64,000 bases of DNA, taken from contig NZ_JACSYA010000009.1 in the NCBI RefSeq assembly GCF_029870285.1, positions 62,001-126,000 of the forward strand, given 5' to 3'. This document shows positions 1-64,000 of the stretch, piece by piece. The position numbers and the translations under genes are program-made. Source of the DNA: Delftia sp. PS-11. Lineage in GTDB: Bacteria > Pseudomonadota > Gammaproteobacteria > Burkholderiales > Burkholderiaceae_C. Within the stretch, counting starts at the first letter, position 1. Each line of letters starts with the position of its first letter. Under the pieces are notes generated by a model. That model did not search any database. It saw only the letters and a program-made list of their open reading frames with translations, and was not told the DNA's origin.

Positions 1-657
1 TTCGTCCCCTATCTGCTCGGACAGCGCCAGTACAGCGGCTGGGTGGCCCGGCTGGACCGCAGCGCCCCGTTCACCAGCCCCGACGCCTGGCGCTGCCTCG
101 ATGTCAGCGCCATCCATCCCGGCGCCCAGGGCTTCGTGGGTGCCGCCCGCCACGACGGCATGGTCTATTTCGTGCCCTATGTCGATGCCAACGACCGCCA
201 CGGCCGCGTGCTGCGGCTGGACACCCGGGCCGACTTTGCCGACCCCGGGGCATGGCAGGTCTTCGATTGCGCCAGCGTCCACCCGGGCAGCCGGGGCTTC
301 TTCGGCGCCGTGTGCGCAGGCCGGCATCTGTACTTCATCCCGCATTGCCGGGGGGCAGGGCAGTACCACGGCCAGATCACCCGCTTCGACCTGGGCGGCG
401 CATTTGACGATCCGGCCAGCTGGTCCTACTGCGACCTCAGCCAGGCCCACCCGGACGCCCGCGGATTCATCGGCGCGGTGGCCGCCCGGGGATACCTTTA
501 CCTGGCCCCCTTCGAGACCGATGCGGGCCGCCACAGCGGGGTGGCACTACGCCTCGATCTGAACTCGGAATGCGTGCCCTGGCAGCCGGCAGCCAGCGCG
601 CAATCCCTGCCATCTCTTCAACAGGTTTTGGAGCCTACATGTCGAACGAATCCCTGA
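1..657 (+). CDS. Partial repeat protein, beta-propeller-like, 5' end outside the window
   Basis: The frame is open from base 1, so the gene begins upstream; the GTG at 43 is only an internal candidate. About 218 residues are visible. They contain a repeat of 55-56 residues seen in at least three copies plus a leading partial one. Each copy has the pattern HP-x-x-x-GF-x-GA, then LY-x-x-P, then a short G-x-(L/T)R-(L/F)D segment and F-x-DP-x-(A/S)W. No catalytic motif is evident. The periodicity suits beta-propeller blades, but that fold is inferred. The last 19 bases overlap the start of the NRPS gene, so the two are probably translationally coupled and the protein may belong to the biosynthetic locus. 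I do not recognise a named family. Confidence 0.6.
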   Translation, partial: FVPYLLGQRQYSGWVARLDRSAPFTSPDAWRCLDVSAIHPGAQGFVGAARHDGMVYFVPYVDANDRHGRVLRLDTRADFADPGAWQVFDCASVHPGSRGFFGAVCAGRHLYFIPHCRGAGQYHGQITRFDLGGAFDDPASWSYCDLSQAHPDARGFIGAVAARGYLYLAPFETDAGRHSGVALRLDLNSECVPWQPAASAQSLPSLQQVLEPTCRTNP

Positions 658-3600
658 ACCAGGCACCCGCTGCCAAAGCCGACCGGGCGGTGGTGGAAGG
701 CATGCTGCGCCAGATCATGTCCAAGGTCCTGCCCAGCACCCCCAGCCCCGAGGATGTGCACATTCCCTTCCTGGAAATGGGAGCCAACTCGCTTGTGCTC
801 ATGGAGGTACAGCGCAGCGTCGAAGCCCGTTTCGGCCTGACGATTTCCATCCCGCAGTTCTTTCAGGAGCTGACCTGCATGGACGCGCTGGCCGAGTACA
901 TCGTGCACAACCAAAGCGCCATGGCTCCTGCCCAAGAGCCGCCCGCCCAGCCACAGCCCACTGTGACCCCCGTCGCAACAGCGGTGCCCGAGCCCGTGCC
1001 CGCGCCAGCCGCCATGCCGCAGGTGCCGCTGGCGCCGCTGGCGCTGCCGGCATTCACCCAGGCCGCCCCCGTGGCCGGCGAGATCGAGCAGATCCTGCGC
1101 CGCCAGATGGAGACCGCCGCCGAGGCCATCAACCAGGTGGTCGCGCAGCAGCTGCGCTTTCTCGGCGGCCTCGGACAGACAGCCACGCAACCCGTGCCGG
1201 TGGCCGCCGCCGCGCCTGTGCCGGCCGCGCCTGAGCCGGCCGTATCTGCACCAGCCACCGTGGCAGCAGCCCCGGCAGGCGCGGCCCGACCGACCGCGGC
1301 CCGACCGTCCTCGGCCCTGGTCAGCCACCGCATGCTGTCGCCGCTGGAAATCCGCGCCCGGGGCCTGACCGAAAAGCAGAGCCAGCACCTGGAGGCGCTG
1401 ATTGCGCTCTACACCAGCCGCACCCAGCGTTCCAAGGAGCTGACCGCGCGCGATCGCGGCGTGCTGGCCGACAGCCGCGCCGCCGTGGGCTTTCGCTTCA
1501 CCACCAAGGAAATGCTCTACCCCATCGTGGGCAAGAAGGCGCAGGGCGCCTATCTCTGGGATGTGGACGGCAACCGCTACATCGACATCACCATGGGCCA
1601 GGGCGTGACCCTGTTCGGCCACCATCCCGACTTCATCGACCAGGCGCTGGCCGATCCCGACAACGACGCGCTGCTGCTCGGGCCCCGGCCGCCCCAGACC
1701 GGCGAGGCAGCCCGGCTGATCTGCGAGCTGACGGGCATGGAGCGCGTCACCTTCACCAACTCGGGCACAGAGGCCGTGATGGCGGCCCTGCGCCTGGCGC
1801 GCGCGGCCACGCAGCGGCAAAAGATCGTGATGTTCGACAATGCCTACCACGGGCATTCCGACAACGTCATGGGCCGCCCCGTCTGGACGGACGGCGTGCT
1901 GGGCAGCGTGCCCGTGGCGCCCGGCATCACCCAGGGCTCGGTGGACGATCTGCTGCTGCTCGAATATGGCAGCGACGAATCGCTCGACTACATCCGTGCC
2001 CATGCGGGCGAACTGGCGGCGGTGATCGTCGAGCCGGTGCAAAGCCGCCGGCCGGACCTGCAGCCCCAGGCGTTCCTGCGCGCGCTGCGCCAGATCACCG
2101 AAGAGGCCGGCGCCCTGCTGATCTTCGATGAAATGATCACCGGCTTTCGCGCACACCCGGGCGGCGCGCAGGCCCTGTTCGGCGTGCGCGCCGACATCGC
2201 CACCTACGGCAAGGTGCTTGCCGGCGGCCTGCCCATCGGCGTGGTGGCGGGCGCGGCGCGCTACATGGACGCCATCGATGGCGGCGCCTGGAACTACGGC
2301 GATGCCAGCTACCCGATGGTGGACCGGACCATTTTCGGCGGCACCTTCTGCCAGCATCCGGCCGCCATGATCACCACCGTGGCCACGCTGCGGCATCTGA
2401 AACAGCACAGCCCCGGCCTGCAGGACGATCTGACGCGGCGCACGCGCCGCCTGGCAGCCGAGCTCAATGATTTCTTCGACCTCGAAGAAGTGCCGATCCG
2501 GGTCGTGCATTTCGGCTCGCTGTTCCGCTTCGCCTTTTCCTCGAACCTGGAGCTGCTGTTCTACCACCTCATGGTGCGGGGCGTGTTCATCTGGGAATGG
2601 CGCAACTATTTCCTCTCCACCGCCCACAGCGACGCCGATGTGGACTTCATCGTGCAGGCGGTCAAGGACAGCGTGCTGGCGATGCGCGAAGGGGGCTTCC
2701 TGGCCGAAAAGAGTGTGGCGGCCACTGCCGTGGCGGCCAGTGCCGTGGCGGCCCAGTCCCGTGTCGAGATGACCACCGCGCAGCGCCAGCTGGCGCTGCT
2801 GGCCGAGATCAGCCCCCAGGGCTCCATGGCCTACCATGTGACAGCCCAGCTGGCGCTGGGCGGCGACCTCGAACGGGCGGCCCTGCGCAGCGCCCTGCGC
2901 GAACTGATGCGCCGCCACGAGGCGCTGCGCTGCGTGGTCGATGGCCACAGCCTGCGTGTGATGCCGTTGCAGGCCCTGCCGGACGCGGGCCTGCGCTTCA
3001 CCGACCTGGGCGATGCCGCGCAGCCGCAGGCCGCGCTCGATGAAGCGCTGGCCGTCCAGGCCCGCACGCCCTTCGATCTCGGCAGCGGGCCGCTCTTCGA
3101 AGCCCATCTGTTCCGCCTTGGCCCGCAGCAGCACCGGCTGCTGCTCAAGGCCCACCACATCATCATCGACGGCCTGTCGATGAACCTGGTGGTGCAAGAC
3201 CTCAGTGCGCTGTACACCGCAGCCTTCACCGGCCAGAGCGTGCCGCTGCCCGAACCCCTGCCCCTGGCCCGCTATGCCGAATGGCGCAACAGCACGCGCT
3301 TCGACAGGCAGCAGGCCTATTGGCTGGAGCAGCTGCAGGGTCCGCTGCCCGTGCTGGACCTGCCGGTGGACCGGCCGGCCGCGCCGGTGCGCAGCTACCT
3401 CGGCGGGCGCCACAGCCGCAGCCTCGACGCCGCACTGATCCAGCGCGTGCGCGAGCGCAGCCGCGAGCATGGCTGCACCGACTTCATGCTGCTGTTCTCC
3501 GCCTATGCGCTGTGGCTGCACCGTCTGTGCTCCCAGGACGATCTGGTGCTGGGCCTGCCCGTCGCAGGGCGCGGCCTGCCCCAGAGCGACCATCTGGTGG

Positions 3601-6029
3601 CCTACTGCACCCACCTGATCCCGGTGCGCAGCCGGCTGCAATGGGAGCAGTCCTTCGCGGACTACCTGCGCCAGATGCGCACCACCTTGCTCAACGGCTA
3701 TGAAAACCAGGACTATCCGTATGCGCAGCTGATCGAGCTGCCAGCCTTCAAGTCCCTGCATGGCCAGCTGGTGTCCACGCTGTTCAACCTGGACCGTCCC
3801 GGCAGCGCACCGGCCATGGCCGGGCTGGAGGTGGGCTGGCTCTCCCAGCCCATCCACCATACGGCGTTCTCGCTGATCCTGAACCTCACCGAGGTGGACG
3901 GCGCCATGGTGCTGGAGTGCGACTTCAGCCGCGATCTGTTCGAGCCAGACAGCATTGCCCGCTATGTCGATGCCTTCGTCACCCTGCTCGAAGCGATCGT
4001 GGCCACACCGCAGCAGCGTGTCTGCGAGCTGCCCCTGCTGGGGTCGCAGGCCGCGCGGCAACTGCTGCAGGAATGCAACGGCACGGCCACCGGCGCCGGC
4101 CCCATGGCCTGCGTGCCGCAATGGTTCGAAGCGCAGGCCGCCGCTGCCCCGCATGATCCGGCACTGCGCTTCGGACAGCAGACCCTGAGCTATGCCCAGC
4201 TCAACAGCGAGGCCAACCGGCTGGCCCACTGGCTGCGCGGCCAGGGCGTGGGCCCGGATGTGGTGGTCGGCCTGCACCTGCAGCGCTCGGTCGAGCTGGT
4301 GGTGGGCCTGCTGGCCATCCTCAAGGCCGGCGGCGCCTACCTGCCGCTGGACCCGGCCTATCCCGCACAGCGCCTGGCCTTCATGCAGCAGGACGCGGGC
4401 GTCACGCTGCTGCTCACCCAGCAGGCGCTGCAGCCGCAATGGGCCGGCGTGCCGGGCCTGCGCGTGCTCTGCCTGGACAGCGAAAGCGCGCTGTACGCCG
4501 ATGCGCCGCAGCACAACCCGCAGCCCTGCGCAGACCCGAACCATCTGGCCTACCTCATCTACACCTCGGGATCGACCGGCCAGCCCAAGGGCGCGCTGAT
4601 CGAGCACCAGGGCCTGGCCAACTACCTGCGCTGGGCGGTGCAGCACTACCAGATCGGCCAGGGCGAGGGCGCGCCCCTGCATTCCTCGATCAGCTTCGAC
4701 GCCACCATCACCTGCCTGCTGGCGCCGCTGATGGCGGGGCGCACGCTGTGGGTGCTGGGCGAAAGCGAGGACGAGCCCGAGATCGAGGTCATCCGCGCGG
4801 CCCTGGGCTCGGGGCGCGACTGGAGCCTCATCAAGGTCACCCCGGCCCACCTTGAAATGCTCAACGCCATGATCGCGCCGCAGGATCTGGCCGGCACGGC
4901 CCGCGTCGTGGTGCTGGGCGGCGAAGCCCTGCTGGAGCGGCATGTCGCGCCCTGGCTGGCGCATGCCCCCGCCACCCGCCTGATCAATGAATACGGCCCC
5001 ACCGAAACCGTGGTGGGCTGCTGCATCCACGAAGTCACTGCGCAGGACCTGGGCCATGGCGATGCCGTGCCCATCGGACGGCCCATTGCCAACACCCAGC
5101 TTTACGTGCTCGATGCCCGGCGCCAGCCGGTGCCCCTGGGCGTCAAGGGCGAGCTGTACATCGGCGGCGCCGGCGTGGCGCGCGGCTACCACCGGCGCCC
5201 CGAACTCACGGCAGAACGCTTCATCGACCTCGGCCAGACCGGGCTGGCGTCCCATGCCCTGGCCGAAGGCGCAGGACGGCGCCTGTACAAGACCGGCGAC
5301 CTGGTGCGCCATCTGCCCGATGGCCGTCTGGTCTACCACGGGCGCATGGACAACCAGATCAAGCTGCGTGGCTACCGCGTCGAGCTGGGCGAAATCGAAA
5401 GCGCCATTGCGCGGCTCGACGGCGTGCGCGATGTGGTGGTGGTGGCCCAGCGCAGGACCGCGCTGGACCTGCGCCTGGTCGCCTACGTGGTGGCAGCGGC
5501 CGGCTGCAGCCTGCAGCCGGCTGCGCTGCGTAGCGCGCTGGCCGAAACCCTGCCAGCCCATATGCTGCCGGGCAGCTTCGTGATGCTGGAGGCGCTGCCG
5601 GTCAATGCCAACGGCAAGGTGGACCGCGCGGAGCTGCCTTCACCCGACAGCCATGTGCCGGCCAGCCAGGCGCCCCGGCTGGATGCCGGCGGCGAGGCCG
5701 AGCGCCGCGTTGCCGCCATCTGGCGGGAACTGCTGGGGCTGGAGCAGGTGGGGCTGGAGGACAACTTCTTCGAGCTTGGCGGCCACTCCCTGCTGGTGCT
5801 GCCCCTGCGCGACCGCCTGCAGCAGGCCTTCGGCCGCCCCGTGGCGCCGCTGGATGTGTTCAGGCTGCCCACCGTTGCGGCGCAGGCCCGCTTCCTGGCC
5901 GAGCCGCAAGCCGTGGCCGAGCCCGGCGCGGGCACTGGCTCCGGCCCCGATCAGGATGTGCTTGAACTGGCCCACCGCCGCCGCGAGGCCATCCGTCAGC
6001 AGCGAGACAAGAGGCAATACCGTGCGTGA
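639..6029 (+). CDS. Hybrid NRPS: ACP-aminotransferase-C-A-T
   Basis: Multidomain synthetase of 1796 residues. The ATG at 639 is chosen because a GGAG lies at 630-633 and the ACP begins soon after. Domains in order: ACP (about 15-90, phosphopantetheine Ser51 in GANSL), an Ala/Pro-rich linker (95-240), a class III PLP aminotransferase of the glutamate-semialdehyde type (270-690; DEMITGFR, Lys525 in YGKVLAGG), condensation (708-1150; HHxxxDG with His839/His840), adenylation (about 1157-1680; IYTSGSTG at 1307) and T (Ser1717 in GGHSL). By analogy with mycosubtilin/iturin synthetases, the aminotransferase should turn a beta-keto acyl-ACP into a beta-amino acyl chain, which the C domain joins to the amino acid. 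I read the adenylation code by eye as DATKVGEVGK, close to Asn codes such as DLTKLGEVGK. The gene overlaps the PKS gene by 8 bases. Confidence 0.93.
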   Translation: MSNESLNQAPAAKADRAVVEGMLRQIMSKVLPSTPSPEDVHIPFLEMGANSLVLMEVQRSVEARFGLTISIPQFFQELTCMDALAEYIVHNQSAMAPAQEPPAQPQPTVTPVATAVPEPVPAPAAMPQVPLAPLALPAFTQAAPVAGEIEQILRRQMETAAEAINQVVAQQLRFLGGLGQTATQPVPVAAAAPVPAAPEPAVSAPATVAAAPAGAARPTAARPSSALVSHRMLSPLEIRARGLTEKQSQHLEALIALYTSRTQRSKELTARDRGVLADSRAAVGFRFTTKEMLYPIVGKKAQGAYLWDVDGNRYIDITMGQGVTLFGHHPDFIDQALADPDNDALLLGPRPPQTGEAARLICELTGMERVTFTNSGTEAVMAALRLARAATQRQKIVMFDNAYHGHSDNVMGRPVWTDGVLGSVPVAPGITQGSVDDLLLLEYGSDESLDYIRAHAGELAAVIVEPVQSRRPDLQPQAFLRALRQITEEAGALLIFDEMITGFRAHPGGAQALFGVRADIATYGKVLAGGLPIGVVAGAARYMDAIDGGAWNYGDASYPMVDRTIFGGTFCQHPAAMITTVATLRHLKQHSPGLQDDLTRRTRRLAAELNDFFDLEEVPIRVVHFGSLFRFAFSSNLELLFYHLMVRGVFIWEWRNYFLSTAHSDADVDFIVQAVKDSVLAMREGGFLAEKSVAATAVAASAVAAQSRVEMTTAQRQLALLAEISPQGSMAYHVTAQLALGGDLERAALRSALRELMRRHEALRCVVDGHSLRVMPLQALPDAGLRFTDLGDAAQPQAALDEALAVQARTPFDLGSGPLFEAHLFRLGPQQHRLLLKAHHIIIDGLSMNLVVQDLSALYTAAFTGQSVPLPEPLPLARYAEWRNSTRFDRQQAYWLEQLQGPLPVLDLPVDRPAAPVRSYLGGRHSRSLDAALIQRVRERSREHGCTDFMLLFSAYALWLHRLCSQDDLVLGLPVAGRGLPQSDHLVAYCTHLIPVRSRLQWEQSFADYLRQMRTTLLNGYENQDYPYAQLIELPAFKSLHGQLVSTLFNLDRPGSAPAMAGLEVGWLSQPIHHTAFSLILNLTEVDGAMVLECDFSRDLFEPDSIARYVDAFVTLLEAIVATPQQRVCELPLLGSQAARQLLQECNGTATGAGPMACVPQWFEAQAAAAPHDPALRFGQQTLSYAQLNSEANRLAHWLRGQGVGPDVVVGLHLQRSVELVVGLLAILKAGGAYLPLDPAYPAQRLAFMQQDAGVTLLLTQQALQPQWAGVPGLRVLCLDSESALYADAPQHNPQPCADPNHLAYLIYTSGSTGQPKGALIEHQGLANYLRWAVQHYQIGQGEGAPLHSSISFDATITCLLAPLMAGRTLWVLGESEDEPEIEVIRAALGSGRDWSLIKVTPAHLEMLNAMIAPQDLAGTARVVVLGGEALLERHVAPWLAHAPATRLINEYGPTETVVGCCIHEVTAQDLGHGDAVPIGRPIANTQLYVLDARRQPVPLGVKGELYIGGAGVARGYHRRPELTAERFIDLGQTGLASHALAEGAGRRLYKTGDLVRHLPDGRLVYHGRMDNQIKLRGYRVELGEIESAIARLDGVRDVVVVAQRRTALDLRLVAYVVAAAGCSLQPAALRSALAETLPAHMLPGSFVMLEALPVNANGKVDRAELPSPDSHVPASQAPRLDAGGEAERRVAAIWRELLGLEQVGLEDNFFELGGHSLLVLPLRDRLQQAFGRPVAPLDVFRLPTVAAQARFLAEPQAVAEPGAGTGSGPDQDVLELAHRRREAIRQQRDKRQYRA

Positions 6030-9000
6030 ACCGATACCAGCAGGCTCTGAATCCCCTCTGGCAGATCCCTATCAGGAAGACGATGGCGGTGCCATCGCCA
6101 TCGTGGGCATGGCCCTGCGTGTGCCGGGTGCGGCCACGCTGGGCCAGTTCTGGACCCACCTGCGCGATGGCCGGGAATCGACCCGTTTTTTCACCGATGC
6201 CGAGCTGCGCGAGGCCGGTGTGCCCGAGGCCGATCTGTCCAACCCCTCGTATGTGAAAGCCTACGGCGTGCTGGAGGGCGCCGACCGCTTCGATGCCGCC
6301 TTCTTCGACATGTCGCCCCGCGAGGCCGAGGTGCTGGACCCCCAGCACCGCCAGCTGCTCGAATGCAGCTGGGAGGCGCTGGAGCACGCGGGCTACGGCC
6401 CGGGCTCGCCCAACTTCAAGGCCGCAGGCCTCATCGGCACCTTTGCCGGCGTCGGGCTCAACAGCTACCTGCTGCAGAACCTGGTGGGCCGCAACGACCT
6501 GATCGAGGCCCTGGGCGGCTGGCAGATCACGCTGGGCAACGACAAGGACTTCGCGGCCACCCGCGTGGCCTACAAGCTCGACCTGCGCGGTGCGGCCATG
6601 AACGTCAGCACGGCCTGCTCGACCTCGCTGGTGGCCACTGCCATGGGCTGCCAGAGCCTGCAGGCTTACCAAAGCGACATGGTCATTGCCGGCGGCTGCT
6701 CGGTCCATGCCCCGCTGGCCCAGGGCTACTGGTACCACCCCGGCGGCACGCTCTCGCCAGACGGGCGCTGCCGTGCCTTCGATGCCCAGGCGCAAGGCAC
6801 TTTTGATGGCAGCGGCGTTGCCATCGTCGTGCTCAAGCGGCTCGCCGATGCGCGCCGCGACGGCGACACCATCCATGCGGTGATCCGCGGCTTTGCCGTC
6901 AACAACGACGGGGCGCAGAAGGTGGGCTACACCGCGCCCAGCGTCGATGGCCAGGCGGGCGTGATCCGCGAGGCCCAGGCCATGGGCAATGTCGAGGCGC
7001 ACAGCATCGGCTACATCGAGACCCATGGCACAGGCACCGACCTGGGCGATCTGATCGAGCTGAGCGCGCTGAGCGCCGCCTTCCGGCGTGCCGGCGTGAC
7101 CGAGCGCGGCCGCTGCGCGATCGGCTCGGTGAAGACCAATCTGGGGCATCTGGACACCGCTGCCGGCACCACCAGCCTGATCAAGACCGTGCTGTCGCTG
7201 CAGCATGCGCAAATCCCGCCCTCCCTGCACTTCACCGCGCCCAACCCGCGGCTGGGCCTGGAGGACAGCCCCTTCTATGTCAACGCCGCCTTGCGCGAAT
7301 GGCCGCGCTGGGATGCCCAGCCGCTGCGCGCGGGCGTCAGCTCCTTCGGCATCGGCGGCACCAATGCCCATGTGGTGGTGGAAGAGGCCCCGCCGGCCAT
7401 GCCCGGCGATCCGGGGCGCCCCTGGCTGCTGCTGCCGGTCTCGGCGCGCAGCGCATCCGCACTGCAGGCCAATACAGAGCGCCTTGCCGGACACCTGGAC
7501 GGGCTGGCGGCAGCGCACCCTGCAGCAGCGCCTGCGCAGCCCTGGCTTGCGGACGTCGCCCATACCCTGCAGACCGGCCGGCGCAGCTTCAGCCACCGCA
7601 GCATCTGGCTGCTCGATGCCCAGTCCCGCAGCCTGGCAGGCACGGCAGGCCACTGGACCGGGCAGGCGCCCGAGCAGGCACCGGCCGTGGTCCTGCTGTT
7701 CTCCGGCCAGGACGCGCAGCATCCCGGCATGGCCATGGGCCTGTACCGCGACGAGCCCCTGTTCCGGCAGGAACTGGACCGCTGCGCCGCCATCGTGCGC
7801 CGCAGCCATGGCCTGGATCTGCTGGCCCGCCTGAGCGCGCAGCCATCGGCCGGCGGCCCCGACCCTGTCTCCGATCCGCTGCCGCTGTTCGCCGTGCAGT
7901 ACGCCCTGGCGCGCAGCCTGCAGGCCCTGGGCCTGCCGGTGCGTGCCATGCTGGGCTACAGCCTGGGCGAATATGTCTGCGCCTGCCTGGCTGGCGTGCT
8001 GAGCCTGGAGGATGCGCTGGGCCTGGCCGTGGACGGCGCGGCCCTGCTGTCGCTGCTGGCGCCCGGCCGCCTGCTGGCGGTATCGATGGCGCAGGAGCAG
8101 CTGCAGCCGCTGCTCGGGCCGGAGCTGGAGGTGGCCATGGTCACGGCACCGCAGCAATGCGTGGTCGGCGGCCCCGAGGCGGCAGTGCGCCGCCTGGAGG
8201 ACGAGCTGCTGCGCCGTGGCGTGGTCTGCATGGCCAGCCCCATCGGCCTGCCGTTCCACACCCGCCACATGGCCCCCTTTATCGAGGCCTACCGGCTCAG
8301 GCTGGCGCGGGTCCGCTTCAACCCGCCCGCCATCCCGTATGTGAGCTGCCTCACCGGTGACTGGATCCGCCCCGGGCAGGCGACCGACCCCGAGCATTAC
8401 CTGCGCCTGGCCGGACAGACCGTGCAACTGGCCCGGGGTCTGGAGACCCTGTTCGCCCAGGAGGGCGCGGTCTATCTGGATGTGGCGCCCGGCCAGTCCC
8501 TCAGCCGCCTGGCCCTGCTGCAGCCGCAGCGGCCCGATGCCCGGCACATCGTGCCCTGCCTGCCCGATGTCTGGAACAGCGGCGCCGCAGCGGATGCGCA
8601 GGCTTTCTGCAGTGCGCTGGCGCGCCTGTGGTGCCAGGGCATCGACATCGACTGGCCGGCGCTGTACCCGCACGAGCGCCGTGCCCGGGTGCCGCTGCCC
8701 ACCTATGCCTTCGACCACCAGCGCTACTGGGTGGATCCTGCCAGCCGCCAGCCGCAGCCGGTGGCGGCCCAGGCCGATGACGAAGGCCAGCGGCCCGATC
8801 CGGCGCAATGGTTTTACCGCAGCAGCTGGCGCGATCTGGCGCCGCTGCGTCCTGCGGTCGTGCAGGGCCGCTGGCTGCTGCTCGGCAGCGCCCACGGCAG
8901 CCCTGCGCTGAGCGATGCCCTGGCACAGGCCCTGCAATCCGGCGGGGCGCAGGTGACGTGCCAGCCTGCGCCGCCCTTCGAATGCCCGCAGGACTGGGAT

Positions 9001-10548
9001 GCCCTGCTGGCACCGGGCGAACCAGGCCAGGCACGCTTTGACCATATCGTCCACCTGGGCCTGCTGCAGCCGCGCGGCAGCGATGCGCAGGAGCTGCAGC
9101 GCGGCTTCTACAGCCTGCTGGCCCTGGGCCAGGCGCTGGGCCGCAGCGTGTTTTCCGAATCGGTTGCGGTTACCGTCGTGGCCGAAGGCGTGCTGCCGGT
9201 GGGCGATGGCATCCCGCATCCGGCCCGAGCCGCTGTGCTTGGCCCCCTGCGGGTGCTGCCCCAGGAGTACCCGAATCTGCGCTGCCGCCTGATCGACGTC
9301 CTGCCACCCGGGCCAGGATGGCAGACGCAGCAGCTGTGCGCGCAGCTGCTGGCCGAATGGGGCAGCCCGCCGCACGAGCCGCTTGAGCCGGTGCTGGCCC
9401 TGCGCGCGGGAGCGCGCTGGGCCGAGCGTTTCGAGCCCTGTGCCCTGTCTCCGGACCTGCTGCCAGAGTCCCGGCTCAGGGCCGATGGCAGCTACCTGAT
9501 CACCGGTGGCCTGGGCCAGATCGGCCTGTGCCTGGCGCAGCGCATGGCCGAGCGCGCCCCCGGCCTGACCCTGGTGCTGAGCAGCCGCAGCGGCGAATCC
9601 GCACTGGCCGGCGCACGGCTGGCCCAGGTGCAGGCCATCCGGGCCCTGGGGGCCCGGGTCTGGGTGGTGCAGGCCGATGTGCGCGACGCCGCCGCCATGG
9701 CGGCCCTGGTGGACCGCATCGATGCCAGCGGCGTGCCGCTGCGCGGCGTGGTGCACGCGGCCGGCGTGGTCGGACAGGCCTCCTTCGCCACGGTGGGGGC
9801 CAGCGATGCCGCCTTCTGCGCCAGCCAGCTCTCGCCCAAGCTGGACGGCGCCCGGGTCCTGCAACAGGTCCTGGGCGAGCGCCGGCTCGACTTCTGCCTG
9901 CTTTGCTCTTCGCTCTCGCCCGTGCTCGGCGGCCTTGGCTTTGCCGCCTACGCGGCGGCCAATGCCTGTCTGGATACCCTGGCCGCCGAACACAACCGCA
10001 GCCATCCCGTGCGCTGGACCAGCGTGAACTGGGAGGGCTGGCGTTTCGAGGCTGAGATCGCTGCCCATGCGCCGGGCGGCGCCGTGGCCGAACTCGGCCT
10101 GAGCACAGCCCAGGGCATCGAGGCATTCGACCGCCTGCTGGCCGCGCCCCCTGGCGAGCGCTGGGTCATCTCCACGGGCGACCTGCAGCAGCGCATCCGC
10201 CGCTGGGTGCAGATGGATGCGCCGCCACCCCTGGCCCCGGCTGCGGGCCTGAGGCCGCGTCCGGCCATGCTGGGGGGCTATGTGGCGCCGCAGGGCGAGA
10301 CGGCGCTGGAAGTGGCGCGGCTGTGGGAGAGCCTGCTCGGCATTGCAGGCATCAGCGCCGAGGACAGCTTTTTCGAGCTCGGGGGCAACTCGCTGCTGCT
10401 GACCCAGCTGCTGGCCCAGATCCGCAAGCGCTTTCGCCTTGAGCTGTCGCTGACCGCCTTGTTCGAGCGCCCCACCATCGCCGATATTGCCGCGCTGATC
10501 GAGCTTGCCCTGCAGCCGCAGGGCGAGCGCGAGGAGGGCTACCTCTGA
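6022..10548 (+). CDS. Type I PKS module: KS-AT-KR-ACP
   Basis: 1508 residues from a GTG at 6022 that overlaps the NRPS stop (GTGCGTGA). The longer open frame upstream of this GTG is shadow sequence. KS (about 22-460) has Cys199 in TACSTS, His335 in THGTGT and His376 in NLGH. AT (553-843) has Ser647 in GYSLGE and a GLPFHTRHM stretch that looks more malonyl- than methylmalonyl-like. KR (core about 1153-1340) keeps the GGLGQIG cofactor loop and YAAAN, but the LDD triad of B-type reductases is absent, so stereochemistry is unclear. The ACP carries Ser1457 in GGNSLL. It should add one malonyl unit to the NRPS-bound intermediate and reduce it to a beta-hydroxy acyl-ACP. There is no DH, ER or terminal thioesterase, so chain release must depend on another protein or module. 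Confidence 0.93.
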   Translation: MREPIPAGSESPLADPYQEDDGGAIAIVGMALRVPGAATLGQFWTHLRDGRESTRFFTDAELREAGVPEADLSNPSYVKAYGVLEGADRFDAAFFDMSPREAEVLDPQHRQLLECSWEALEHAGYGPGSPNFKAAGLIGTFAGVGLNSYLLQNLVGRNDLIEALGGWQITLGNDKDFAATRVAYKLDLRGAAMNVSTACSTSLVATAMGCQSLQAYQSDMVIAGGCSVHAPLAQGYWYHPGGTLSPDGRCRAFDAQAQGTFDGSGVAIVVLKRLADARRDGDTIHAVIRGFAVNNDGAQKVGYTAPSVDGQAGVIREAQAMGNVEAHSIGYIETHGTGTDLGDLIELSALSAAFRRAGVTERGRCAIGSVKTNLGHLDTAAGTTSLIKTVLSLQHAQIPPSLHFTAPNPRLGLEDSPFYVNAALREWPRWDAQPLRAGVSSFGIGGTNAHVVVEEAPPAMPGDPGRPWLLLPVSARSASALQANTERLAGHLDGLAAAHPAAAPAQPWLADVAHTLQTGRRSFSHRSIWLLDAQSRSLAGTAGHWTGQAPEQAPAVVLLFSGQDAQHPGMAMGLYRDEPLFRQELDRCAAIVRRSHGLDLLARLSAQPSAGGPDPVSDPLPLFAVQYALARSLQALGLPVRAMLGYSLGEYVCACLAGVLSLEDALGLAVDGAALLSLLAPGRLLAVSMAQEQLQPLLGPELEVAMVTAPQQCVVGGPEAAVRRLEDELLRRGVVCMASPIGLPFHTRHMAPFIEAYRLRLARVRFNPPAIPYVSCLTGDWIRPGQATDPEHYLRLAGQTVQLARGLETLFAQEGAVYLDVAPGQSLSRLALLQPQRPDARHIVPCLPDVWNSGAAADAQAFCSALARLWCQGIDIDWPALYPHERRARVPLPTYAFDHQRYWVDPASRQPQPVAAQADDEGQRPDPAQWFYRSSWRDLAPLRPAVVQGRWLLLGSAHGSPALSDALAQALQSGGAQVTCQPAPPFECPQDWDALLAPGEPGQARFDHIVHLGLLQPRGSDAQELQRGFYSLLALGQALGRSVFSESVAVTVVAEGVLPVGDGIPHPARAAVLGPLRVLPQEYPNLRCRLIDVLPPGPGWQTQQLCAQLLAEWGSPPHEPLEPVLALRAGARWAERFEPCALSPDLLPESRLRADGSYLITGGLGQIGLCLAQRMAERAPGLTLVLSSRSGESALAGARLAQVQAIRALGARVWVVQADVRDAAAMAALVDRIDASGVPLRGVVHAAGVVGQASFATVGASDAAFCASQLSPKLDGARVLQQVLGERRLDFCLLCSSLSPVLGGLGFAAYAAANACLDTLAAEHNRSHPVRWTSVNWEGWRFEAEIAAHAPGGAVAELGLSTAQGIEAFDRLLAAPPGERWVISTGDLQQRIRRWVQMDAPPPLAPAAGLRPRPAMLGGYVAPQGETALEVARLWESLLGIAGISAEDSFFELGGNSLLLTQLLAQIRKRFRLELSLTALFERPTIADIAALIELALQPQGEREEGYL

Positions 10549-10555
10549 CCCGGCC

Positions 10556-10588
10556 CTGCGCCCCTGGCAGGCCAGGGGCGCAGGTTTT
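10556..10588. terminator. Strong hairpin between convergent biosynthetic operons
   Basis: A perfect 13-base-pair stem (10556-10568 with 571-583, loop AG) is followed on the plus strand by GTTTTC. It sits just after the PKS stop and before the end of the oppositely oriented cysNC gene. It probably ends the plus-strand transcript and may work weakly in reverse. Confidence 0.7.
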
Positions 10589-10629
10589 CACAGACGGCTG
10601 CTCCGCAATGAGGGCGGACTCAGCGCGAG

Positions 10630-12417
10630 TCAGTGCGCATCGAGCACGCCGGCCGCTGCCAGGTGGCGGTAGATCATGTCTACGGCCTCTTCAGGCGTGC
10701 AGCAGCTGGTGTCCACGCGCAGCTCGGGCGACTCGGGGGCCTCGTAGGGCGAGTCGATACCCGTGAAATTCTTCAGGTCCCCGCGCCTGGCCTTCTTGTA
10801 CAGACCCTTGGGGTCGCGGCTTTCGGCCACGGCCAGCGGCGTATCGACAAACACCTCGATGAATTCGCCCTGGGCCATCAGCTCGCGCGCCATGCGCCGC
10901 TCCGAGCGGAACGGCGAAATAAAGGCCGTCAACACGATCAGGCCCGCATCGACAAACAGCTTGGCGACCTCGGCCACCCGGCGGATGTTCTCCACCCGGT
11001 CTGCGGCCGTGAATCCCAGGTCCTTGGTCAGGCCATGGCGCACGTTGTCGCCATCGAGCAGATAGGTGCGCTTGCCCTGGGCGTGCAGCCGCTGTTCCAG
11101 CAGATTGGCCAGGGTGGACTTGCCCGCCCCTGACAACCCGGTCAGCCAGACGACGGCGCTGCCATGCTGGTTCATGCGCCGCCGCGATGCCTTGGTGACC
11201 GCGGCAGCCTGCCAATGGATATCGTCGGACCGGCGCAGCGAATGCCGGATCATGCCGGTGCCGACCGTCTCGTGGCTGAGGGGGTCAAGCAGCAGGAATG
11301 CGCCTGTCTCGCGGTGGTGCGCAAAAGGGTCGAAGGCGATGGCGCGCTCCAGCGCCAGATCGACCACGCCGATCTCGTAGCGGACCAGCGATGCCGAGGC
11401 AAGCCGCTGCCCGGTGCTGGCATCCAGCTTGTACTTGAGCGGCATCACGCAGGCTGTCACCGTGCTGCTGCCGGTTTTCATGAGGTAGTCGCGTCCGCTC
11501 AGCATGGCCTGCTCGCCGAGCCAGACCACCGTGACCTCGAACTGGCGTGCCGCAGGGGCAGGGGCATCGGCTGCCGCAATCACATCCCCCGGTGCGATTT
11601 CGGGCGCGCCTGCCAGTGCCAGCACCACCGATTGCGGGGCCACTGCCTGCGCCACATCGCCGTCGACGGTGGTGATGCGCAGCACCTGGCTCTGCACCCC
11701 CGTGGGCGACACGCGGACATGGTCACCCTGCCTGATGCTGCCGCTGGCCAGCGTGCCCGCGTAGCCTGGCGCACTCTGGGCCGGACGCTCGACGGTTTGC
11801 AGCGGCATGCGCAAGGGACCGGCCCGCAGCCGGTCGGGACCGAATGCGGCCTCTTCGAGATGCTGCCCCAGGCTGGGCCCGCCATACCAGTCCATGCGCA
11901 GGCTGGGCCGCAGGAGGTTGTCGCCCTGCAGGGCCGAAACCGGGATGGCCACCACCTCGCCCAGGCCGATCTGTGCCGCAAAACTGCGAAACCCGTCGGT
12001 GATTTCCTCGAATGCGGCCTGCGAATAGCCCACCAGATCCATCTTGTTGACGGCCAGCACCAGCGGGCCGATGCCAGTCTGGGCCAGCAGCAGGCTGTGG
12101 CGCCGCACCTGCGCGCGCAGCCCCTGCAGCGCATCGACCACCACAATGGCCAGATCCGCTGCCGAGGCCGCAGCGACCAGTGGCTGCGTATGCTGCTCAT
12201 GGCCGGGCAGATCCGCCACGAGAAAACGGCGCTGGCCGGCCGAAAAATCACGGGCATTGCCCGAACCGCCGCCACATGCGGCAGCCAGTCCGCCGATCAG
12301 GCTGGTTTTGCCGTCCCCGGCGCTGCCGCAGAGGACGGCATGCAGCGGTCTGCCGTGCCCCATCTGCGCAAGACAGGGCGCGCCGTGCGCCCTGAGGATT
12401 TCGTTCACCTGTCCCAT
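10630..12417 (-). CDS. cysNC: CysN-CysC fusion (sulfate adenylyltransferase GTPase-like / APS kinase)
   Basis: 595 residues from the ATG at 12417, preceded by a good GGAAGGGA ribosome-binding site. An alternative TTG at 12519 would overlap the upstream stop. The C-terminal half is a complete APS kinase: P-loop [18 protein letters not shown], an [10 protein letters not shown] segment and a [14 protein letters not shown] segment. It should make PAPS in the cytoplasm. The N-terminal half is CysN-like, with P-loop GSAGDGKT (residues 31-38), DLPGHEQ and NKMD. Only about 30 residues separate the P-loop from DLPG, against roughly 70 in standard CysN, and the switch I block typified by EREQGITID is missing. 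No CysD is in the window. Its position as last gene of the export operon suggests PAPS supply for the pathway; GTP-driven ATP sulfurylase activity is doubtful. Confidence 0.85.
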
Positions 12418-12515
12418 GTCAGAAAGTCCCTTCCTGCTTGTGCCATTGACTGAAATCACGATGGCTGGTGCGCCGGCCGTGCCTGCCGCGCCACCCGCTG
12501 ATTCACCCGATCCGC

Positions 12516-13871
12516 TCAATCGGCGTCGACATAGGCCAGACTTTTTTGACCGGGCACCTTGCTCAATCGCCGCATGTGGTAGTTGAGCGCATTGCTGCGC
12601 CCGTTCCTGAGCACATAGGAGCCCAGCACCCCGTAGACCACGGGCAGGTCATAGCGCAGCGCATGCGACACCGCCGCCGGGTCCACGGTATCGGCCCTGG
12701 CCACCGCCTCGATGTACAGGCGCACGCTGTCATAGCCCATGGCGGCCGTCTCGTCGGGCGGCACATCGGGGAAGCGCTGCGAGAAGCGTTCGGCAAAGCG
12801 CCTGACCACGAAGTTGTCCTGCCGGTAGAGCGTGGTGACCAGGGTGTTTTCGCCACTGGCCCCGACGCGATCGATGAAATCCTGGAACTGCAGATTGCCC
12901 ATGCCCACGAAAGGCTGCAGCACACCGATGCCCCGGCTGTTGCGGATCACCTCGGCGCCGTCCCGCGCCGAGGTCAGCAGCACGATGGCGTCCACGTCGC
13001 TCGTGCCCAGCTCGGTGAAGTGGCTGCGGAACTTGCGCGACTTGAACTGGCTCAGATCGCCGCCGGAGCGAAAGGCAAGCGAGCCGGATATCTTCAGGCC
13101 CAGCTTGGCAAACTCCGAGGTCAGCAAATGCACCAGGCTCTCGTTGCCATGGGTGTTCTCGTAGGCAAAGTAGACCTTGCTCCAGCCTCTGTCGGCAAAT
13201 GCCTGGGCAAAGCGCTGGGCCAGAACCTCATCGCTCGGGCGCAGCTGGAAATACAGCCCGAAGGCATCCGACAGATCGCTGGAACTCATCCACTCCAGCC
13301 GGGAGTCGGTGGCATTGCCGGACAGCAGCAGCACGCCATGCTTCTGGTAGGTCAGCATGGAGGGCATGGTGGCCTCCGTATTCATATGGCCCACCACGGC
13401 GGAGATGTGAGGGTTGCTCAGCACCTTCTTTGCAATCTGCACGCCCGCTTCACCCAGCGCATTGCGGTAGCGGCCCTCGTCGCGCGTACGGTGCACCGCG
13501 GTGCTGTCTATGAACGGGCGCTCATCGGTCAGGTCCAGCACCAGGCGCCGGCCCGGCGGCGGCACGGGCTGGCCATTGGCCAGGGCTTCGGCGCGGGCGC
13601 GCTCGTCCTGGGCCGCCACCTCGGCGTTGTATTCCTGCGCGGCCAGCTGCGCGCCGTTGATGAAGCCCGGCCACCGCGTATCCCAGACCACGCCCAGGTG
13701 GTAATCCTTGCCTGCAGCATAGTCGGCCATGACCCGGGCCCGCCGCTCATGGCGCGACTGCTGCAGCGACTCTTCGGAATCCTGGTTGCAGGCGCTGAGC
13801 GCCGTGACCAGCAGCAGGCTGACCAGCAGGCGGCGGCGGGTGCTCCCCAGCAGGGCGAGAGGATTGCTCAT
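12516..13871 (-). CDS. Periplasmic-binding lipoprotein, type 1 fold (branched-chain amino acid receptor-like)
   Basis: 451 residues. A lipoprotein signal ends in LVTALSAC, with the lipidated Cys at about residue 28, so the protein is likely anchored in an envelope membrane. The rest resembles the LivJ/ABC substrate-binding group: an early DLTDERP region, a central GHMNTEATM segment and the [21 protein letters not shown] hinge-like stretch spread over residues 150-210. Its start overlaps the stop of the SPFH gene (ATGA). No matching importer permease or ATPase is nearby. It is embedded in an export operon, so it may sense or capture a ligand rather than feed uptake. The ligand cannot be read from sequence. 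Confidence 0.75.
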
Positions 13872-14701
13872 TTGTCACCCAAAATGATGGGCGTTCCACC
13901 CTTGGTGTTGCCCAGTACCACCGTCTTGGTATTGGGTGACTTGGCCAGCTCCAGCATCGCCTGGATGCTCTGCGCCTGCAGGGTCTTGTCCGTCATGGTC
14001 GAGGCGATGATCTTCTGGTAGTCGCGGATACCCGTCGCCTCCTTGACCTTGCGTTCCGCCTCGAAGCCTTCCGCCTCCAGCCTGTACTTGTAGGCCAGGG
14101 CCTGCTGCTGATGGACCAGTTTGTCCTCGATCGACTTGGTCACCGATTCCGGCAGCTCCACCGATCGGATGATGATTTCATCGACCAGAATGTACTTGCG
14201 GCCCACTTCCTCCAGCGCCAGGGTGATGATCTTGCTCAGCACCCCATCCTTGTTCGTGTAGATGTCCTCGGGCGTGCGCTGGCCGAGATTGCGCCGCAGC
14301 ACCGATTCGATCTGCGGCAGGATGATCTTGTTGACATAGTTGGGTCCGACCTGCTGGTGCAGAACGCCCAGCAGCTCATAAATCGGCTGGAACCGGACTG
14401 CAATCTTGAGCTTGACCGGCAGGCCGCTGCTGGTCAGCACATCGAAGTCGTGCAGTACCAGCTGTACCCGGGTGTCATAGATGGTCATGGAGTTGAGCGG
14501 CATCAGCACATGCAGGCCTTCGGCATAGATGTGATCGGTCACGCTGCCGGTACTGAGCATGCGGTAGAGAACCCCTGCCTCGCCGGGCCTGATCACCACC
14601 AGAATGCGGGACCACAGTGCAATGACGACCAGCAGTGCCAGCAGCATCGCCACCACGAGGTAGGGCGCCCGGTCCTTGAGCTTCGACCACAGAGATCTCA
14701 T
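13868..14701 (-). CDS. SPFH/Band 7 (prohibitin-like) membrane protein
   Basis: 277 residues. One N-terminal transmembrane segment (about 14-36, rich in Leu, Val and Ala) is followed by an SPFH domain (about 37-220) with the prohibitin-like run VIRPGEAGVLYRML, a KLKIAVRF strand, and a charged helical region rich in Ala/Glu/Lys/Arg before a glycine-rich tail. Such proteins oligomerise and organise membrane microdomains or control proteases. It lies 63 bases after the family 3 binding-protein gene and overlaps the lipoprotein gene. An SPFH protein among exporter genes is unusual; it might scaffold the transporter, but this is inference. Confidence 0.85.
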   Translation of the reverse strand: MRSLWSKLKDRAPYLVVAMLLALLVVIALWSRILVVIRPGEAGVLYRMLSTGSVTDHIYAEGLHVLMPLNSMTIYDTRVQLVLHDFDVLTSSGLPVKLKIAVRFQPIYELLGVLHQQVGPNYVNKIILPQIESVLRRNLGQRTPEDIYTNKDGVLSKIITLALEEVGRKYILVDEIIIRSVELPESVTKSIEDKLVHQQQALAYKYRLEAEGFEAERKVKEATGIRDYQKIIASTMTDKTLQAQSIQAMLELAKSPNTKTVVLGNTKGGTPIILGDK

Positions 14702-14764
14702 ACGAACACCTCCGGGCGGCAGATGGCAGTCGTATTTTGCGGATGATGGTGCTTCATAAGCGTC

Positions 14765-15628
14765 CTAGCGATTCCTGACGGTGACCCCATCGGGCTTGGG
14801 GGGGACCGCATCAAAACTCTTGTAGATACTGGCGATCACCCCATCCCTCAGCATTTTTTCCAGCTCGGCATCGATGCGATCGAAGACACCGCGCAGCTCC
14901 GGCTTGAGCGAATACATCATGTAGGTACCCATGATTTCCTTATTCATCTCAAGACTGGCATAACGGTAGCGTGAGGCGTTGACGCCCACAGACTTCAGTG
15001 ACCGCTCTGTCGAAATCTTGTTGTTGACCACCAGCACATCCACTTCATGCACCGAAAAGCTGCGTGCCATAGAGTCGTTGTCCGTAAAGGGACGGCGATC
15101 CACGTTGGGCAGCTTTTCAAATTCCTTGAAGTAATAGACACCATCCCGGTAGCCCACCCGAAGGCCGGAAAAATCTGACAGACTCTTGATATCCCGCTGG
15201 TCACTGCTGTTTTGCAGGAAGTAGATTCTGCTGGGAATATTGCCGAGGTTGACGGAGAAACGTGCAAAGCGCTCACGCTCGGCCGTGCGGAAGCGGACAT
15301 TGGTGACAATGTCAACGGTGCCATCCTTGAGCCCGCTGAGGCTGCTGCCAAAAGGGGTTTCGCGCCATTCGAGGTCGCAGTCGATGCGGCGCGCCGCCTC
15401 CTCCAGAATGTACTGAAGAACGCCGGAATGGCGTCCCTTCGAGTACACCACCATCTCGGGTGGCGAATCCAGAAAGGCCACCACCAGCCGTGGCCTGGCA
15501 GCCGGTGCGGCATTGCCCGGCGGCGATGCGGGCAGGGTCTGGGCCCCGGCGGCTGCCGCGAGCAGCCCCGCCAGCGCAATCGCCAGCCGCCACCGGCGCC
15601 CGCGTGGTGCGAATGCGTTGAGGTTCAC
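14765..15628 (-). CDS. Extracellular solute-binding protein, family 3-like
   Basis: 287 residues from GTG at 15628, whose GTGA overlaps the exporter stop. A signal peptide (about 1-29) ends near GAQ. The mature part has the two-lobed family 3 pattern: an early FLDSPPEMV strand, FGSSLSGLKDGTVDIV around residues 92-108, a TAERERFARFS hinge, and a FSGLRVGYRDG second-lobe start. This resembles periplasmic receptors for amino acids or small peptides. No cognate permease is present. Coupling to the exporter gene suggests a part in sensing or handling the exported product. Confidence 0.8.
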   Translation of the reverse strand: MNLNAFAPRGRRWRLAIALAGLLAAAAGAQTLPASPPGNAAPAARPRLVVAFLDSPPEMVVYSKGRHSGVLQYILEEAARRIDCDLEWRETPFGSSLSGLKDGTVDIVTNVRFRTAERERFARFSVNLGNIPSRIYFLQNSSDQRDIKSLSDFSGLRVGYRDGVYYFKEFEKLPNVDRRPFTDNDSMARSFSVHEVDVLVVNNKISTERSLKSVGVNASRYRYASLEMNKEIMGTYMMYSLKPELRGVFDRIDAELEKMLRDGVIASIYKSFDAVPPKPDGVTVRNR

Positions 15629-17280
15629 ACCATCTCCTTCATCTGGCCCTCTTCCATCTTGATGACGCGGTCGGCGGCCGAGAAATACCGGTCATCGTGA
15701 GTGACTGCGATGATGGTCTTGCCCAGGCGGCGCAGATCCGGCAGCAGCTCTTCATAAAGATGCCTGCGGAACTCCGGATCCTGGTCGGCCGCCAGTTCAT
15801 CAAACACATAGATCTGGCGCTCATCGGCAATGGCATTGATGAGCGCGAGGCGCTTGCGCTGGCCTGTGGACAGGCTGATATTGGTGAACGCTCCATCACG
15901 GAATTTGGTCTTGTCGGACAGACCCATTTCCTTGATCAGAGTGCGTACCCGCTGCTCGTCGATATCCACGGCACCGTAAAATCTGTCGAACAGGTGGAAG
16001 TCGGTGAAGACGATGCCGAAAAATTCACGGTAATCCGGATACAGATCGCGGTCCAGGAATTCGCCGTTGACCTCGATCTTGCCTTCGGTGGGGTAGTAGA
16101 GGCCGGTCAGCAGCTTGAGCAGAGTGGATTTGCCACTGCCATTGCCGCCGACGATGAAGATGATTTCGCCGGCCCGCAGCTTGAAGTTGATAGGGCCCAC
16201 GCGGAATCTCTGCTTGTCATCCGGATTATGGTATTCAAAGCGGACATCGCTGAATTCAAGCTGCTCGAAAACCGGCAGCTGATTTTTGGATGTTTCAACC
16301 ACACGCACACCCCGGGTCGCATCATCCACCTGCCGCTCCAGGCTGCGCAGATTGGCGACGGCCGCATCGGCCTTGACGAACAGGGGCAGGGAGCCGAACA
16401 ACTGATCGAGCGGCCCGATGATGAACAGAATGCAGGCCGTCAGCTTGATGATGACGCCGGGATCGACCGCCGCGAAATACGGCCAGACGAACAGAACCAC
16501 CGCAATCAGGATGTAGAAGAACACCTCCGAGAACATGGTCACGAAGACCGAATTGATCCCGGTGCGGCTTTTGAGAATCTGCACATCGGAGGCGATGCGC
16601 ACCTGGTGCTGGTAAAGATCCTGGCTCTTGGCCCTGTTGATCTTCACCTCCTTGAAACCGTCCAGCGTATGCTCCAGCGCATCGAAGAAGCGGGCCTCGT
16701 GGCGATTGGCCTCGTTGATGTCACGGATGATGACGGCCCGCTTGAGCAGGAAGACCCAGGCACCCAGTCCGATCGCTGCCACCGTCAGCACAAAGCCTTC
16801 CGGCGTCAGCCAGGCGATGTACAGCATGGAAAAGGCCAGCATGATGGCCGCCTGGATGGATGAGAAAACCATCGCCGAGCTTTGGGATATCTGCAAGGTG
16901 TCCTGAAACAGGCAGTTGTAGATATGCGCGTGGCCGTGGCGCTCGATGAATTCCAGCTCGGTGTGCCGCAGCTTGTCGCTGATCCGTTTGCGCACCTTGA
17001 GCAGCACCTCTTCGACCATCACCACCGCACTGTCGAGCGTGTACTTCTTCGTGTAGGTGAACAGGGCCAGAACGACGCAGAACATCGCCAGGTAATAGAT
17101 CTGCACCGTCCCCGTGGACGAAAACTCGTTGACCAGGCCGGCCCCGTGGTTGATCACGGCAAGCAAAGCCCCGTTGGCCATGCCGGCAATCAGTGAGAAA
17201 ACCAGCAACCGCGACCGGGGGTGGTCAGATTCTTGGTCCAGGAATTCCAGCAGGCGTTTGGCCGGGAACGGGAGCTTCAT
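15625..17280 (-). CDS. Peptide-export ABC transporter (PvdE/SyrD-like, fused permease-ATPase)
   Basis: 551 residues. The N-terminal half has about six hydrophobic segments, the expected half-transporter permease. The C-terminal ATPase shows Walker A GGNGSGKST, signature LSTGQRKR, Walker B IYVFDELAADQDP and a switch His in VTHDD. Length, layout and the unusual signature match the cyclic-peptide/siderophore exporter group that accompanies non-ribosomal peptide clusters. It is the best candidate for moving the NRPS-PKS product across the inner membrane, with the TolC-like protein encoded about 760 bases upstream. Its stop overlaps the next gene by 4 bases. Confidence 0.92.
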   Translation of the reverse strand: MKLPFPAKRLLEFLDQESDHPRSRLLVFSLIAGMANGALLAVINHGAGLVNEFSSTGTVQIYYLAMFCVVLALFTYTKKYTLDSAVVMVEEVLLKVRKRISDKLRHTELEFIERHGHAHIYNCLFQDTLQISQSSAMVFSSIQAAIMLAFSMLYIAWLTPEGFVLTVAAIGLGAWVFLLKRAVIIRDINEANRHEARFFDALEHTLDGFKEVKINRAKSQDLYQHQVRIASDVQILKSRTGINSVFVTMFSEVFFYILIAVVLFVWPYFAAVDPGVIIKLTACILFIIGPLDQLFGSLPLFVKADAAVANLRSLERQVDDATRGVRVVETSKNQLPVFEQLEFSDVRFEYHNPDDKQRFRVGPINFKLRAGEIIFIVGGNGSGKSTLLKLLTGLYYPTEGKIEVNGEFLDRDLYPDYREFFGIVFTDFHLFDRFYGAVDIDEQRVRTLIKEMGLSDKTKFRDGAFTNISLSTGQRKRLALINAIADERQIYVFDELAADQDPEFRRHLYEELLPDLRRLGKTIIAVTHDDRYFSAADRVIKMEEGQMKEMV

Positions 17281-17381
17281 CGGATGTGCTTGGCGGGTTT
17301 ATCGAGCGCTGCATCCCGCCGCGCCCATCCGATGCGGACGGGCGCTGGGCAGGACACACAGCGAATGCTCACCACGAACGG

Positions 17382-17894
17382 TCATTCGGCCTTGGTTGCG
17401 GCTTCCTTGGTGTCAGAGCTGGCAGCGGAGGCAACCAGTGCCTTGCCTTCCTTGAACTGGGCTTCGAAGTATTCGCGGACCTTGGCAGCATCGAAAGTCA
17501 GGAAGGTGCCGCCCGACTCGAAATGCTGGGTGAAGACCTTGCCCACGGCATAGGTGGTGCCGCCATTGATGACGGGCATGGTCGCGGCACCCACGATGGA
17601 GCCGACCACGGGAATGGCCTTGACAGCGGACGACACGACGCGTGCGGTCGACAGGGCAATCGTGCCGCCGGTCAGGGAGGCGATGGCCGAGCGGCCAAAC
17701 TCCTGCTTGAATGGCAGGCCGTAGATTTCCGCCAGGCTGTGCAGCATCTTCAGCTGGATGGCGGTGACGGCTGCCAGATCCAGCATGGGAACCGGCACCA
17801 GGCTCGGAACAATCGATCCGAGGGCGTAATTGCGCACGACCTTGTCGGCCTGCTCGGCCTTGCTCAGACCTGCTTTTTCAACGACTGTGTTCAT
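17382..17894 (-). CDS. DUF697 family protein, copy 1
   Basis: 170 residues from ATG at 17894. The open frame extends further upstream, but that part does not look coding. It is a stand-alone DUF697/YcjF-type module without the GTPase often fused to this family: two hydrophobic helical stretches (about 25-50 and 75-110), a PVPMLD turn, and the conserved end YAVGKVFTQHFESGGTFL. The same layout recurs in the protein at 20807-21334. Membrane association is likely. It sits between the TolC-like and exporter genes on the same strand, so a role in the export apparatus or product tolerance is plausible. Its biochemical function is unknown. Confidence 0.8.
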   Translation of the reverse strand: MNTVVEKAGLSKAEQADKVVRNYALGSIVPSLVPVPMLDLAAVTAIQLKMLHSLAEIYGLPFKQEFGRSAIASLTGGTIALSTARVVSSAVKAIPVVGSIVGAATMPVINGGTTYAVGKVFTQHFESGGTFLTFDAAKVREYFEAQFKEGKALVASAASSDTKEAATKAE

Positions 17895-17957
17895 GTCAGA
17901 CTCGCTTTCATTCAAAAGTTTTGGAAATTCCCGACCCAGACCTTCTCTGCTAGCCAA

Positions 17958-17991
17958 GTGTCGGCACTGGGTCCAGAACACATGCCGACAC
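17958..17991. repeat. 9-bp inverted repeat, 16-bp spacer
   Basis: GTGTCGGCA at 17958-17966 pairs perfectly with TGCCGACAC at 17983-17991. It lies in the 147-base gap between the TolC-like gene and DUF697 copy 1, on the coding strand of neither. It could be a regulator site in front of DUF697 copy 1 or an intercistronic RNA hairpin; there is no adjacent T-run, so a plain terminator is less likely. Confidence 0.4.
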
Positions 17992-18041
17992 CATCTCTTT
18001 GCCACCCTGCCTGCGCCAGCGCATGGTGGCATTAACTCACG

Positions 18042-19826
18042 TCATGGCAGCCGTGTGATGTCTTCGAGCGCAATCTCTTCCGACGAGCCCACCGAACGGG
18101 TCAGCGTGCCGGTCTGAAAACGCGCGGCCGCGACAGCATTGGCCACGTTTTGGATGGCATTCACGTTGTCGATGAAGGACTTCAGGCGCCCCTGTTCGAC
18201 CTGCACCAGGTAGAAGGTGCTCTCGACAGGGAAATTGCCATTCTTGACCAGCGCATTGAGCGAACTCACATACTGCTCCACCTGGATCTTGGACTGTGCC
18301 AGGCCCGACAGTGCGTTGTGCACGGTGCTCACCACCGAGTCAATCGACAGGCCGACCGTGCGTTTGGCGTTGCGCAGGTTTTCCTCTTCCTGCAGCTTGC
18401 CCAGATACGTCTGGCCGATCAGGCCCTTGGCAGCGCTGTTGTCCAGCAGGTATTCAAACGACAGCAGCACGGTGCCGCCAAGTCCGCCGCTGCCGGTGGT
18501 GAGCGAGTTGAGCTGGGGCAGGTTGTTGCCGCCGGCGCTCAGGCCCTGCCGCCTGGCAATCACGGCAAGGTCGAGCTTGGGCAGGGCGCTGTTCTTGGCG
18601 CCCAGGTAAATCGCATTGGCGCCCTCGACCTGCAACTCCGCCGCACGCAGGTCAAAGCGGTTTTCAGTGCCCAGCGCATTCCACCGGTTGCGCATGGCTG
18701 CATCGTCATACGAGGCCAGGACGTGGCTCCAGTCCAGCGGATAATTTTCCCGCGCATCACCGATCTTGCGTGCCTCATCGCGCGCAATACCCATGTCGTT
18801 GGCCAATTGGTTGCGCGACACATTGACGGCCTCTTCGGCCGCATTCACGCTGGCCTGGGTCTGGGTGAGGAAGGCCTTGAGAAAGCTCAATTCACGGCTT
18901 TCGCCACCCGGGGCCTTCTTGCTGCCGCTTTGCGAGGCGACATTCTTTTCGAGCTGTGCAACCCAGGCTTCGATCTGGCTTGCCGATTCCTTGGTGTACT
19001 GCAGCTTGGTCTGGCTGGCCTTGTAGTCCCAGTAACGGGTGATGACGTTTTGAACGACGCCGGCGACGGCGTGTTTGACCAGATTCTCGGCAGCTTCGCG
19101 CTGCAGCCGCTTTTGCGACTCGTTGGCTGCCGCCAGATTGTGTTCCCCAGACCCCTTGAGCATGGGGAAATTCAGGGTCATCTGAATTGTCGATGGGTGG
19201 ACGGTGCCGTAGGTCGAGGCGTTGATGCCGGGATTGACCGGGTTCAGAAAGCCGGGAATGCCATTGGCCAGCACAGGAATGGCCGATTGCAGATCGGCAT
19301 TGGTCTTGGCATTCTTGGAACTTGCCAGGCTCAGGCTCAGGTCGGCGTAGATGCCGCTGCGGAAATACTTGCTGATGCTGGACTTGAATTCCTGGTTGTC
19401 CTGATGGTCCGCCATGAAGGTGGACAGGGCGGGCACGGAGATGGCCGGGGCCACCGAAGCGCCCAGGCTGGAGATGCCGGCGTTGTAGCTGCTCATTGCG
19501 CTGGCAGCATTGCTCAGATTGCCCGGCAGGTTCTGCAGCTCTGACGGATACCGGTAGCCGCGCACCCGGTCGATGGCGGCGCTGGCTTTCAGCGAGGTGT
19601 CAAAAGGCGCAGCCGCCGCTGTCTCGTTGGCCTTGGCCAGCTCGACCTTGATGCGCTCAAGAATCAGGCTGGAGGCATTTTTCAGCGATATCCGGATCGC
19701 ATCTTCCATGCTCAGCGGCGTCTTGCCATCGGCCTCGGCTGCGCTGGCGCCCTGCGCTCCCAACGAGGCAAGCAAAGCACCCGCTAAAAAATAATTTTTG
19801 CGCGTCATGAAACTGGAGTTTTTCAT
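18042..19826 (-). CDS. TolC-family outer-membrane efflux protein
   Basis: 594 residues, longer than the usual 450-500. The signal peptide (about 1-29) ends in GASA-AE. The body is alpha-helical, rich in Ala, Asn and Gln, with the internal duplication typical of outer-membrane factors: a first LSMEDAIRISLKNASS helix near residue 40 and a later LRAAELQVEGANAIYLGAKNSALPKLDL repeat near 410-440. Strand-like segments rich in Gly/Ser (about 170-230, and GGLGGTVLLSFEY near 470) would form the barrel. It probably supplies the outer-membrane duct for the exporter. No membrane-fusion (HlyD-like) protein is in the window. A 164-base gap with palindromes precedes it, so it may have its own promoter. Confidence 0.85.
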   Translation of the reverse strand: MKNSSFMTRKNYFLAGALLASLGAQGASAAEADGKTPLSMEDAIRISLKNASSLILERIKVELAKANETAAAAPFDTSLKASAAIDRVRGYRYPSELQNLPGNLSNAASAMSSYNAGISSLGASVAPAISVPALSTFMADHQDNQEFKSSISKYFRSGIYADLSLSLASSKNAKTNADLQSAIPVLANGIPGFLNPVNPGINASTYGTVHPSTIQMTLNFPMLKGSGEHNLAAANESQKRLQREAAENLVKHAVAGVVQNVITRYWDYKASQTKLQYTKESASQIEAWVAQLEKNVASQSGSKKAPGGESRELSFLKAFLTQTQASVNAAEEAVNVSRNQLANDMGIARDEARKIGDARENYPLDWSHVLASYDDAAMRNRWNALGTENRFDLRAAELQVEGANAIYLGAKNSALPKLDLAVIARRQGLSAGGNNLPQLNSLTTGSGGLGGTVLLSFEYLLDNSAAKGLIGQTYLGKLQEEENLRNAKRTVGLSIDSVVSTVHNALSGLAQSKIQVEQYVSSLNALVKNGNFPVESTFYLVQVEQGRLKSFIDNVNAIQNVANAVAAARFQTGTLTRSVGSSEEIALEDITRLP

Positions 19827-19862
19827 TGTCGTCTGCCTGGTTGAGATGGATGCCGTGGGCGA

Positions 19863-19878
19863 TTGAACGGTGGTTCAA
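19863..19878. promoter_or_regulatory. TTGA-N8-TCAA palindrome upstream of the TolC-like gene
   Basis: TTGAACGGTGGTTCAA is a 6-bp inverted repeat with a GGTG centre, 36 bases upstream of the TolC-like ATG. A related element with the same TTGA-N8-TCAA frame and CGGTG core lies at 22393-22408 upstream of the first gene of the set. This suggests a shared regulator, unproven. Confidence 0.35.
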
Positions 19879-19926
19879 AAACAAAGATGCACACCACCAG
19901 GGTGTGTGATGAGGGATTGCGTTTGC

Positions 19927-19978
19927 ACTTTGATAAATCTCTTGCAAGAGCCTGCCGCATCATGGGATTTCTCAAAGT
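19927..19978. promoter_or_regulatory. Nested inverted repeats between thioesterase and TolC-like genes
   Basis: A 13-bp arm ACTTTGATAAATC (19927-19939) matches GATTTCTCAAAGT (19966-19978) with one mismatch. Inside lies the perfect 12-bp palindrome CTCTTGCAAGAG (19939-19950). The element fills most of the gap after the thioesterase stop and is more A+T-rich than its surroundings. A dimeric activator site (for instance for the nearby LuxR-type regulator) or an RNA structure are both possible. Confidence 0.4.
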
Positions 19979-19990
19979 TCATCACCCGCT

Positions 19991-20782
19991 CTAGGAGGGC
20001 ATGCACAGGGCGTCATCGGCCTGCTGCAAACTGGTGTGCAGATCACGGGCCAGGAGTGTCAGGAACTCGGGATTGCTGCGGGCGAAGAAATGGCCGCCCT
20101 CAAGGCTGCGCAGTTCGAAGCGGCCCCGGGTATAGCGCCTCCATTGCGCCATTGCGTCCGGCAATGCGGCGGTATCGGCCGTGCCAGCGTAGGCCACCAC
20201 GGGACATTGGAGCGGCTGGCCATCGAGGGGCTGCGCTGCCAGCCGCATGTCATTGCGAAGGATCGGCAGCAGCAGCCGGCACAGTTCAGGGTCTTCGAAC
20301 ACGATCTCCGGCACACCGCCGTACTGGCGCAGCAGCGCACGGAACTCGTCTTCGGGCAGATCGGCCGCGCCGCTGATCACCGGTACGGAGTCGGGCGCTC
20401 CGTGTGCGGCCACCACCAGCAGCTGCGGCTCGGGCGCGCCCAGCGCCACCAGGCGCTGGCAGACCGCATAGGCCAGCTTGGCTCCCAGGCTGTAACCGAG
20501 CAGGAAGTACGGCGCATCCAGCAGCGGCAGCATCGCCTGCGCCACATCCTCGGCCAGCTGGCCCAGGCTGCGCGGCAGCGCTTCCTGGATACGTGTCTCC
20601 CGGCCCGGGTATTGGACCGGCACCACGCTCACATCGCGCAGCGCCCGGCGCCAGCTCAGAAAAAACGATGCGCTGCCGCCGGCAAACGGCAGGCAGAACA
20701 GCTTTTTCGCGTCCGGCAGCGGTGCGTGGCCGAAAGGAAACCAGGCAGCATCCTGGTGAATGGTGTGCAGGGGCTGTGTCAT
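19991..20782 (-). CDS. Type II (external) thioesterase
   Basis: 263 residues with an alpha/beta-hydrolase pattern: LPFAGGSASFF oxyanion region (31-41), nucleophile Ser98 in GYSLG, a GTADTAAL loop with the likely acid, and EGGHFF with the catalytic His near the C-terminus. This matches the GrsT/RifR-like editing thioesterases of NRPS and PKS clusters, which remove misprimed or stalled acyl groups from carrier domains. Neither visible synthase ends in its own thioesterase, so a direct part in product release cannot be excluded. It follows DUF697 copy 2 after 24 bases. Confidence 0.93.
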   Translation of the reverse strand: MTQPLHTIHQDAAWFPFGHAPLPDAKKLFCLPFAGGSASFFLSWRRALRDVSVVPVQYPGRETRIQEALPRSLGQLAEDVAQAMLPLLDAPYFLLGYSLGAKLAYAVCQRLVALGAPEPQLLVVAAHGAPDSVPVISGAADLPEDEFRALLRQYGGVPEIVFEDPELCRLLLPILRNDMRLAAQPLDGQPLQCPVVAYAGTADTAALPDAMAQWRRYTRGRFELRSLEGGHFFARSNPEFLTLLARDLHTSLQQADDALCMPS

Positions 20783-20806
20783 TGTTGCCTTCGCCTGGAT
20801 ATGGCC

Positions 20807-21334
20807 TCAGGCCTGTGTGGAGGACGGGGCCGTGCGTTCGGCCATGAACGCCGGCACCTGGCGCCTGCCTTCTTCGTAGTTCTGCCGGAACAGACTGCGC
20901 AGCAAGGCGTTGTCCTTGCTCAGCAAGGTGCCCCCCGATTCGAAGTGGGCCTGGAAGATCTTGCCGACCGCATACACGGCCGCAGCATTGTTCAGCGACA
21001 TTAGGCCGAAATAGGCGGCATGCCCGGCCACCGGAACCATCTTGACGCCAGCGCTCAGCTTGACCGCCAGATAGATCGGCCCCAGCGAAACCACCAGCGA
21101 CAGCAGGACCTTGTAGGCGATCAGGCGGTTCGGGATCGGAAAGGCATAAAGGTTGGCCAGGTCCATGATCATGGACACCTCGATGCCGGTGACCCCCGAC
21201 AGTTCAACGAAAAACGAAGGAACCAGGGCCACGCCCATGGCCACGATGACATGGTTCTTGATGCAGATGTCCGCCTTCAGGCGCGTGACGGCCCGGGCCT
21301 CGTCTGCAATCATCAACTCATTGGCCATGGCCAT
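20807..21334 (-). CDS. DUF697 family protein, copy 2
   Basis: 175 residues. This is the second stand-alone DUF697 protein in the set, alignable with the one at 17382-17894: an early charged helix, an FVELSGVTGIEVSMIMDLANLY core replacing PVPMLD, hydrophobic helices around 65-115, and the shared end YAVGKIFQAHFESGGTLL. No GTPase motif is present. It is 15 bases downstream of the DUF4350-like gene and 24 bases upstream of the thioesterase gene, so all three are probably cotranscribed. Two paralogues in one cluster suggest a heteromeric membrane complex or two membranes served; the function is unknown. Confidence 0.8.
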   Translation of the reverse strand: MAMANELMIADEARAVTRLKADICIKNHVIVAMGVALVPSFFVELSGVTGIEVSMIMDLANLYAFPIPNRLIAYKVLLSLVVSLGPIYLAVKLSAGVKMVPVAGHAAYFGLMSLNNAAAVYAVGKIFQAHFESGGTLLSKDNALLRSLFRQNYEEGRRQVPAFMAERTAPSSTQA

Positions 21335-21349
21335 GTCCCGTACCCTGCG

Positions 21350-22369
21350 TTACTTGATCGATCTCGCCAGCCAGTGGACGAGATTCAGGATGAACTGCTT
21401 GTTGTATGGCGCATCCGGATTTTGAAATCCGGTCGGATAGTTGCCCACCCATTCGGCGTAGTTGACCGAGAACATCGAGGCTTCGCCGAACACCGCCACC
21501 CGGCCCTTGCCATGGCGCAGTACCACGCCCTGGTACAGACCTGCGCCCCGGGTGAAGGGCGTCTTCATCGAAATATCCGAATGGTCGAAGGGCCAGGCGA
21601 CATTGCTGCCCTCTCCCATCTCCAGCACCGGGGTGAAGCGCACCCCGGGCTTGACCCGGAAGGCGCTGCCCGTGAAGGTCACGACATAGGGGATGCGCTC
21701 GCTGGCATTGCGGCCCCTGGTGATGCTGGAGGGGTGCAGCTTGCCGGTGTTGCTGGCGGGCTGCTTCTCATAGAACTTGATCAGGTTCATGTCACCTGGC
21801 TTGTAGGTGAATGCAGCATCAAAAGCGAAGTTGTCTCCCATGGCGATGCCCAGCCGCGCGGCGAGTTTGTCCACTGCGTTCGGGAAGGGCATGTGGTCGG
21901 CCACCAGCAGCATGGAGCCGCCAGAGCGGATCCAGGTATCCAGCGCCTCGATCTCGTCATCGGTCAACGCCTCCGGTGCGGGCAGCTCCCATTTGTTGAT
22001 CGTGGCCTTTTCCTTGGCATTCTTGGCATTCAGGGCATTGGTCATCACCACGATGTCCGTCTGCGACAGTGTCTCGGCGCTGTAGGGCTCGCGATTGGCT
22101 GTGACCCGCGCGCCATCGGCAGTCAGCAGGTCGGCAAAGCCTTTGAACCGGTCTTCCATGGTCTGGTAGTTGTTGTGCGCCTCGTCCACGACCACACGCG
22201 GGCCCTTGCCTGGCCTGTACAGCGGCTTGTCAACGGTGACGATGTAATCGCCGGTGCCCGTGATCGGCGGCACTGGCACCGGGTTGGGGGCGAATGTCTG
22301 GGCCACGGCCAGCGTGATGGCACTCCAGGCCATGCCCGCAAGCAGCACCGTGCGGATGATCTTCTTCAT
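21350..22369 (-). CDS. Exported DUF4350/GATase-like protein
   Basis: 339 residues from ATG at 22369. The open frame continues upstream, but the signal peptide (about 1-24, ending LAVAQ) begins here. The mature part starts with VVVDEAHNNYQTMEDRF and continues with a DTWIRSGGSMLLVADHMPFP block, typical of DUF4350 or glutamine-amidotransferase-like proteins that keep the fold without an obvious catalytic Cys. It may bind a ligand or a cell-wall component in the periplasm; no enzymatic activity can be assigned. It is the first gene of the DUF697-thioesterase group. Confidence 0.65.
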   Translation of the reverse strand: MKKIIRTVLLAGMAWSAITLAVAQTFAPNPVPVPPITGTGDYIVTVDKPLYRPGKGPRVVVDEAHNNYQTMEDRFKGFADLLTADGARVTANREPYSAETLSQTDIVVMTNALNAKNAKEKATINKWELPAPEALTDDEIEALDTWIRSGGSMLLVADHMPFPNAVDKLAARLGIAMGDNFAFDAAFTYKPGDMNLIKFYEKQPASNTGKLHPSSITRGRNASERIPYVVTFTGSAFRVKPGVRFTPVLEMGEGSNVAWPFDHSDISMKTPFTRGAGLYQGVVLRHGKGRVAVFGEASMFSVNYAEWVGNYPTGFQNPDAPYNKQFILNLVHWLARSIK

Positions 22370-22752
22370 GAGCTCGTGTTCTCTCGAAATGGTTGAAACG
22401 GTGATCAATCGGCTGAAGCGCAACTGGATTCCATCGGACACGCATGATCCCCAGACAGGGTCCGGACCGGAGCGGTATCCAGACCCAGGCTTGCCGGGCC
22501 GCGCAGCCGGTCTGGCAGGCTTTGGCACACCTGCGAGCCTCATCGAACACGCCTGGATCAAGAATGCCCGCGCCACACCCCGCACAGCAGGCCAGGCAAA
22601 AAAGCGCATGGCGACGCGGCGCAGGCTGACAGCACTTGGGATTGTTTGGTGCGGGGCACCATGCCGCCATCACTCACAATAGGCGATAGCAGGCGAGGCC
22701 CTGGAGCGCTTGCAGACAGGGCATGGACTCCGTGGCCAGGGGCCGCTCCCGC
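22370..22752. other. 383-base intergenic region, promoter of the export operon
   Basis: No convincing gene. At 22393-22408, TTGAAACGGTGATCAA is a TTGA-N8-TCAA element sharing the CGGTG core with the one at 19863-19878, and it lies 23 bases upstream of the DUF4350-like start. The rest is GC-rich with no recognised repeat. Frames running through it look like high-GC shadow sequence. Confidence 0.4.
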
Positions 22753-23214
22753 TCACCCCACCAGGCTCATGGCGCGATAGCAACTGGCACCGTTTTGCAG
22801 GCGGTCCAGGCATTCCTGCCGCCCCAGCGCCAGCATCACCGGCAGCAGGCCCAGACGGCTGGGGGCCCGCATTACCATGGCGCATAGGACTGCGCTGGCC
22901 GCCGGGTCGCTGCCGGGGCGCGGCAGGCGGCCCTGTGCCGCAGCCTGCTCCAGGCCCTCCAGCGTCCAGGGAAAGTCCTGGGCGATGGCGGTGCGCAAGG
23001 TTTGGGCCAGCTCCAGCACCTTGTCGCAGGCCATGCCGTGCAAAGGAAACTGCGAAAACTTCCATTCCCCGACCAGAATCCGCAGGACGGCTTCCAGGGA
23101 CTCGGGCCCTGCTTCGTAAAGTCCCTGTGTCAGCCGCAGCAGGGGCTTGAAGGGGCCGTGGTCGAGGTAGCGCCACGTGCGGTCAACATGGTCTTGCTGC
23201 GCATCTGTCGTCAT
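22753..23214 (-). CDS. Hypothetical protein
   Basis: 153 residues from ATG at 23214 (an earlier ATG at 23238 is possible). Composition is that of a soluble, mostly helical protein: an RTWRYLDHGPFKPLLRL start, a GEWKFSQFPLHGMACDKVLELA segment, and a C-terminal RAPSRLGLLPVMLALGRQE helix. No known motif was recognised. It lies 54 bases after the histidine-kinase stop on the same strand, so it may be cotranscribed with the two-component genes. The competing frame at 22670-23176 is richer in Pro and Arg and looks less natural. Confidence 0.5.
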   Translation of the reverse strand: MTTDAQQDHVDRTWRYLDHGPFKPLLRLTQGLYEAGPESLEAVLRILVGEWKFSQFPLHGMACDKVLELAQTLRTAIAQDFPWTLEGLEQAAAQGRLPRPGSDPAASAVLCAMVMRAPSRLGLLPVMLALGRQECLDRLQNGASCYRAMSLVG

Positions 23215-23268
23215 GGTCTGGCGATGGGGGAAGTGCAAAGGGGTTGGAAGGAAGGTGAAGGCCGCGCA

Positions 23269-24894
23269 TCAGTGTGCGCCGTATCTGGCGCTGCGCTGGC
23301 GCTCCCTGCGGTCGGGAAATCTCATCACATTGGAGGCGGCGGCCTCGGACGGGGCGCAGTCAAGCTCCAGCCGGACATGGACTCCGCCCGTCGCGACATC
23401 CGCCCAGCTCAGCCGGGCACCCATCAATGCCGCGCGCTCCTGCATGTTGGACAGCCCCCATCCAGGTGCCAGGGCCGCGCCGGGCCTGAATCCACAGCCG
23501 TTGTCGATGATGTCAACGGCGCAGCAGCCGCCGGCGAGGGTTTCTGCCCGCAGGATCACCTGGCTGGCCCTGGAGTGCTTGATGATGTTGGCGAAAGCCT
23601 CTTGCACGATGCGCATCACATGCAGCCGCTCGCATGCATTGAGGCTGGCGGTGGGCAGCAGAGGCTGCACCTGCCAGTCGAGCAGGATGCCCCGCGCATC
23701 CAGGGCCGGTTCGATGCGGTCGCGAAAAGCGCCCAGCAGCTCGCCCACATCATGAAAATCCCCGCACAGGGTGTCGATGGCGCAACGCAGCTCCTGCAGG
23801 CACAGGCCGATCTGCTCGGCCACGGCCCTGTTCGACGGCTGTGGCGCGGACAGCAGTGCCAGCGCAGCCACCAGCTGCGAGCCCAGGCCGTCGTGCAGCT
23901 CCCGCATGATGCGCGCGCGCTCGCGGGCCTGCACCTCGCTTTCCTGGTGCTGCTGGCGCAACTCGAATGCGCCTGCCAATTCGGTGCGTTCGCGCACCAT
24001 CTGCTCGGCCAGTGCGGTCCGTGCCGCCTGCTCCTGGCCTGCCGTCTCCAGCAACTGCAGCACCATGCCCAGCAGGCAACTGACCGCCAGCACCACACCG
24101 GCGGCCGGCACCCAGCCGCTGGCAGCAGCGCCAGCGCCCCACCAGGACGCCACCTGTGCCGTAACAGCCAGCACCGTGAGCAGTACCGACAGGGCGAGCA
24201 ACTGGCGGGCCAGGTCCATGCCCGCCGCCAGGCCCCGGGCCAGCGCCCTGACCATCCACAGGCCCAGCAGCAGCCACAGGCCGCCCGCACCCGCCAGCCA
24301 GCCAGGCCACCATGCCTCGGGCATGCGCAGTGCCACGAGCACTTCGGCAGCCACGACCACCGGCACGATCCAGGCCAGGGGCGTGGCGGACATCCTGGCA
24401 AACGACCTGACAAAGAAAAACAGAGGAATCTGCATGAGCGCATGCAGTCCGACAACAGCCGTGATCGGCAGCCCGCCGGACAGCGGCGCCATGGACTGGG
24501 AGAGCAGCAAGGCGCTGCCCTGCGCGCTGACGGCCAGGACACCGCACCAGAATGCCTGTCCGTCCTTTCTGAACCAGGCCGCCACAAACGCCGCCAGACC
24601 CACCATCGCCAGGATGCCGTACAGCCTTTCAGGCAGCCCCGGCCCGGCCCGGCCATCGCAGACGGCCTGCGATGGCGGCGGCAGGCAGGTCTGCGGCAGT
24701 TGGCCCAGGGCAGCCTGTTCCAGCGCCTGCACCTGCCGGGGGGCCAGCGCGGCTTCGTTCCACCGCGGCAAGACCGGCGCCAGCAGCAGCAGGTTGACCA
24801 GCAGCCACCCCAGCAGGATGGCAGCCTTTTGCCGGATGCCGAGCACGGGTATCGGCAGGGATTCGGGTGGGAGCGTGGTCATTGCGTGATCCAT
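23269..24894 (-). CDS. Membrane sensor histidine kinase, NarX/DesK type
   Basis: 541 residues. Hydrophobic segments between residues 22 and 285 suggest about seven or eight transmembrane helices (a 7TM-like sensor module). A cytoplasmic helix follows, with a HisKA_3 dimerisation domain whose phospho-acceptor is His334 in RELHDGLGS. A compact ATPase follows, with IVQEAFANIIKHS (N-box), DNGCGF and GWGLSNMQERA. This class partners NarL-type regulators, and one is encoded 39 bases upstream. The pair sits on the same strand as the export operon and may control it. Confidence 0.9.
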   Translation of the reverse strand: MDHAMTTLPPESLPIPVLGIRQKAAILLGWLLVNLLLLAPVLPRWNEAALAPRQVQALEQAALGQLPQTCLPPPSQAVCDGRAGPGLPERLYGILAMVGLAAFVAAWFRKDGQAFWCGVLAVSAQGSALLLSQSMAPLSGGLPITAVVGLHALMQIPLFFFVRSFARMSATPLAWIVPVVVAAEVLVALRMPEAWWPGWLAGAGGLWLLLGLWMVRALARGLAAGMDLARQLLALSVLLTVLAVTAQVASWWGAGAAASGWVPAAGVVLAVSCLLGMVLQLLETAGQEQAARTALAEQMVRERTELAGAFELRQQHQESEVQARERARIMRELHDGLGSQLVAALALLSAPQPSNRAVAEQIGLCLQELRCAIDTLCGDFHDVGELLGAFRDRIEPALDARGILLDWQVQPLLPTASLNACERLHVMRIVQEAFANIIKHSRASQVILRAETLAGGCCAVDIIDNGCGFRPGAALAPGWGLSNMQERAALMGARLSWADVATGGVHVRLELDCAPSEAAASNVMRFPDRRERQRSARYGAH

Positions 24895-24933
24895 CCCACC
24901 TCAGGACTACGGACTGGTCAGCCTGCCTGCCGC

Positions 24934-25620
24934 CTAGGCACACCGCAGCAGGGAGTCGCCGCCATGGAGCACCGCACGCAACTCGCTGCGGGAGTTGACG
25001 CTGAGCTTGCGGTAGATGTTGCGTACATGCGAATTCACCGTATGCGGGCTGAGATCCTTGCGTCGCGCGATTTCTTTGTTGCGGTAGCCCAGGCTCAGCA
25101 GTTCGAGGATTTCAGACTCCCTTGCCGACAGCATCTCGGCACAGGCCGGGGCGGCCGCCACTTCGGCGTTGTGTCCGGCCTGGAACTCCCTGAGCAGCAG
25201 CCTGGCAATCGATGGCGTGATCGGAGAGCCGCCATCTAGCACATCTTGCAGCACCTGCAGCAGCTGGGTTTCCGACGTGTTCTTCACGATGTATCCATGG
25301 GCGCCGGCACGCATGGCCTTGAGAGCGAGCTGCGCGTCGTCCACTGCAGTCAGCACCAGAATCGCCTGGCTGGGCCGTCCCAGTCCTGCCATGCGCAGCA
25401 TCTCGCGGATCAGATCCACGCCGCAGCCATCCGGCAGATGCAGGTCGATCACGGTCAATGCAGGCCAGCAGGCAGCCATCTGCCGCCGCGCGGCCTGCAG
25501 TGAGCCCACCCAGTCCAGGGTGCCAAAGCCCGTCTGGCGGCGCAGCACATCCACTACCCACGCACCGAAATGCGGGTCATCTTCGATGACTAAGGTTCTC
25601 CCGATAGACTGCAAAATCAA
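24934..25620 (-). CDS. NarL/LuxR-type response regulator
   Basis: 228 residues if TTG at 25620 is used. The TTG at 25614 has better spacing from an AGGA and may be the real start. The receiver domain (about 8-130) has an acidic pair at 14-15 and phospho-acceptor Asp59 in VIDLHLP. A C-terminal helix-turn-helix (about 165-225) carries LSARESEILELLSLG and NKEIARRKDLSPHTVNSHVRN, typical of LuxR output domains. It probably forms a two-component system with the adjacent histidine kinase. Targets are unknown; the palindromes at 19863-19978 and 22393-22408 are candidates. Confidence 0.9.
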   Translation of the reverse strand: MILQSIGRTLVIEDDPHFGAWVVDVLRRQTGFGTLDWVGSLQAARRQMAACWPALTVIDLHLPDGCGVDLIREMLRMAGLGRPSQAILVLTAVDDAQLALKAMRAGAHGYIVKNTSETQLLQVLQDVLDGGSPITPSIARLLLREFQAGHNAEVAAAPACAEMLSARESEILELLSLGYRNKEIARRKDLSPHTVNSHVRNIYRKLSVNSRSELRAVLHGGDSLLRCA

Positions 25621-25880
25621 GTCCTGATATAGCTGGCTGAAATAAACGATTCGCCTTCCGCAACCTCGTCATTTTTCACCAAAATGTGAAAGTATGTGAG
25701 GAAATTGTCTGTGTCATTGCCTGTAATTGAACAGCTCCCGTGGGCTCTGCACTCTGTGCAGTCTGGGCTTTTTTGCAACAGGCCCGTGCCGGGTGTGCCT
25801 GCTGACTTGCTGCTGTCATGTTCAGTCTGTATAGGTGGCGGTCCTGGCATGCCACAGCCTGGCGCGCAGGTGTGGCGGCG

Positions 25881-26160
25881 CTACGGTTCGCTGTGCCGTT
25901 CTATCCATTGAACTACAGCCTGGACGCTGCGGAAATCATCGCAGGAGCGGGCCGCAATATCGGGGGCGCTGGCATCGGGGGCGCCAAGGATGAGGTTTTC
26001 AGGGCCGATGCGTATCGCCACGGCCATGCCCGCAGCCAGCCGCGCTGGCGGCAGGCCGCTGACGGCCAGCAGGTTCACTTCTGGCATCTGCTGCGCACAG
26101 CGGTCCAGGGCCGCCGCACGCTGCGATGCCAGATGAAGGAGGGCGCCAGAATCGAGCGCT
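25881..26160 (-). pseudogene. Acyltransferase fragment, malonate decarboxylase MdcH-like
   Basis: A frame of about 90 residues contains LLAVSGLPPARLAAG followed by VAIRIGPENLILGAP. This resembles the middle of malonyl-transferase epsilon subunits (MdcH), where a GLP-type loop precedes AIRIG-(D/E/N)-x-x-LGG. There is no start region, no GHSxG active site and no remaining C-terminus. It directly follows an MdcB-like fragment in another frame, so both look like leftovers of an mdc operon. The assignment rests on short motifs. Confidence 0.4.
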
Positions 26161-26163
26161 CCG

Positions 26164-26304
26164 CGTGAACACCGCACCCCGGTTTGTGTTGATCCCGCCG
26201 GTGGCTGCCAGCATGCGCTGCTCCGCCTCGATGCCCAGACGCTCCAGCACGGGAAACGGCGCGCCCTGGTCTATCGGGGCGAAAGCGGCAGGCATGGCGC
26301 GAAT
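26164..26304 (-). pseudogene. Triphosphoribosyl-dephospho-CoA synthase (MdcB/CitG) fragment
   Basis: About 47 residues read AFAPIDQGAPF, LERLGIEAEQRMLAATGG and INTNRGAVF. The last two match the strongly conserved MdcB/CitG core (ATGGVNTHRGAIF). The family is about 280-300 residues long; here the upstream half is gone and the frame changes just after this motif. It is clearly a remnant. The intact enzyme would make the prosthetic group of malonate or citrate lyase-type acyl carrier proteins. Confidence 0.6.
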
Positions 26305-26331
26305 TGTGATGAAGATGCGGGTTGCCACTAG

Positions 26332-26347
26332 TGTTGATATATCAACA
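26332..26347. promoter_or_regulatory. Perfect 16-bp palindrome, likely MarR operator
   Basis: TGTTGATATATCAACA reads the same on both strands. It lies 48 bases upstream of the MarR-family start codon in an A+T-rich pocket. Size and symmetry are typical of MarR dimer sites, so autoregulation and control of the downstream aldolase and reductase genes are likely. Confidence 0.75.
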
Positions 26348-26394
26348 TTTTGACAGAATGCCACCATCGCAATCACTGGCAGAAGACCGATTCC

Positions 26395-26991
26395 ATGACC
26401 CGTGCACGCCCACCTTCAGCCTGCGACATACCCTCTGTTTCAGGAGGCGCTCCTGACGCTTCTGTCTGCAGCCGGACGCTGGCGCTGGAGGACTTCCTGA
26501 CGTTCCGGCTGGGCGCGCTGTCGAACGCGCTGCAGACCCAGGTGACCCGCCACTACATCGCACCGGCTTCGCCCCTGGGGCTGACGCAGTGGCGCCTCAT
26601 GGGGCAGATCCAGCGCCATGGCGAGCTGCATGCCAGCGCGCTGTCGCGCCTGAGCCTGATGGACAAGGCCCAGATCAGCCGTGCGCTGCAGCCACTGATC
26701 GAGCATGGCTGGGTGCTGCGCCGCACCGATCCCGCACATGCCAAGCGCCACCTGCTGTGCCTCAGTCCCGAGGGCCTGGCGGTGTTCGACGAGGTGCTGG
26801 CAAAAGCCCGCCCCTACCAGGCGGCCCTGCTCAACGCCTTGACGGCCGAAGAGCGGCGCATGCTCGGCTGCATCCTCGACAAGCTCACCCAGGCATCCCA
26901 GGCGCTGGACCAGGGCCTGGGTCCGCAGGGCATCTCTTTCCCCACTGACCACGATGGACACCATGGAACTGCAAAAAATGCATCCCGATGA
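26395..26991 (+). CDS. MarR-family transcriptional regulator
   Basis: 198 residues from ATG at 26395. A short variable N-terminus is followed by a winged helix-turn-helix: LTQWRLMGQIQRHGEL, then LSLMDKAQISRALQPLIEHGWVLRR (recognition helix and turn) and the wing DPAHAKRHLLCLSPEG. The last 38 bases overlap the next gene, so the two are translationally coupled. Regulators of this type usually repress catabolic or detoxification genes and respond to aromatic or carboxylic ligands. The perfect palindrome at 26332-26347 is its probable operator. Confidence 0.9.
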   Translation: MTRARPPSACDIPSVSGGAPDASVCSRTLALEDFLTFRLGALSNALQTQVTRHYIAPASPLGLTQWRLMGQIQRHGELHASALSRLSLMDKAQISRALQPLIEHGWVLRRTDPAHAKRHLLCLSPEGLAVFDEVLAKARPYQAALLNALTAEERRMLGCILDKLTQASQALDQGLGPQGISFPTDHDGHHGTAKNASR

Positions 26992-27724
26992 ACGCGCGGC
27001 CCGCATCGAACTGGCATCCTGCTACCGCATCTTCGCCATGCTGGGCTGGGACGAGCTGATCTACAACCACATCACCGTGCGCCTGCCCGACAGCGTCACG
27101 GGCGGCGACAAGCAGTTCCTGATCAACCCCTTCGGCCTGCACTACGACGAGGTCACGGCCGGCAATCTGGTGCGCATCAACGTGCGTGGCGAAGTGCTGG
27201 ACGGCTCCCGGCATCCGGTCAATCCGGCCGGCTTCGTCGTGCATGCAGCCATCCACGATGGCCTGCCGCACGCCCATTGCGTCATGCATACGCACACCAC
27301 GGCCGGCATGGGCGTGGCCTGCCTGGAGCAGGGTCTGTCGCAGAGCAATTTCTACAGTGCCCAGCTGCATGGCATGGTGGCATACCATGATTTCGAGGGC
27401 ATCACCATCCATGCCGACGAAGGCCCACGCCTGCTGGCCAGCATCGGCAGCAAGCCTGCGGTCATCCTGCGCAACCATGGCCTGCTCAGCTGGGGCGCCA
27501 GCCTGCCCCAGGCCTTTGTGACGCTGTGGACGCTGCAGCGCGCCTGCGAGGTGCAGCTGGCCACGCTGTCCATGGGGCAGCCGCGCCTCATTGCCGAGGC
27601 CACGGCCCGGCGCTGCCATACCGACTCACTGACCTTCAACGACAACCACGGCGGCGCGCGCGATGTGTTCGACCACCTTGTGCGGCGCGTCAACCGCCTG
27701 GGCACCAGTTATCTTGACCTTTGA
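26954..27724 (+). CDS. Class II aldolase/adducin family protein
   Basis: 256 residues. The adducin/aldolase class II fold shows as YNHITVRLP (residues 36-44), metal-ligand motif HTHT near residue 113-116, and NHGLLSWG with the third His near 175. The family binds Zn or Fe and cleaves or isomerises phosphosugars or hydroxy acids; in Burkholderiales many members are uncharacterised. It overlaps the MarR gene and is followed at once by a ketopantoate-reductase-like gene, so a small MarR-controlled catabolic operon is likely. The substrate is unknown. Confidence 0.88.
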   Translation: MDTMELQKMHPDERAARIELASCYRIFAMLGWDELIYNHITVRLPDSVTGGDKQFLINPFGLHYDEVTAGNLVRINVRGEVLDGSRHPVNPAGFVVHAAIHDGLPHAHCVMHTHTTAGMGVACLEQGLSQSNFYSAQLHGMVAYHDFEGITIHADEGPRLLASIGSKPAVILRNHGLLSWGASLPQAFVTLWTLQRACEVQLATLSMGQPRLIAEATARRCHTDSLTFNDNHGGARDVFDHLVRRVNRLGTSYLDL

Positions 27725-27726
27725 AC

Positions 27727-28749
27727 ATGAGCATGGAGCAAACAAGCATTTCTTTCGGCAAGGCCTGCATTTTTGGCGCAGGTGCCATCGGCGGCTGGAT
27801 CGGCGCGGCACTGGCGCGCGCGGGCTGCGAACTCAGTGCCGTGGCACGCGGCCCGGCGCTGCAGGCGCTGCGCAGCCAGGGGCTGACCCTGGTGCACGGC
27901 GGGCACAGCGAGCGTTTTGAGGTGCGCGCCGAGCAGGACCCTGCGGTCCTGGGCGTGCAGGACCTGGTCATCATCTCGGTCAAGGCGCCTGGCATGGCGG
28001 ATGTGGCCGAGCGCATCGCGCCATTGATCGGGCCGCAGACCGTGGTCCTGACCGCGATGAACGGCGTGCCCTGGTGGTTTCTGCAAGGCGGTGTCGATGC
28101 CTGCGTGCGCGGGCGCCAGCTCGATGCCGTGGACCCGGGCGGGCGCATCGCGCGTGCGATTGACGCAGGCCAGGTGCTGGGAGCGGTCGTGCATGCGAGC
28201 TGCTCGGTCGATGCGCCGGGCGTGGTGCGCCGGCATTTCGGCAACGCCATGATCGTGGGCGAGCCCCTGGCCGAGCGCGGCCAGCCGGCCTCGCCACGCC
28301 TGGCGGCGCTGGCCGCGCTGCTGAATGCGGGAGGGCTGGAGGTCAAGGTCTCGGACCATATCCAGCGCGATGCCTGGTTCAAGCTGTGGGGCAACATGAC
28401 CATGAACCCGGTCAGTGCTTTGACCGGCGCGACCACGGACCGCATCCTGGGCGATGAGCTGGTGCGCGGCCTGATCACGCGCGTGATGCTCGAAGCCAGG
28501 GACATTGGCGCACGCATCGGCCTGCCCATCGCAGACTCGCCCGAGGACCGCCATGCGGTGACACTCAAGCTGGGCGCCTTCAAGACCTCGATGCTGCAGG
28601 ACGTGGAAGCGGGCAAGCCCGTGGAGCTGGACGCTCTGGTGGGCGCCGTGCGCGAGCTGGGGCAGCTGTGCGGCATGGCCACGCCTTTCACCGATGCACT
28701 GCTGGGGCTGGCGCGGCTGCAGGCGCGTGAGCGCGGCCTGATGCCCTGA
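27727..28749 (+). CDS. Ketopantoate reductase-like NAD(P)-dependent dehydrogenase
   Basis: 340 residues from ATG at 27727 (a TTG at 27721 overlaps the previous stop). The N-terminal Rossmann motif is GAGAIGGWIGAALARAG. The central part has ISVKAPG and LTAMNGVP, and the C-terminal helical domain contains the catalytic-type Lys in RDAWFKLWGNMTMNP. This is the ApbA/PanE family, but the true pantothenate genes lie elsewhere (panC, panB). Coupling to an aldolase-family gene suggests reduction of a 2-keto acid in the same degradative route. Confidence 0.85.
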   Translation: MSMEQTSISFGKACIFGAGAIGGWIGAALARAGCELSAVARGPALQALRSQGLTLVHGGHSERFEVRAEQDPAVLGVQDLVIISVKAPGMADVAERIAPLIGPQTVVLTAMNGVPWWFLQGGVDACVRGRQLDAVDPGGRIARAIDAGQVLGAVVHASCSVDAPGVVRRHFGNAMIVGEPLAERGQPASPRLAALAALLNAGGLEVKVSDHIQRDAWFKLWGNMTMNPVSALTGATTDRILGDELVRGLITRVMLEARDIGARIGLPIADSPEDRHAVTLKLGAFKTSMLQDVEAGKPVELDALVGAVRELGQLCGMATPFTDALLGLARLQARERGLMP

Positions 28750-28781
28750 GGGCCTCTGGACAGGCCCTACACTGGCCTGCC

Positions 28782-29144
28782 ATGAATACCCCCGCATCCG
28801 ACAAACCCTGCACCGATCCCGCCGTATGGTCCACGCTGTGCGTGCTCACCACCACCGTGGCCAGCGCCCAGGAGGCCGCCGAGCTGGCACGCGCCCTGGT
28901 GCGCCAGCAGGCTGCCGCCTGCGTACAGGTCGAGGCCATCACCTCGCACTATGTCTGGGAGGGCGAGCTGCATGCCACGCCGGAATGGCGGCTGGTCTGC
29001 AAGACCCTGCCCGATGCGCTGGAGCGCCTGCAGGCCCTGCTGCGTGCCAGCCACAGCTACAGCGTGCCCCAGATCACCGTGCGCACCGAGCACTGCCTGC
29101 CCGACTACGCGCACTGGCTGCGTGCCCAGGTTTTGGCCGCCTGA
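28782..29144 (+). CDS. cutA: Divalent-cation tolerance protein CutA
   Basis: 120 residues, slightly longer than the typical 105-115. The order of motifs fits CutA1: LTTTVAS at the N-terminus, ALVRQQAAACVQV, ITSHYVWEGEL, EWRLVCKTLPDALERL, and HSYSVPQI near the C-terminus. CutA forms a trimer of ferredoxin-like folds; its link to copper tolerance is weak and its actual role is unsettled. It starts 32 bases after the reductase stop. Confidence 0.9.
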   Translation: MNTPASDKPCTDPAVWSTLCVLTTTVASAQEAAELARALVRQQAAACVQVEAITSHYVWEGELHATPEWRLVCKTLPDALERLQALLRASHSYSVPQITVRTEHCLPDYAHWLRAQVLAA

Positions 29145-29162
29145 GCCTGCGCCCACCGTACA

Positions 29163-30149
29163 TCATTGCGGTGTGATGCCGGCGGCCTGTATCACGGGCA
29201 CCCAGCTGGCGGTCTCCTGGCGGATCAGCTCGCCAAAGGCGCTGCCTGTGACGATCCAGGGCGCCATGCCCTGCTGGTCCATCTGCCGGATGGCCTCGGG
29301 TGCCGCAAAGATGGCCTGGATGTCCTGTTCCAGCTGCCTGAGCGCAGCAGCAGGCGTCTTTTTCGGCACCATCACGCCATACCAGGACGAGACGGCAATG
29401 CCGGGCACGCCGGCCTGTGCCAGCGTGGGCACATCCGGCAGATAGGGCGTACGCGCGGCATCGGTCACGGCCAGCGCGCGCAGCCTGCCCGCGCGCACAT
29501 GGGGCAGCAGGGAGGGGATATTGCCCACGATCATGGGCACAGTGCCGCCCAGCACATCGTTGAGGCCGGGCGTCGTGCCCTTGTACGCCACATGCAGGAT
29601 GTCGGCGCCGGTGCGCTGGCGCAGCAGCTCGCCCGCCAGATGCAGGCTGGAGCCCACGCCGGGCGAGGCATAGCTGATGGTGCGCGGGCAGGCGTTGGAC
29701 AGCGCCACCAGCTCCAGCACCGTCCGGGCAGGCACATCCGGATGCACCGCAATCACGTTGGCGGTGCGCGCCAGTGTGGCCACAGGCGCCAGGTCCACGG
29801 GCACGCCGTGGCCCGACCCGGCTTGCAGCGTGGGGTGGATGGTCAGGTTGCCCTGGGGCACGACCAGCAGCGTGTGGCCATCCGGCGCAGCACGCCTGAC
29901 CATGTCGATGCCGATGCTGCCGTTGGCACCAGGCCTGTTTTCGACCACCGCAGGCTGTCCATGGCGCTGCGCCAGGCCTGCGGACAGCAGGCGGGCCAGC
30001 GTGTCCACCGGCCCCCCGGGAGGGAAGGGCGCAACGATGGTGAAGGGTCTTACACCCAGCGATTGCCGGGGCAGCGCATCCTGTGCCATGCCCTGGTGGG
30101 TGGCCGTGGCGAAGACGAAGGCTGCGCAGAGCCAGAGGCGGGCATTCAT
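29163..30149 (-). CDS. Bug-family (TctC-like) tripartite tricarboxylate receptor
   Basis: 328 residues. A signal peptide (about 1-22) ends in GMAQ. The mature protein has the Bug pattern: VAPFPPGGPVDTLARLL, VVENRPGANGSIG, then GHTLLVVPQG. The family binds carboxylates or aromatic acids in the periplasm, usually for TctAB; no TctAB genes are in the window, as is usual for the many orphan Bug proteins of Burkholderiales. It converges with cutA. Its upstream region (30150-30280) is A+T-rich and probably holds its promoter. Confidence 0.93.
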   Translation of the reverse strand: MNARLWLCAAFVFATATHQGMAQDALPRQSLGVRPFTIVAPFPPGGPVDTLARLLSAGLAQRHGQPAVVENRPGANGSIGIDMVRRAAPDGHTLLVVPQGNLTIHPTLQAGSGHGVPVDLAPVATLARTANVIAVHPDVPARTVLELVALSNACPRTISYASPGVGSSLHLAGELLRQRTGADILHVAYKGTTPGLNDVLGGTVPMIVGNIPSLLPHVRAGRLRALAVTDAARTPYLPDVPTLAQAGVPGIAVSSWYGVMVPKKTPAAALRQLEQDIQAIFAAPEAIRQMDQQGMAPWIVTGSAFGELIRQETASWVPVIQAAGITPQ

Positions 30150-30280
30150 GGAGACTCCAGAGGCGATGGGTTAAAATTGTTTTATTGGTAAATCATTGTT
30201 CTTTCGATAAATCAATCCAAGGGTAGTCTCTGGGGTTGATACAAGTCAACGGGGAAACCCTGACTCTTGCGCGCACCAAT

Positions 30281-30306
30281 AAGAAAGGGAGCGCAAATGC
30301 GCTCCC
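30281..30306 (-). terminator. ftsY intrinsic terminator
   Basis: An 8-bp stem (GGGAGCGC with GCGCTCCC, loop AAAT) at 30287-30306 is followed on the minus strand by TTTCTT. It lies 30 bases after the ftsY stop. Confidence 0.8.
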
Positions 30307-30336
30307 TTGGTGCTCCGGGGCGGCAGGCGGCGCAGG

Positions 30337-31515
30337 TCAGGACAGCAGGGCCTGCGCGAACTCGCGGGCGTCGAAGGTTTCAAGGTCTTCGAGCTTTTCG
30401 CCCACGCCGATGAAGTAGACGGGAATCGGCCGCTCCTGCGCGATGGCCGCGAGCACGCCGCCCTTGGCCGTCCCATCGAGTTTGGTGACGATCAGGCCCG
30501 TGAGCTGCAGGGCATCGTCGAAGGCGCGCACCTGGGCCAGCGCGTTCTGGCCGGTGTTGCCATCGATGACCAGCAGCACCTCGTGCGGCGCCGTGGCCTC
30601 GGCCTTGGTGACCACGCGGCGGATCTTCTTGAGTTCTTCCATCAGGTGCAGCTGGGTGGGCAGCCGTCCGGCCGTGTCCACCAGCACCACGTCTTTCTTG
30701 CGGGCGCGGCCCGCGCTGACGGCATCGAAGCTCACGGCGGCGGGGTCACCGCCTTCCTGGCTCACGATCTCCACGGTATTGCGGTTGGCCCAGACGCCGA
30801 GCTGCTCGCGCGCGGCGGCGCGGAAGGTGTCGGCTGCGGCCAGCAGCACGCTCTGGCCCTCGTCGGCCAGGTGCTTGGTCAGCTTGCCGATCGAAGTGGT
30901 CTTGCCTGCGCCATTGACGCCGGCGACCATGACCACCGTGGGCTGGTGTTCACCGATGACCAGCGGCTTTTGCAGCGGGCGCAGCAGGTCGGCCAGCGCA
31001 TCGGCCAGCAGTGCCTTGACGGCTGCGGGCTCGGTGGCCTTGGTTTCCTTGACGCGGCGGCGCAGGTCGGCCAGCAGATGCTCGGTCGCCTTGACGCCGG
31101 TATCGGCCATCAGCAGCGCATCTTCCAGCTCCTCGTAGAGCGCGTCATTGATCTGCGTGCCCGTGAACACGGTGGCAATGCTGGAGCCGGTCTTGCGCAG
31201 GCCGGCCTTGAGGCGCTGCATCCAGTTCTGGCGGCTGGCGCCTTCGGCCTCGGGCTTGGCAGCAGGCTCGGGCGGCGCGACAAACTGCGCCGGCTCCTGC
31301 GCAACGGCGAGCGCAGGCGCGCTGCTGTCGCCTTTGCCGCCGAAGGGCTTGCGCCACCAGGCGCCGCCAGAGCCGGCAGCAGGCGCCGACGGCGTGTCCG
31401 CAGCCTCTTGGGCCAGCGAGGTGGAAGTTTGCTGCGCATCAGGCGCGGCAGGTGGGACCGGTGCGGAATTCTCGGCAACGGGTGGGGTGGGCTTTTTCTT
31501 GAAAAAACTGAACAT
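30337..31515 (-). CDS. ftsY: Signal recognition particle receptor FtsY
   Basis: 392 residues from ATG at 31515 (MFSFFKKK). An acidic/Ala-Pro-rich A domain (to about residue 95) precedes the NG GTPase: [14 protein letters not shown] (P-loop), [23 protein letters not shown] and [10 protein letters not shown]. It docks ribosome-SRP complexes at the SecYEG translocon. The start codon is only 28 bases from that of the divergent M16 peptidase, so the two promoters must lie inside or overlap coding sequence. Confidence 0.97.
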
Positions 31516-31543
31516 CGGCAGGTTCTTAGAATCACAGCATTCT

Positions 31544-33031
31544 ATGAAACATGCACTCACCCTCCTGGGCTTAATGGCCTGCATGGGCACTGGGGCTGCT
31601 TTGGCAGCCCCGGATGCATCTCCCAACCCCGCTGGCCCGCTGCTGCAGACCGTAGCCGGCCAGGCTGCCGAAGGCGCGCGCGCGCAAGGCGCCGCGCACC
31701 AGTTCACGCTCAAGAACGGCATGCAGCTGATCGTGCGGCCGGACCGCCGTGCACCGACGGCCGTGCACATGGTCTGGGTGCGTGTGGGCGCCTATGACGA
31801 GGTCGATGGCACATCGGGCGTGGCCCATGCGCTGGAGCACATGATGTTCAAGGGCTCCAAAAAAGTGGCGCCCGGCGAATTCTCGCGCCGCGTGGCGGCC
31901 CTGGGCGGAAGGGAGAATGCCTTCACCAGCCAGGACTACACCGGCTACTACCAGCAGATTCCCTCCCGCAGCCTGGAGGAAGTGATGAAGCTGGAGGCCG
32001 ACCGCTTCGCCAACAACCAGTGGCCCGACAGCGAGTTCACCAAGGAGATCGAGGTCATCAAGGAAGAGCGCCGCATGCGCACCGAAGACCAGCCGCGCGC
32101 CGTACTGATCGAGCAGCTGTTCGCGGCCACCTTCATGGCCTCCCCCTATCACCGGCCCATCATCGGCTGGATGAGCGACCTGGATTCGATGACGCCTGGC
32201 GATGTGCGGGACTTTCATCGCCGCTGGTACACGCCCGGCAATGCCGCCGTGGTGGTGGCCGGCGACGTGGACGTCTCACAGGTGCGGGCCTGGGCCGAGA
32301 AATACTACGGCCGCATCCCTGCGCGCGCCCTGCCGGCGCGCAAGCCGCGCACCGAGCCCGTGCAGATCGGCATGCGCCGCATCGAGGTCAAGCAGCCGGC
32401 CGAGCAGGGCTTCGTGGCGCTGTCTTTCCGCGTGCCTTCGCTCACGCGGGTGGAGCAGCTGCAGGACAGCGACCGCGACGCGCTGGCGCTGATCGTGCTT
32501 TCGGCCGTGCTGGACGGCTACGATGGCGCCCGCCTGGAGCGGGCGCTGGTGCAGGGCGAAGGCCGTGTGGCCGACAGCGCGGGCAGTTCCGCCTCGGTCA
32601 TGGGCCGTGGCCCCAGCCTGTTCATGCTGACCGGCGTGCCTGCAGCGGGCAAGGCTGCGGCCGATGTCGAGGCGGCGCTGCGCGCCCAGGTGGCCAAAAT
32701 TGCCCTTGAAGGCGTGGAGCCTGCCGAGCTGGAGCGCGTGAAGACCCAGTGGATGGCCTCCAACATCTATGAGCGCGACTCCGTGATGGGCCAGGCCCAG
32801 AGCCTGGGCAGCTACTGGATCCAGGGCATGCCCCTGGATGCCGAAGACCGGCTGCTGGCCCAGCTGCGTGGCGTGACCGTGGACGATGTCCGGCGGGTGG
32901 CTGGCCGCTATTTCGGCGAGGACCAGCTCACGGTGGGCACGCTGGTGCCCCAGCCCCTGCCCGAGGGCGGCAAGCCCCGGCGCCCGGCAGCCGGCGGCGC
33001 GCGCACGGGCGGCCCCGGCCCCCTGCACTGA
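31544..33031 (+). CDS. M16 zinc peptidase, catalytic partner
   Basis: 495 residues with a signal peptide (about 1-22). The inverted zinc motif HxxEH is present as HALEH (His95, Glu98, His99), with the distal Glu in the EVIKEERRM helix about 77 residues later. This is a full-length M16B-type periplasmic protease of the processing-peptidase/YmxG group. The next gene, 17 bases downstream, encodes a related protein without the zinc motif; together they match bacterial M16 heterodimers with one active and one inactive half. Confidence 0.92.
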   Translation: MKHALTLLGLMACMGTGAALAAPDASPNPAGPLLQTVAGQAAEGARAQGAAHQFTLKNGMQLIVRPDRRAPTAVHMVWVRVGAYDEVDGTSGVAHALEHMMFKGSKKVAPGEFSRRVAALGGRENAFTSQDYTGYYQQIPSRSLEEVMKLEADRFANNQWPDSEFTKEIEVIKEERRMRTEDQPRAVLIEQLFAATFMASPYHRPIIGWMSDLDSMTPGDVRDFHRRWYTPGNAAVVVAGDVDVSQVRAWAEKYYGRIPARALPARKPRTEPVQIGMRRIEVKQPAEQGFVALSFRVPSLTRVEQLQDSDRDALALIVLSAVLDGYDGARLERALVQGEGRVADSAGSSASVMGRGPSLFMLTGVPAAGKAAADVEAALRAQVAKIALEGVEPAELERVKTQWMASNIYERDSVMGQAQSLGSYWIQGMPLDAEDRLLAQLRGVTVDDVRRVAGRYFGEDQLTVGTLVPQPLPEGGKPRRPAAGGARTGGPGPLH

Positions 33032-33048
33032 CATCCGCTGGAGTGAAG

Positions 33049-34416
33049 ATGACGAACATGAAAAAACTGGCGGCCAGCACCCTGCTGGCCAGCGTGGGAC
33101 TGGGCTTTGGCGCCTCGTCCGCATGGGCGCTGCTGCCCATCGAACACTGGACCCAGCCTGGCGGCGCCCAGGTCTGGCTGGTGAACAGCCCGGGCATTCC
33201 GATGGTGGATGTCCAGGTGGCCTTCGATGCGGGCAGCCGCCGCGATCCGGCCGGCCAGGCAGGTCTGGCCAGTGCCGTGGCCATGATGGCCTCCAAGGGC
33301 GTGACCGCCCAGGCCGATGCACCCGCGCTCGATGAAAACGCGCTGGGCCAGGCCTGGGCGGATCTGGGTGCGAGCTTTGGCGCCCAGGCGGGCCGCGACA
33401 GCTTCAGCTACAGCCTGCGCTCGCTGACCGAACCCGCGCTGCTGCAGCGCGCCGTGGCCCTGGCGGCACGCCAGGTCGCCAGCCCCGGCTGGCCTGCGGA
33501 TGTCTGGCAGCGCGACCGCGAGCGCTGGAGCGCCTCCATCAAGGAAGCCGACACGCGCCCCGGCACGGTCGCGGCCAAAGCCTTCACCCGGGCCGTCTAT
33601 GGCGCACACCCCTATGGCGCCCTGGCCACGGGCGAGAGCCTGTCGCGCATCGACACAGCCGCCATGCAGGCCTTTCACCGCAGGCTGATTGCCGCCTGCC
33701 GCGCCAAGGTCAGCATCGTCGGCGCCCTGGACCGTGCCCAGGCCGACCGGCTGGTGCAGCAATTGCTGGCGCCCTTGCAGGCGCCCTTGCAGGCAGCTCA
33801 GGACGCTGCAGCCTGCGGACCGCTGCCCGATCTGCCCAAGGTGCAGGCGCTCCAGGCCCCCGTGCGCGAGAACATCCCCTTTGCCGCAGCCCAGGCCCAG
33901 GTGCTGATCGGCCAGCCTGGCATCGCGCGCAGCAGCCCCGACTTTCTGGCCGTGCTCGTGGGCAACCACATTCTTGGCGGCGGCGGGTTCACCTCGCGCC
34001 TGACCGAGCAGGTGCGCGAAAAGCGTGGCCTGAGCTACAGTGTCTACAGCGACTTCGCGCCGGGCCTCGATGCGGGCGCCTTCACCATCAGCCTGCAGAC
34101 CCGTCCCGACCAGGCGCAGCAGGCCCTGCAGGTGTCGCAGCAGACGCTGCAGCGCTTTGTCGCTGATGGCCCGACCGACAAGGAACTCAAGGCGGCCAAG
34201 GACAACCTGATCGGCGGCTTTGCGCTGCGCATCGACAGCAACCGCAAGCTGCTGGGCAATGTGTCCAATATCGCATGGTATGGACTGCCGCTGGATTATC
34301 TGGAGCACTGGACCGAGCGCGTGCAGGCGTTGACCGTGCGCGATGTGCGCGACGCCATGCAGCGCATGCTGCAGCCAGAACGCATGGTGACCGTGATCGT
34401 GGGAGGCGAGCAATGA
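33049..34416 (+). CDS. M16 peptidase-like protein, inactive partner
   Basis: 455 residues from ATG at 33049, chosen for the GGAG 5 bases upstream. A signal peptide is followed by an M16 fold: VQVAFDAGSRRDP, GGGGFTSRLTEQVREKRGLSYSV (substrate-binding RGLxY) and LLGNVSNIAWYGLP. At the position of HxxEH the sequence reads GLASAVAMMA, so the catalytic zinc is absent. The glycine-rich RGLSYSV region is kept, so it should still bind substrate with the upstream peptidase. Its stop overlaps the rsmD start (ATGA). Confidence 0.9.
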   Translation: MTNMKKLAASTLLASVGLGFGASSAWALLPIEHWTQPGGAQVWLVNSPGIPMVDVQVAFDAGSRRDPAGQAGLASAVAMMASKGVTAQADAPALDENALGQAWADLGASFGAQAGRDSFSYSLRSLTEPALLQRAVALAARQVASPGWPADVWQRDRERWSASIKEADTRPGTVAAKAFTRAVYGAHPYGALATGESLSRIDTAAMQAFHRRLIAACRAKVSIVGALDRAQADRLVQQLLAPLQAPLQAAQDAAACGPLPDLPKVQALQAPVRENIPFAAAQAQVLIGQPGIARSSPDFLAVLVGNHILGGGGFTSRLTEQVREKRGLSYSVYSDFAPGLDAGAFTISLQTRPDQAQQALQVSQQTLQRFVADGPTDKELKAAKDNLIGGFALRIDSNRKLLGNVSNIAWYGLPLDYLEHWTERVQALTVRDVRDAMQRMLQPERMVTVIVGGEQ

Positions 34417-35135
34417 GCCGCAACAGCATCAAACTGCATACGCCCGCCGGCAAGCGCTGGCTGGAAAAAGCCACGGCGGAGGCAGCCGCGCCTAAGCTGG
34501 CCGCGCCGAAGCCGGCCGCGCCTAAGCCGGCCGCGCTGCCCGCCAAGGCTGCTGGCAAGCCGGCACCCGTGGGCACGGGTGAGATCCGCATCATCGGCGG
34601 ACAGTGGCGCCGCACCCGGCTGCCGGTGGCGCAGCGCCCGGGCCTGCGCCCCACGCCCGACCGCGTGCGCGAAACCCTGTTCAACTGGCTGGGCCAGGAC
34701 CTGGCTGGCTGGCGCTGCCTCGATGCCTTCGCGGGCACGGGCGCGCTGGGCTTCGAGGCGGCCTCGCGCGGCGCAGCCAGCGTGCTCATGAACGAGCAGG
34801 ATGCGGCCCTGGTCCAGCAGCTGCAGCGCCTGCGCGAGCGGCTGGACGCCCAGACCGTGCGCGTGCTGCGCGGCGACGCGCTGGGCTGCCTGCGCCAGGT
34901 GGCGCCCGCCACGCTGGACCTGGTGTTCCTCGACCCCCCCTTCGATCTGCTGGAAGCCTTTGCCCCCGCGCTGCTGGCGGCTGCCCAGGCCGTGGTGCCC
35001 GGCGGCTATGTCTATCTGGAGGCGCCCCAGTCCTGGGACGAGGCACGTCTGGCCGAGGCGGGCGAGCTGCAGCTGCACCGCCACCTCAAGGCAGGCGCCG
35101 TCCACGCCCATCTGCTGCGCAAGCCCCAGCCATGA
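34413..35135 (+). CDS. rsmD: 16S rRNA (guanine-N2) methyltransferase RsmD
   Basis: 240 residues, starting in an ATGA overlap with the M16 gene. After a basic start there is a short tandem repeat of A-x-PK(L/P)A units (about residues 24-45), a low-complexity linker not usual in the family. The enzyme proper starts at RIIGGQWRRTRLPV and has the SAM-binding LDAFAGTGALGFEAASRGA and the catalytic DPPF loop. It methylates G966 of 16S rRNA. Pairing with coaD is common in bacteria. Confidence 0.95.
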   Translation: MSRNSIKLHTPAGKRWLEKATAEAAAPKLAAPKPAAPKPAALPAKAAGKPAPVGTGEIRIIGGQWRRTRLPVAQRPGLRPTPDRVRETLFNWLGQDLAGWRCLDAFAGTGALGFEAASRGAASVLMNEQDAALVQQLQRLRERLDAQTVRVLRGDALGCLRQVAPATLDLVFLDPPFDLLEAFAPALLAAAQAVVPGGYVYLEAPQSWDEARLAEAGELQLHRHLKAGAVHAHLLRKPQP

Positions 35136-35241
35136 GGGGCAGCATGCGCGCCGGCGCCGACCGGCCCGCATGCTGCAGTGCAATGCATAATGCGCTTTCC
35201 GTGCCGGGACAAGGCACGCGCAGCCAAGGAGACCGACCGCC

Positions 35242-35742
35242 ATGAGCCACGACGTGATTGCCGTCTACCCCGGAACTTTCGACCCGATCACGCTGGGCCA
35301 TGAGGACGTGGTGCGCCGCGCCACCCAGCTGTTCAGCCATGTCATCGTGGCGGTGGCGGCAGGCCACCACAAGAAGACCCTGTTCAACCTGCAGGAACGC
35401 ATGGAGATGGTGCGTGAGGCCGTCTCCGTCTACCCCCATGTGCAGGTGGAGAGCTTCGATGGCCTGCTGCGCGACTTCGTGGTGGCGCGCGGCGGCAAGG
35501 CCATGGTGCGCGGCCTGCGCGCGGTCACCGATTTCGACTACGAATTCCAGCTTGCAGGCATGAACCGCACGCTGATGCCCGAGGTGGAGACCGTGTTTCT
35601 CACCCCCAGCGACCGCTACCAGTTCATCAGCAGCACCTTTGTGCGCGAGATCGCCACGCTCAATGGCGAGATCGACAAATTCGTCTCGCCAGCCGTGCGC
35701 GAGCGGCTGCTGCAGAAGGTGCGCGCCAACCGGGGCCAGTGA
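35242..35742 (+). CDS. coaD: Phosphopantetheine adenylyltransferase CoaD
   Basis: 166 residues, the usual length. It shows the nucleotidyltransferase motif YPGTFDPITLGH near the N-terminus, a RGLRAVTDFDYEFQ segment binding phosphopantetheine, and ISSTFVREI near the C-terminus. It makes dephospho-CoA, the fourth step of CoA synthesis. The same window holds panB, panC and panD, the pantothenate branch. Confidence 0.97.
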   Translation: MSHDVIAVYPGTFDPITLGHEDVVRRATQLFSHVIVAVAAGHHKKTLFNLQERMEMVREAVSVYPHVQVESFDGLLRDFVVARGGKAMVRGLRAVTDFDYEFQLAGMNRTLMPEVETVFLTPSDRYQFISSTFVREIATLNGEIDKFVSPAVRERLLQKVRANRGQ

Positions 35743-35750
35743 GCCCCCTT

Positions 35751-36827
35751 TCAACGGCCTGCCTGCACCATGTCGTGCACGAACTGCAGCTTGCGCACCG
35801 CGCCTGCCGAGGTGGCAAACGGATAGGCGTCCTCGTGCCCCAGGCTGCGGTTGAGGCTGTTGGCCAGCAGCGTCAGCGGCACCCATTGCTCCAGCATGGC
35901 GTTGAAGTCGCGCGAGGCGCCGCGCTCGAACGGGTCATGCATGTGCAGTGCAGGGTGTTGCCCATCCGATGCCGGCAGCCGGATGCTGGTGCTGTAGCTG
36001 GCAGCGGTTTCCAGCAGGTCCACCATGTGCAGATAATGGGCCCAGGTCTCGGCCCAGTCTTCCCAGGGATGGGCCGTGGCGTAGGCGCTGATGAAGCTGT
36101 CGCGCCAGCTGCCATCACTGCGGTCGCGCCGGTAGTAGTGCTCCAGCGCCTGGCCATAGTCCAGGCGTTCGTCGCCGAACAGGGTGCGAAAGTCTTCGAT
36201 GCGGCCTGCCCGCAGCACCAGCGGTTCCCAGAAAAAATGGCCGGACTCATGGCGCAGATGCCCGATCAGCGTGCGGTAGGGTTCGTGCAGCGCCATGCGC
36301 CGCCGTGCGCGCTCCGCGTCATCGGCCTCGGCCACGTTCAGGGTGATGGTGCCATTGGCATGGCCGGTCAGCACCGGCGCCTGGCCGGGCAGGTCGGCCA
36401 GCAATTCGAAGCGTGGCTGCTCCTGGCGGTGTTCGGGGCCGAGCCCCAGCTTGGACAGCGTATAGAACAGCTGCCGCTTGGCCGCTTCGATCTTGGTCCA
36501 GCGCAGCGCATTGTCGGGCGTGGACAGGTCGGGCAGCCAGTGCGTCTGCCGGCAGCTGACGCACAGCGTCTGGGGGTCGCTGGCCGGCAGCGAGAAATTG
36601 CATTGGCCCACGGGGCCCCGGTGGCCGCACAGCTTGTAGCGAGGGGCGGAGGCTGCCTTGTCGGTCAGCAGCGTCCACTGCGCGCCGGCACTGCCGTCAG
36701 GCGCCGTGCGCAGTGCGGCCACGCGCAGTAATTCCGGCACAAAAGCCAGGGCCGCGCCGCAGTGCACGCATTGCACGCTGTCGAAGAAGACCGGGTGCCC
36801 GCAGGCATCGCAGTTGAAGATACGCAT
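35751..36827 (-). CDS. Putative zinc-binding peptidase with N-terminal zinc ribbon
   Basis: 358 residues from ATG at 36827. The N-terminus is a zinc ribbon (CDACGHPVFFDSVQCVHCG) with a second Cys pair (CVSCRQTHW) near residue 95. The central metallopeptidase motif is HESGH (in RHESGHFFWEPL), followed by an Asp/Glu-rich helix. This matches the Peptidase_Mx/putative zinc-binding metallopeptidase family. No signal peptide is seen, so it is probably cytoplasmic. It converges with coaD with an 8-base gap. Confidence 0.85.
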   Translation of the reverse strand: MRIFNCDACGHPVFFDSVQCVHCGAALAFVPELLRVAALRTAPDGSAGAQWTLLTDKAASAPRYKLCGHRGPVGQCNFSLPASDPQTLCVSCRQTHWLPDLSTPDNALRWTKIEAAKRQLFYTLSKLGLGPEHRQEQPRFELLADLPGQAPVLTGHANGTITLNVAEADDAERARRRMALHEPYRTLIGHLRHESGHFFWEPLVLRAGRIEDFRTLFGDERLDYGQALEHYYRRDRSDGSWRDSFISAYATAHPWEDWAETWAHYLHMVDLLETAASYSTSIRLPASDGQHPALHMHDPFERGASRDFNAMLEQWVPLTLLANSLNRSLGHEDAYPFATSAGAVRKLQFVHDMVQAGR

Positions 36828-36854
36828 GGCCGCAAATGTACGCTGTGCGCAGGC

Positions 36855-36882
36855 AAAGAAAAAGGCCGGTATCACCGGCCTT
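36855..36882 (-). terminator. Intrinsic terminator of the BON gene
   Basis: AAGGCCGG and CCGGCCTT form a perfect stem with loop TATCA. On the minus strand it is followed by TTTCTTT. It lies about 50 bases after the BON-domain gene. Confidence 0.8.
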
Positions 36883-36930
36883 GCTCTAAAGAGCCGGCAG
36901 TGCCGCTGCGGGCGCTGCCGGCATGCGCGA

Positions 36931-37251
36931 TCAGGGGCGCACGACGATGCTGTTGCGCACCTCGCGCACATGCTTGGTCGTGCGGGCGATCTCGGCGGCG
37001 CGCGACCGTTCGGCCTCGGACTTGGCAAAGCCCGACAGCTGCACCGTGCCATTGAGCGTTTCCACGCTGATCGAGGTGGCCGATACGGTCTTGTCTTCGG
37101 CCATCTTGGCCTTCACCGAAGCGGTAATGCCTGCGTCATCGACGTAGGCGCCCACGGTCTGCTGGTCGCGGGCCACCGAGCAGGCGGTGGTGCCGAGCAC
37201 GGCAGCCCCGGCGACAAGGGCGAAAGCAATGGCGCGTGTGTATTTCTGCAT
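36931..37251 (-). CDS. BON-domain envelope protein
   Basis: 106 residues from ATG at 37251 with an AAGGAA site. An N-terminal hydrophobic segment ends in VLGTTACS, a plausible lipobox, so lipidation is likely. One BON domain follows (VDDAGITASVKAKMAEDK ... VETLNGTVQLSGFAKS), as in OsmY-type stress proteins. Such proteins bind phospholipids and protect the envelope. It lies 48 bases downstream of the DUF883 gene on the same strand. Confidence 0.9.
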   Translation of the reverse strand: MQKYTRAIAFALVAGAAVLGTTACSVARDQQTVGAYVDDAGITASVKAKMAEDKTVSATSISVETLNGTVQLSGFAKSEAERSRAAEIARTTKHVREVRNSIVVRP

Positions 37252-37299
37252 GATTTTTCCTTCTTTTGGGTGAACGAATGCGGTGCGCAAAGTATCTGC

Positions 37300-37689
37300 T
37301 TATTTGCGTGAACGTGAACTCATGAAGAACGCGGTGGCGATGGCTGCGCCCGTGGCAGCCGCCAGCAGGATGGAGCGGCCCGGCTGCTCGATGACGTAGC
37401 GCGTGGTGGCTTCGCTGGCCTGCTGCAGCTGGCGCCGGGCGCGGTCCGAACTGTCGGCGCAGAAATTGATGCCGCGCGTGGCCAGCTCCTGGGCCCGGGC
37501 CGCGAGATCGTCGATGAACGGATTGAGCTCTCTCTCCACGGCACTGATGCCTTCCTCGGCCTTGTCAAGGGCGCTGGCTGCAGCGCGACGGGTGCTCCTG
37601 GTGGCCTGCTGCGCTGTATCAGCCGCTTCCTGGACGGCCTCCTTGACGGTATCGGCGGCATGGCTCACGGCTTTCTCGGTCTGGCTCAT
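37300..37689 (-). CDS. DUF883 (ElaB/YqjD-like) membrane-anchored protein
   Basis: 129 residues: a long charged helix with Ala/Glu/Gln repeats (about 1-100), then one C-terminal hydrophobic segment (AATGAAIATAFFM) and a basic end, SSRSRK. This is the layout of stationary-phase YqjD/ElaB proteins, which tether ribosomes to the inner membrane in E. coli. Adjacent BON and DUF1328 genes suggest a small stress group. Confidence 0.9.
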   Translation of the reverse strand: MSQTEKAVSHAADTVKEAVQEAADTAQQATRSTRRAAASALDKAEEGISAVERELNPFIDDLAARAQELATRGINFCADSSDRARRQLQQASEATTRYVIEQPGRSILLAAATGAAIATAFFMSSRSRK

Positions 37690-37764
37690 GGATGATTCCT
37701 CCTCAAAACGGTCAGTGACGGTATCGGTAACGTTCGAGCGCCCAGGTGCAGCACCCGGCAGCGG

Positions 37765-37926
37765 CTATTTTCGGATCAGGCCCATCACAAAGGTGGCGAC
37801 CGCCATGATCACAAAAATATAGAACAGGATCTTGGCAATGCCCACCGCTCCGGCCGCGATGCCTCCAAAACCGAAGATGGCGGCGACCAGTGCAATCACA
37901 AAAAATACGATGGCGTAATGCAGCAT
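37765..37926 (-). CDS. DUF1328 small membrane protein
   Basis: 53 residues from ATG at 37926, which has an AGGAG site; the frame upstream of it is not coding. [20 protein letters not shown] and [19 protein letters not shown] segments form two transmembrane helices separated by a Gly-rich turn, as in the YtjA/DUF1328 family. The role is unknown, often stress-induced. Confidence 0.92.
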
Positions 37927-38125
37927 GTAAAGCTCCTGACGATTGTGGGTTCCAGGAAACAGTGCTGGCTCCGGGAAAACCCATGCACTGCGCGCATGGA
38001 TTGCACTGTAAGGCAAGGCGCAGCGCAGGCATGCCGGTGGCCGGCGTTGCCTGGCGTCAGGGTTGGGCGGGGCGGCGGTGTAGGAATTTTCCGGCGGCAG
38101 GGTCTCATGCCAGGGCAGGCCCGGC

Positions 38126-39091
38126 TCAGATGATTCCGCTGACCCGCTTCTCGGCAAGGTACTTTTTCATGTCCTGGATTTCGGCAAGATGTGCCGGGCC
38201 GCGCTGCAGCGCCACGCTGGTGGACAGAATATCGATGACGACAAGAGCCGCCAGGCGTGAAATCGTCGGTGTGTAGATGTTCGTGTTCTCCAGCGTCTCC
38301 ACGATGATGGTGACGTCTGCGAATTGAACGATCGGGCTGTCCGAGCCCGTGATCACAACGACCCTGGCACCGCGTTCGTGCGCGACGCGCACCACCTCGA
38401 TCAGCGAACGTGTCGTGCCGGTATTCGATATCGCAACGACCGCATCGCCCGGCCTGAGCATCGATGCGGAGATGAGCTGCTGGTGGGAGTCCTGGTTGGC
38501 AGTGCAGGGCACACCGAACAGCGGGAACTTCTGCTGGGCATCGATTGCGACGACGCCCGAGGCGCCGTAGCCATAGAACTCGATGCGCCGTGCTTCCAGC
38601 AGAACCTGGACCGCACGGTCGATCGCGCCGCGATCCAAGGCCTTGCGCGTCCAGTCCAGGCTGGTGATGGTGTGATCGAAAATCTTGGTCGCCACCACCG
38701 ACGGCGCATCCTCCTGGGTCAGCAAGGAGTGGGCCATGGGGGCGCCAAGCACCAGGCTTTGCGCCACGCGCAGCTTGAACTGCGTGAAGCCTTCGCACCC
38801 GAGGGCTGCGCAAAAGCGAAGAACCGTGGGCTCGCTCACGCCCGCCCTGGCACTCAGCTCGGCCAGACTGGTGTTGGCCGCGAACGCGGGATCCGCCAGC
38901 ACAGCATCCGCCACCAGCAGGCTGCCACGCCGCAGGCCCGGGCGTGAGCGCTCGATCAGTTCGATGATGTTCTGGTCAGTCAAAGGCGTATGGGGTTGGA
39001 AAGAGGGCGGGTCAATGATATGGCATGCCCCGTTTGCGCAAAACAGCGCTTGCTGCACTGCCTGGCTGCAGTGCGCAGGGGGGGCAGGCAC
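38126..39091 (-). CDS. RpiR-family (HexR/MurR-like) transcriptional regulator
   Basis: Up to 321 residues; the real start may be nearer 38983 (TTG), since the first 36 residues look unnatural. The N-terminal helix-turn-helix has [23 protein letters not shown]. The C-terminal SIS domain has [34 protein letters not shown] and [10 protein letters not shown], which bind a phosphosugar. It is transcribed away from a dehydrogenase (39324) and a short-chain reductase, which it probably controls through the A+T-rich region at 39130-39220. Confidence 0.93.
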
Positions 39092-39140
39092 GGTGGCAGT
39101 GCTGGTGCCTCCATGCCCAGGGTGATTGTTTAATTGAAAT

Positions 39141-39220
39141 CGTTAGTAATCAAAATAAAATCATCAGGGTAAACCTAGAATTTTGCATTTTTTATAAACT
39201 GTATATTATTTTCACTAACG
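39141..39220. promoter_or_regulatory. Divergent promoter region with inverted 7-bp elements
   Basis: CGTTAGT at 39141-39147 and ACTAACG at 39214-39220 are inverted copies about 66 bases apart. Each is flanked by an A+T-rich run (the shared form is CGTTAGT followed by AAAAT after a few bases). The whole stretch is much richer in A+T than the surrounding DNA. It may hold RpiR-type sites for the two divergent units. Confidence 0.35.
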
Positions 39221-39323
39221 TTTTTGGTTGGGTGCGGATGAGCCGACAAAGCGAAAGCGATGGCTTCGCCTTGTCCCTTGCCCACCTGCCTGGCTTATGG
39301 CCCCACTCTTCAGGACCTGCACC

Positions 39324-40448
39324 ATGACATCTGCCTACGGTGGTCCCGGCAAGTACATCCAGCGAGCCGCAGAAATGGACAGGCTGGCCCTGCACATTGC
39401 CCCGCTGGGGCGGAGCGCGCTGGTGCTGATCGACGGCTTTCTCCACGACCGTCTGGCGCCGTTGGTGCGAGGCCAGCTCGAACAGGCGCAGGTGGCTGCA
39501 CGCATCGAAAAATTCGCAGGCGAATGCTGCCAGCCGGAGATCGGCCGCCTGGATGCCCTGGCGCGACAGCACCATGCCGACATCATCGTCGGCATCGGCG
39601 GCGGCAAGACCGCTGACACCGCCAAGCTCGTCGCCACGGCCCTGGATGCGCGGATGGCCGTCGTGCCCACGATTGCCTCCACCGATGCACCCTGCAGCGC
39701 GGTCGCGGTGCGCTACTCGCCCGAGGGGGTCTATGAAGCATCCTTGCATCTGCCGCGCAATCCGGATGCGGTGATCGTCGATACCGCCATCGTCGCGAAG
39801 GCGCCTGCGCGGTTCCTGGTCGCAGGCATCGGCGACGCGCTGTCCACCTGGTTCGAGGCGCGCTCGAATATCGAGTCACGCTCCAGCAACTACGTGGCTG
39901 GCGGCTTCCCTCCCACACGCGCCGGGATCGCCATCGCCCGGGAATGCCACGAAGTGCTGATGCGCGATGCCTTGAAGGCGCGCATCGCAGCCGAGCGCGG
40001 CCTGTGCACTGCGGCTGTGGAAAACATCATCGAAGCGAACACCCTGCTGTCGAGCCTGGGGTTCGAGAACTGCGGCTGCGCCGCAGCGCACGGCATTCAC
40101 GACGGATTGACCGTGCTTGCCGAAACCCATGGACTGCTGCATGGCGAGAAGGTGGCGTTTGGCACGCTGTGCCTGCTGATGCTGGAAAACCGGGCGCTGG
40201 CCGAGATCGACGCCATGGTCCGCTTTTGCCAGGAGCTGGGCCTGCCCACCACGATGGCAGACCTGAATCTGCACGGCGACCTGCGTGGCTTCGCACGGCG
40301 CATTGCCGAAGCCGCGCTGGCGCCAGGCAAATGCACGCATGCCACGCCCGTCTCCATGACCGTGGATCTGGTGGCGGATGCCATCCTCGCGCTGGATGCC
40401 TTGGCATGCCGGATCGCTGCGGGCCCTCGCGTGGAGGGCAAAGGCTGA
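39324..40448 (+). CDS. Glycerol dehydrogenase-like iron/zinc alcohol dehydrogenase
   Basis: 374 residues from ATG at 39324 with AGGA upstream. It matches the GldA group: NAD motif IVGIGGGKTADTAKL, PTIASTDAPCSA, Asp in GIGDALSTWFEA and His ligands in AAAHGIHDGL and HGEKVAFG. The usual substrate is glycerol or another short polyol, but RpiR control and the neighbouring SDR suggest a different sugar alcohol or hydroxyketone. It is encoded divergently from the RpiR gene. Confidence 0.9.
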   Translation: MTSAYGGPGKYIQRAAEMDRLALHIAPLGRSALVLIDGFLHDRLAPLVRGQLEQAQVAARIEKFAGECCQPEIGRLDALARQHHADIIVGIGGGKTADTAKLVATALDARMAVVPTIASTDAPCSAVAVRYSPEGVYEASLHLPRNPDAVIVDTAIVAKAPARFLVAGIGDALSTWFEARSNIESRSSNYVAGGFPPTRAGIAIARECHEVLMRDALKARIAAERGLCTAAVENIIEANTLLSSLGFENCGCAAAHGIHDGLTVLAETHGLLHGEKVAFGTLCLLMLENRALAEIDAMVRFCQELGLPTTMADLNLHGDLRGFARRIAEAALAPGKCTHATPVSMTVDLVADAILALDALACRIAAGPRVEGKG

Positions 40449-40586
40449 GGCTCTGCGAGGATTGGCAACGCTGCAGACGCGGTGGCCCGCAGCGATATCT
40501 GCATGGCGCAGCCATGCGGCGCCGAGATGAAATCGTGAACAGGTTCTGTGTGCCCGTGTTGCAAGCTTTTGGAAAGGAGCTCTCCC

Positions 40587-41339
40587 ATGCAAGAAGTCCT
40601 CGCCAGTTTCAACCCGGCGCTGTTCCGGGGGCGCCATGCCGTGGTGTGCGGTGCATCCAGCGGTATCGGTCTGGCCATCGCCCAGGGCCTGGCCGGGCTG
40701 GGCGCGCAGGTGGTCGCAATGGGGTCCTCCCCCGCCAAGCTGCTGGCTGCCGGCAAGCAGGCAGCCAGCACCGGTATCCGCTTCGAGGCCCTGGATGTGC
40801 GCGATGCAGCGGCTGTGAAGCGCTTCATGGATTCAGTCTCCGCCATTGACATCCTGGTGAATGCCCAGGGCATTGCCCGGCCAGGGGCCGAGTGGGAGGA
40901 GGATGAGTTCCTCAATGTCATGGACATCAACCTGAGCAGCGTATTCCGGCTGACGATGGCTGCGCGCGCGCAACTGCAGGCCTCGCGTGGCTCGGTGGTC
41001 CATATTGCTTCGATGCTGAGCTACCTTGCCGACGCACAGGTGCCCGCCTATACCGCCAGCAAGAGCGGCATTCTGGGCCTGACGCGCGCGCTGGCGCACC
41101 GCTTCGGGCCCAGCGGCATACGCGTCAATGCGATTGCGCCGGGCTATCACGTCACGGACATGACGGCCAGGCTGCACGCCGATCCCGCCGATGCGCGGCG
41201 CATCGCCGAGCGTGCCGCCCTCAAGCGCTGGGGAACGGTGGAGGACCTGGTGGGGGCTGCCGCCTTCCTGTGCTCTCCCGCCGCCGCATTCATTACCGGT
41301 GCCGTGCTGGCAGTCGATGGCGGCTACCACACGGGCTGA
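40587..41339 (+). CDS. Short-chain dehydrogenase/reductase
   Basis: 250 residues from ATG at 40587 with a strong AAGGAG site. Classical SDR motifs: GASSGIGLAIA (cofactor loop), LDVRD, NAQG, catalytic Ser in HIASMLSY, and YTASK. The C-terminus ends in the common AVDGGYHTG. The nearest relatives should be 2-deoxy-gluconate or sugar-acid dehydrogenases, but the substrate cannot be fixed. It lies 138 bases after the glycerol-dehydrogenase-like gene on the same strand. Confidence 0.9.
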   Translation: MQEVLASFNPALFRGRHAVVCGASSGIGLAIAQGLAGLGAQVVAMGSSPAKLLAAGKQAASTGIRFEALDVRDAAAVKRFMDSVSAIDILVNAQGIARPGAEWEEDEFLNVMDINLSSVFRLTMAARAQLQASRGSVVHIASMLSYLADAQVPAYTASKSGILGLTRALAHRFGPSGIRVNAIAPGYHVTDMTARLHADPADARRIAERAALKRWGTVEDLVGAAAFLCSPAAAFITGAVLAVDGGYHTG

Positions 41340-41377
41340 ACCGGTGGCGGTCCTGTGCCGCTGCCACTGTGCTGCAA

Positions 41378-42727
41378 TCAGGCGGACGCGGTGCCCAGCG
41401 GGATGACCGCCGAGACCGCCGTGCCCTTGCCCAGTTCGGAGGACACGGTCAGCCGCCCGCCTGCGGCCTCGACGCGGTGGCGCATGCCCGCCAGGCCGTG
41501 GGAGTTGGGCCGCATCGAGGCGGGCTCGAAGCCCTGGCCATCGTCCTGGATCTGCACCGTCACGTAGGTGGGGTAGTTGTGCAGGGAGACCAGCACATGG
41601 CTGGCCTTGGCGTACTTGCCGATGTTGGTCAGCGATTCCTGGACGATGCGGTAGACGGTGAGCTGTGTTGATTCGGGCAGTTCCACGGGCTCCAGGTTGG
41701 CCGACACCTCGATGCCGCTGCGCTCGCCGAATTCGCGGGTGAGGATTTCCAGCGCCGTGGTCAGGCCCAGGTTGGACAGCGACGAAGGGCGAAGGTCTTC
41801 GATGATGCGGCGCTTGAGCGCGATGCCGCTGTTGAGCGTCTCCACAAGATGGCGTATGCGCTCCGCCACATCCGGCGCGTTGAGGTCGATTTTTGATTTC
41901 AGGCGGGCCACGTCGAGCTTGGCGGCCGTCAGCAGCGAGCCCAGTTCGTCGTGCAGTTCGCGCGCCAGATGGCCGCGCTCGTCCTCGCGCACCTGCTGCA
42001 GGTGGTTGGCCAGTTCGGTCAGCGTGGCCGTGCGCTCGCGCACCAGTGCTTCGAGGCGGTTGCGTTCGTCGCGCTGGATTTCCTGCTCCCGCTGGTGGGC
42101 CTGCTGCAGGGCATGGGCCTGGCGCAGGTACATGAAAAAGCCCAGCACCCCCAGGGCCGTGACGGTGGCGATGCCGATGCGCGACAGCGACAGCGTGTGC
42201 TCGATATCGCGCAGATTGCCGGCCGAGCGCTGGTCGATGCCTTCGAGCAGCCGCCCCGTGTAGTCGCGGATCGCGTCCATGTTTTCTTTGCCGACATCGG
42301 TGAAGATGACAAAGCGCCATGCTTCCTCGTTGCCCTGGCGGTACAGGCGCAGGCTCAGCTCCATCTCGCTCATCTTGCGCTCGACCTGCCGGGTCAGCGG
42401 CGTGAAGACAGCCAGCTCCTGCGGATCGCGCATGAAGATCTGGCGCAGTTCGTCCATGGTGTCGTTGATGGCCGCAATCGACTGGCTGTAAGGGTCCAGG
42501 TAGCGTTCCTCGCCCGTGAGCAGGTAGCCGCGCAGGCCGGTCTCGGCGTCCAGCATCAGGCGCAGCAGCTGGCTGATCTTGGTGCGCGTAGCCTGGGTCT
42601 GGGTCATGGCCTCCAGCGCATTTGTGGATCGCTTGTAGCTCGCTTCATTGATGCTGACCATCAAGACGGCTGCAACGATTGCGAAAGCCAAGCTGATCGC
42701 TATCCTTCGGAAATTTATCCAACGCAT
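41378..42727 (-). CDS. CHASE3-domain sensor histidine kinase (NarX class)
   Basis: 449 residues from ATG at 42727, selected by a perfect AGGAGG 5 bases before it. Two transmembrane segments (about 8-26 and 185-203) enclose a CHASE3-like periplasmic helical domain with the hallmark LMLDAETGLRGYLLTGEERYL. After a coiled coil, the HisKA_3 His259 lies in RELHDELGS. The ATPase has IVQESLTNIGKYA, DDGQGF and HGLAGMRHRVEA. The partner regulator is encoded divergently at 42868. Confidence 0.93.
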   Translation of the reverse strand: MRWINFRRIAISLAFAIVAAVLMVSINEASYKRSTNALEAMTQTQATRTKISQLLRLMLDAETGLRGYLLTGEERYLDPYSQSIAAINDTMDELRQIFMRDPQELAVFTPLTRQVERKMSEMELSLRLYRQGNEEAWRFVIFTDVGKENMDAIRDYTGRLLEGIDQRSAGNLRDIEHTLSLSRIGIATVTALGVLGFFMYLRQAHALQQAHQREQEIQRDERNRLEALVRERTATLTELANHLQQVREDERGHLARELHDELGSLLTAAKLDVARLKSKIDLNAPDVAERIRHLVETLNSGIALKRRIIEDLRPSSLSNLGLTTALEILTREFGERSGIEVSANLEPVELPESTQLTVYRIVQESLTNIGKYAKASHVLVSLHNYPTYVTVQIQDDGQGFEPASMRPNSHGLAGMRHRVEAAGGRLTVSSELGKGTAVSAVIPLGTASA

Positions 42728-42828
42728 AAGCCTCCTCTCGCCTACAAGGTCATCGCTGATATTCTGCATAATCGTGCCACCGGCAGCCGGCCACATCCGT
42801 GTTTCGATTGCCATCTTCCTTTTGTTTG

Positions 42829-42858
42829 CACGGAAATTATCCGTGTTGTTCCCGGAAC
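42829..42858. promoter_or_regulatory. Two palindromes before the response-regulator gene
   Basis: CACGGA-AATTA-TCCGTG (42829-42845) and GTTCC-C-GGAAC (42848-42858) sit side by side, just ahead of the regulator start at 42868 and within the divergent kinase/regulator gap. They are candidates for autoregulatory dimer sites. Confidence 0.4.
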
Positions 42859-42867
42859 GAGGTATTC

Positions 42868-43500
42868 ATGATCAGAATCGGCATTGTGGACGACCATGCG
42901 ATTGTGCGCTCTGGCCTTCGCCAGTTTCTTTCGGAGCATGTGGACTTGCGCGTCGTGGGGGAGGCCGCCAATGGGCGCGAGGCCATCGACCTGGTGCGCA
43001 ACCATGAAATCGATGTGCTGCTCATGGATCTGTCCATGCCCGGCCAAAGCGGCATCGATGCGCTGGCCATGCTGCGCGCCAAGGCGCCCGACATGGGCAT
43101 TCTCATCCTCAGCGGCTATCCGGAAGAGCACTATGCGATCAACCTGATTCGCCAGGGCGCCAGCGGCTATCTGAACAAGGAGTGTGATCCGCAGGAGATC
43201 GCCGAGGCCATCCGCACCGTGGCGCTGGGGCGCCGCTACCTGACGCCTTCCGTCGCAGAGCTGCTGGCCCAGCAGCTCAACCGCAAGGACGATGCGCCCG
43301 CCCACGAGCAGCTGTCGGAGCGCGAGTTCCAGGTTTTCCTCAAACTGGCACGCGGCGAGACCGCAGGTGATATTGCAAAGTCGCTGTCACTGAGCGTCAA
43401 AACGGTCAGCACTTATCGCACGCGCCTCATGGAAAAAATGGGGCTTTCTTCGAACAGTGATCTGACGTATTACGCACTGAAAAATCGCCTCATTGATTGA
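42868..43500 (+). CDS. NarL/LuxR-type response regulator
   Basis: 210 residues. The receiver has the acidic pair at 8-9 and phospho-acceptor Asp54 in LLMDLSMPG, with LSG-x-P and a conserved Lys in GYLNKE. The LuxR helix-turn-helix spans about 148-205 (LSEREFQVFLKLARGETAGDIAKSL, then VKTVSTYRTRLMEKMG). Its divergent neighbour is a CHASE3 kinase, so they form a two-component pair. Closest in layout to UvrY/GacA-like regulators. Confidence 0.93.
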   Translation: MIRIGIVDDHAIVRSGLRQFLSEHVDLRVVGEAANGREAIDLVRNHEIDVLLMDLSMPGQSGIDALAMLRAKAPDMGILILSGYPEEHYAINLIRQGASGYLNKECDPQEIAEAIRTVALGRRYLTPSVAELLAQQLNRKDDAPAHEQLSEREFQVFLKLARGETAGDIAKSLSLSVKTVSTYRTRLMEKMGLSSNSDLTYYALKNRLID

Positions 43501-43526
43501 GGTGGCGATTTTTCGAAAATAAAGAC

Positions 43527-43556
43527 CAGCCAGCCCCATACCAATGGGGGTGGCTG
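43527..43556. terminator. Bidirectional terminator
   Basis: A 13-position stem with one G-G mismatch (43527-43539 with 43544-43556, loop ACCA) lies between the convergent regulator and lone-receiver genes. On the minus strand it is followed by GTCTTTATTTT, on the plus strand by TTTC. Confidence 0.7.
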
Positions 43557-43593
43557 TTTCAAGGCTGTGTGTGATTTTCGTGCTGGCCTGTGC

Positions 43594-43992
43594 TCAGGAT
43601 GCCTTCAATGCGCTGGAGCCTGGTGGCTCAATATTCATGCAGTACTCCATGAGCGCATCGATTTCATTGGATTTATCGAAAACCGCGTCCACGCCCAGCT
43701 GTGCGCAGCGGCTGCGGATATCGGGTGTGGCGTAGTTGCTGAGCACGACGATCTTCTGGTGAGGCTGCCGTGTGCGGCAGGCGGTCAGCACGCCCAGGCC
43801 GCTGCCCTGGCGCAGGAACAGGTCCACGATGGCCAGATCCCAGGCATCGGGGTTGCGCTGCAGCCAGTCCGTGCCGGCGCTTTCCGTATCGGCCATGCCC
43901 ACCGGCTCCACATCCGCCAGCTCTTCCAGCGTGGCGATCAGGTTTTCGCGGATCGTGGGGTTGTCTTCGACAAGGTAGGTGCGCAGTTTCAC
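43594..43992 (-). CDS. Single-domain response regulator
   Basis: 132 residues, receiver domain only: acidic Glu9/Asp10, phospho-acceptor Asp57 in AIVDLFLRQG, LSN in place of LT/SG, and Lys in VFDKSNE. It has no output domain, so it probably acts by protein contact or as a phosphate sink, perhaps for the CHASE3 kinase encoded 1 kb away. It converges with the LuxR-type regulator gene. Confidence 0.88.
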   Translation of the reverse strand: MKLRTYLVEDNPTIRENLIATLEELADVEPVGMADTESAGTDWLQRNPDAWDLAIVDLFLRQGSGLGVLTACRTRQPHQKIVVLSNYATPDIRSRCAQLGVDAVFDKSNEIDALMEYCMNIEPPGSSALKAS

Positions 43993-44111
43993 GGCTGTAT
44001 CCAGTAGGAACGCTGACGGCTGACAGTGCCGGCGGGTGCCACGCCCTCATTGTCTTGCGCGGCAGCGGGCGATTGTGCCAGTGAGGAAACGGCGCGCGAG
44101 TCAGCGAAGTC

Positions 44112-44864
44112 CTACGCTTTGCCTCCACACACAGTGCAGTCAGGGGCACGTGTCGTTTGCATGCTACTCCAATCCAGGCGGCTGCTGTCGAACATCAGCA
44201 GCCTGCCTGTGGCCGGTGTGCCAAAGCCTGCGATCAGCTTCAGCGCCTCGGCGGCCTGCAAGGTGCCGACCACGCCGACCACGGGCGCAAAAACGCCCAT
44301 GCTCGCGCATTGCACTTCCTCGAATTGGGCATCAGGGGCGAACACGCAGGCATAGCAGGCGCAGCGCGCATCGCGCGGATCGATCACCATCAGCTGGCCG
44401 TCCAGCCGGATGGCTGCACCGGCCACCAGCGGCACGTTGTGCCGTACGCAGGCCGCGTTGATCATGTGGCGCGTGCGGTAGTTGTCCGTGCAGTCGAGCA
44501 CCAGGCTGGCCTGGGGCACGAGGGTGTCGAGCAATGCCCTGTCTGCGCGCTGCTGGATGCCATCGATGCGCGTGCCGGGGTTGATGGCGTGCACTGCGGC
44601 GCGGATGGACTCCACCTTGGGCTGGCCCACGCGGTCTGTCGTGTGGGCAATCTGGCGCTGCAGGTTGGTCATGTCCACGGTGTCGTCATCCACCAGGGTG
44701 ATCCGGCCGATGCCGGCCGAGCCCAGATAGAGCGCGGCAGGCGAGCCCAGGCCGCCGGCGCCGATGATGAGCACATGGGCCGCCAGGATGCGTTCCTGGC
44801 CTTCGATGCCGATCTCGTCGAGCAGGATGTGGCGCGAGTAGCGCAGCAGTTGGTCGTCGTTCAT
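44112..44864 (-). CDS. moeB: ThiF/MoeB/HesA-family adenylyltransferase
   Basis: 250 residues, typical for MoeB. It has the E1-like YSRHILLDEIGIEGQ start, ATP-binding GAGGLGSPAALYL, the LVDDDTVDMTNLQRQ strand, DCTDNYRTRHMIN, and two Cys pairs (CACYAC and CTVC) for zinc. It adenylates the C-terminus of a small ubiquitin-like sulfur carrier (MoaD or ThiS). No carrier gene is adjacent, so MoeB versus ThiF is not settled. A terminator just upstream separates it from ctpA. Confidence 0.88.
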   Translation of the reverse strand: MNDDQLLRYSRHILLDEIGIEGQERILAAHVLIIGAGGLGSPAALYLGSAGIGRITLVDDDTVDMTNLQRQIAHTTDRVGQPKVESIRAAVHAINPGTRIDGIQQRADRALLDTLVPQASLVLDCTDNYRTRHMINAACVRHNVPLVAGAAIRLDGQLMVIDPRDARCACYACVFAPDAQFEEVQCASMGVFAPVVGVVGTLQAAEALKLIAGFGTPATGRLLMFDSSRLDWSSMQTTRAPDCTVCGGKA

Positions 44865-44881
44865 TTGCGTCTCCAGACGTG

Positions 44882-44905
44882 AAAAAGCCGGGCGGTGCCC
44901 GGCTT
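44882..44905 (-). terminator. ctpA intrinsic terminator
   Basis: AAGCCGGGC pairs with GCCCGGCTT (44885-44905, loop GGT). On the minus strand the second arm runs into TTTTTC. It lies 28 bases after the ctpA stop and immediately before the moeB start. Confidence 0.8.
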
Positions 44906-44932
44906 GGCGGCAGCAGCGTCGCCCTGTGCCCG

Positions 44933-46369
44933 TCAGTTTTCCTTCTTCTCGGGCTCGCGTTCGGTCAGGGTCTTGCTGACCATGACCGGCTGTCCCTTGA
45001 GGCGGTTGAGCGCCTGGCGCAGCTGGAAGTCGTTGTCGGTGCCGAATTCGGGCAGGCGGCGTTCGGCCAGCGGCTTCTTGGACTCTTCCTCCAGGCGCTT
45101 GCGCGCTTCCTCGCGGGCTTTTTCGCGGGCCTCGTCCTTGACTTCCGCGCCCTGTCCGCTGGACAGGTGCTTTTCGAGGTCGGCCTCGCGCATGCGCAGG
45201 GCAGCGTACAGATCGCCTTCTGCCGTCTCGTCCACCATCACGTCGGGCACGATGCCCTTGGCCTGGATGGACTTGCCGCTGGGTGTGTAGTAGCGCGCTG
45301 TGGTCAGCTTCAGGCCGGTGTCCGGGCCCAGCGGGCGCACGGTCTGCACCGAGCCCTTGCCGAAGGTCTGGCTGCCCATGATGGTGGCGCGCTTGTGGTC
45401 CTGCAGGGCGCCGGCGACGATTTCGCTGGCCGAGGCCGAGCCTTCGTTGACCAGCACCACCAGCGGCAGCTTCTTGAGCGCGGCCGGCAGTCGCTGCAGC
45501 GGATCGCCCGTGCCCCGGCGGGCATAGAACTCGGGCGATGCCTTGTAGGTTGCCTTGCTCTCGGCCAGCTGGCCATTGGTGGAGACCACGGTCACATCGG
45601 GCGGCAGGAAGGCCGCCGAGATGGCCACGGCCGCATCGAGCAGGCCGCCCGGGTCGTTGCGCAGGTCCAGCACCAGGCCCTTGATGTGGGGGTCCTGCTT
45701 GTAGAGTTCCTCGATCTTGCGCACGAAGTCGTCCACCGTGCGCTCCTGGAACTGGCTCAGGCGGATCCAGGCATAGCCGGGCTCGACCAGCTTGCCCTTG
45801 ACCGACTGGGTCTTGATTTCTTCGCGCGTGATGGTCACGGGGAAGCTGCGGCTCTCGTCCTTGCGCAGGATGGTCAGCTGCACCTTGGTGTTGGGCTCGC
45901 CACGCATGCGCTTGACCGCATCGCTCAGCGACAGGCCCTTGACAGCCGTTTCATCGATCTTGGTGATCAGATCGCCGGTCTTGAGGCCGGCGCGGAAGGC
46001 GGGAGAGCCCTCGATGGGCGAGACGATCTTGATCAGGCCGTCTTCCTGCGTGATCTCGATGCCCACGCCGACGAAACGGCCCGAGGTGCCCTCGCGGAAT
46101 TCCTTGTAGGACTTCTTGTTGAAGTACTGTGAATGCGGATCGAGGCTGGAAACCATGCCGGAGATGGCATCGGTGATCAGCTTCTTGTCATCGACCGACT
46201 CCACGTAGTCGGTCTTGATCAGGCCGAAAACGGCCGACAGCTGCTGGATCTCTTCCAGAGGCAGCGGGGTCATGGCACCGCGGGCCACGGTCTGCAAAGA
46301 CACCGTGGTCAGTGCTCCGGCGATCACGCCTACGGAAATCCAGCCGGCAATTTTGATTTTTTGGCCCAT
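44933..46369 (-). CDS. ctpA: C-terminal processing protease CtpA (S41A)
   Basis: 478 residues. An N-terminal hydrophobic anchor (about 7-30) is followed by a PDZ domain (about 95-180; GRFVGVGIEI, SPAFRAGLKTGD). The S41 catalytic core shows Ser313 in GSASASE and Lys338 in GKGSVQ, the Ser-Lys dyad. The C-terminal tail is strongly charged, with a repeated (E/K)-A-R-E-K/E pattern around residues 405-430. It trims or degrades periplasmic proteins such as peptidoglycan hydrolases. Its promoter lies in the gap before gpmA. Confidence 0.95.
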   Translation of the reverse strand: MGQKIKIAGWISVGVIAGALTTVSLQTVARGAMTPLPLEEIQQLSAVFGLIKTDYVESVDDKKLITDAISGMVSSLDPHSQYFNKKSYKEFREGTSGRFVGVGIEITQEDGLIKIVSPIEGSPAFRAGLKTGDLITKIDETAVKGLSLSDAVKRMRGEPNTKVQLTILRKDESRSFPVTITREEIKTQSVKGKLVEPGYAWIRLSQFQERTVDDFVRKIEELYKQDPHIKGLVLDLRNDPGGLLDAAVAISAAFLPPDVTVVSTNGQLAESKATYKASPEFYARRGTGDPLQRLPAALKKLPLVVLVNEGSASASEIVAGALQDHKRATIMGSQTFGKGSVQTVRPLGPDTGLKLTTARYYTPSGKSIQAKGIVPDVMVDETAEGDLYAALRMREADLEKHLSSGQGAEVKDEAREKAREEARKRLEEESKKPLAERRLPEFGTDNDFQLRQALNRLKGQPVMVSKTLTEREPEKKEN

Positions 46370-46432
46370 ATCACCCCTTTAACCGCGTCAATATACACCC
46401 GCTTGGAAAGGCGGGCGCTCGCGTGGTTCCCC

Positions 46433-46460
46433 AAAAACCGCGCCTCAGGGCGCGATTTTT
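46433..46460 (-). terminator. gpmA intrinsic terminator
   Basis: CGCGCC and GGCGCG form a stem (46439-46454, loop TCAG) flanked by AAAAA on the left and ATTTTT on the right, so it can act in both directions. It lies 32 bases after the gpmA stop. Confidence 0.75.
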
Positions 46461-46491
46461 GTAGCGAGCGCTTACATTGTTAATGCGGTGC

Positions 46492-47235
46492 TCAAGCCTT
46501 GCCCTGGGCTGCCACGGCGGCAGCGGCCTTGGCTGCGGCTTCGGCATCGCCCAGGTAGTAGTGACGGATCGGCTTGAGGTCGGCATCCAGCTCGTAGACC
46601 AGCGGGATGCCGTTGGGCACGTTGACGCCGACGATGGCGTCATCGGAGATGCCATCCAGGTACTTGATCAGCGCGCGGATGGAGTTGCCATGCGCGGCGA
46701 CCACGATGCGCTTGCCCGCCTTGATGGCCGGCGCCATGGATTCGTTCCAGAAGGGCAGCACGCGCGCGACGGTGTCTTTGAGGCACTCGGTCAGCGGAAT
46801 CTGCTCGGGCTGCAGCTGGGCGTAGCGCACGTCGCCGCGCTCGCTGCGCGGGTCCTGGGGGTCCAGCGCCGGCGGCGGCGTGTCATAGCTGCGGCGCCAC
46901 ACCAGCACCTGCGCATCGCCGTACTGTTTGGCCATGTCTGCCTTGTTCAGGCCCTGCAGGCCGCCGTAGTGGCGCTCATTGAGGCGCCAGCTGTGGACCA
47001 CGGGCAGCCAGGTGCGGTCCATTTCGTCCAGCGCATGCCACAGCGTGCGCGTGGCGCGCTTGAGCACGCTGGTGTAGGCGACGTCGAATTCGTAGCCTTC
47101 GGCCTTGAGCAGACGGCCGGCGTTCTTGGCCTGCTCCACGCCGGTGGGGGTCAGGTCCACATCGGTCCAGCCGGTGAAGCGGTTTTCGAGGTTCCAGGTG
47201 GATTCACCGTGGCGGATCAGCACGAGCTTGTACAT
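46492..47235 (-). CDS. gpmA: 2,3-bisphosphoglycerate-dependent phosphoglycerate mutase
   Basis: 247 residues from ATG at 47235, the standard length. [10 protein letters not shown] carries the phospho-histidine His9; RRSYDTPPP and HGNSIRAL supply the remaining active-site residues. It interconverts 3- and 2-phosphoglycerate in glycolysis. It is transcribed away from the rhodanese gene. Confidence 0.97.
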
Positions 47236-47333
47236 GGCAGCTTTCAGGGTCTCTTGTCGCGACAAGGCTGGGGCGTCGCGGGGGCAAAAGCCGACATTCT
47301 AGAATTGACAGGTTTGCCAACCCAAGGAATGAC

Positions 47334-47741
47334 GTGAAATTCATCATCGATAACTGGTATTTGATACTGATTGCGCTGGCTTCGGGCGTGATGCTGGTGC
47401 TGCCCATGCTGCGTGGCGCAGGCGCCGGCACGCTGACGGCCGCCGAGGCCGTGCAGCTGATCAACCGCCAAAAGGCCGTGGTCATCGATGTCTGCGAGCC
47501 CGACGAATACGCGGCCGGCCATGCCAATGGCGCCAAGAACCTGCCGCTGGGCCAGTTCGAGGAAAAGCTGCCCGCCACCGTCAAGAACAAGGCGCTGCCG
47601 CTGGTGCTGATCTGCGCCAAGGGCGGCCGGGCTGCGCGGGCCGAAGCCATTGCCAGGAAGCTGGGCTACGAGAAGGCCCAGGCGCTGGCTGGCGGCCTCA
47701 AGGCCTGGCGCGATGCCGGCATGCCGGTTGAAAAGGCCTGA
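47334..47741 (+). CDS. Membrane-anchored rhodanese-like protein
   Basis: 135 residues from GTG at 47334 with an AAGGA site. One N-terminal hydrophobic segment (about 8-27) is followed by a single rhodanese domain with VIDVCEPDEYAAGH and active-site Cys94 in ICAKGGRA. Likely a membrane-tethered sulfur carrier facing the cytoplasm. It is followed 85 bases later by grxC and then secB, a common Burkholderiales order. Confidence 0.93.
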   Translation: MKFIIDNWYLILIALASGVMLVLPMLRGAGAGTLTAAEAVQLINRQKAVVIDVCEPDEYAAGHANGAKNLPLGQFEEKLPATVKNKALPLVLICAKGGRAARAEAIARKLGYEKAQALAGGLKAWRDAGMPVEKA

Positions 47742-47826
47742 GCAGGCCTTATCTGCATGCATTGAGCGCCGTTGCGCCTGCGATTGGCAGGCCTGCGGCC
47801 ACAGACCCAAGCCAAGGAATTCGCAC

Positions 47827-48084
47827 ATGCAAGCCGTGAAGATGTTCACCACCGCCGTCTGCCCCTATTGCATCCGGGCCAAGCAGATTCTCAAGTCCAA
47901 GGGCGTGGAGCAGATCGAGGAGATCCGCATCGACACCGACCCTGCCGCGCGCGAGCAGATGATGCAAAGCACGGGACGGCGCACCGTGCCCCAGATTTTC
48001 ATCGGTGACCACCATGTGGGCGGCTGCGACGACCTCATGGCGCTGGATGCCCGGGGTGGCCTCGTGCCTCTGCTGCAAAGCTGA
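47827..48084 (+). CDS. grxC: Glutaredoxin 3
   Basis: 85 residues with the dithiol active site CPYC (Cys12, Cys15), TVPQIFI cis-Pro loop and GGCDDL for glutathione binding. It reduces disulfides with glutathione in the cytoplasm. Same order (rhodanese, grxC, secB) as in related species. Confidence 0.96.
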   Translation: MQAVKMFTTAVCPYCIRAKQILKSKGVEQIEEIRIDTDPAAREQMMQSTGRRTVPQIFIGDHHVGGCDDLMALDARGGLVPLLQS

Positions 48085-48213
48085 AACCTGGGCACTGCAT
48101 AATGCACGCTCAGGTGCCCGCTGCGCGGCTTTGCCGCAGCGGGCATTTTGTTGGTGATTTTTTTGATGCCCTGGTCACGGGACCGGGGCTTTTTGCCCAG
48201 AAAGACTGATTCC

Positions 48214-48669
48214 ATGGCCGAACAGGACACTCCCGTCTTCCAGATCCAGCGCGTCTACCTCAAGGACCTGTCGCTGGAGCAGCCCAATTCGCCCGCCATC
48301 CTGCTCGAACAGGAGCAGCCCAGCGTGGACATCCAGCTCGGCGTCGAAGCCACGCCCGTGGCCGAAGGCATCTTCGAAGTGGCCGTGACCGCCACCGTGC
48401 AGACCAAGATCCAGGACAAGACTGTGTTCCTGGTCGAAGCCAAGCAGGCCGGCATCTTCGAGATCCGCAATGTGCCCGAAGATCAGATGGGCGGCGTGAT
48501 CGGCATCGCCTGCCCGCAGATCATCTACCCCTACCTGCGCGGCAATGTGGCCGATGTGGTCACGCGCGCCGGCTTCCCGCCCGTGCACCTGGCAGAAATC
48601 AACTTCCAGGCCATGTACGAGCAGCAGCAGGCGGCCGCACAGGCCGACGGCAACTCGCTGCCGCAGTAA
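48214..48669 (+). CDS. secB: Protein-export chaperone SecB
   Basis: 151 residues from ATG at 48214. Typical SecB features: [14 protein letters not shown] at the N-terminus, [13 protein letters not shown], and the tetramer-interface block [11 protein letters not shown] followed by [12 protein letters not shown]. The tail is Gln-rich. It keeps preproteins unfolded and delivers them to SecA. A strong terminator follows. Confidence 0.97.
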
Positions 48670-48730
48670 GCCGCCATCGGCCAGCAGTGCCCTGGCGCAG
48701 GCCGGGGACGCCGTCTGGCTGTGGTACAAG

Positions 48731-48757
48731 AAAAGAGGCCCTGTGGCCTCTTTTTTT
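48731..48757 (+). terminator. secB intrinsic terminator
   Basis: GAGGCC pairs with GGCCTC (loop CTGT), followed by seven T residues and preceded by A residues; a textbook rho-independent terminator 62 bases after the secB stop and 28 bases before the gpsA start. Confidence 0.92.
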
Positions 48758-48784
48758 CATGCAGCGGCAAACTTTCGAGCAGAT

Positions 48785-49795
48785 ATGAACATTGTGGTGA
48801 TTGGCGCCGGCGCCTGGGGCACGGCGCTGGCGATGAGCGCCGCCGCGCGCAAGGACGCGCGCGCGGTGAGCCTGTGGGCGCGCGATGCTGCCCAGGCCCA
48901 GGCCATGCAGGCCGGGCGCGAGAACACGCGCTATCTGCCGGGCGTGGCCCTGCCGCCCGCGCTGCGCGTGGTGCATGGCGAGATTGGCGCTGCCCTGGCA
49001 GGCGCCGATCTGATCGTGATCGGCACGCCCATGGCCGCGCTGCGCGAATGGCTGCAGCGCCTGCGCCATGTGGACGCGCCTGTGGCCTGGCTGTGCAAGG
49101 GTTTCGAGGCGGTGCAGCCGGGCGCATCGGCGGCGGACCATGGCCTGATGGCCCATGAGGTCTGCGCCCAGGTGGCGCCTGGACTGCGCTGCGGCGTGCT
49201 CAGCGGGCCGAGCTTTGCGGCCGAGGTGGCGCGCCACCAGCCCACAGCCCTGGTCGCAGCCAGCCGCCATGCCGAGGTCAGCGATGCCCTGGTCGCGGCG
49301 TTCCACGGCGAGGCCATGCGTGTCTATGCCAATGCCGACATCGTCGGCGTGGAGGTGGGCGGCGCCGTCAAGAATGTGCTGGCCATCGCCACCGGCCTGT
49401 GCGACGGCCTGCAGCTGGGCCTGAACGCGCGCGCCGCGCTGGTCACGCGGGGCCTGGCCGAGATGACGCGCCTGGGCCTGGCCCTGGGTGCGCGCATGGA
49501 AACCTTCATGGGACTGTCGGGGCTGGGTGACCTGGTGCTCACCGCCACGGGCGATCTGTCGCGCAACCGAAAGGTCGGCCTGCTGCTGGCCCAGGGGCAG
49601 ACGCTGGAGCAGGCCGTGGCCTCGCTGGGCCATGTGGCCGAGGGCGTCTACAGCGCGCGTACGGTGCTGGCCCGCGCGCGCTTGCTGCATGTGGAGATGC
49701 CCATCACCGAGACCGTGGTGGATCTGCTGGACGGCCGCCTGCGCGCCGCCGAGGCCGTGCAGCACCTGATGGCGCGCGACCCGCGCGGCGAGTGA
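48785..49795 (+). CDS. gpsA: Glycerol-3-phosphate dehydrogenase [NAD(P)+]
   Basis: 336 residues from ATG at 48785. NAD(P)-binding [10 protein letters not shown] starts the protein; the conserved [11 protein letters not shown] and the catalytic-type Lys in [13 protein letters not shown] are present, as is [11 protein letters not shown]. It makes sn-glycerol-3-phosphate for phospholipids. Because the secB terminator lies just upstream, gpsA either has its own promoter or depends on read-through. Confidence 0.97.
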
Positions 49796-50203
49796 TCAGG
49801 TGGCGGCCTGGCGGCTGGCGAAGACTTCGCGCGCCGCAGCCAGCCCGTTGAGTGCAGCGGGGAAGCCTGCGTAGACAGCCATCTGCATGATGACCTCGAC
49901 AATCTCCTCGCGGCTGATGCCGACGTTGAGCGCTGCACCGATGTGCACTCGCAGCTGCGGAGCCGCATTGCCCATGGCCGTCAGGGCCGCAACCACGGCG
50001 ATTTCACGGCTGCGCAGATCCAGGCCGGGGCGCGAATAGATGTCGCCGAACGGGAATTCGATCAGGTAGCGGGCAAAGTCGGGCGCGATGTTCGCCAGAC
50101 TGGCGACGACGTGCTCTCCGGCGTCGCCGTCGATTTCACGCAGCCTGGCCAGGCCCTGCTGGTAGCGGCTCGGCGCCGGGTGGTTGGGGGCGGATGTCTG
50201 CAT
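49796..50203 (-). CDS. Carboxymuconolactone decarboxylase-family protein
   Basis: 135 residues from ATG at 50203 with a GGAAGGAG site. The CMD fold shows as an EFPFGDIYSRPGLDLRSREIAVVAALTA segment and HIGAALNVGISREEIVEVIMQ. The AhpD-type CxxC pair is absent, so thiol peroxidase activity is unlikely and a decarboxylase-like or unknown role is more probable. It overlaps the upstream MerR-family gene by 68 bases; the regulator and this enzyme form one transcript. Confidence 0.9.
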   Translation of the reverse strand: MQTSAPNHPAPSRYQQGLARLREIDGDAGEHVVASLANIAPDFARYLIEFPFGDIYSRPGLDLRSREIAVVAALTAMGNAAPQLRVHIGAALNVGISREEIVEVIMQMAVYAGFPAALNGLAAAREVFASRQAAT

Positions 50204-50606
50204 GCGGTTCTCCTTCCATGCGCGTTGACGGGGGCTGAAGGGAGGCCTCGGTGCCGCGATAGTGCACGATCTTGGCCTGCAGCGCCGTGGCGGCCTGCTG
50301 CAGGCTGGCAATCGTTGCCAGAACCTGCTGCAGGTGCTGCTCCAGCATCTGGCGGCGCTCGGCGGCGGTGGCGCTCCCGGCGCTGCGCAGCTGCGCGAAG
50401 GCCTTCATCTGCCCTATGGGCATGCGGGTCTCGCGCAGGCGCAGCAGGAATGCGATCCAATCGAGGTCCGAGGCCGCATAGCGGCGCTGGCCGCCGGGCG
50501 TGCGGGCCACCGGGGCGATCAGGCCCGCGCGCTCGTAGTAGCGCAGCGTGTCCACGCTCAGGCCCGTGCGCCGGGCGACTTCGGTGATGGTCAGATGGGA
50601 TGGCAT
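50136..50606 (-). CDS. MerR-family transcriptional regulator
   Basis: 156 residues. An N-terminal winged helix: LTITEVARRTGLSVDTLRYYERAGLIAPVART, then GGQRRY. A dimerisation helix (about 80-125) follows. No metal-binding Cys pair is seen near the C-terminus, so an organic ligand is more likely. The C-terminal 25 residues are Pro-rich and lie in the overlap with the next gene. Its promoter has the 19-base spacer typical of MerR-controlled promoters. Confidence 0.9.
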   Translation of the reverse strand: MPSHLTITEVARRTGLSVDTLRYYERAGLIAPVARTPGGQRRYAASDLDWIAFLLRLRETRMPIGQMKAFAQLRSAGSATAAERRQMLEQHLQQVLATIASLQQAATALQAKIVHYRGTEASLQPPSTRMEGEPHADIRPQPPGAEPLPAGPGQAA

Positions 50607-50612
50607 GCAGGA

Positions 50613-50643
50613 ATCCTAGAAGCTGGAGCGCACTCCAGGTCAA
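50613..50643 (-). promoter_or_regulatory. MerR-type promoter with palindrome in a 19-bp spacer
   Basis: On the minus strand TTGACC (-35) and TAGGAT (-10) are 19 bases apart, longer than the optimum. The spacer overlaps the palindrome CTGGAG-N4-CTCCAG (50623-50638). This is the arrangement that MerR proteins distort to activate. The predicted start of transcription falls at or next to the ATG at 50606, so the mRNA may be leaderless. Confidence 0.8.
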
Positions 50644-50674
50644 GCGTTTTTTGCGTGCCGCCCCACATGCAGGA

Positions 50675-50704
50675 AAGCCCCGCAGCCGGACGGCTGCGGG
50701 GCTT
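50675..50704 (-). terminator. lysA terminator hairpin
   Basis: A perfect 14-bp stem (50675-50688 with 50691-50704, loop GA) lies 25 bases after the lysA stop. The T-run on the minus strand is short (TTT then CC). Confidence 0.65.
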
Positions 50705-50729
50705 GTGCGCAGAGGTCGTGAACAGGTGC

Positions 50730-51974
50730 TTACAGACCCAGTTCCAGTGCCAGCAGTTCCTCCACCGTCTGGCGGCGGCGGATCAGGCGGGTTTCATTGC
50801 CGTCCACCAGTACTTCGGCGGCCAGCGGGCGGGTGTTGTAGTTGCTGGACATGGAGCTGCCGTAGGCGCCCGTGTCGTGAATGACCAGCAGGTCGCCCAC
50901 CGAGGCACCTGCCAGCGGGCGCGGCAGCACCACGCCGCCATCGCCCTGGGTGAACACATCGCCCGACTCGCACAGCGGGCCAGCCACCACGGCATCGCGC
51001 GCGGGCAGGGACTGGCCGTCGCGGCGCAGCACCTGCATGCCGTGCCAGCTGCCGTACATGGAGGGGCGCATCAGCTCGTTGAAGCCGGTATCGACCAGCA
51101 CGAAATGGTTGCTGCCGGCGTTCTTGGTGGCGCGCACCTGGCCCAGCAGCACGCCCGACTCGGCCACCAGGAAGCGTCCCGGCTCGATCTCCAGGCCCAG
51201 GGCATGGCCCACGATGGCCTCGGCCTGCCTGCGTGCCGCGTCCCACAGGCCGTGGTAGTGGGCGGTGTCGATGGTGGGGTCGCCCTCGCGGTAGGGGATG
51301 GACAGGCCGCCGCCTGCCGAGATGGCATGCAGGTCGTGGCCGGCCTGGTGCGCGGCGCGCACCAGCTCCACCATGGCGCCGCAGACTTCCTGCAGGTGGC
51401 CGTAGTCCACGCCCGAGCCGATGTGCATGTGCAGCCCGGCCAGCACCAGGCCACCCGTGCGGATGGCGTCCAGCGCCGCGAGCAGGTCGCCGTGCCAGAT
51501 GCCGTGCTTGCTGTGCTCGCCGCCGGTGTTGGTCTTGTTGCTGTGGCCATGGCCGAAGCCGGGGTTGATGCGCAGCCACACGGCATGGCCCGGCGATGCC
51601 TGGGCCAGCTGGTGCAGCATGTCGATGGAGCCCGCATTCACGGGCACCTTGTGCTCCACCACGCAGGCCAGTGTGGCCTCGTCCATCACGTCGGCGGTGA
51701 AGACGATGTCGCTGGGCTCGCCGCCGGCGGTGTAGCCAGCCGCCAGCGCGCGCAGGATCTCGCCGCGCGAGACGGCATCCACCTTCACGCCCTGCTCGCG
51801 CATCAGCCGCAGGATGTGGATGTTGGAGCAGGCTTTTTGCGCAAAGCGCACGGTATCGAACGCCTTGAGCTGGGCGATGCGCGCGCGGATGGTGGCGGCG
51901 TCGTAGACCCACAGCGGCGTGCCGTACTGGTCGGCAAGCGCCCAGAGCTGGGCGGGCAGGAAGGGGTTGGACAT
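50730..51974 (-). CDS. lysA: Diaminopimelate decarboxylase
   Basis: 414 residues from ATG at 51974 (an in-frame start at 52064 is less likely because it would enter the operator). The PLP Lys is in FAQKACSN, followed by HIGSG, GGGL and the PLP-phosphate region EPGRFLVAESG; CESGD supplies the cross-subunit Cys. It performs the last step of lysine synthesis. It is controlled from a divergent lysR-like gene 112 bases away, as in E. coli. Confidence 0.95.
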   Translation of the reverse strand: MSNPFLPAQLWALADQYGTPLWVYDAATIRARIAQLKAFDTVRFAQKACSNIHILRLMREQGVKVDAVSRGEILRALAAGYTAGGEPSDIVFTADVMDEATLACVVEHKVPVNAGSIDMLHQLAQASPGHAVWLRINPGFGHGHSNKTNTGGEHSKHGIWHGDLLAALDAIRTGGLVLAGLHMHIGSGVDYGHLQEVCGAMVELVRAAHQAGHDLHAISAGGGLSIPYREGDPTIDTAHYHGLWDAARRQAEAIVGHALGLEIEPGRFLVAESGVLLGQVRATKNAGSNHFVLVDTGFNELMRPSMYGSWHGMQVLRRDGQSLPARDAVVAGPLCESGDVFTQGDGGVVLPRPLAGASVGDLLVIHDTGAYGSSMSSNYNTRPLAAEVLVDGNETRLIRRRQTVEELLALELGL

Positions 51975-52057
51975 GGTGTTTCTTTCCGGGCAGTTCAGTG
52001 CAATTGCTGCGCATGATGGCGCAGGTGCTCCATTCAGTCCAATGCTTGTTTTTGTAG

Positions 52058-52076
52058 TATCCATTTGATTTGGATA
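52058..52076. promoter_or_regulatory. LysR-type operator between lysA and lysR
   Basis: TATCCA-N7-TGGATA is an inverted repeat centred in the divergent region, 10 bases before the lysR start. It has the T-N11-A core typical of LysR-family boxes and probably serves both lysA activation and lysR autorepression. Confidence 0.7.
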
Positions 52077-52086
52077 TGCTCAGGCC

Positions 52087-53016
52087 ATGCCAGAAATCCC
52101 TTTGCCCCAGGCGTCGCCCGAGCCGCGCATCTCCCACCGCCATCTGGAGGTGTTCCGCGCGCTGATGCTCAGCGGCAGCGCCACGGGCGCGGCACAGATG
52201 CTGTTCAGCTCCCAGCCTACGGTCAGCCGCGAGCTGGCCCGGCTGGAGAGCCTGCTGGGCTATGCGCTGTTCGAGCGTGCCCAGGGGCGGCTGCGCCCCA
52301 CGGCGCGCGCGCTGTCGCTGTGGGCCGAGGTGCAGCGCAGCTGGCAGGGGCTGGACCGCGTGGTCGAGCATGCGCTGTCCCTGGCCAGGCCAGAGCAGGC
52401 CCGCATCGGCGTGCTGTGCCTGCCGGCGCTCAGCCATGCGCTGCTGCCCGGCGCACTGGCGCGGCTGCATGCGCTGCATGGTCCGGTTGCGGTCAGCGTG
52501 GCCACCCAGGAGGCGCCGCTGCTGCAGCAGTGGATGGCCGCCCAGCGCTACGACCTGGGACTGGCCGAACTGGCCGAGGCGCCGCCGGGCACGCGCGCGC
52601 TGGCGCTGCCGGCCATGGACGAAGTGGCCGTGCTGCCTGCCGGCCATGCGCTGGCCGCCAGGGCGGTGCTGGAGGTGGGCGATTTCGCCGGGCAGAGCTT
52701 TGTCAGCCTGGCGCGCGACGACCCCTACCGCCAGCAGATCGATGCTGTTTTCGAGCAGGCCGGCGTGCAGCGCAGCCTGCACCTGGAAACCCACAGCGCC
52801 GTGGCCGTCTGCGCCATGGTGCAGCACGGCCTGGGCGTGGCCATCGTCAATCCGCTGACGGCACGCGCCTGCGCGGGGCCGCAGCTCATCGTGCGGCCGC
52901 TGGCGTTTTCCATTCCCTTCCAGGTCCATGCGCTGCTGCCGCTGCACCGGCCCGCCGTGGCCGAGGCGCAGTGGCTGGTCGATGCGCTGGCCCGGGAGGT
53001 GGCTGCAGTGGCGTGA
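52087..53016 (+). CDS. lysR: LysR-type regulator, probable lysA activator
   Basis: 309 residues. The N-terminal helix-turn-helix reads VFRALMLSGSATGAAQMLFSSQPTVSRELARLE, then a linker helix and a periplasmic-binding-like effector domain (about 95-300). Divergence from lysA and the shared operator make it the LysR orthologue; the effector should be diaminopimelate or lysine. Confidence 0.88.
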   Translation: MPEIPLPQASPEPRISHRHLEVFRALMLSGSATGAAQMLFSSQPTVSRELARLESLLGYALFERAQGRLRPTARALSLWAEVQRSWQGLDRVVEHALSLARPEQARIGVLCLPALSHALLPGALARLHALHGPVAVSVATQEAPLLQQWMAAQRYDLGLAELAEAPPGTRALALPAMDEVAVLPAGHALAARAVLEVGDFAGQSFVSLARDDPYRQQIDAVFEQAGVQRSLHLETHSAVAVCAMVQHGLGVAIVNPLTARACAGPQLIVRPLAFSIPFQVHALLPLHRPAVAEAQWLVDALAREVAAVA

Positions 53017-53061
53017 TGCCCGGCGGCAAGGCCGTCCGGTCTGTCAGCGCCTTGCGCTGGG

Positions 53062-53958
<897 letters not shown>

Positions 53959-54840
53959 TTACCAGGCGTGCAGGCTGTCGTCGGGGAAGGTGCCGTTCTT
54001 GACAGCATGGACATAGGCCTCGAAAGCGCCCTTGACGCTGCCGGCGTCGGCCATGAAGTTGTGGACGAAGCGCGCCATCTTGCCCAGGTTCACGCCCAGC
54101 ATGTCGTGCAGCACCAGCACCTGGCCTGCGGTGCCGCTGCCCGCGCCGATGCCGATGGTGTGGCAGTGCGGCAGCTCGGCCGTGAGGGCGCGCGACAGCT
54201 GGGCGGGCACCATCTCCAGCACCAGCATGGAGGCGCCAGCATCCTGCAGCTCCAGCGCGTGGCGGCGCAGGGTGGCCGCCGCCTCGTCGCTCTTGCCCTG
54301 GACGCGGTAGCCGCCCAGGGCATGCACGGTCTGGGGTGTCAGGCCCAGATGGGCGCACACGGGCACGCCGCGCTCGACCAGGAACTGCACCGTGGGCGCC
54401 GTCCAGCCGCCGCCTTCGAGCTTGACCATGTGGGCGCCGGCCTGCATCAGTGCGCAGGCGCTGCGCAGCGCCTGTTCGCGGCTTTCGGCATAGCTGCCGT
54501 AGGGCAGGTCGGCGATCAGCCAGGCGGTGCCCTGCACGCGGTGCAGGCCGCGCGCCACGCTGGCCGTGTGGTAGCACATGTCCTGCAGCGAGACGCCGAC
54601 GGTGCTGGGCAGCCCCTGGCAGACCATGCCCAGGGAGTCTCCGACCAGGATGCACTCCACGCCGGCCGCATCGGCCACGGCGGCGAAGGTGGCGTCATAG
54701 GCGGTGACCATGGTGATCTTCTCGCCGGCCTCGCGCATCTGCGCCAGGCGTGGCAGGCTCACGGGCCTGCGCTGGGGCAGCGGCGATGCCGGGGGAATGG
54801 TGCCGTAGGGCGTTGCGGCAGTGGCGGGAGCTTGGGTCAT
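53959..54840 (-). CDS. panB: 3-methyl-2-oxobutanoate hydroxymethyltransferase
   Basis: 293 residues from ATG at 54840. The TIM-barrel motifs are [37 protein letters not shown] and GIGAG. It makes ketopantoate from 2-oxoisovalerate. With panC it forms a two-gene unit. The N-terminus has a Pro-rich stretch of about 25 residues before the conserved part. Confidence 0.97.
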
Positions 54841-54897
54841 GAGGCGCTCGCAGACAGATGAAATTGCCGCGAGTCTATGCGATGACGCTATGCTGTG

Positions 54898-55683
54898 ATG
54901 TACGCGGCAGCTGAAAGGGTCCGGCAGACCCTGCTGATGCGCTCCACACTGTTGCCTATGACCGCTTCCATACCTGTTCCGTCGCATGCGCCTGCGACTG
55001 CCTGGCAGGGGCTGCGCCAGATCCACGCGCTGCAAAGCCTGTCCGATGAGCGCCTGGCCGAACTGGCCGCACAGTGCCGCTGGCAGCATCTGGCCCCGGG
55101 CCAGATACTTGCGGGAGCCTATGCCGACCAGCGCCTGTACATGCTGGTGCAGGGCAGCCTGCGTGTCAGCAGCTTTACGCAAAGCGGGCGCGGGCTGACG
55201 CTGGGTGAAATCACCCAGGGGGTATTTTTCGGCGGCCTGCCCCAGCAGCAAAGCGATTGCACCGATGTGCCTTTGGTTGTCGATGCCGTCACGCCTTGCC
55301 TGGTGGCCTCGCTGGCGCACGATGACGTGGAGGCGCTGCTCATGCACGAGCCCCTGGTGCTGCGGGCCTTCATCGGCCGGCTCAGCGATCTGGTCGTGGC
55401 GCTGGCGCAGCGTGTGGTCAACCTGGGGACGTTGTCGGTGCGCAGCCATCTGCATGCCCTGCTGCTTGCACGCGCCGAGCGCGCAGGCATTGCGCAGGGG
55501 CAGTCTCTGCTGGCCCCCGCGCCACGGCAAACCGATCTGGCCCTGCTGCTGGGTACCAGCCGCGAGGAGGTGGCGCGCGAGATGTCGCGGCTGGCACGCC
55601 TGGGCCTGCTGCGACGCGAGGGCCGCAATCTGCGCATCTGCCATGTGGATGGTCTGCGCGTGCTGCTGGAGGAGGCGCGCTGA
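54898..55683 (+). CDS. Crp/Fnr-family transcriptional regulator
   Basis: About 261 residues from ATG at 54898; GTG at 54895 and ATG at 54958 are alternatives. A cyclic-nucleotide-binding-like domain (about 45-150; [26 protein letters not shown]) precedes a long helix and a winged helix-turn-helix with [33 protein letters not shown]. The cAMP contact residues of Crp and the Cys cluster of Fnr are not evident, so the ligand is unknown. It is divergent from panB. Confidence 0.88.
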
Positions 55684-55803
55684 GGTGCGCGCCCGGTGCA
55701 AAAGCGCGTGAGAAAACGCACAGACAGCAATTGCTGCACCGCCGCATAGTACGTCCATGCCGTGAGGAATCGATTGCCGAGCGGCTTTTTGAAAGGATCT
55801 GAC

Positions 55804-56115
55804 ATGCGTACCCTCTCTGCTGCACTGGCCGCCCTGACCCTGGGCCTTGCCGGCACTGCGATGGCCCAGGAAGCCGTTTCTCCCTCTTCTTCCAACACCG
55901 CCGGGCTGAGCCGCGCCGAAGTCCTGGCCGACCTGGAAATGTGGCACCGCGCCGGCATGACCTATCTGCCCTCGCCGTCGGCCGACCGCGAAATCAGCTA
56001 CCCGTCTGCCGAGTACCAGCGCGGCCTGGCCCGCTACCAGCAACTGCGCAGCGGCCCGGCCTACCGCGAGGCTGTGGCCAGGTTCGAGCGCCAGGACACA
56101 GTCACGCAGAAGTGA
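55804..56115 (+). CDS. DUF4148 small exported protein
   Basis: 103 residues from ATG at 55804 with AAGGA. A signal peptide ends in GTAMAQ. The mature part has [35 protein letters not shown] and a terminal Tyr/Arg-rich helix, as in the DUF4148 proteins common in Burkholderiales. Function unknown, probably periplasmic. Confidence 0.92.
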
Positions 56116-56191
56116 TGTGAACAGGTGCGGGCGCAGCTTGCAGCGCGCCTGCCTGTTGGTGGAAAGCATCCCCCCGGGGATGCCTGGTTTG

Positions 56192-56216
56192 GCGCCCTGC
56201 GGGGCGCGCTTTTTTT
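56192..56216 (+). terminator. Intrinsic terminator after the DUF4148 gene
   Basis: GCGCCC pairs with GGGCGC, followed by GC and seven T residues. It lies 77 bases after the DUF4148 stop and before pabB. Confidence 0.85.
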
Positions 56217-56307
56217 GAAGGCTCTACACTGGGCGGCCCGCGACCAGCGCCTGCGTCCGATAGCGCAGCGGCTGGTGCAACCACAGCAAGCGTTGACCGC
56301 CGTTTTT

Positions 56308-57453
56308 GTGAAGTTCCTGATCGATTTTCCCAACCCCCGTGACGCATCGGCTGCCCGGCTGCGCCATGGTTTCGGGCCGCCGCTGCGCATTCTGGCGGCC
56401 CATGCGCCGCAGCAGGTGCGTGGTGTGCTCGATGCCGTGCAGCAGGCCGCCGAAGCCGGGCTGTGGTGCCTGGGCTGGGTGCGCTACGAGGCGGCTGCGG
56501 CGTTCGATGCCGCCTATGCCGATGCCTTGCATGCCACGCCGGCTGGCGAGCCGCTGGCCTGGTTTGCCGTCTTCGACGGGCCGCAGCCCTGGCCTGTGCA
56601 GGACGCGCCTGTGCCGGCAGGCTCCCGGGTGCAATGGCAGCCGGGCCTGGAGCGCGCGCACTTCGATGCCGCGATTGCACGCATCCATGAGGCCATCGCG
56701 GCTGGCGACTGCTACCAGATCAACTACACGGCCCAGTTCACGGGCCGGCTGCTGGGCGATATTCCGTCGCTGTTTGCTGCGCTGCATCAGGCGCAGCCCG
56801 GTGGCTATGTGGCCTGCGTGGACAGAGGTCCGGAGCAGGTGCTGTCGGTCTCGCCCGAGCTGTTTTTCGACTGGGACGGCGAGCGCATCCTCGCGCGGCC
56901 CATGAAGGGAACTGCGCCACGCGGCGCCACGCCCGCGCAGGACGAGGCGAATGTGCAGGCCATGCGCGCCTCGCCCAAGGAGCGCGCCGAGAACGTGATG
57001 ATCGTGGACCTGCTGCGCAACGATGTCTCGCGCATTGCCGAGCCTTTCAGCGTCAGGGTGCCACGCCTGTTCCATGCCGAGCCCCTGCCCACCGTGTGGC
57101 AGATGACCTCGGATGTCGAGGCGCGCACGCGGCCGGGCACCGGGCTGGCCGATGTGTTCGCGGCGCTGTTCCCCTGCGGCTCGATCACCGGCGCGCCCAA
57201 GCGCCAGGCGATGCGGCTCATCCACGAACTGGAGCCCGGCCCGCGCGGCGTGTATTGCGGCGCCGTGGGCGTGGTGCGTCCGGGCAGTGCGCCGGGGCGC
57301 ATGCATGCGACTTTCAATGTGCCCATCCGCACGGTGGTGGCGCGCGGCGATGCGCTGCGCTATGGCATCGGCAGCGGCATCACCTCGGGGGCTGAGGCTG
57401 GGGCCGAGTGGCAGGAGTGGCGCCACAAAAGGGCTTTTCTGGACAAGGTGTGA
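56308..57453 (+). CDS. pabB: Aminodeoxychorismate synthase component I
   Basis: 381 residues if GTG at 56308 is used. The frame is open further upstream but crosses a terminator, and the PabB fold starts here (KFLIDFPNP). Conserved chorismate-binding motifs: AAGDCYQINYTAQF, ARPMKGTAPRG, ERAENVMIVDLLRNDVSRI, and CGSITGAPK. It makes 4-amino-4-deoxychorismate for folate together with a PabA amidotransferase not seen here. A pabC-like gene follows after 8 bases. Confidence 0.95.
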   Translation: MKFLIDFPNPRDASAARLRHGFGPPLRILAAHAPQQVRGVLDAVQQAAEAGLWCLGWVRYEAAAAFDAAYADALHATPAGEPLAWFAVFDGPQPWPVQDAPVPAGSRVQWQPGLERAHFDAAIARIHEAIAAGDCYQINYTAQFTGRLLGDIPSLFAALHQAQPGGYVACVDRGPEQVLSVSPELFFDWDGERILARPMKGTAPRGATPAQDEANVQAMRASPKERAENVMIVDLLRNDVSRIAEPFSVRVPRLFHAEPLPTVWQMTSDVEARTRPGTGLADVFAALFPCGSITGAPKRQAMRLIHELEPGPRGVYCGAVGVVRPGSAPGRMHATFNVPIRTVVARGDALRYGIGSGITSGAEAGAEWQEWRHKRAFLDKV

Positions 57454-57461
57454 AAGGACGC

Positions 57462-58109
57462 ATGGCAATGGCCGACATGGATTTCGACATCCTGGAAACC
57501 CTGGCCCTCAGGCAGGGCGTTTTCGTGAACCTGGAGCGCCATCTGGCGCGCATGAGGGGGGCGGCGCTTCATTTCGCCCGCCCCTGTGCCGAGGCGGTGC
57601 TGCAGCAGGCGCTGGAATCGCTGCGCCAGGCCCACGGCAGCGGCGACTGGCGCGTGCGCCTGGCGCTGGACGCCGCAGGGCAGGTGCAGACCCAGGCTGT
57701 GGCGCTGGCGCCGTCGGCCACGCCAGTGCGGCTGCAACTGGCCAGCCAGCCGCTGGCCAATGCGGTGGCGCGCGGCCCATGGGTGCGCTTCAAGACATCG
57801 CGCAGGGCCCATTACGACGCTCTGCAGCCTGCGGATGCCAGCGTGTTCGATACGGTGCTCTACAACGAGGACGGCGAGATCACCGAGGGCACACGCGGCA
57901 ACATCGCGCTTCTGATCGATGGCCTCTGGGTCACGCCGCCGCTGTCATGTGGGCTGCTGCCCGGCGTGGGGCGTGCCGTGGCGCTGGACGAGGGGCGTGT
58001 GACAGAGCGCGTTGTGCGGCTTGATGACCTGCCCCGTGTGCAGGACTGGGCTTTTGTCAACAGCCTGCGCGGGTGGCTGGAGGCTGTCTGGGTTCCGGCT
58101 GGCGCCTGA
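57462..58109 (+). CDS. pabC: Class IV aminotransferase, probable aminodeoxychorismate lyase
   Basis: 215 residues from ATG at 57462 with AAGGA just before. It has class IV PLP motifs: ILETLALRQG, RHLARM, PLP Lys in VRFKTSRRAHYDAL, TVLYNEDGEITEGTRGNIAL and LLPGVGRAVAL. It is shorter than most PabC (about 270) and lacks the first strand. Tight pairing with pabB supports a lyase releasing p-aminobenzoate. Confidence 0.88.
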   Translation: MAMADMDFDILETLALRQGVFVNLERHLARMRGAALHFARPCAEAVLQQALESLRQAHGSGDWRVRLALDAAGQVQTQAVALAPSATPVRLQLASQPLANAVARGPWVRFKTSRRAHYDALQPADASVFDTVLYNEDGEITEGTRGNIALLIDGLWVTPPLSCGLLPGVGRAVALDEGRVTERVVRLDDLPRVQDWAFVNSLRGWLEAVWVPAGA

Positions 58110-58168
58110 GACGGTCCGACACGCCCAGGAGTGGGTCTTAGAACGTGTTCAAAGTCTCCGTGTGAGTA

Positions 58169-58315
58169 TGAGGTTACCCCTGAAAACCGGAGTGCTTAGC
58201 CCGATCATCAAGCGGCAGATTTACGCTGCGCCGCCAACCAACGTTGTTCGAACTGCATCGGGCTGAGATAGCCCAGCGCCGGTGTAGCCGGTGAGTTCTC
58301 GAAAACCGTTCTCGG
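58169..58315 (-). mobile_element. IS3-family element remnant (transposase C-terminus)
   Basis: On the minus strand 58208-58315 reads FENSPATPALGYLSPMQFEQ followed by RWLAAQRKSAA and a stop. This is the standard C-terminus of IS3-group OrfB transposases (the YLSP-x-QFE signature). The rest of the transposase is missing. Beyond the stop, TGAGGTTACCCC at 58169 onward could be the surviving terminal inverted repeat. The fragment joins directly to the end of the GNAT toxin gene. Confidence 0.8.
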
Positions 58316-58316
58316 T

Positions 58317-58838
58317 TCAAACGGCTTGGAACGGCGAGTTTTCAGAACGCTGAACGGTTGCCTGCGGCAAGAACAGGGTAAGCGACGAGTCTGGCAAGGC
58401 CATGAAGCCGTGATGCTGGTAAAAAGCCGCTGCCGCCTCGTCCTTGGCGTCCACCATCAGGGCGAAGGCGGCAATCTCCGACCGGGCGGTACGGTAGAGC
58501 GCATCGGCCAGCAGCGCACCGCCAAGACCTTGCCCCTTGAATGCTTGATCGACGGCCAAGCGGCCCATGCGAACGGCGGGCACGGTCGGATAGCGCGGCA
58601 GTCTCTTGCCAGTACTGGCCGGAAGATTGGCCAGCAGCAGGCTTGCCGATGCCAAGGTGTAGTACCCAGCGATGCGCTGCCCGTCTGCCAAGGCCACGAA
58701 GCAGGCAGCTACGCGGCGGCGAATGTCCTGGGTGACTTGTTCTCTCAGGTAGCGATTCAGCGGCTCCGAATCGCTGCGGAAGGCTGTACGGTCATGCGTT
58801 GCATCAAGCGACGCGAGCAGGAACGGTGCACCGCTCAT
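58317..58838 (-). CDS. GNAT acetyltransferase toxin, TacT-like
   Basis: 173 residues from ATG at 58838, overlapping the antitoxin stop (ATGA). It has DSEPLNRYLREQVTQDIRRRVAACFVA, then the acetyl-CoA loop MGRLAVDQAFKGQGLGGALL, and a FYQHHGFMAL segment. This is the TacT/AtaT2 class that acetylates aminoacyl-tRNA. The last residues (after LFLPQAT) read into sequence adjoining the IS3 remnant, so the C-terminus may be altered; family proteins usually end a few residues after LFLP. Confidence 0.92.
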   Translation of the reverse strand: MSGAPFLLASLDATHDRTAFRSDSEPLNRYLREQVTQDIRRRVAACFVALADGQRIAGYYTLASASLLLANLPASTGKRLPRYPTVPAVRMGRLAVDQAFKGQGLGGALLADALYRTARSEIAAFALMVDAKDEAAAAFYQHHGFMALPDSSLTLFLPQATVQRSENSPFQAV

Positions 58839-59116
58839 TCAGTGCGCAGGAGCTTGCTACGACGAGCGAAGGCACGTTCCAAAGCAGGGGCTGGTTTCGC
58901 AGGAGACAGCAGAGCTTGTGCAAAGCATTCCTGATCGGCAAGCGACAGGCGGATAACCTCGGCTTGCTCGATGGCGCGTTGCGCGGCGTCCTGCACAGCG
59001 GACACCACGAAATCGGTCATGGTGCGCCCCTGAAGTTCAGCGGCACGTTTGAGCATCGAATGCAGATCGGTGCTGATCCGGGCTTCGAGACGGGCGGTAG
59101 AGGTGGCGATAGACAA
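58835..59116 (-). CDS. DUF1778 antitoxin, TacA-like
   Basis: 93 residues from TTG at 59116, chosen because AGGAGG precedes it at the right distance and the protein then begins SIATSTARLEARIS as in the family; an open frame continues to 59137. A ribbon-helix-helix N-terminus (ARLEARISTDLHSMLKRAAELQGRTMTDFVV) should bind the operon promoter, and the C-terminal helix should clamp the toxin. It overlaps the GNAT gene by 4 bases. Confidence 0.9.
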   Translation of the reverse strand: MSIATSTARLEARISTDLHSMLKRAAELQGRTMTDFVVSAVQDAAQRAIEQAEVIRLSLADQECFAQALLSPAKPAPALERAFARRSKLLRTE

Positions 59117-59368
59117 GGGCTTATCCTCCTGATGCAATCATGCGGCAATTTGCCGTACAGATCAAGGCGGAATTTTCGGCGGTTCCGGCTTACATGCTGC
59201 TTTTGGCGCAATAGCACAGCCAACGCACTTAGAACTGCTAACACGACCCTTGATACGTCGTTGCTTCGCCGGGGGTGCCCAGCCTTGTCGTACCGGTTGT
59301 ACTGCCTGCGGCTTGCCGATGGCGACTCTAGTCCCTCACCCCGACACCATTAAACATGCAAGCGGTTT

Positions 59369-60019
59369 TTATCGCGAAGTCACCGGGCTTGCCTGGGGGC
59401 GGTGGGCCGCATGCAGCGCCAGAAAACCGGCCAGCGCGCCGCGCAGCGGCTGCAGCGAAGGGCCTTGGGCGTCCAGCCGCTCCAGCGCGCAGGCCGTGGC
59501 CTCCAGCGTGGACAACTGGTTCGGTGCATGGGCCTTGCGCAGTGTGCCGTAGCGCGATGCAGGCAGATCGCCTTGCAGCTCCAGGCGCGGCAGCGCCTGC
59601 AGGCCCGGGTTGAGGTAAAGCATCTTGCGGCTCTTGCGCCAGGTGGCGTCGAGCACGACCAGGCGCAGGCCTTCGGGGCGTGGCACAGGCTCGGGCCAGG
59701 CAGCCGCTTGCGCCAGGCCCAGCTGGCCGCCATGGGGCGTATCCGGGTACAGCAGCACGGGCTGGCGCGGTGCATCGCCTGGCTGCCATGGCCCGTGCAG
59801 CAGGGCATGCAGCGCCTGCTCGCCAAAGGCTTCGCCCACGGCCAGCCGGCTGGCAGGCAGGCACAGATGCAGCAGCCGGCCGGTGCCTTTGGCCTGCAGT
59901 TCCTCCTCGGGATGCTGCAACACCAGCAGCTGCACGGCATGCTCCACCGGCTGTGCCAGGGCGCACAGGCAGGTGTGTTGCGGGCGCAGACACTGTGCGC
60001 AGCGTGCTCGGCGGCTCAT
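59369..60019 (-). CDS. DTW-domain protein, probable tRNA-uridine aminocarboxypropyltransferase
   Basis: 216 residues. An N-terminal zinc motif (CAQCLRPQHTCLC) precedes the DTW core with LLYPD and VVLDATWRKSRKM, the latter being the signature that binds S-adenosylmethionine. YGTLRKAHAPNQLSTLEA follows. TapT/TuaA-type enzymes make acp3U in tRNA. It is 6 bases downstream of the CHMI-like gene, at the end of the bio transcript. Confidence 0.9.
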   Translation of the reverse strand: MSRRARCAQCLRPQHTCLCALAQPVEHAVQLLVLQHPEEELQAKGTGRLLHLCLPASRLAVGEAFGEQALHALLHGPWQPGDAPRQPVLLYPDTPHGGQLGLAQAAAWPEPVPRPEGLRLVVLDATWRKSRKMLYLNPGLQALPRLELQGDLPASRYGTLRKAHAPNQLSTLEATACALERLDAQGPSLQPLRGALAGFLALHAAHRPQASPVTSR

Positions 60020-60025
60020 GCAGGC

Positions 60026-60385
60026 TTACAGGCGGCCCTTGTAATAGCTGGGCTTGTCCATGTCGGCGATTTCGACGCTCAGCTGCACCATCATGCCCTG
60101 CGGCTGGGGCGTGAGGCGGCGCAGCACGGCGGCAATGCCGTCGGACAGCTCTTTCTTGGCCGCATCGGTGCGGCCTGCCATCAGGCGCAACTGCACATGG
60201 ACAAAGCCCCGGTTGGCAGGCGCGGTGCCGATCTCGAACTGGCTGACAGGCAGCAGGCGTGCCTTGACATCGGCTTCATCCAGGATGCTCGGGTGTGCGC
60301 AGACGAAGGCATTGAGCTCGGTCAGCAATTGCTGGCCGGGCATGCCGGTGAGGTTGTCCGTGTATTCGACGTAGAGATGGGGCAT
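60026..60385 (-). CDS. 5-carboxymethyl-2-hydroxymuconate isomerase-like protein
   Basis: 119 residues. Begins with Met-Pro as in MIF/tautomerase enzymes (MPHLYVEYTDNL), where Pro1 is the general base after Met removal. Later motifs include GFVHVQLRLMAGRTDAAKKELS and VQLSVEIADMDKPSYYKG. This matches HpaF/CHMI of homoprotocatechuate degradation, but no other hpa gene is in the window. It lies 33 bases after bioF on the same strand. Confidence 0.9.
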   Translation of the reverse strand: MPHLYVEYTDNLTGMPGQQLLTELNAFVCAHPSILDEADVKARLLPVSQFEIGTAPANRGFVHVQLRLMAGRTDAAKKELSDGIAAVLRRLTPQPQGMMVQLSVEIADMDKPSYYKGRL

Positions 60386-60418
60386 GGGTGTCTCCGGTGA
60401 AATGAAGGCAAAAGGGGG

Positions 60419-61648
60419 TCAGTGAGAAGCCGCCGCGCCCGCTTCTGGCGCTCTGGAGGCTTCGTCCAGCGCCGTCAGCAGCAGCTGCACGTCGATGCGC
60501 GTGTGGGCCGCCGACAGCGCGATGCGTAGCCGCGCCGTGCCTTCGGGCACCGTGGGCGGGCGGATGGCCGGCACCCACAGGCCGCGCTGGCGCAGGCCCT
60601 CCATTACTGCCAGGGCCCTGGCGTTGGAGCCGATGACCAGGGCCTGCACGGCTGTGCGCGAGGGCAGCAGCTGCCAGCCCGTGCGCGCCAGCAGCGGCAC
60701 CAGGCCTGCACGCAGCTCTGCGATGCGCTCGGCCAGTGCCTCGCGGCGCTCGTCCCCGGTTTCGATCAGGGACATGCTGGCCTGCAGCGCGCTGGCCAGC
60801 ATGGGGGGCGCTGCCGTGGCGAAGATGTAGCTGCGCGTCTTTTGCAGCAGCCATTCGATGAGCATGTCGCTGCCGGCCACAAAGGCCCCTGCCACGCCGG
60901 CGGCCTTGCCCAGCGTGGCCATGTAGAGCACGCGCGGCGATGCGTTGGCGCCCGTGAGTCCTGCCTCGGCCAGGCTGCCACGGCCCTGGGGGCCGAGCAC
61001 GCCGAAGCCGTGGGCGTCATCGAGCAGCAGCAGCGCATCGTGCTGCTCGCACAGGGCCAACAGGCCCCGGATATCCGCCACATTGCCGTCCATGCTGAAC
61101 ACGGCATCGCTGATGACCAGTTTGCGCCGTGCGGTGCATGCGGCCAGCTGCGCGGCGAGGTCCGTCAGGTCGGCATGGGCATAGCGGTGGACCTGGGCGC
61201 GCGATAGCCGCGCGCCATCGATCAGGCAGGCATGGTTGAGCGCGTCCGAAAACAGGGCATCGCCCGCGCCGACCAGGGCCGGCACGATGCCGGCATTGGT
61301 GGCATAGCCTGCATAGAAGTACAGCGCGCGCGGCAGCTGGACAAAACGCGCCAGCTGCTCCTCAAGCGCCGCATTGGCCGTGCTGTGGCCGCTGACCAGG
61401 GGTGATCCGCCCGAGCCCACGCCAAAGGCCTGGGCGCCCGCGCAGGCGGCGCGCACCAGCGTGGGGTGGCTGGCCAGCCCCAGGTAATCGTTGCTGCAAA
61501 ACGCCAGCATGGGCCGGCCATCCACCGCCATGTGCGCGCCGCTGGCCGCGCCTTGCAGCGGCGCCGTGGCGTGGCGCCGGCGGCGCAGATGGGCTTCGTC
61601 CAGCGCGGCGATGCGCGCCGGTATTTCGTCCAGCCAGGAGCCGCTCAT
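60419..61648 (-). CDS. bioF: 8-amino-7-oxononanoate synthase
   Basis: 409 residues from ATG at 61648, overlapping the bioD stop (ATGA). Alpha-oxoamine synthase motifs: FCSNDYLGLASHP, SGHSTANAALEEQLA, DDAHGFGVLG, and PLP Lys in ATLGKAAGVAGAF. It condenses pimeloyl thioester with alanine, the first committed ring step of biotin synthesis. Confidence 0.96.
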   Translation of the reverse strand: MSGSWLDEIPARIAALDEAHLRRRRHATAPLQGAASGAHMAVDGRPMLAFCSNDYLGLASHPTLVRAACAGAQAFGVGSGGSPLVSGHSTANAALEEQLARFVQLPRALYFYAGYATNAGIVPALVGAGDALFSDALNHACLIDGARLSRAQVHRYAHADLTDLAAQLAACTARRKLVISDAVFSMDGNVADIRGLLALCEQHDALLLLDDAHGFGVLGPQGRGSLAEAGLTGANASPRVLYMATLGKAAGVAGAFVAGSDMLIEWLLQKTRSYIFATAAPPMLASALQASMSLIETGDERREALAERIAELRAGLVPLLARTGWQLLPSRTAVQALVIGSNARALAVMEGLRQRGLWVPAIRPPTVPEGTARLRIALSAAHTRIDVQLLLTALDEASRAPEAGAAASH

Positions 61649-62334
61649 TGCCACTCCTGCGGCAGCACATAGCCGGTGGCGCGCGCATCGGGATGCGCCT
61701 GGAATGCAATATCCGCCAGCAGCGGCGCCTGCAGGTGCTGGCGCAGCCAGGCCATGTTCTCTTCGGGCACCAGCATGGCCGGGTCCACGCGGCTGGCGAT
61801 CCAGCCGGCCAGGCGCAGGCCACGTGCGCGAATGGCCTCGGCCGTCAGTGCCGCATGGCTGAGGCAGCCCAGCCGCAGGCCCACGACCATGACCACGGGC
61901 AGATCCAGCGCGCAGGCCAGGTCGGCTCCTGTGTGCTGTTCGGACAGCGGCACGAGAAAGCCGCCCGCGCCTTCGACGACCACGGCGTCGGCCTGCGCTG
62001 CCAGGCGCCGGTAGCTGTCCACGATGTGCGCGATTTCCACGCTGCGGCCTGCGCGCTGCGCGGCGATGTGCGGCGACATCGGGTCCGGCAGTAGCACTGG
62101 GTTGTCGAGTTCGGGAGGAACCGCCAGCGTCGATGCCGCGCGCAGCGCCAGCGTGTCCTCGTTGGCCCAGCCGCCCTGTCCGTCGGGTTCGGCGCCTGCG
62201 GCCACCGCCTTCATGCCGACGACGCGAGCATGGTGGCGGGCCAGCGCGTGCAGCAGGCCGCACGATGCCAGGGTCTTGCCTACGCCAGTGTCCGTGCCGG
62301 TGACGAAGCAGCCGATGGGGTGTCGATCATTCAT
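61645..62334 (-). CDS. bioD: Dethiobiotin synthetase
   Basis: 229 residues. FVTGTDTGVGKTLAS is the ATP loop; KAVAAG and VVVEGAGGFLVPL complete the site. It closes the ureido ring using CO2 and ATP. It overlaps both bioA (upstream) and bioF (downstream) by 4 bases. Confidence 0.96.
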   Translation of the reverse strand: MNDRHPIGCFVTGTDTGVGKTLASCGLLHALARHHARVVGMKAVAAGAEPDGQGGWANEDTLALRAASTLAVPPELDNPVLLPDPMSPHIAAQRAGRSVEIAHIVDSYRRLAAQADAVVVEGAGGFLVPLSEQHTGADLACALDLPVVMVVGLRLGCLSHAALTAEAIRARGLRLAGWIASRVDPAMLVPEENMAWLRQHLQAPLLADIAFQAHPDARATGYVLPQEWQ

Positions 62335-63653
62335 GCCGCAGTTTCCTGTGCCAGGGTGTCTTCAAGAGCGGCCAGCGCGCTGGCCCCGAGATGGTGCACG
62401 GCCTCGCTGTCCAGCGCGTAGGGCGGCATGGCGTAGAGGGTGTTGCCAATAGGACGCAGCAGCAGCCCGTGCTCCAGCGCCGCCGCGCTGTAGCGGCGCG
62501 AGAAGTCGGGCAGGCTGGTTTGCACATCCCAAGCCCATATCATGCCCTGGCGACGCGCATGGCGTACGCGGCCATGCGTGCGCAGGCCGGCGAAGGCATC
62601 GTCCAGATCGCGGGTCAGCACATGGTTGGCCGCGATGGCATCGGTCTGCCCGAACAGCTCCAGGGTGGCCAGGGCTGCGCGGCAGGCCAGCGGGTTGCCC
62701 GTGTACGAGTGCGAATGCAGGAAGCCGCGTGCCACGGAGTCATCGTAGAAGGCCGCATAGACCTCGTCCGTGGTCAGCACGGCCGACAGCGCCAGCGTGC
62801 CCCCCGTCAAGCCTTTGGACAGGCAGATGAAGTCCGGCCGGATGCCGGCCTGCTGGTGTGCGAACATGCTGCCCGTGCGGCCGAAGCCCACGGCGATTTC
62901 GTCCACCACCAGGTGCACCTCGTAGCGGTCGCACAGCGCCCGCGCCAGGCGCAGGTATTCGGGGTCGTGCATGGCCATGCCCGCCGCGCACTGCACCAGC
63001 GGTTCGACGATGAGCGCGGCCGTGGTTTCGTGGTGCTGCTCCAGCCATTGCCGCAGGCCCTCGGCCGCGCGCCGCGCCACGTCTGCCGCGCACTCTCCTG
63101 GCAGCGCGCCGCGGGCATCCGGGCTGGGCACCGTATCGGCCAGACGCACCAGGGGCGCATAGGCCTCCCGGAAGATGGCAATATCGGTCACCGCCAGGGC
63201 GCCCACGGTTTCCCCATGGTAGCCGCCGGCCAGCCCCACAAAGCGGCTCTTGCCGCAGCGGCCCAGGTTGCGCCAGTAGTGCGCGCTCATCTTGAGCGCG
63301 ATTTCGGTGGCCGAGGCGCCGTCGCTGCCATAGAAGGCATGGCCCAGGCCCGTGAGCGCCGCCAGGCGCTCGGACAGCTCGACCACGGGCGCATGCGTGA
63401 AGCCGGCCAGCATCACATGGTCCAGCCGCGCCAGCTGATCGGCGAGCGCGGCCTGGATATGCGGGTGGCTGTGGCCGAACAGGTTGACCCACCAGGAGCT
63501 GATGCCGTCCAGGTAGCGCTGTCCGTCCGTTCCGTACAGCCAGGGGCCCTGGGCGCGGGCGATGGCGATGGGGGGCGCGGCCTCGTGCCGCTTCATCTGG
63601 GTGCAGGGATGCCACACAGCCGCAAGGCTGCGGGCGGCAAGCGATTGAGTCAT
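62331..63653 (-). CDS. bioA: Adenosylmethionine-8-amino-7-oxononanoate aminotransferase
   Basis: 440 residues from ATG at 63653. Class III aminotransferase with WHPCTQMKRHE, DGISSWWVNLFGHSHP, DEIAVGFGRTG and PLP Lys in CLSKGLTGG. SSWWVN and the HPCTQ start mark it as BioA. It is first in the bioA-bioD-bioF transcript; bioB is not in the window. Confidence 0.96.
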   Translation of the reverse strand: MTQSLAARSLAAVWHPCTQMKRHEAAPPIAIARAQGPWLYGTDGQRYLDGISSWWVNLFGHSHPHIQAALADQLARLDHVMLAGFTHAPVVELSERLAALTGLGHAFYGSDGASATEIALKMSAHYWRNLGRCGKSRFVGLAGGYHGETVGALAVTDIAIFREAYAPLVRLADTVPSPDARGALPGECAADVARRAAEGLRQWLEQHHETTAALIVEPLVQCAAGMAMHDPEYLRLARALCDRYEVHLVVDEIAVGFGRTGSMFAHQQAGIRPDFICLSKGLTGGTLALSAVLTTDEVYAAFYDDSVARGFLHSHSYTGNPLACRAALATLELFGQTDAIAANHVLTRDLDDAFAGLRTHGRVRHARRQGMIWAWDVQTSLPDFSRRYSAAALEHGLLLRPIGNTLYAMPPYALDSEAVHHLGASALAALEDTLAQETAA

Positions 63654-63692
63654 CGCGCCATTGTCACACTGTCCTGGCACCCCAGGCGCCAC

Positions 63693-64000
63693 TCAAACCT
63701 GTTGTGTCGGCACGTGGTGGCGCAGCTCCACCTGGCGGTTGGCCTCGTCCACGAAGACCAGCTGGGGCTGGTGCGCAGCCACGTCCTTTTCATGGACCTG
63801 GGCGAAGGAGGCGATGATCAGCAGATCGCCCACGGCGGCGCGGCGCGCTGCCGAGCCGTTGACCGAGATCATGCCGCTGCCGCGCTGGCCCTTGATGGCA
63901 TAGGTGACGAAGCGCTCGCCATTGTCGATGTTCCAGATGTGCACCTGCTCGTTCTCGACGATGTTGGCGGCGTCGAGCAGGTCTTCGTCGATGGCGCAGG
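63693..64000 (-). CDS. panD: Aspartate 1-decarboxylase, 5' end outside the window
   Basis: About 102 C-terminal codons. Visible from [17 protein letters not shown] onward, then [35 protein letters not shown] and LLIIASFAQ. The N-terminus, including the Gly-Ser pair where the proenzyme cleaves itself to form the pyruvoyl group, lies just beyond the right edge. It makes beta-alanine for PanC. It is transcribed toward bioA on the same strand with a 39-base gap. Confidence 0.93.

Follow-up and report, generated by a model that had tools for sequence, protein, structure and literature searches.

The genes g33 and g34 belong to a hybrid PKS-NRPS assembly line of about 48 kb, the middle of which is covered by the window, the 64,000-nucleotide stretch of Delftia sp. 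PS-11 DNA that was analysed. We regard it as likely that a beta-amino lipopeptide, sulfated and probably macrocyclic, is assembled by this line along the scheme outlined below, with cyclo(alpha-hydroxy-beta-amino fatty acid - Asn-ketide - O-sulfo-Thr - Gly) as the product predicted from its domains. No known product of such a line was found. Its unusual features, a hydroxymalonyl-type cassette, an in-line sulfotransferase (ST) behind a Thr module and a beta-propeller partner, are mostly located outside 639..10548. What appeared as a pair of genes thereby becomes a pathway that is defined and conserved, that has relatives in more than one group of proteobacteria, in fact in several, and whose product is predictable and searchable by mass.

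Architecture of the line and proposed pathway

The two genes and their domains are located in the window as follows:

639..6029, + strand: g33, NRPS protein ACP-AMT-C-A(Asn)-PCP of 1796 aa (gene call, Pfam, database copy P0001)
1521..2594, + strand: g33 aminotransferase (AMT) domain, class III, GSA-aminomutase-like (Pfam PF00202, E 4.6e-53)
2757..4067, + strand: g33 condensation domain, HHIIIDG (Pfam PF00668, E 8e-82, motif)
4125..5618, + strand: g33 adenylation domain, code DATKVGEVGK (Asn) (Pfam, code extraction, published codes)
5706..5897, + strand: g33 peptidyl carrier protein (Pfam PF00550)
6022..10548, + strand: g34, PKS protein KS-AT-KR-ACP (Pfam, gene call, motifs)
7696..8493, + strand: g34 acyltransferase, GYSLG / VCM / LPFH, of the type using ACP-bound extenders (Pfam, bit scores, motifs)
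9487..10044, + strand: g34 ketoreductase, catalytic motif intact (Pfam, motif)

Both genes overlap the gene before them, with coding starts at 639 for g33, as defined by P0001, and at about 6022 for g34, as given by the gene call. In the frame 570-6029, two PP-binding, Aminotran_3, Condensation, AMP-binding and AMP-binding_C domains all score above the curated Pfam cut-offs, and the aminotransferase lysine (TYGK), the condensation motif HHIIIDG and the carrier serines are present, which confirms that the NRPS begins with ACP-aminotransferase-C as proposed in a sequence-only reading of this region. The frame 5605-10548 contains ketoacyl-synt, Acyl_transf_1, KR and PP-binding domains, again all above the curated cut-offs, with the motifs SS...Y..AN in the KR and GYSLG in the AT; the KS cysteine was read by eye as STACS, the preset KS pattern being unmatched. 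The claim that a KS-AT-KR-ACP module follows the Asn module is upheld by these domains and motifs, and so is the order of a beta-aminoacyl chain, an Asn module and a reducing ketide module.

The adenylation code DATKVGEVGK, previously read by eye, was reproduced by picking its residues according to the GrsA numbering. It is Asn-like and not clearly that of another residue: the same code is entered as Asn, as a prediction, in Table 2 of PMC3547906, and DATKIGEVGK appears under Asn in Table 1 of PMC10391617, where characterisation of the residue gave D-Asn/Asp.

Upstream of g33, Pfam identifies the domain series FAAL-ACP-KS-AT-DH-KR-ACP, two further PKS modules and the KS-AT gene g27, which has no KR. 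The upstream part also holds the hydroxymalonyl-ACP-type cassette g28-g31, the beta-propeller protein g32 and, at C80:24660-33053, a terminal protein C-A(Thr)-PCP-sulfotransferase-C-A(Gly)-PCP-TE; the whole line contains three amino acid modules. The first adenylation domain of the terminal protein carries a Thr code, which is supported by published codes. Its second code, DILQLGLVWK, was read by hand and recurs ten times among the non-adjacent adenylation domains of the survey of ST-containing proteins described below; we take it to be a Gly code, and no paper on related codes was found in the open-licence PMC literature.

In the proposed scheme, whose chemistry we infer step by step from these domains, a fatty acid would be loaded by the FAAL and undergo three extensions, one with C-methylation. 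Since the DH motifs deviate from the consensus (HCVFDQMVVP, HRVFGKLVVS and HRIFDEVVLP), double bonds in the chain are uncertain. A fourth extension would be carried out by g27, probably with hydroxymalonyl-ACP from g28-g31 and, in the absence of a KR, leaving a beta-keto group for the aminotransferase of g33, which is expected to make the beta-amine. The aminated chain would be joined to Asn by g33, upon which g34 is expected to extend Asn and to reduce the ketide to a beta-hydroxyl. The terminal protein would then add Thr, sulfate the hydroxyl of the carrier-bound residue and add Gly. Ring closure by the TE would probably form a lactam with the beta-amine, and g39 would export the ring.

The choice of extender is suggested by the cassette itself, in which FkbH, a 3-hydroxyacyl dehydrogenase, an acyl-CoA dehydrogenase and a discrete ACP are found together, as are their homologs in the genomes G001 and G331. 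This gene set resembles what we take to be the set for hydroxymalonyl-ACP in zwittermicin biosynthesis, although the type of product differs. The ATs of g27 and g34 score higher with ZmaA-AT than with CurL (157 versus 96 bits for g34), whereas that of g24 does not. When set against the tables of PMC4207774, the AT of g34 fits the motif GYSxG followed by a hydrophobic MxW-type sequence (GYSLG, VCM), that of g27 is mixed and fits in part (GYSVG, VCR, HAFH), and the homologs in G001 and G331 vary.

Relation to microsclerodermin and iturin pathways

The sequence-only reading had proposed a possible new lipopeptide class defined by its core. Its beta-aminoacyl-Asn core, however, resembles that of a known antifungal family and had a precedent in the microsclerodermin pathway: section 5.2 of PMC6163206 describes a PKS chain that passes via an AMT to Asn, followed by further NRPS and PKS steps. 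The closest relative from a characterised pathway among the matches of the protein search is the msc synthetase P0116 of Jahnella sp. MSr9139, which shares 43% identity over 60% of g33 in another domain order, and a known cluster combining the same order with high identity was not among these matches. As in Delftia, the AMT of P0116 is fused to an NRPS, the Asn code (DATKIGEVGK) is nearly identical and release proceeds by a TE. In the msc pathway MscG extends Asn directly, which fits the gene order.

These parallels raise the question of whether the line is a strict microsclerodermin-type cluster, in which Asn and the ketide would form a pyrrolidone and the product would be a microsclerodermin analogue. 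Hydroxymalonate extenders have been proposed in that pathway as well (PMC6163206), and antiSMASH assigned the microsclerodermin label to a Variovorax cluster of 21% similarity, as stated in PMC10946135. We nevertheless consider this assignment improbable. A monooxygenase, proposed to give the beta-keto group, is fused beside the AMT in msc, whereas g33 contains no luciferase-like monooxygenase, and the terminal modules here are Thr-ST-Gly. Conversely, msc uses a phenylacetate starter and a Trp halogenase, and its published gene list names neither a sulfotransferase nor an FkbH cassette. Among the proteins scanned with Pfam there is no MscE-like amidohydrolase. The KR of g34 is intact and would remove the keto group that pyrrolidone closure would use. 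The aminotransferases also fall into separate parts of the AMT tree, where 67 of the 68 stand-alone rows with an Asn code, including g33, are located across a branch (SH-aLRT 91) from P0116, in a tree that was calculated by a quick method and in which P0116 forms a long branch.

A likeness to the core of the iturin/mycosubtilin family had also been pointed out. In these compounds and in puwainaphycin, the beta-amino fatty acid is made by a PKS-AMT after fatty acyl ligation, and in iturins Asn comes next, a succession that is equally present here as judged from domains and adenylation code. Iturins contain seven amino acids and are not known to have a ketide behind Asn, a hydroxymalonyl cassette or an ST, and the PKS module of g34 behind Asn and the three amino acid modules of the Delftia line depart from this plan. 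In the AMT tree, the iturin-type row P0095 and g33 occupy different regions. With a different AMT clade and different modules, we reject membership in the iturin family, and the earlier interpretation as a whole is partly supported.

The in-line sulfotransferase domain

In the terminal protein, the ST is located after the Thr carrier and before C-A-PCP-TE, with no ST-TE chain end. Its only two solved relatives at E <= 0.001 are the CurM ST (4gbm, 2.1e-52), which is the nearest, and 4gox (2.8e-46), which is titled only 'Polyketide synthase' and which we take to be an olefin-synthase ST. Both of these act at the chain end, the CurM domain on a beta-hydroxyacyl carrier, and lead to elimination, whereas the ST investigated here precedes another NRPS module.

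The preference of such domains was surveyed in the best 120 proteins containing them, comparing 123 adenylation domains directly before an ST with 120 others in the same proteins. Thr, Ser, Tyr- or Hpg-type codes, of which the latter three labels are our own assignments, account for 108 of the 123 adjacent domains and for 27 of the 120 others. After thinning at 70% identity the numbers are 47/59 and 16/78, and in 40 proteins with a g21-like N-terminus the adjacent code is Thr in 38 and Ser in two. The rule is weaker when this family is left out and the remainder thinned (23/35 versus 16/60). The 15 adjacent codes of other kinds include a DAED-type code in six proteins and DIPRVGHVGK, found twice in P0264. 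In light of the excess of hydroxyl-type codes before the ST, the most likely target of the domain is the hydroxyl on the side chain of the residue before it, which would here be Thr.

The same evidence bears on two other possibilities. The ST might act on the beta-hydroxyl generated by the KR of g34, which hands a beta-hydroxyacyl intermediate to the ST-bearing protein; with the domain located after the Thr carrier, and its counterparts in the surveyed proteins mostly after modules for hydroxylated amino acids, we give this little credence. Somewhat less remote, but still doubtful, is a curacin-like course, where sulfation is followed by loss of sulfate to leave a dehydrated residue, dehydrobutyrine in case of Thr. 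It would agree with the relationship to the CurM ST, with the olefin-synthase pathway described in PMC11837247, which likewise ends in elimination, and with the 3-hydroxyacyl geometry that carrier-bound Thr shares with the CurM substrate. Against it, the ST is followed by a condensation domain instead of a TE, and related STs also follow codes that we label Tyr- and Hpg-type, whose residues are unable to eliminate. The oci NRPS cluster for cyanopeptolin also contains a sulfotransferase domain, and its product keeps the sulfate (PMC2533009, Table 1), a parallel drawn from the description of cluster and product, in which the modified group is a glyceric-acid side chain and not an in-chain amino acid. 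In sulfazecin biosynthesis, as described in PMC11298585, the sulfotransferase is a stand-alone protein.

Sulfation of Thr with retention of the sulfate, which we favour, suggests a simple reading rule by which an ST domain inside an NRPS marks the preceding residue as sulfated. A rule tying in-line ST domains to Ser, Thr or Tyr modules was not found in those parts of the open-licence PMC literature that were covered. Sulfate can be lost in the mass spectrometer, so that sulfated peptides are easily missed and the rule could guide searches. There is, in our estimate, an even chance that CurM-type STs are general in-line NRPS tailoring domains, which transfer sulfate to the side-chain hydroxyl of the amino acid that was loaded last (Thr, Ser, Tyr or Hpg), with the sulfate being kept, and that the window at the same time represents a family of alpha-hydroxy-beta-amino lipopeptides, sulfated and macrocyclic (Asn-ketide, sulfo-Thr, Gly), which is widespread in proteobacteria, has not been described and needs a dedicated beta-propeller protein.

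Conservation and neighbouring genes

A Thiotrichaceae MAG (G001) contains homologs of g27, g28-g31, g32, g33, g34 and the terminal protein in a colinear arrangement that begins with the KS-AT gene and extends up to the TE, which supports the order of g34 followed by the terminal NRPS. The sulfotransferase of this MAG is 63% identical and occupies the same place in the line; a search of 72.6 kb of its contig revealed neither a FAAL nor another early PKS module. In G331, homologs of g33, g34, g39 and g28-g31 are found together, and the genes of both G331 and G117 are scattered over several contigs. Where contigs were of equal length, this was taken as no more than a weak indication of linkage. 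The distribution was taken from the protein search, with relatives of up to 78% identity, rather than from the contig scan, where the best reaches 50% among the matches listed. A viral or plasmid source was set aside: a scan of viral contigs gave one relative among 15 pattern matches, and all 959 plasmid records matching at E <= 1e-50 are below 60% identity.

The neighbouring genes are:

1..657, + strand: 3' part of g32 (C80:61419-62657), 412-aa repeat protein, predicted beta-propeller (gene call, model)
10630..12417, - strand: g35, CysN-like GTPase fused to adenylylsulfate kinase (Pfam APS_kinase, E 6.5e-71)
12516..13871, - strand: g36, periplasmic binding protein (Pfam Peripla_BP_6)
13868..14701, - strand: g37, SPFH/Band 7 protein (Pfam)
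14765..15628, - strand: g38, family 3 solute-binding protein (Pfam)
15625..17280, - strand: g39, cyclic peptide export ABC transporter (NCBIfam TIGR01194, 361 bits versus a cut-off of 286)

The kelch-type Pfam match of g32 is below its cut-off. An AlphaFold model calculated without an alignment (mean pLDDT 75.9) is almost entirely beta, and its top Foldseek matches are proteins recognised as beta-propellers, none of which names a function for g32. The protein is found in three of the 369 genomes of the class, the same three that contain the sulfotransferase at an identity of at least 64%, and it is predicted to be a beta-propeller and a conserved partner of the line. The enzyme g35 likely supplies PAPS to the sulfotransferase; no relative was found at the loci examined. 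Relatives of g37 with 32% and 39% identity are located near other AMT-containing assembly lines at the loci L046 and L070, and the relative of g39 in G331 (39%) lies beside the homologs of g33 and g34.

Gene content and module order

The window corresponds to C80:62001-126000, so that subtracting 62000 from a C80 coordinate gives the window position; gene content suggests a host of the Burkholderiales. On contig C80, where genes were predicted with a simple caller based on codon usage, the line from g21 to g34 occupies C80:24660-72548, about 48 kb. Its last two genes had been described from the sequence alone, and the domain search returned the same architectures, ACP-aminotransferase (AMT)-C-A-PCP for g33 (window 639-6029) and KS-AT-KR-ACP for g34 (window 6022-10548), while the adenylation code read by eye in g33, DATKVGEVGK, was likewise recovered. 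This code is assigned to Asn, as a prediction, in the available part of PMC3547906, and its near twin DATKIGEVGK is given as Asn in that of PMC10391617.

Other genes in and around the line
g17, upstream of g21: alanine-racemase-like (below family cut-off; first 296 residues scanned)
g18, upstream of g21: substrate-binding protein
g19, upstream of g21: MFS protein
g20, upstream of g21: acetyltransferase
g21, C80:24660-33053: TubC_N-C-A-PCP-sulfotransferase-C-A-PCP-TE
g23, between g21 and g24: phosphopantetheinyl transferase
g24, C80:34280-41674: FAAL-ACP-KS-AT-DH-KR-ACP
g25, C80:41681-47245: KS-AT-DH-KR-ACP
g26, C80:47242-53886: KS-AT-DH-MT-KR-ACP
g27, C80:53883-57977: KS-AT
g28: 3-hydroxyacyl-CoA dehydrogenase
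g29: ACP
g30: acyl-CoA dehydrogenase
g31: FkbH
g32, between g31 and g33: predicted beta-propeller
g35, downstream of g34, reversed: CysN-APS kinase
g36-g38, downstream of g34, reversed: binding and SPFH proteins
g39, downstream of g34, reversed: cyclic peptide exporter

In g27, the KS is followed by an AT-like stretch lacking the catalytic serine (GAAVG) and by an intact AT (GYSVG); the domain search found no KR in this protein, which thus leaves a beta-keto group for the AMT of g33. INQVVAQQL, a motif of g27, is also present behind the ACP in g33 and is a possible docking element.

Although first on the contig, g21 should act last in the line since it ends in a TE. This order is supported by a Thiotrichaceae metagenome-assembled genome (G001), where homologs of g27-g28-g29-g30-g31-g32-g33-g34 and the terminal NRPS follow each other in the same orientation; an additional gene separates the g27 and g28 homologs, and a partial second g32 lies between those of g33 and g34. 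The terminal protein of G001 has a sulfotransferase domain (ST) with 63% identity to that of g21; FAAL and early PKS genes were not found in the 72.6 kb of its contig searched. In a further genome (G331), homologs of g33, g34, g39 and g28-g31 lie together on one contig; a second contig carries those of g26-g27 and g32, and a third the terminal NRPS. The g32 match of G331 is split in two, with a stop codon reported in the longer piece. Condensation domains in the window's own genome are also located on contigs C2, C47 and C59 (14 matches in all, including C80).

Extender units and predicted product

The genes g28-g31 resemble what we take to be a hydroxymalonyl/methoxymalonyl-ACP gene set. Since no O-methyltransferase was found among them, the extender would be hydroxymalonyl rather than methoxymalonyl. 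The hydroxymalonyl-ACP-specific AT of ZmaA scores 191 bits with the g27 AT and 157 with the g34 AT (CurL, 139 and 96), and 160 with the g24 AT (CurL, 260); the AT 5yda outscores ZmaA with those of g27 (193 bits) and g34 (180 bits). By the motif tables in the available part of PMC4207774, the g34 AT looks ACP-type and the g27 AT mixed, and the second AT motif varies among their homologs in G001 and G331. Judged from these sequences, hydroxymalonyl may be taken by the g27 AT, the g34 AT or both.

The predicted product is cyclo[3-amino-2-hydroxy-4-methyl fatty acyl - Asn + hydroxylated C2 unit - O-sulfo-Thr - Gly], with a fatty acyl part that is perhaps polyunsaturated; the deviating DH motifs make its double bonds uncertain. 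We infer that the ring is closed onto the beta-amine, given the TE, the free amine and an exporter of the cyclic-peptide type.

The sulfotransferase domain and the residue before it

The only solved relatives of the g21 ST at E <= 0.001 are the ST of the curacin protein CurM and 4gox. In a survey of the best 120 of 5895 proteins matching the ST region, with a query stretch starting after the adenylation domain, we counted Thr, Ser, DA[SA]TxAA[VI]CK and Hpg-like codes as hydroxyl type. Labels for Ser, Tyr, Hpg and Gly codes are our own assignments, and that for Thr rests on published codes for DFWN[IV]GMVHK. Of 123 readable A domains directly before an ST, 108 carry a hydroxyl-type code (62 Thr, 22 Ser, 22 Tyr-type and 2 Hpg-type) and 15 a code of another kind, compared to 27/120 with a hydroxyl-type code for non-adjacent A domains of the same proteins (Fisher 2.6e-26, a value not to be taken literally because the rows are related). 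For Thr and Ser alone, unthinned, the counts are 84/123 adjacent and 18/120 other. Thinning at 70% identity leaves 47/59 against 16/78, and additional removal of the proteins with a g21-like N-terminus (n=40; Thr 38, Ser 2) leaves 23/35 against 16/60. With a looser extraction, 131 codes were read ahead of an ST, and 111 of them are of hydroxyl types; it also gave 19 further ST copies without a readable A domain before them, which include second copies of tandem pairs and incomplete proteins and were excluded from the test. Exceptions include P0264, which also contains a TubC_N domain. Six NRPSs (P0273, P0275, P0276, P0278, P0280, P0281) carry two ST copies in tandem behind a DAED-type code, which does not look like that of a hydroxyl residue and constitutes another exception. 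As listed in Table 1 of PMC2533009, cyanopeptolins from a cluster with a sulfotransferase domain retain the sulfate.

A second NRPS stretch in the Thiotrichaceae genome (L102, G001:C138:1-12000) has the order C-A-ST-TE, which corresponds in NRPS form to the end of a CurM-like protein, and might release a decarboxylated, alkene-bearing residue.

Distribution and relation to microsclerodermin

Among the best 120 of 2377 g33 relatives over threshold, which were used for codes and tree, 72 contain D[AG]TK[VI]GEVGK, 68 of them stand-alone-type proteins; named holders of the code in proteins of this type, among the matches listed, include Thalassomonas actiniarum, Algibacillus agarilyticus, Magnetococcus, Thioflexithrix and Ectothiorhodospiraceae BW-2. 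A quick AMT tree was built from 119 rows (the remaining one of the 120 had no sufficiently long AMT domain). A branch with a support of 91 sets apart 67 of the 68 stand-alone rows, together with six rows of other codes, leaving P0073 outside. Across that branch are the microsclerodermin-type P0116, P0108 and P0110 and the iturin-type P0095, as well as P0101 with its identical Asn code. As a proxy for linkage only, 17 of 29 contigs of at least 40 kb listed for stand-alone Asn-code rows (own copy excluded) equal in length one listed for a g32 or terminal-NRPS relative (best 120 each), and seven match both.

Within 369 genomes of the class, g32 is matched in three (the window's own, G117 and G331); an ST match of any kind occurs in 63, and one of at least 64% identity in exactly these three. 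Both G117 and G331 contain g33. The next best ST matches (40-51%, best per genome) are in G046, G026, G142 and G195, where g32 was not found; the ST of G046, G142 and G195 sits in module orders other than that of g21, and no NRPS domain was found beside that of G026. The same genus, family and order are each represented by a single sampled genome, and neither ST nor g32 was found in any of the three, which points to a patchy distribution of the cluster.

Microsclerodermin and the present line share the sequence of PKS chain, AMT, Asn and further PKS and NRPS steps. MscG, a microsclerodermin PKS, reportedly extends Asn directly. This fits the gene names in the available part of PMC6163206, whose section 5.2 describes a PKS chain, AMT, Asn and more PKS/NRPS steps with proposed hydroxymalonate extenders, the keto group being proposed to come from a monooxygenase domain. 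The beta-aminoacyl-Asn-ketide core, which the sequence-only reading had put forward as possibly a new class, is therefore already known; since the present line, in contrast to microsclerodermin, lacks a monooxygenase beside the AMT and differs in its later modules and AMT clade, it is the pathway around this core that is a new variant.

Relatives of the exporter and SPFH proteins are also located near other AMT lines at loci L046 and L070 (g39, 27% and 39%; g37, 32% and 39%), and the g36-g39 region (window 12516-17280) is suggestive of a transport cassette travelling with AMT clusters.
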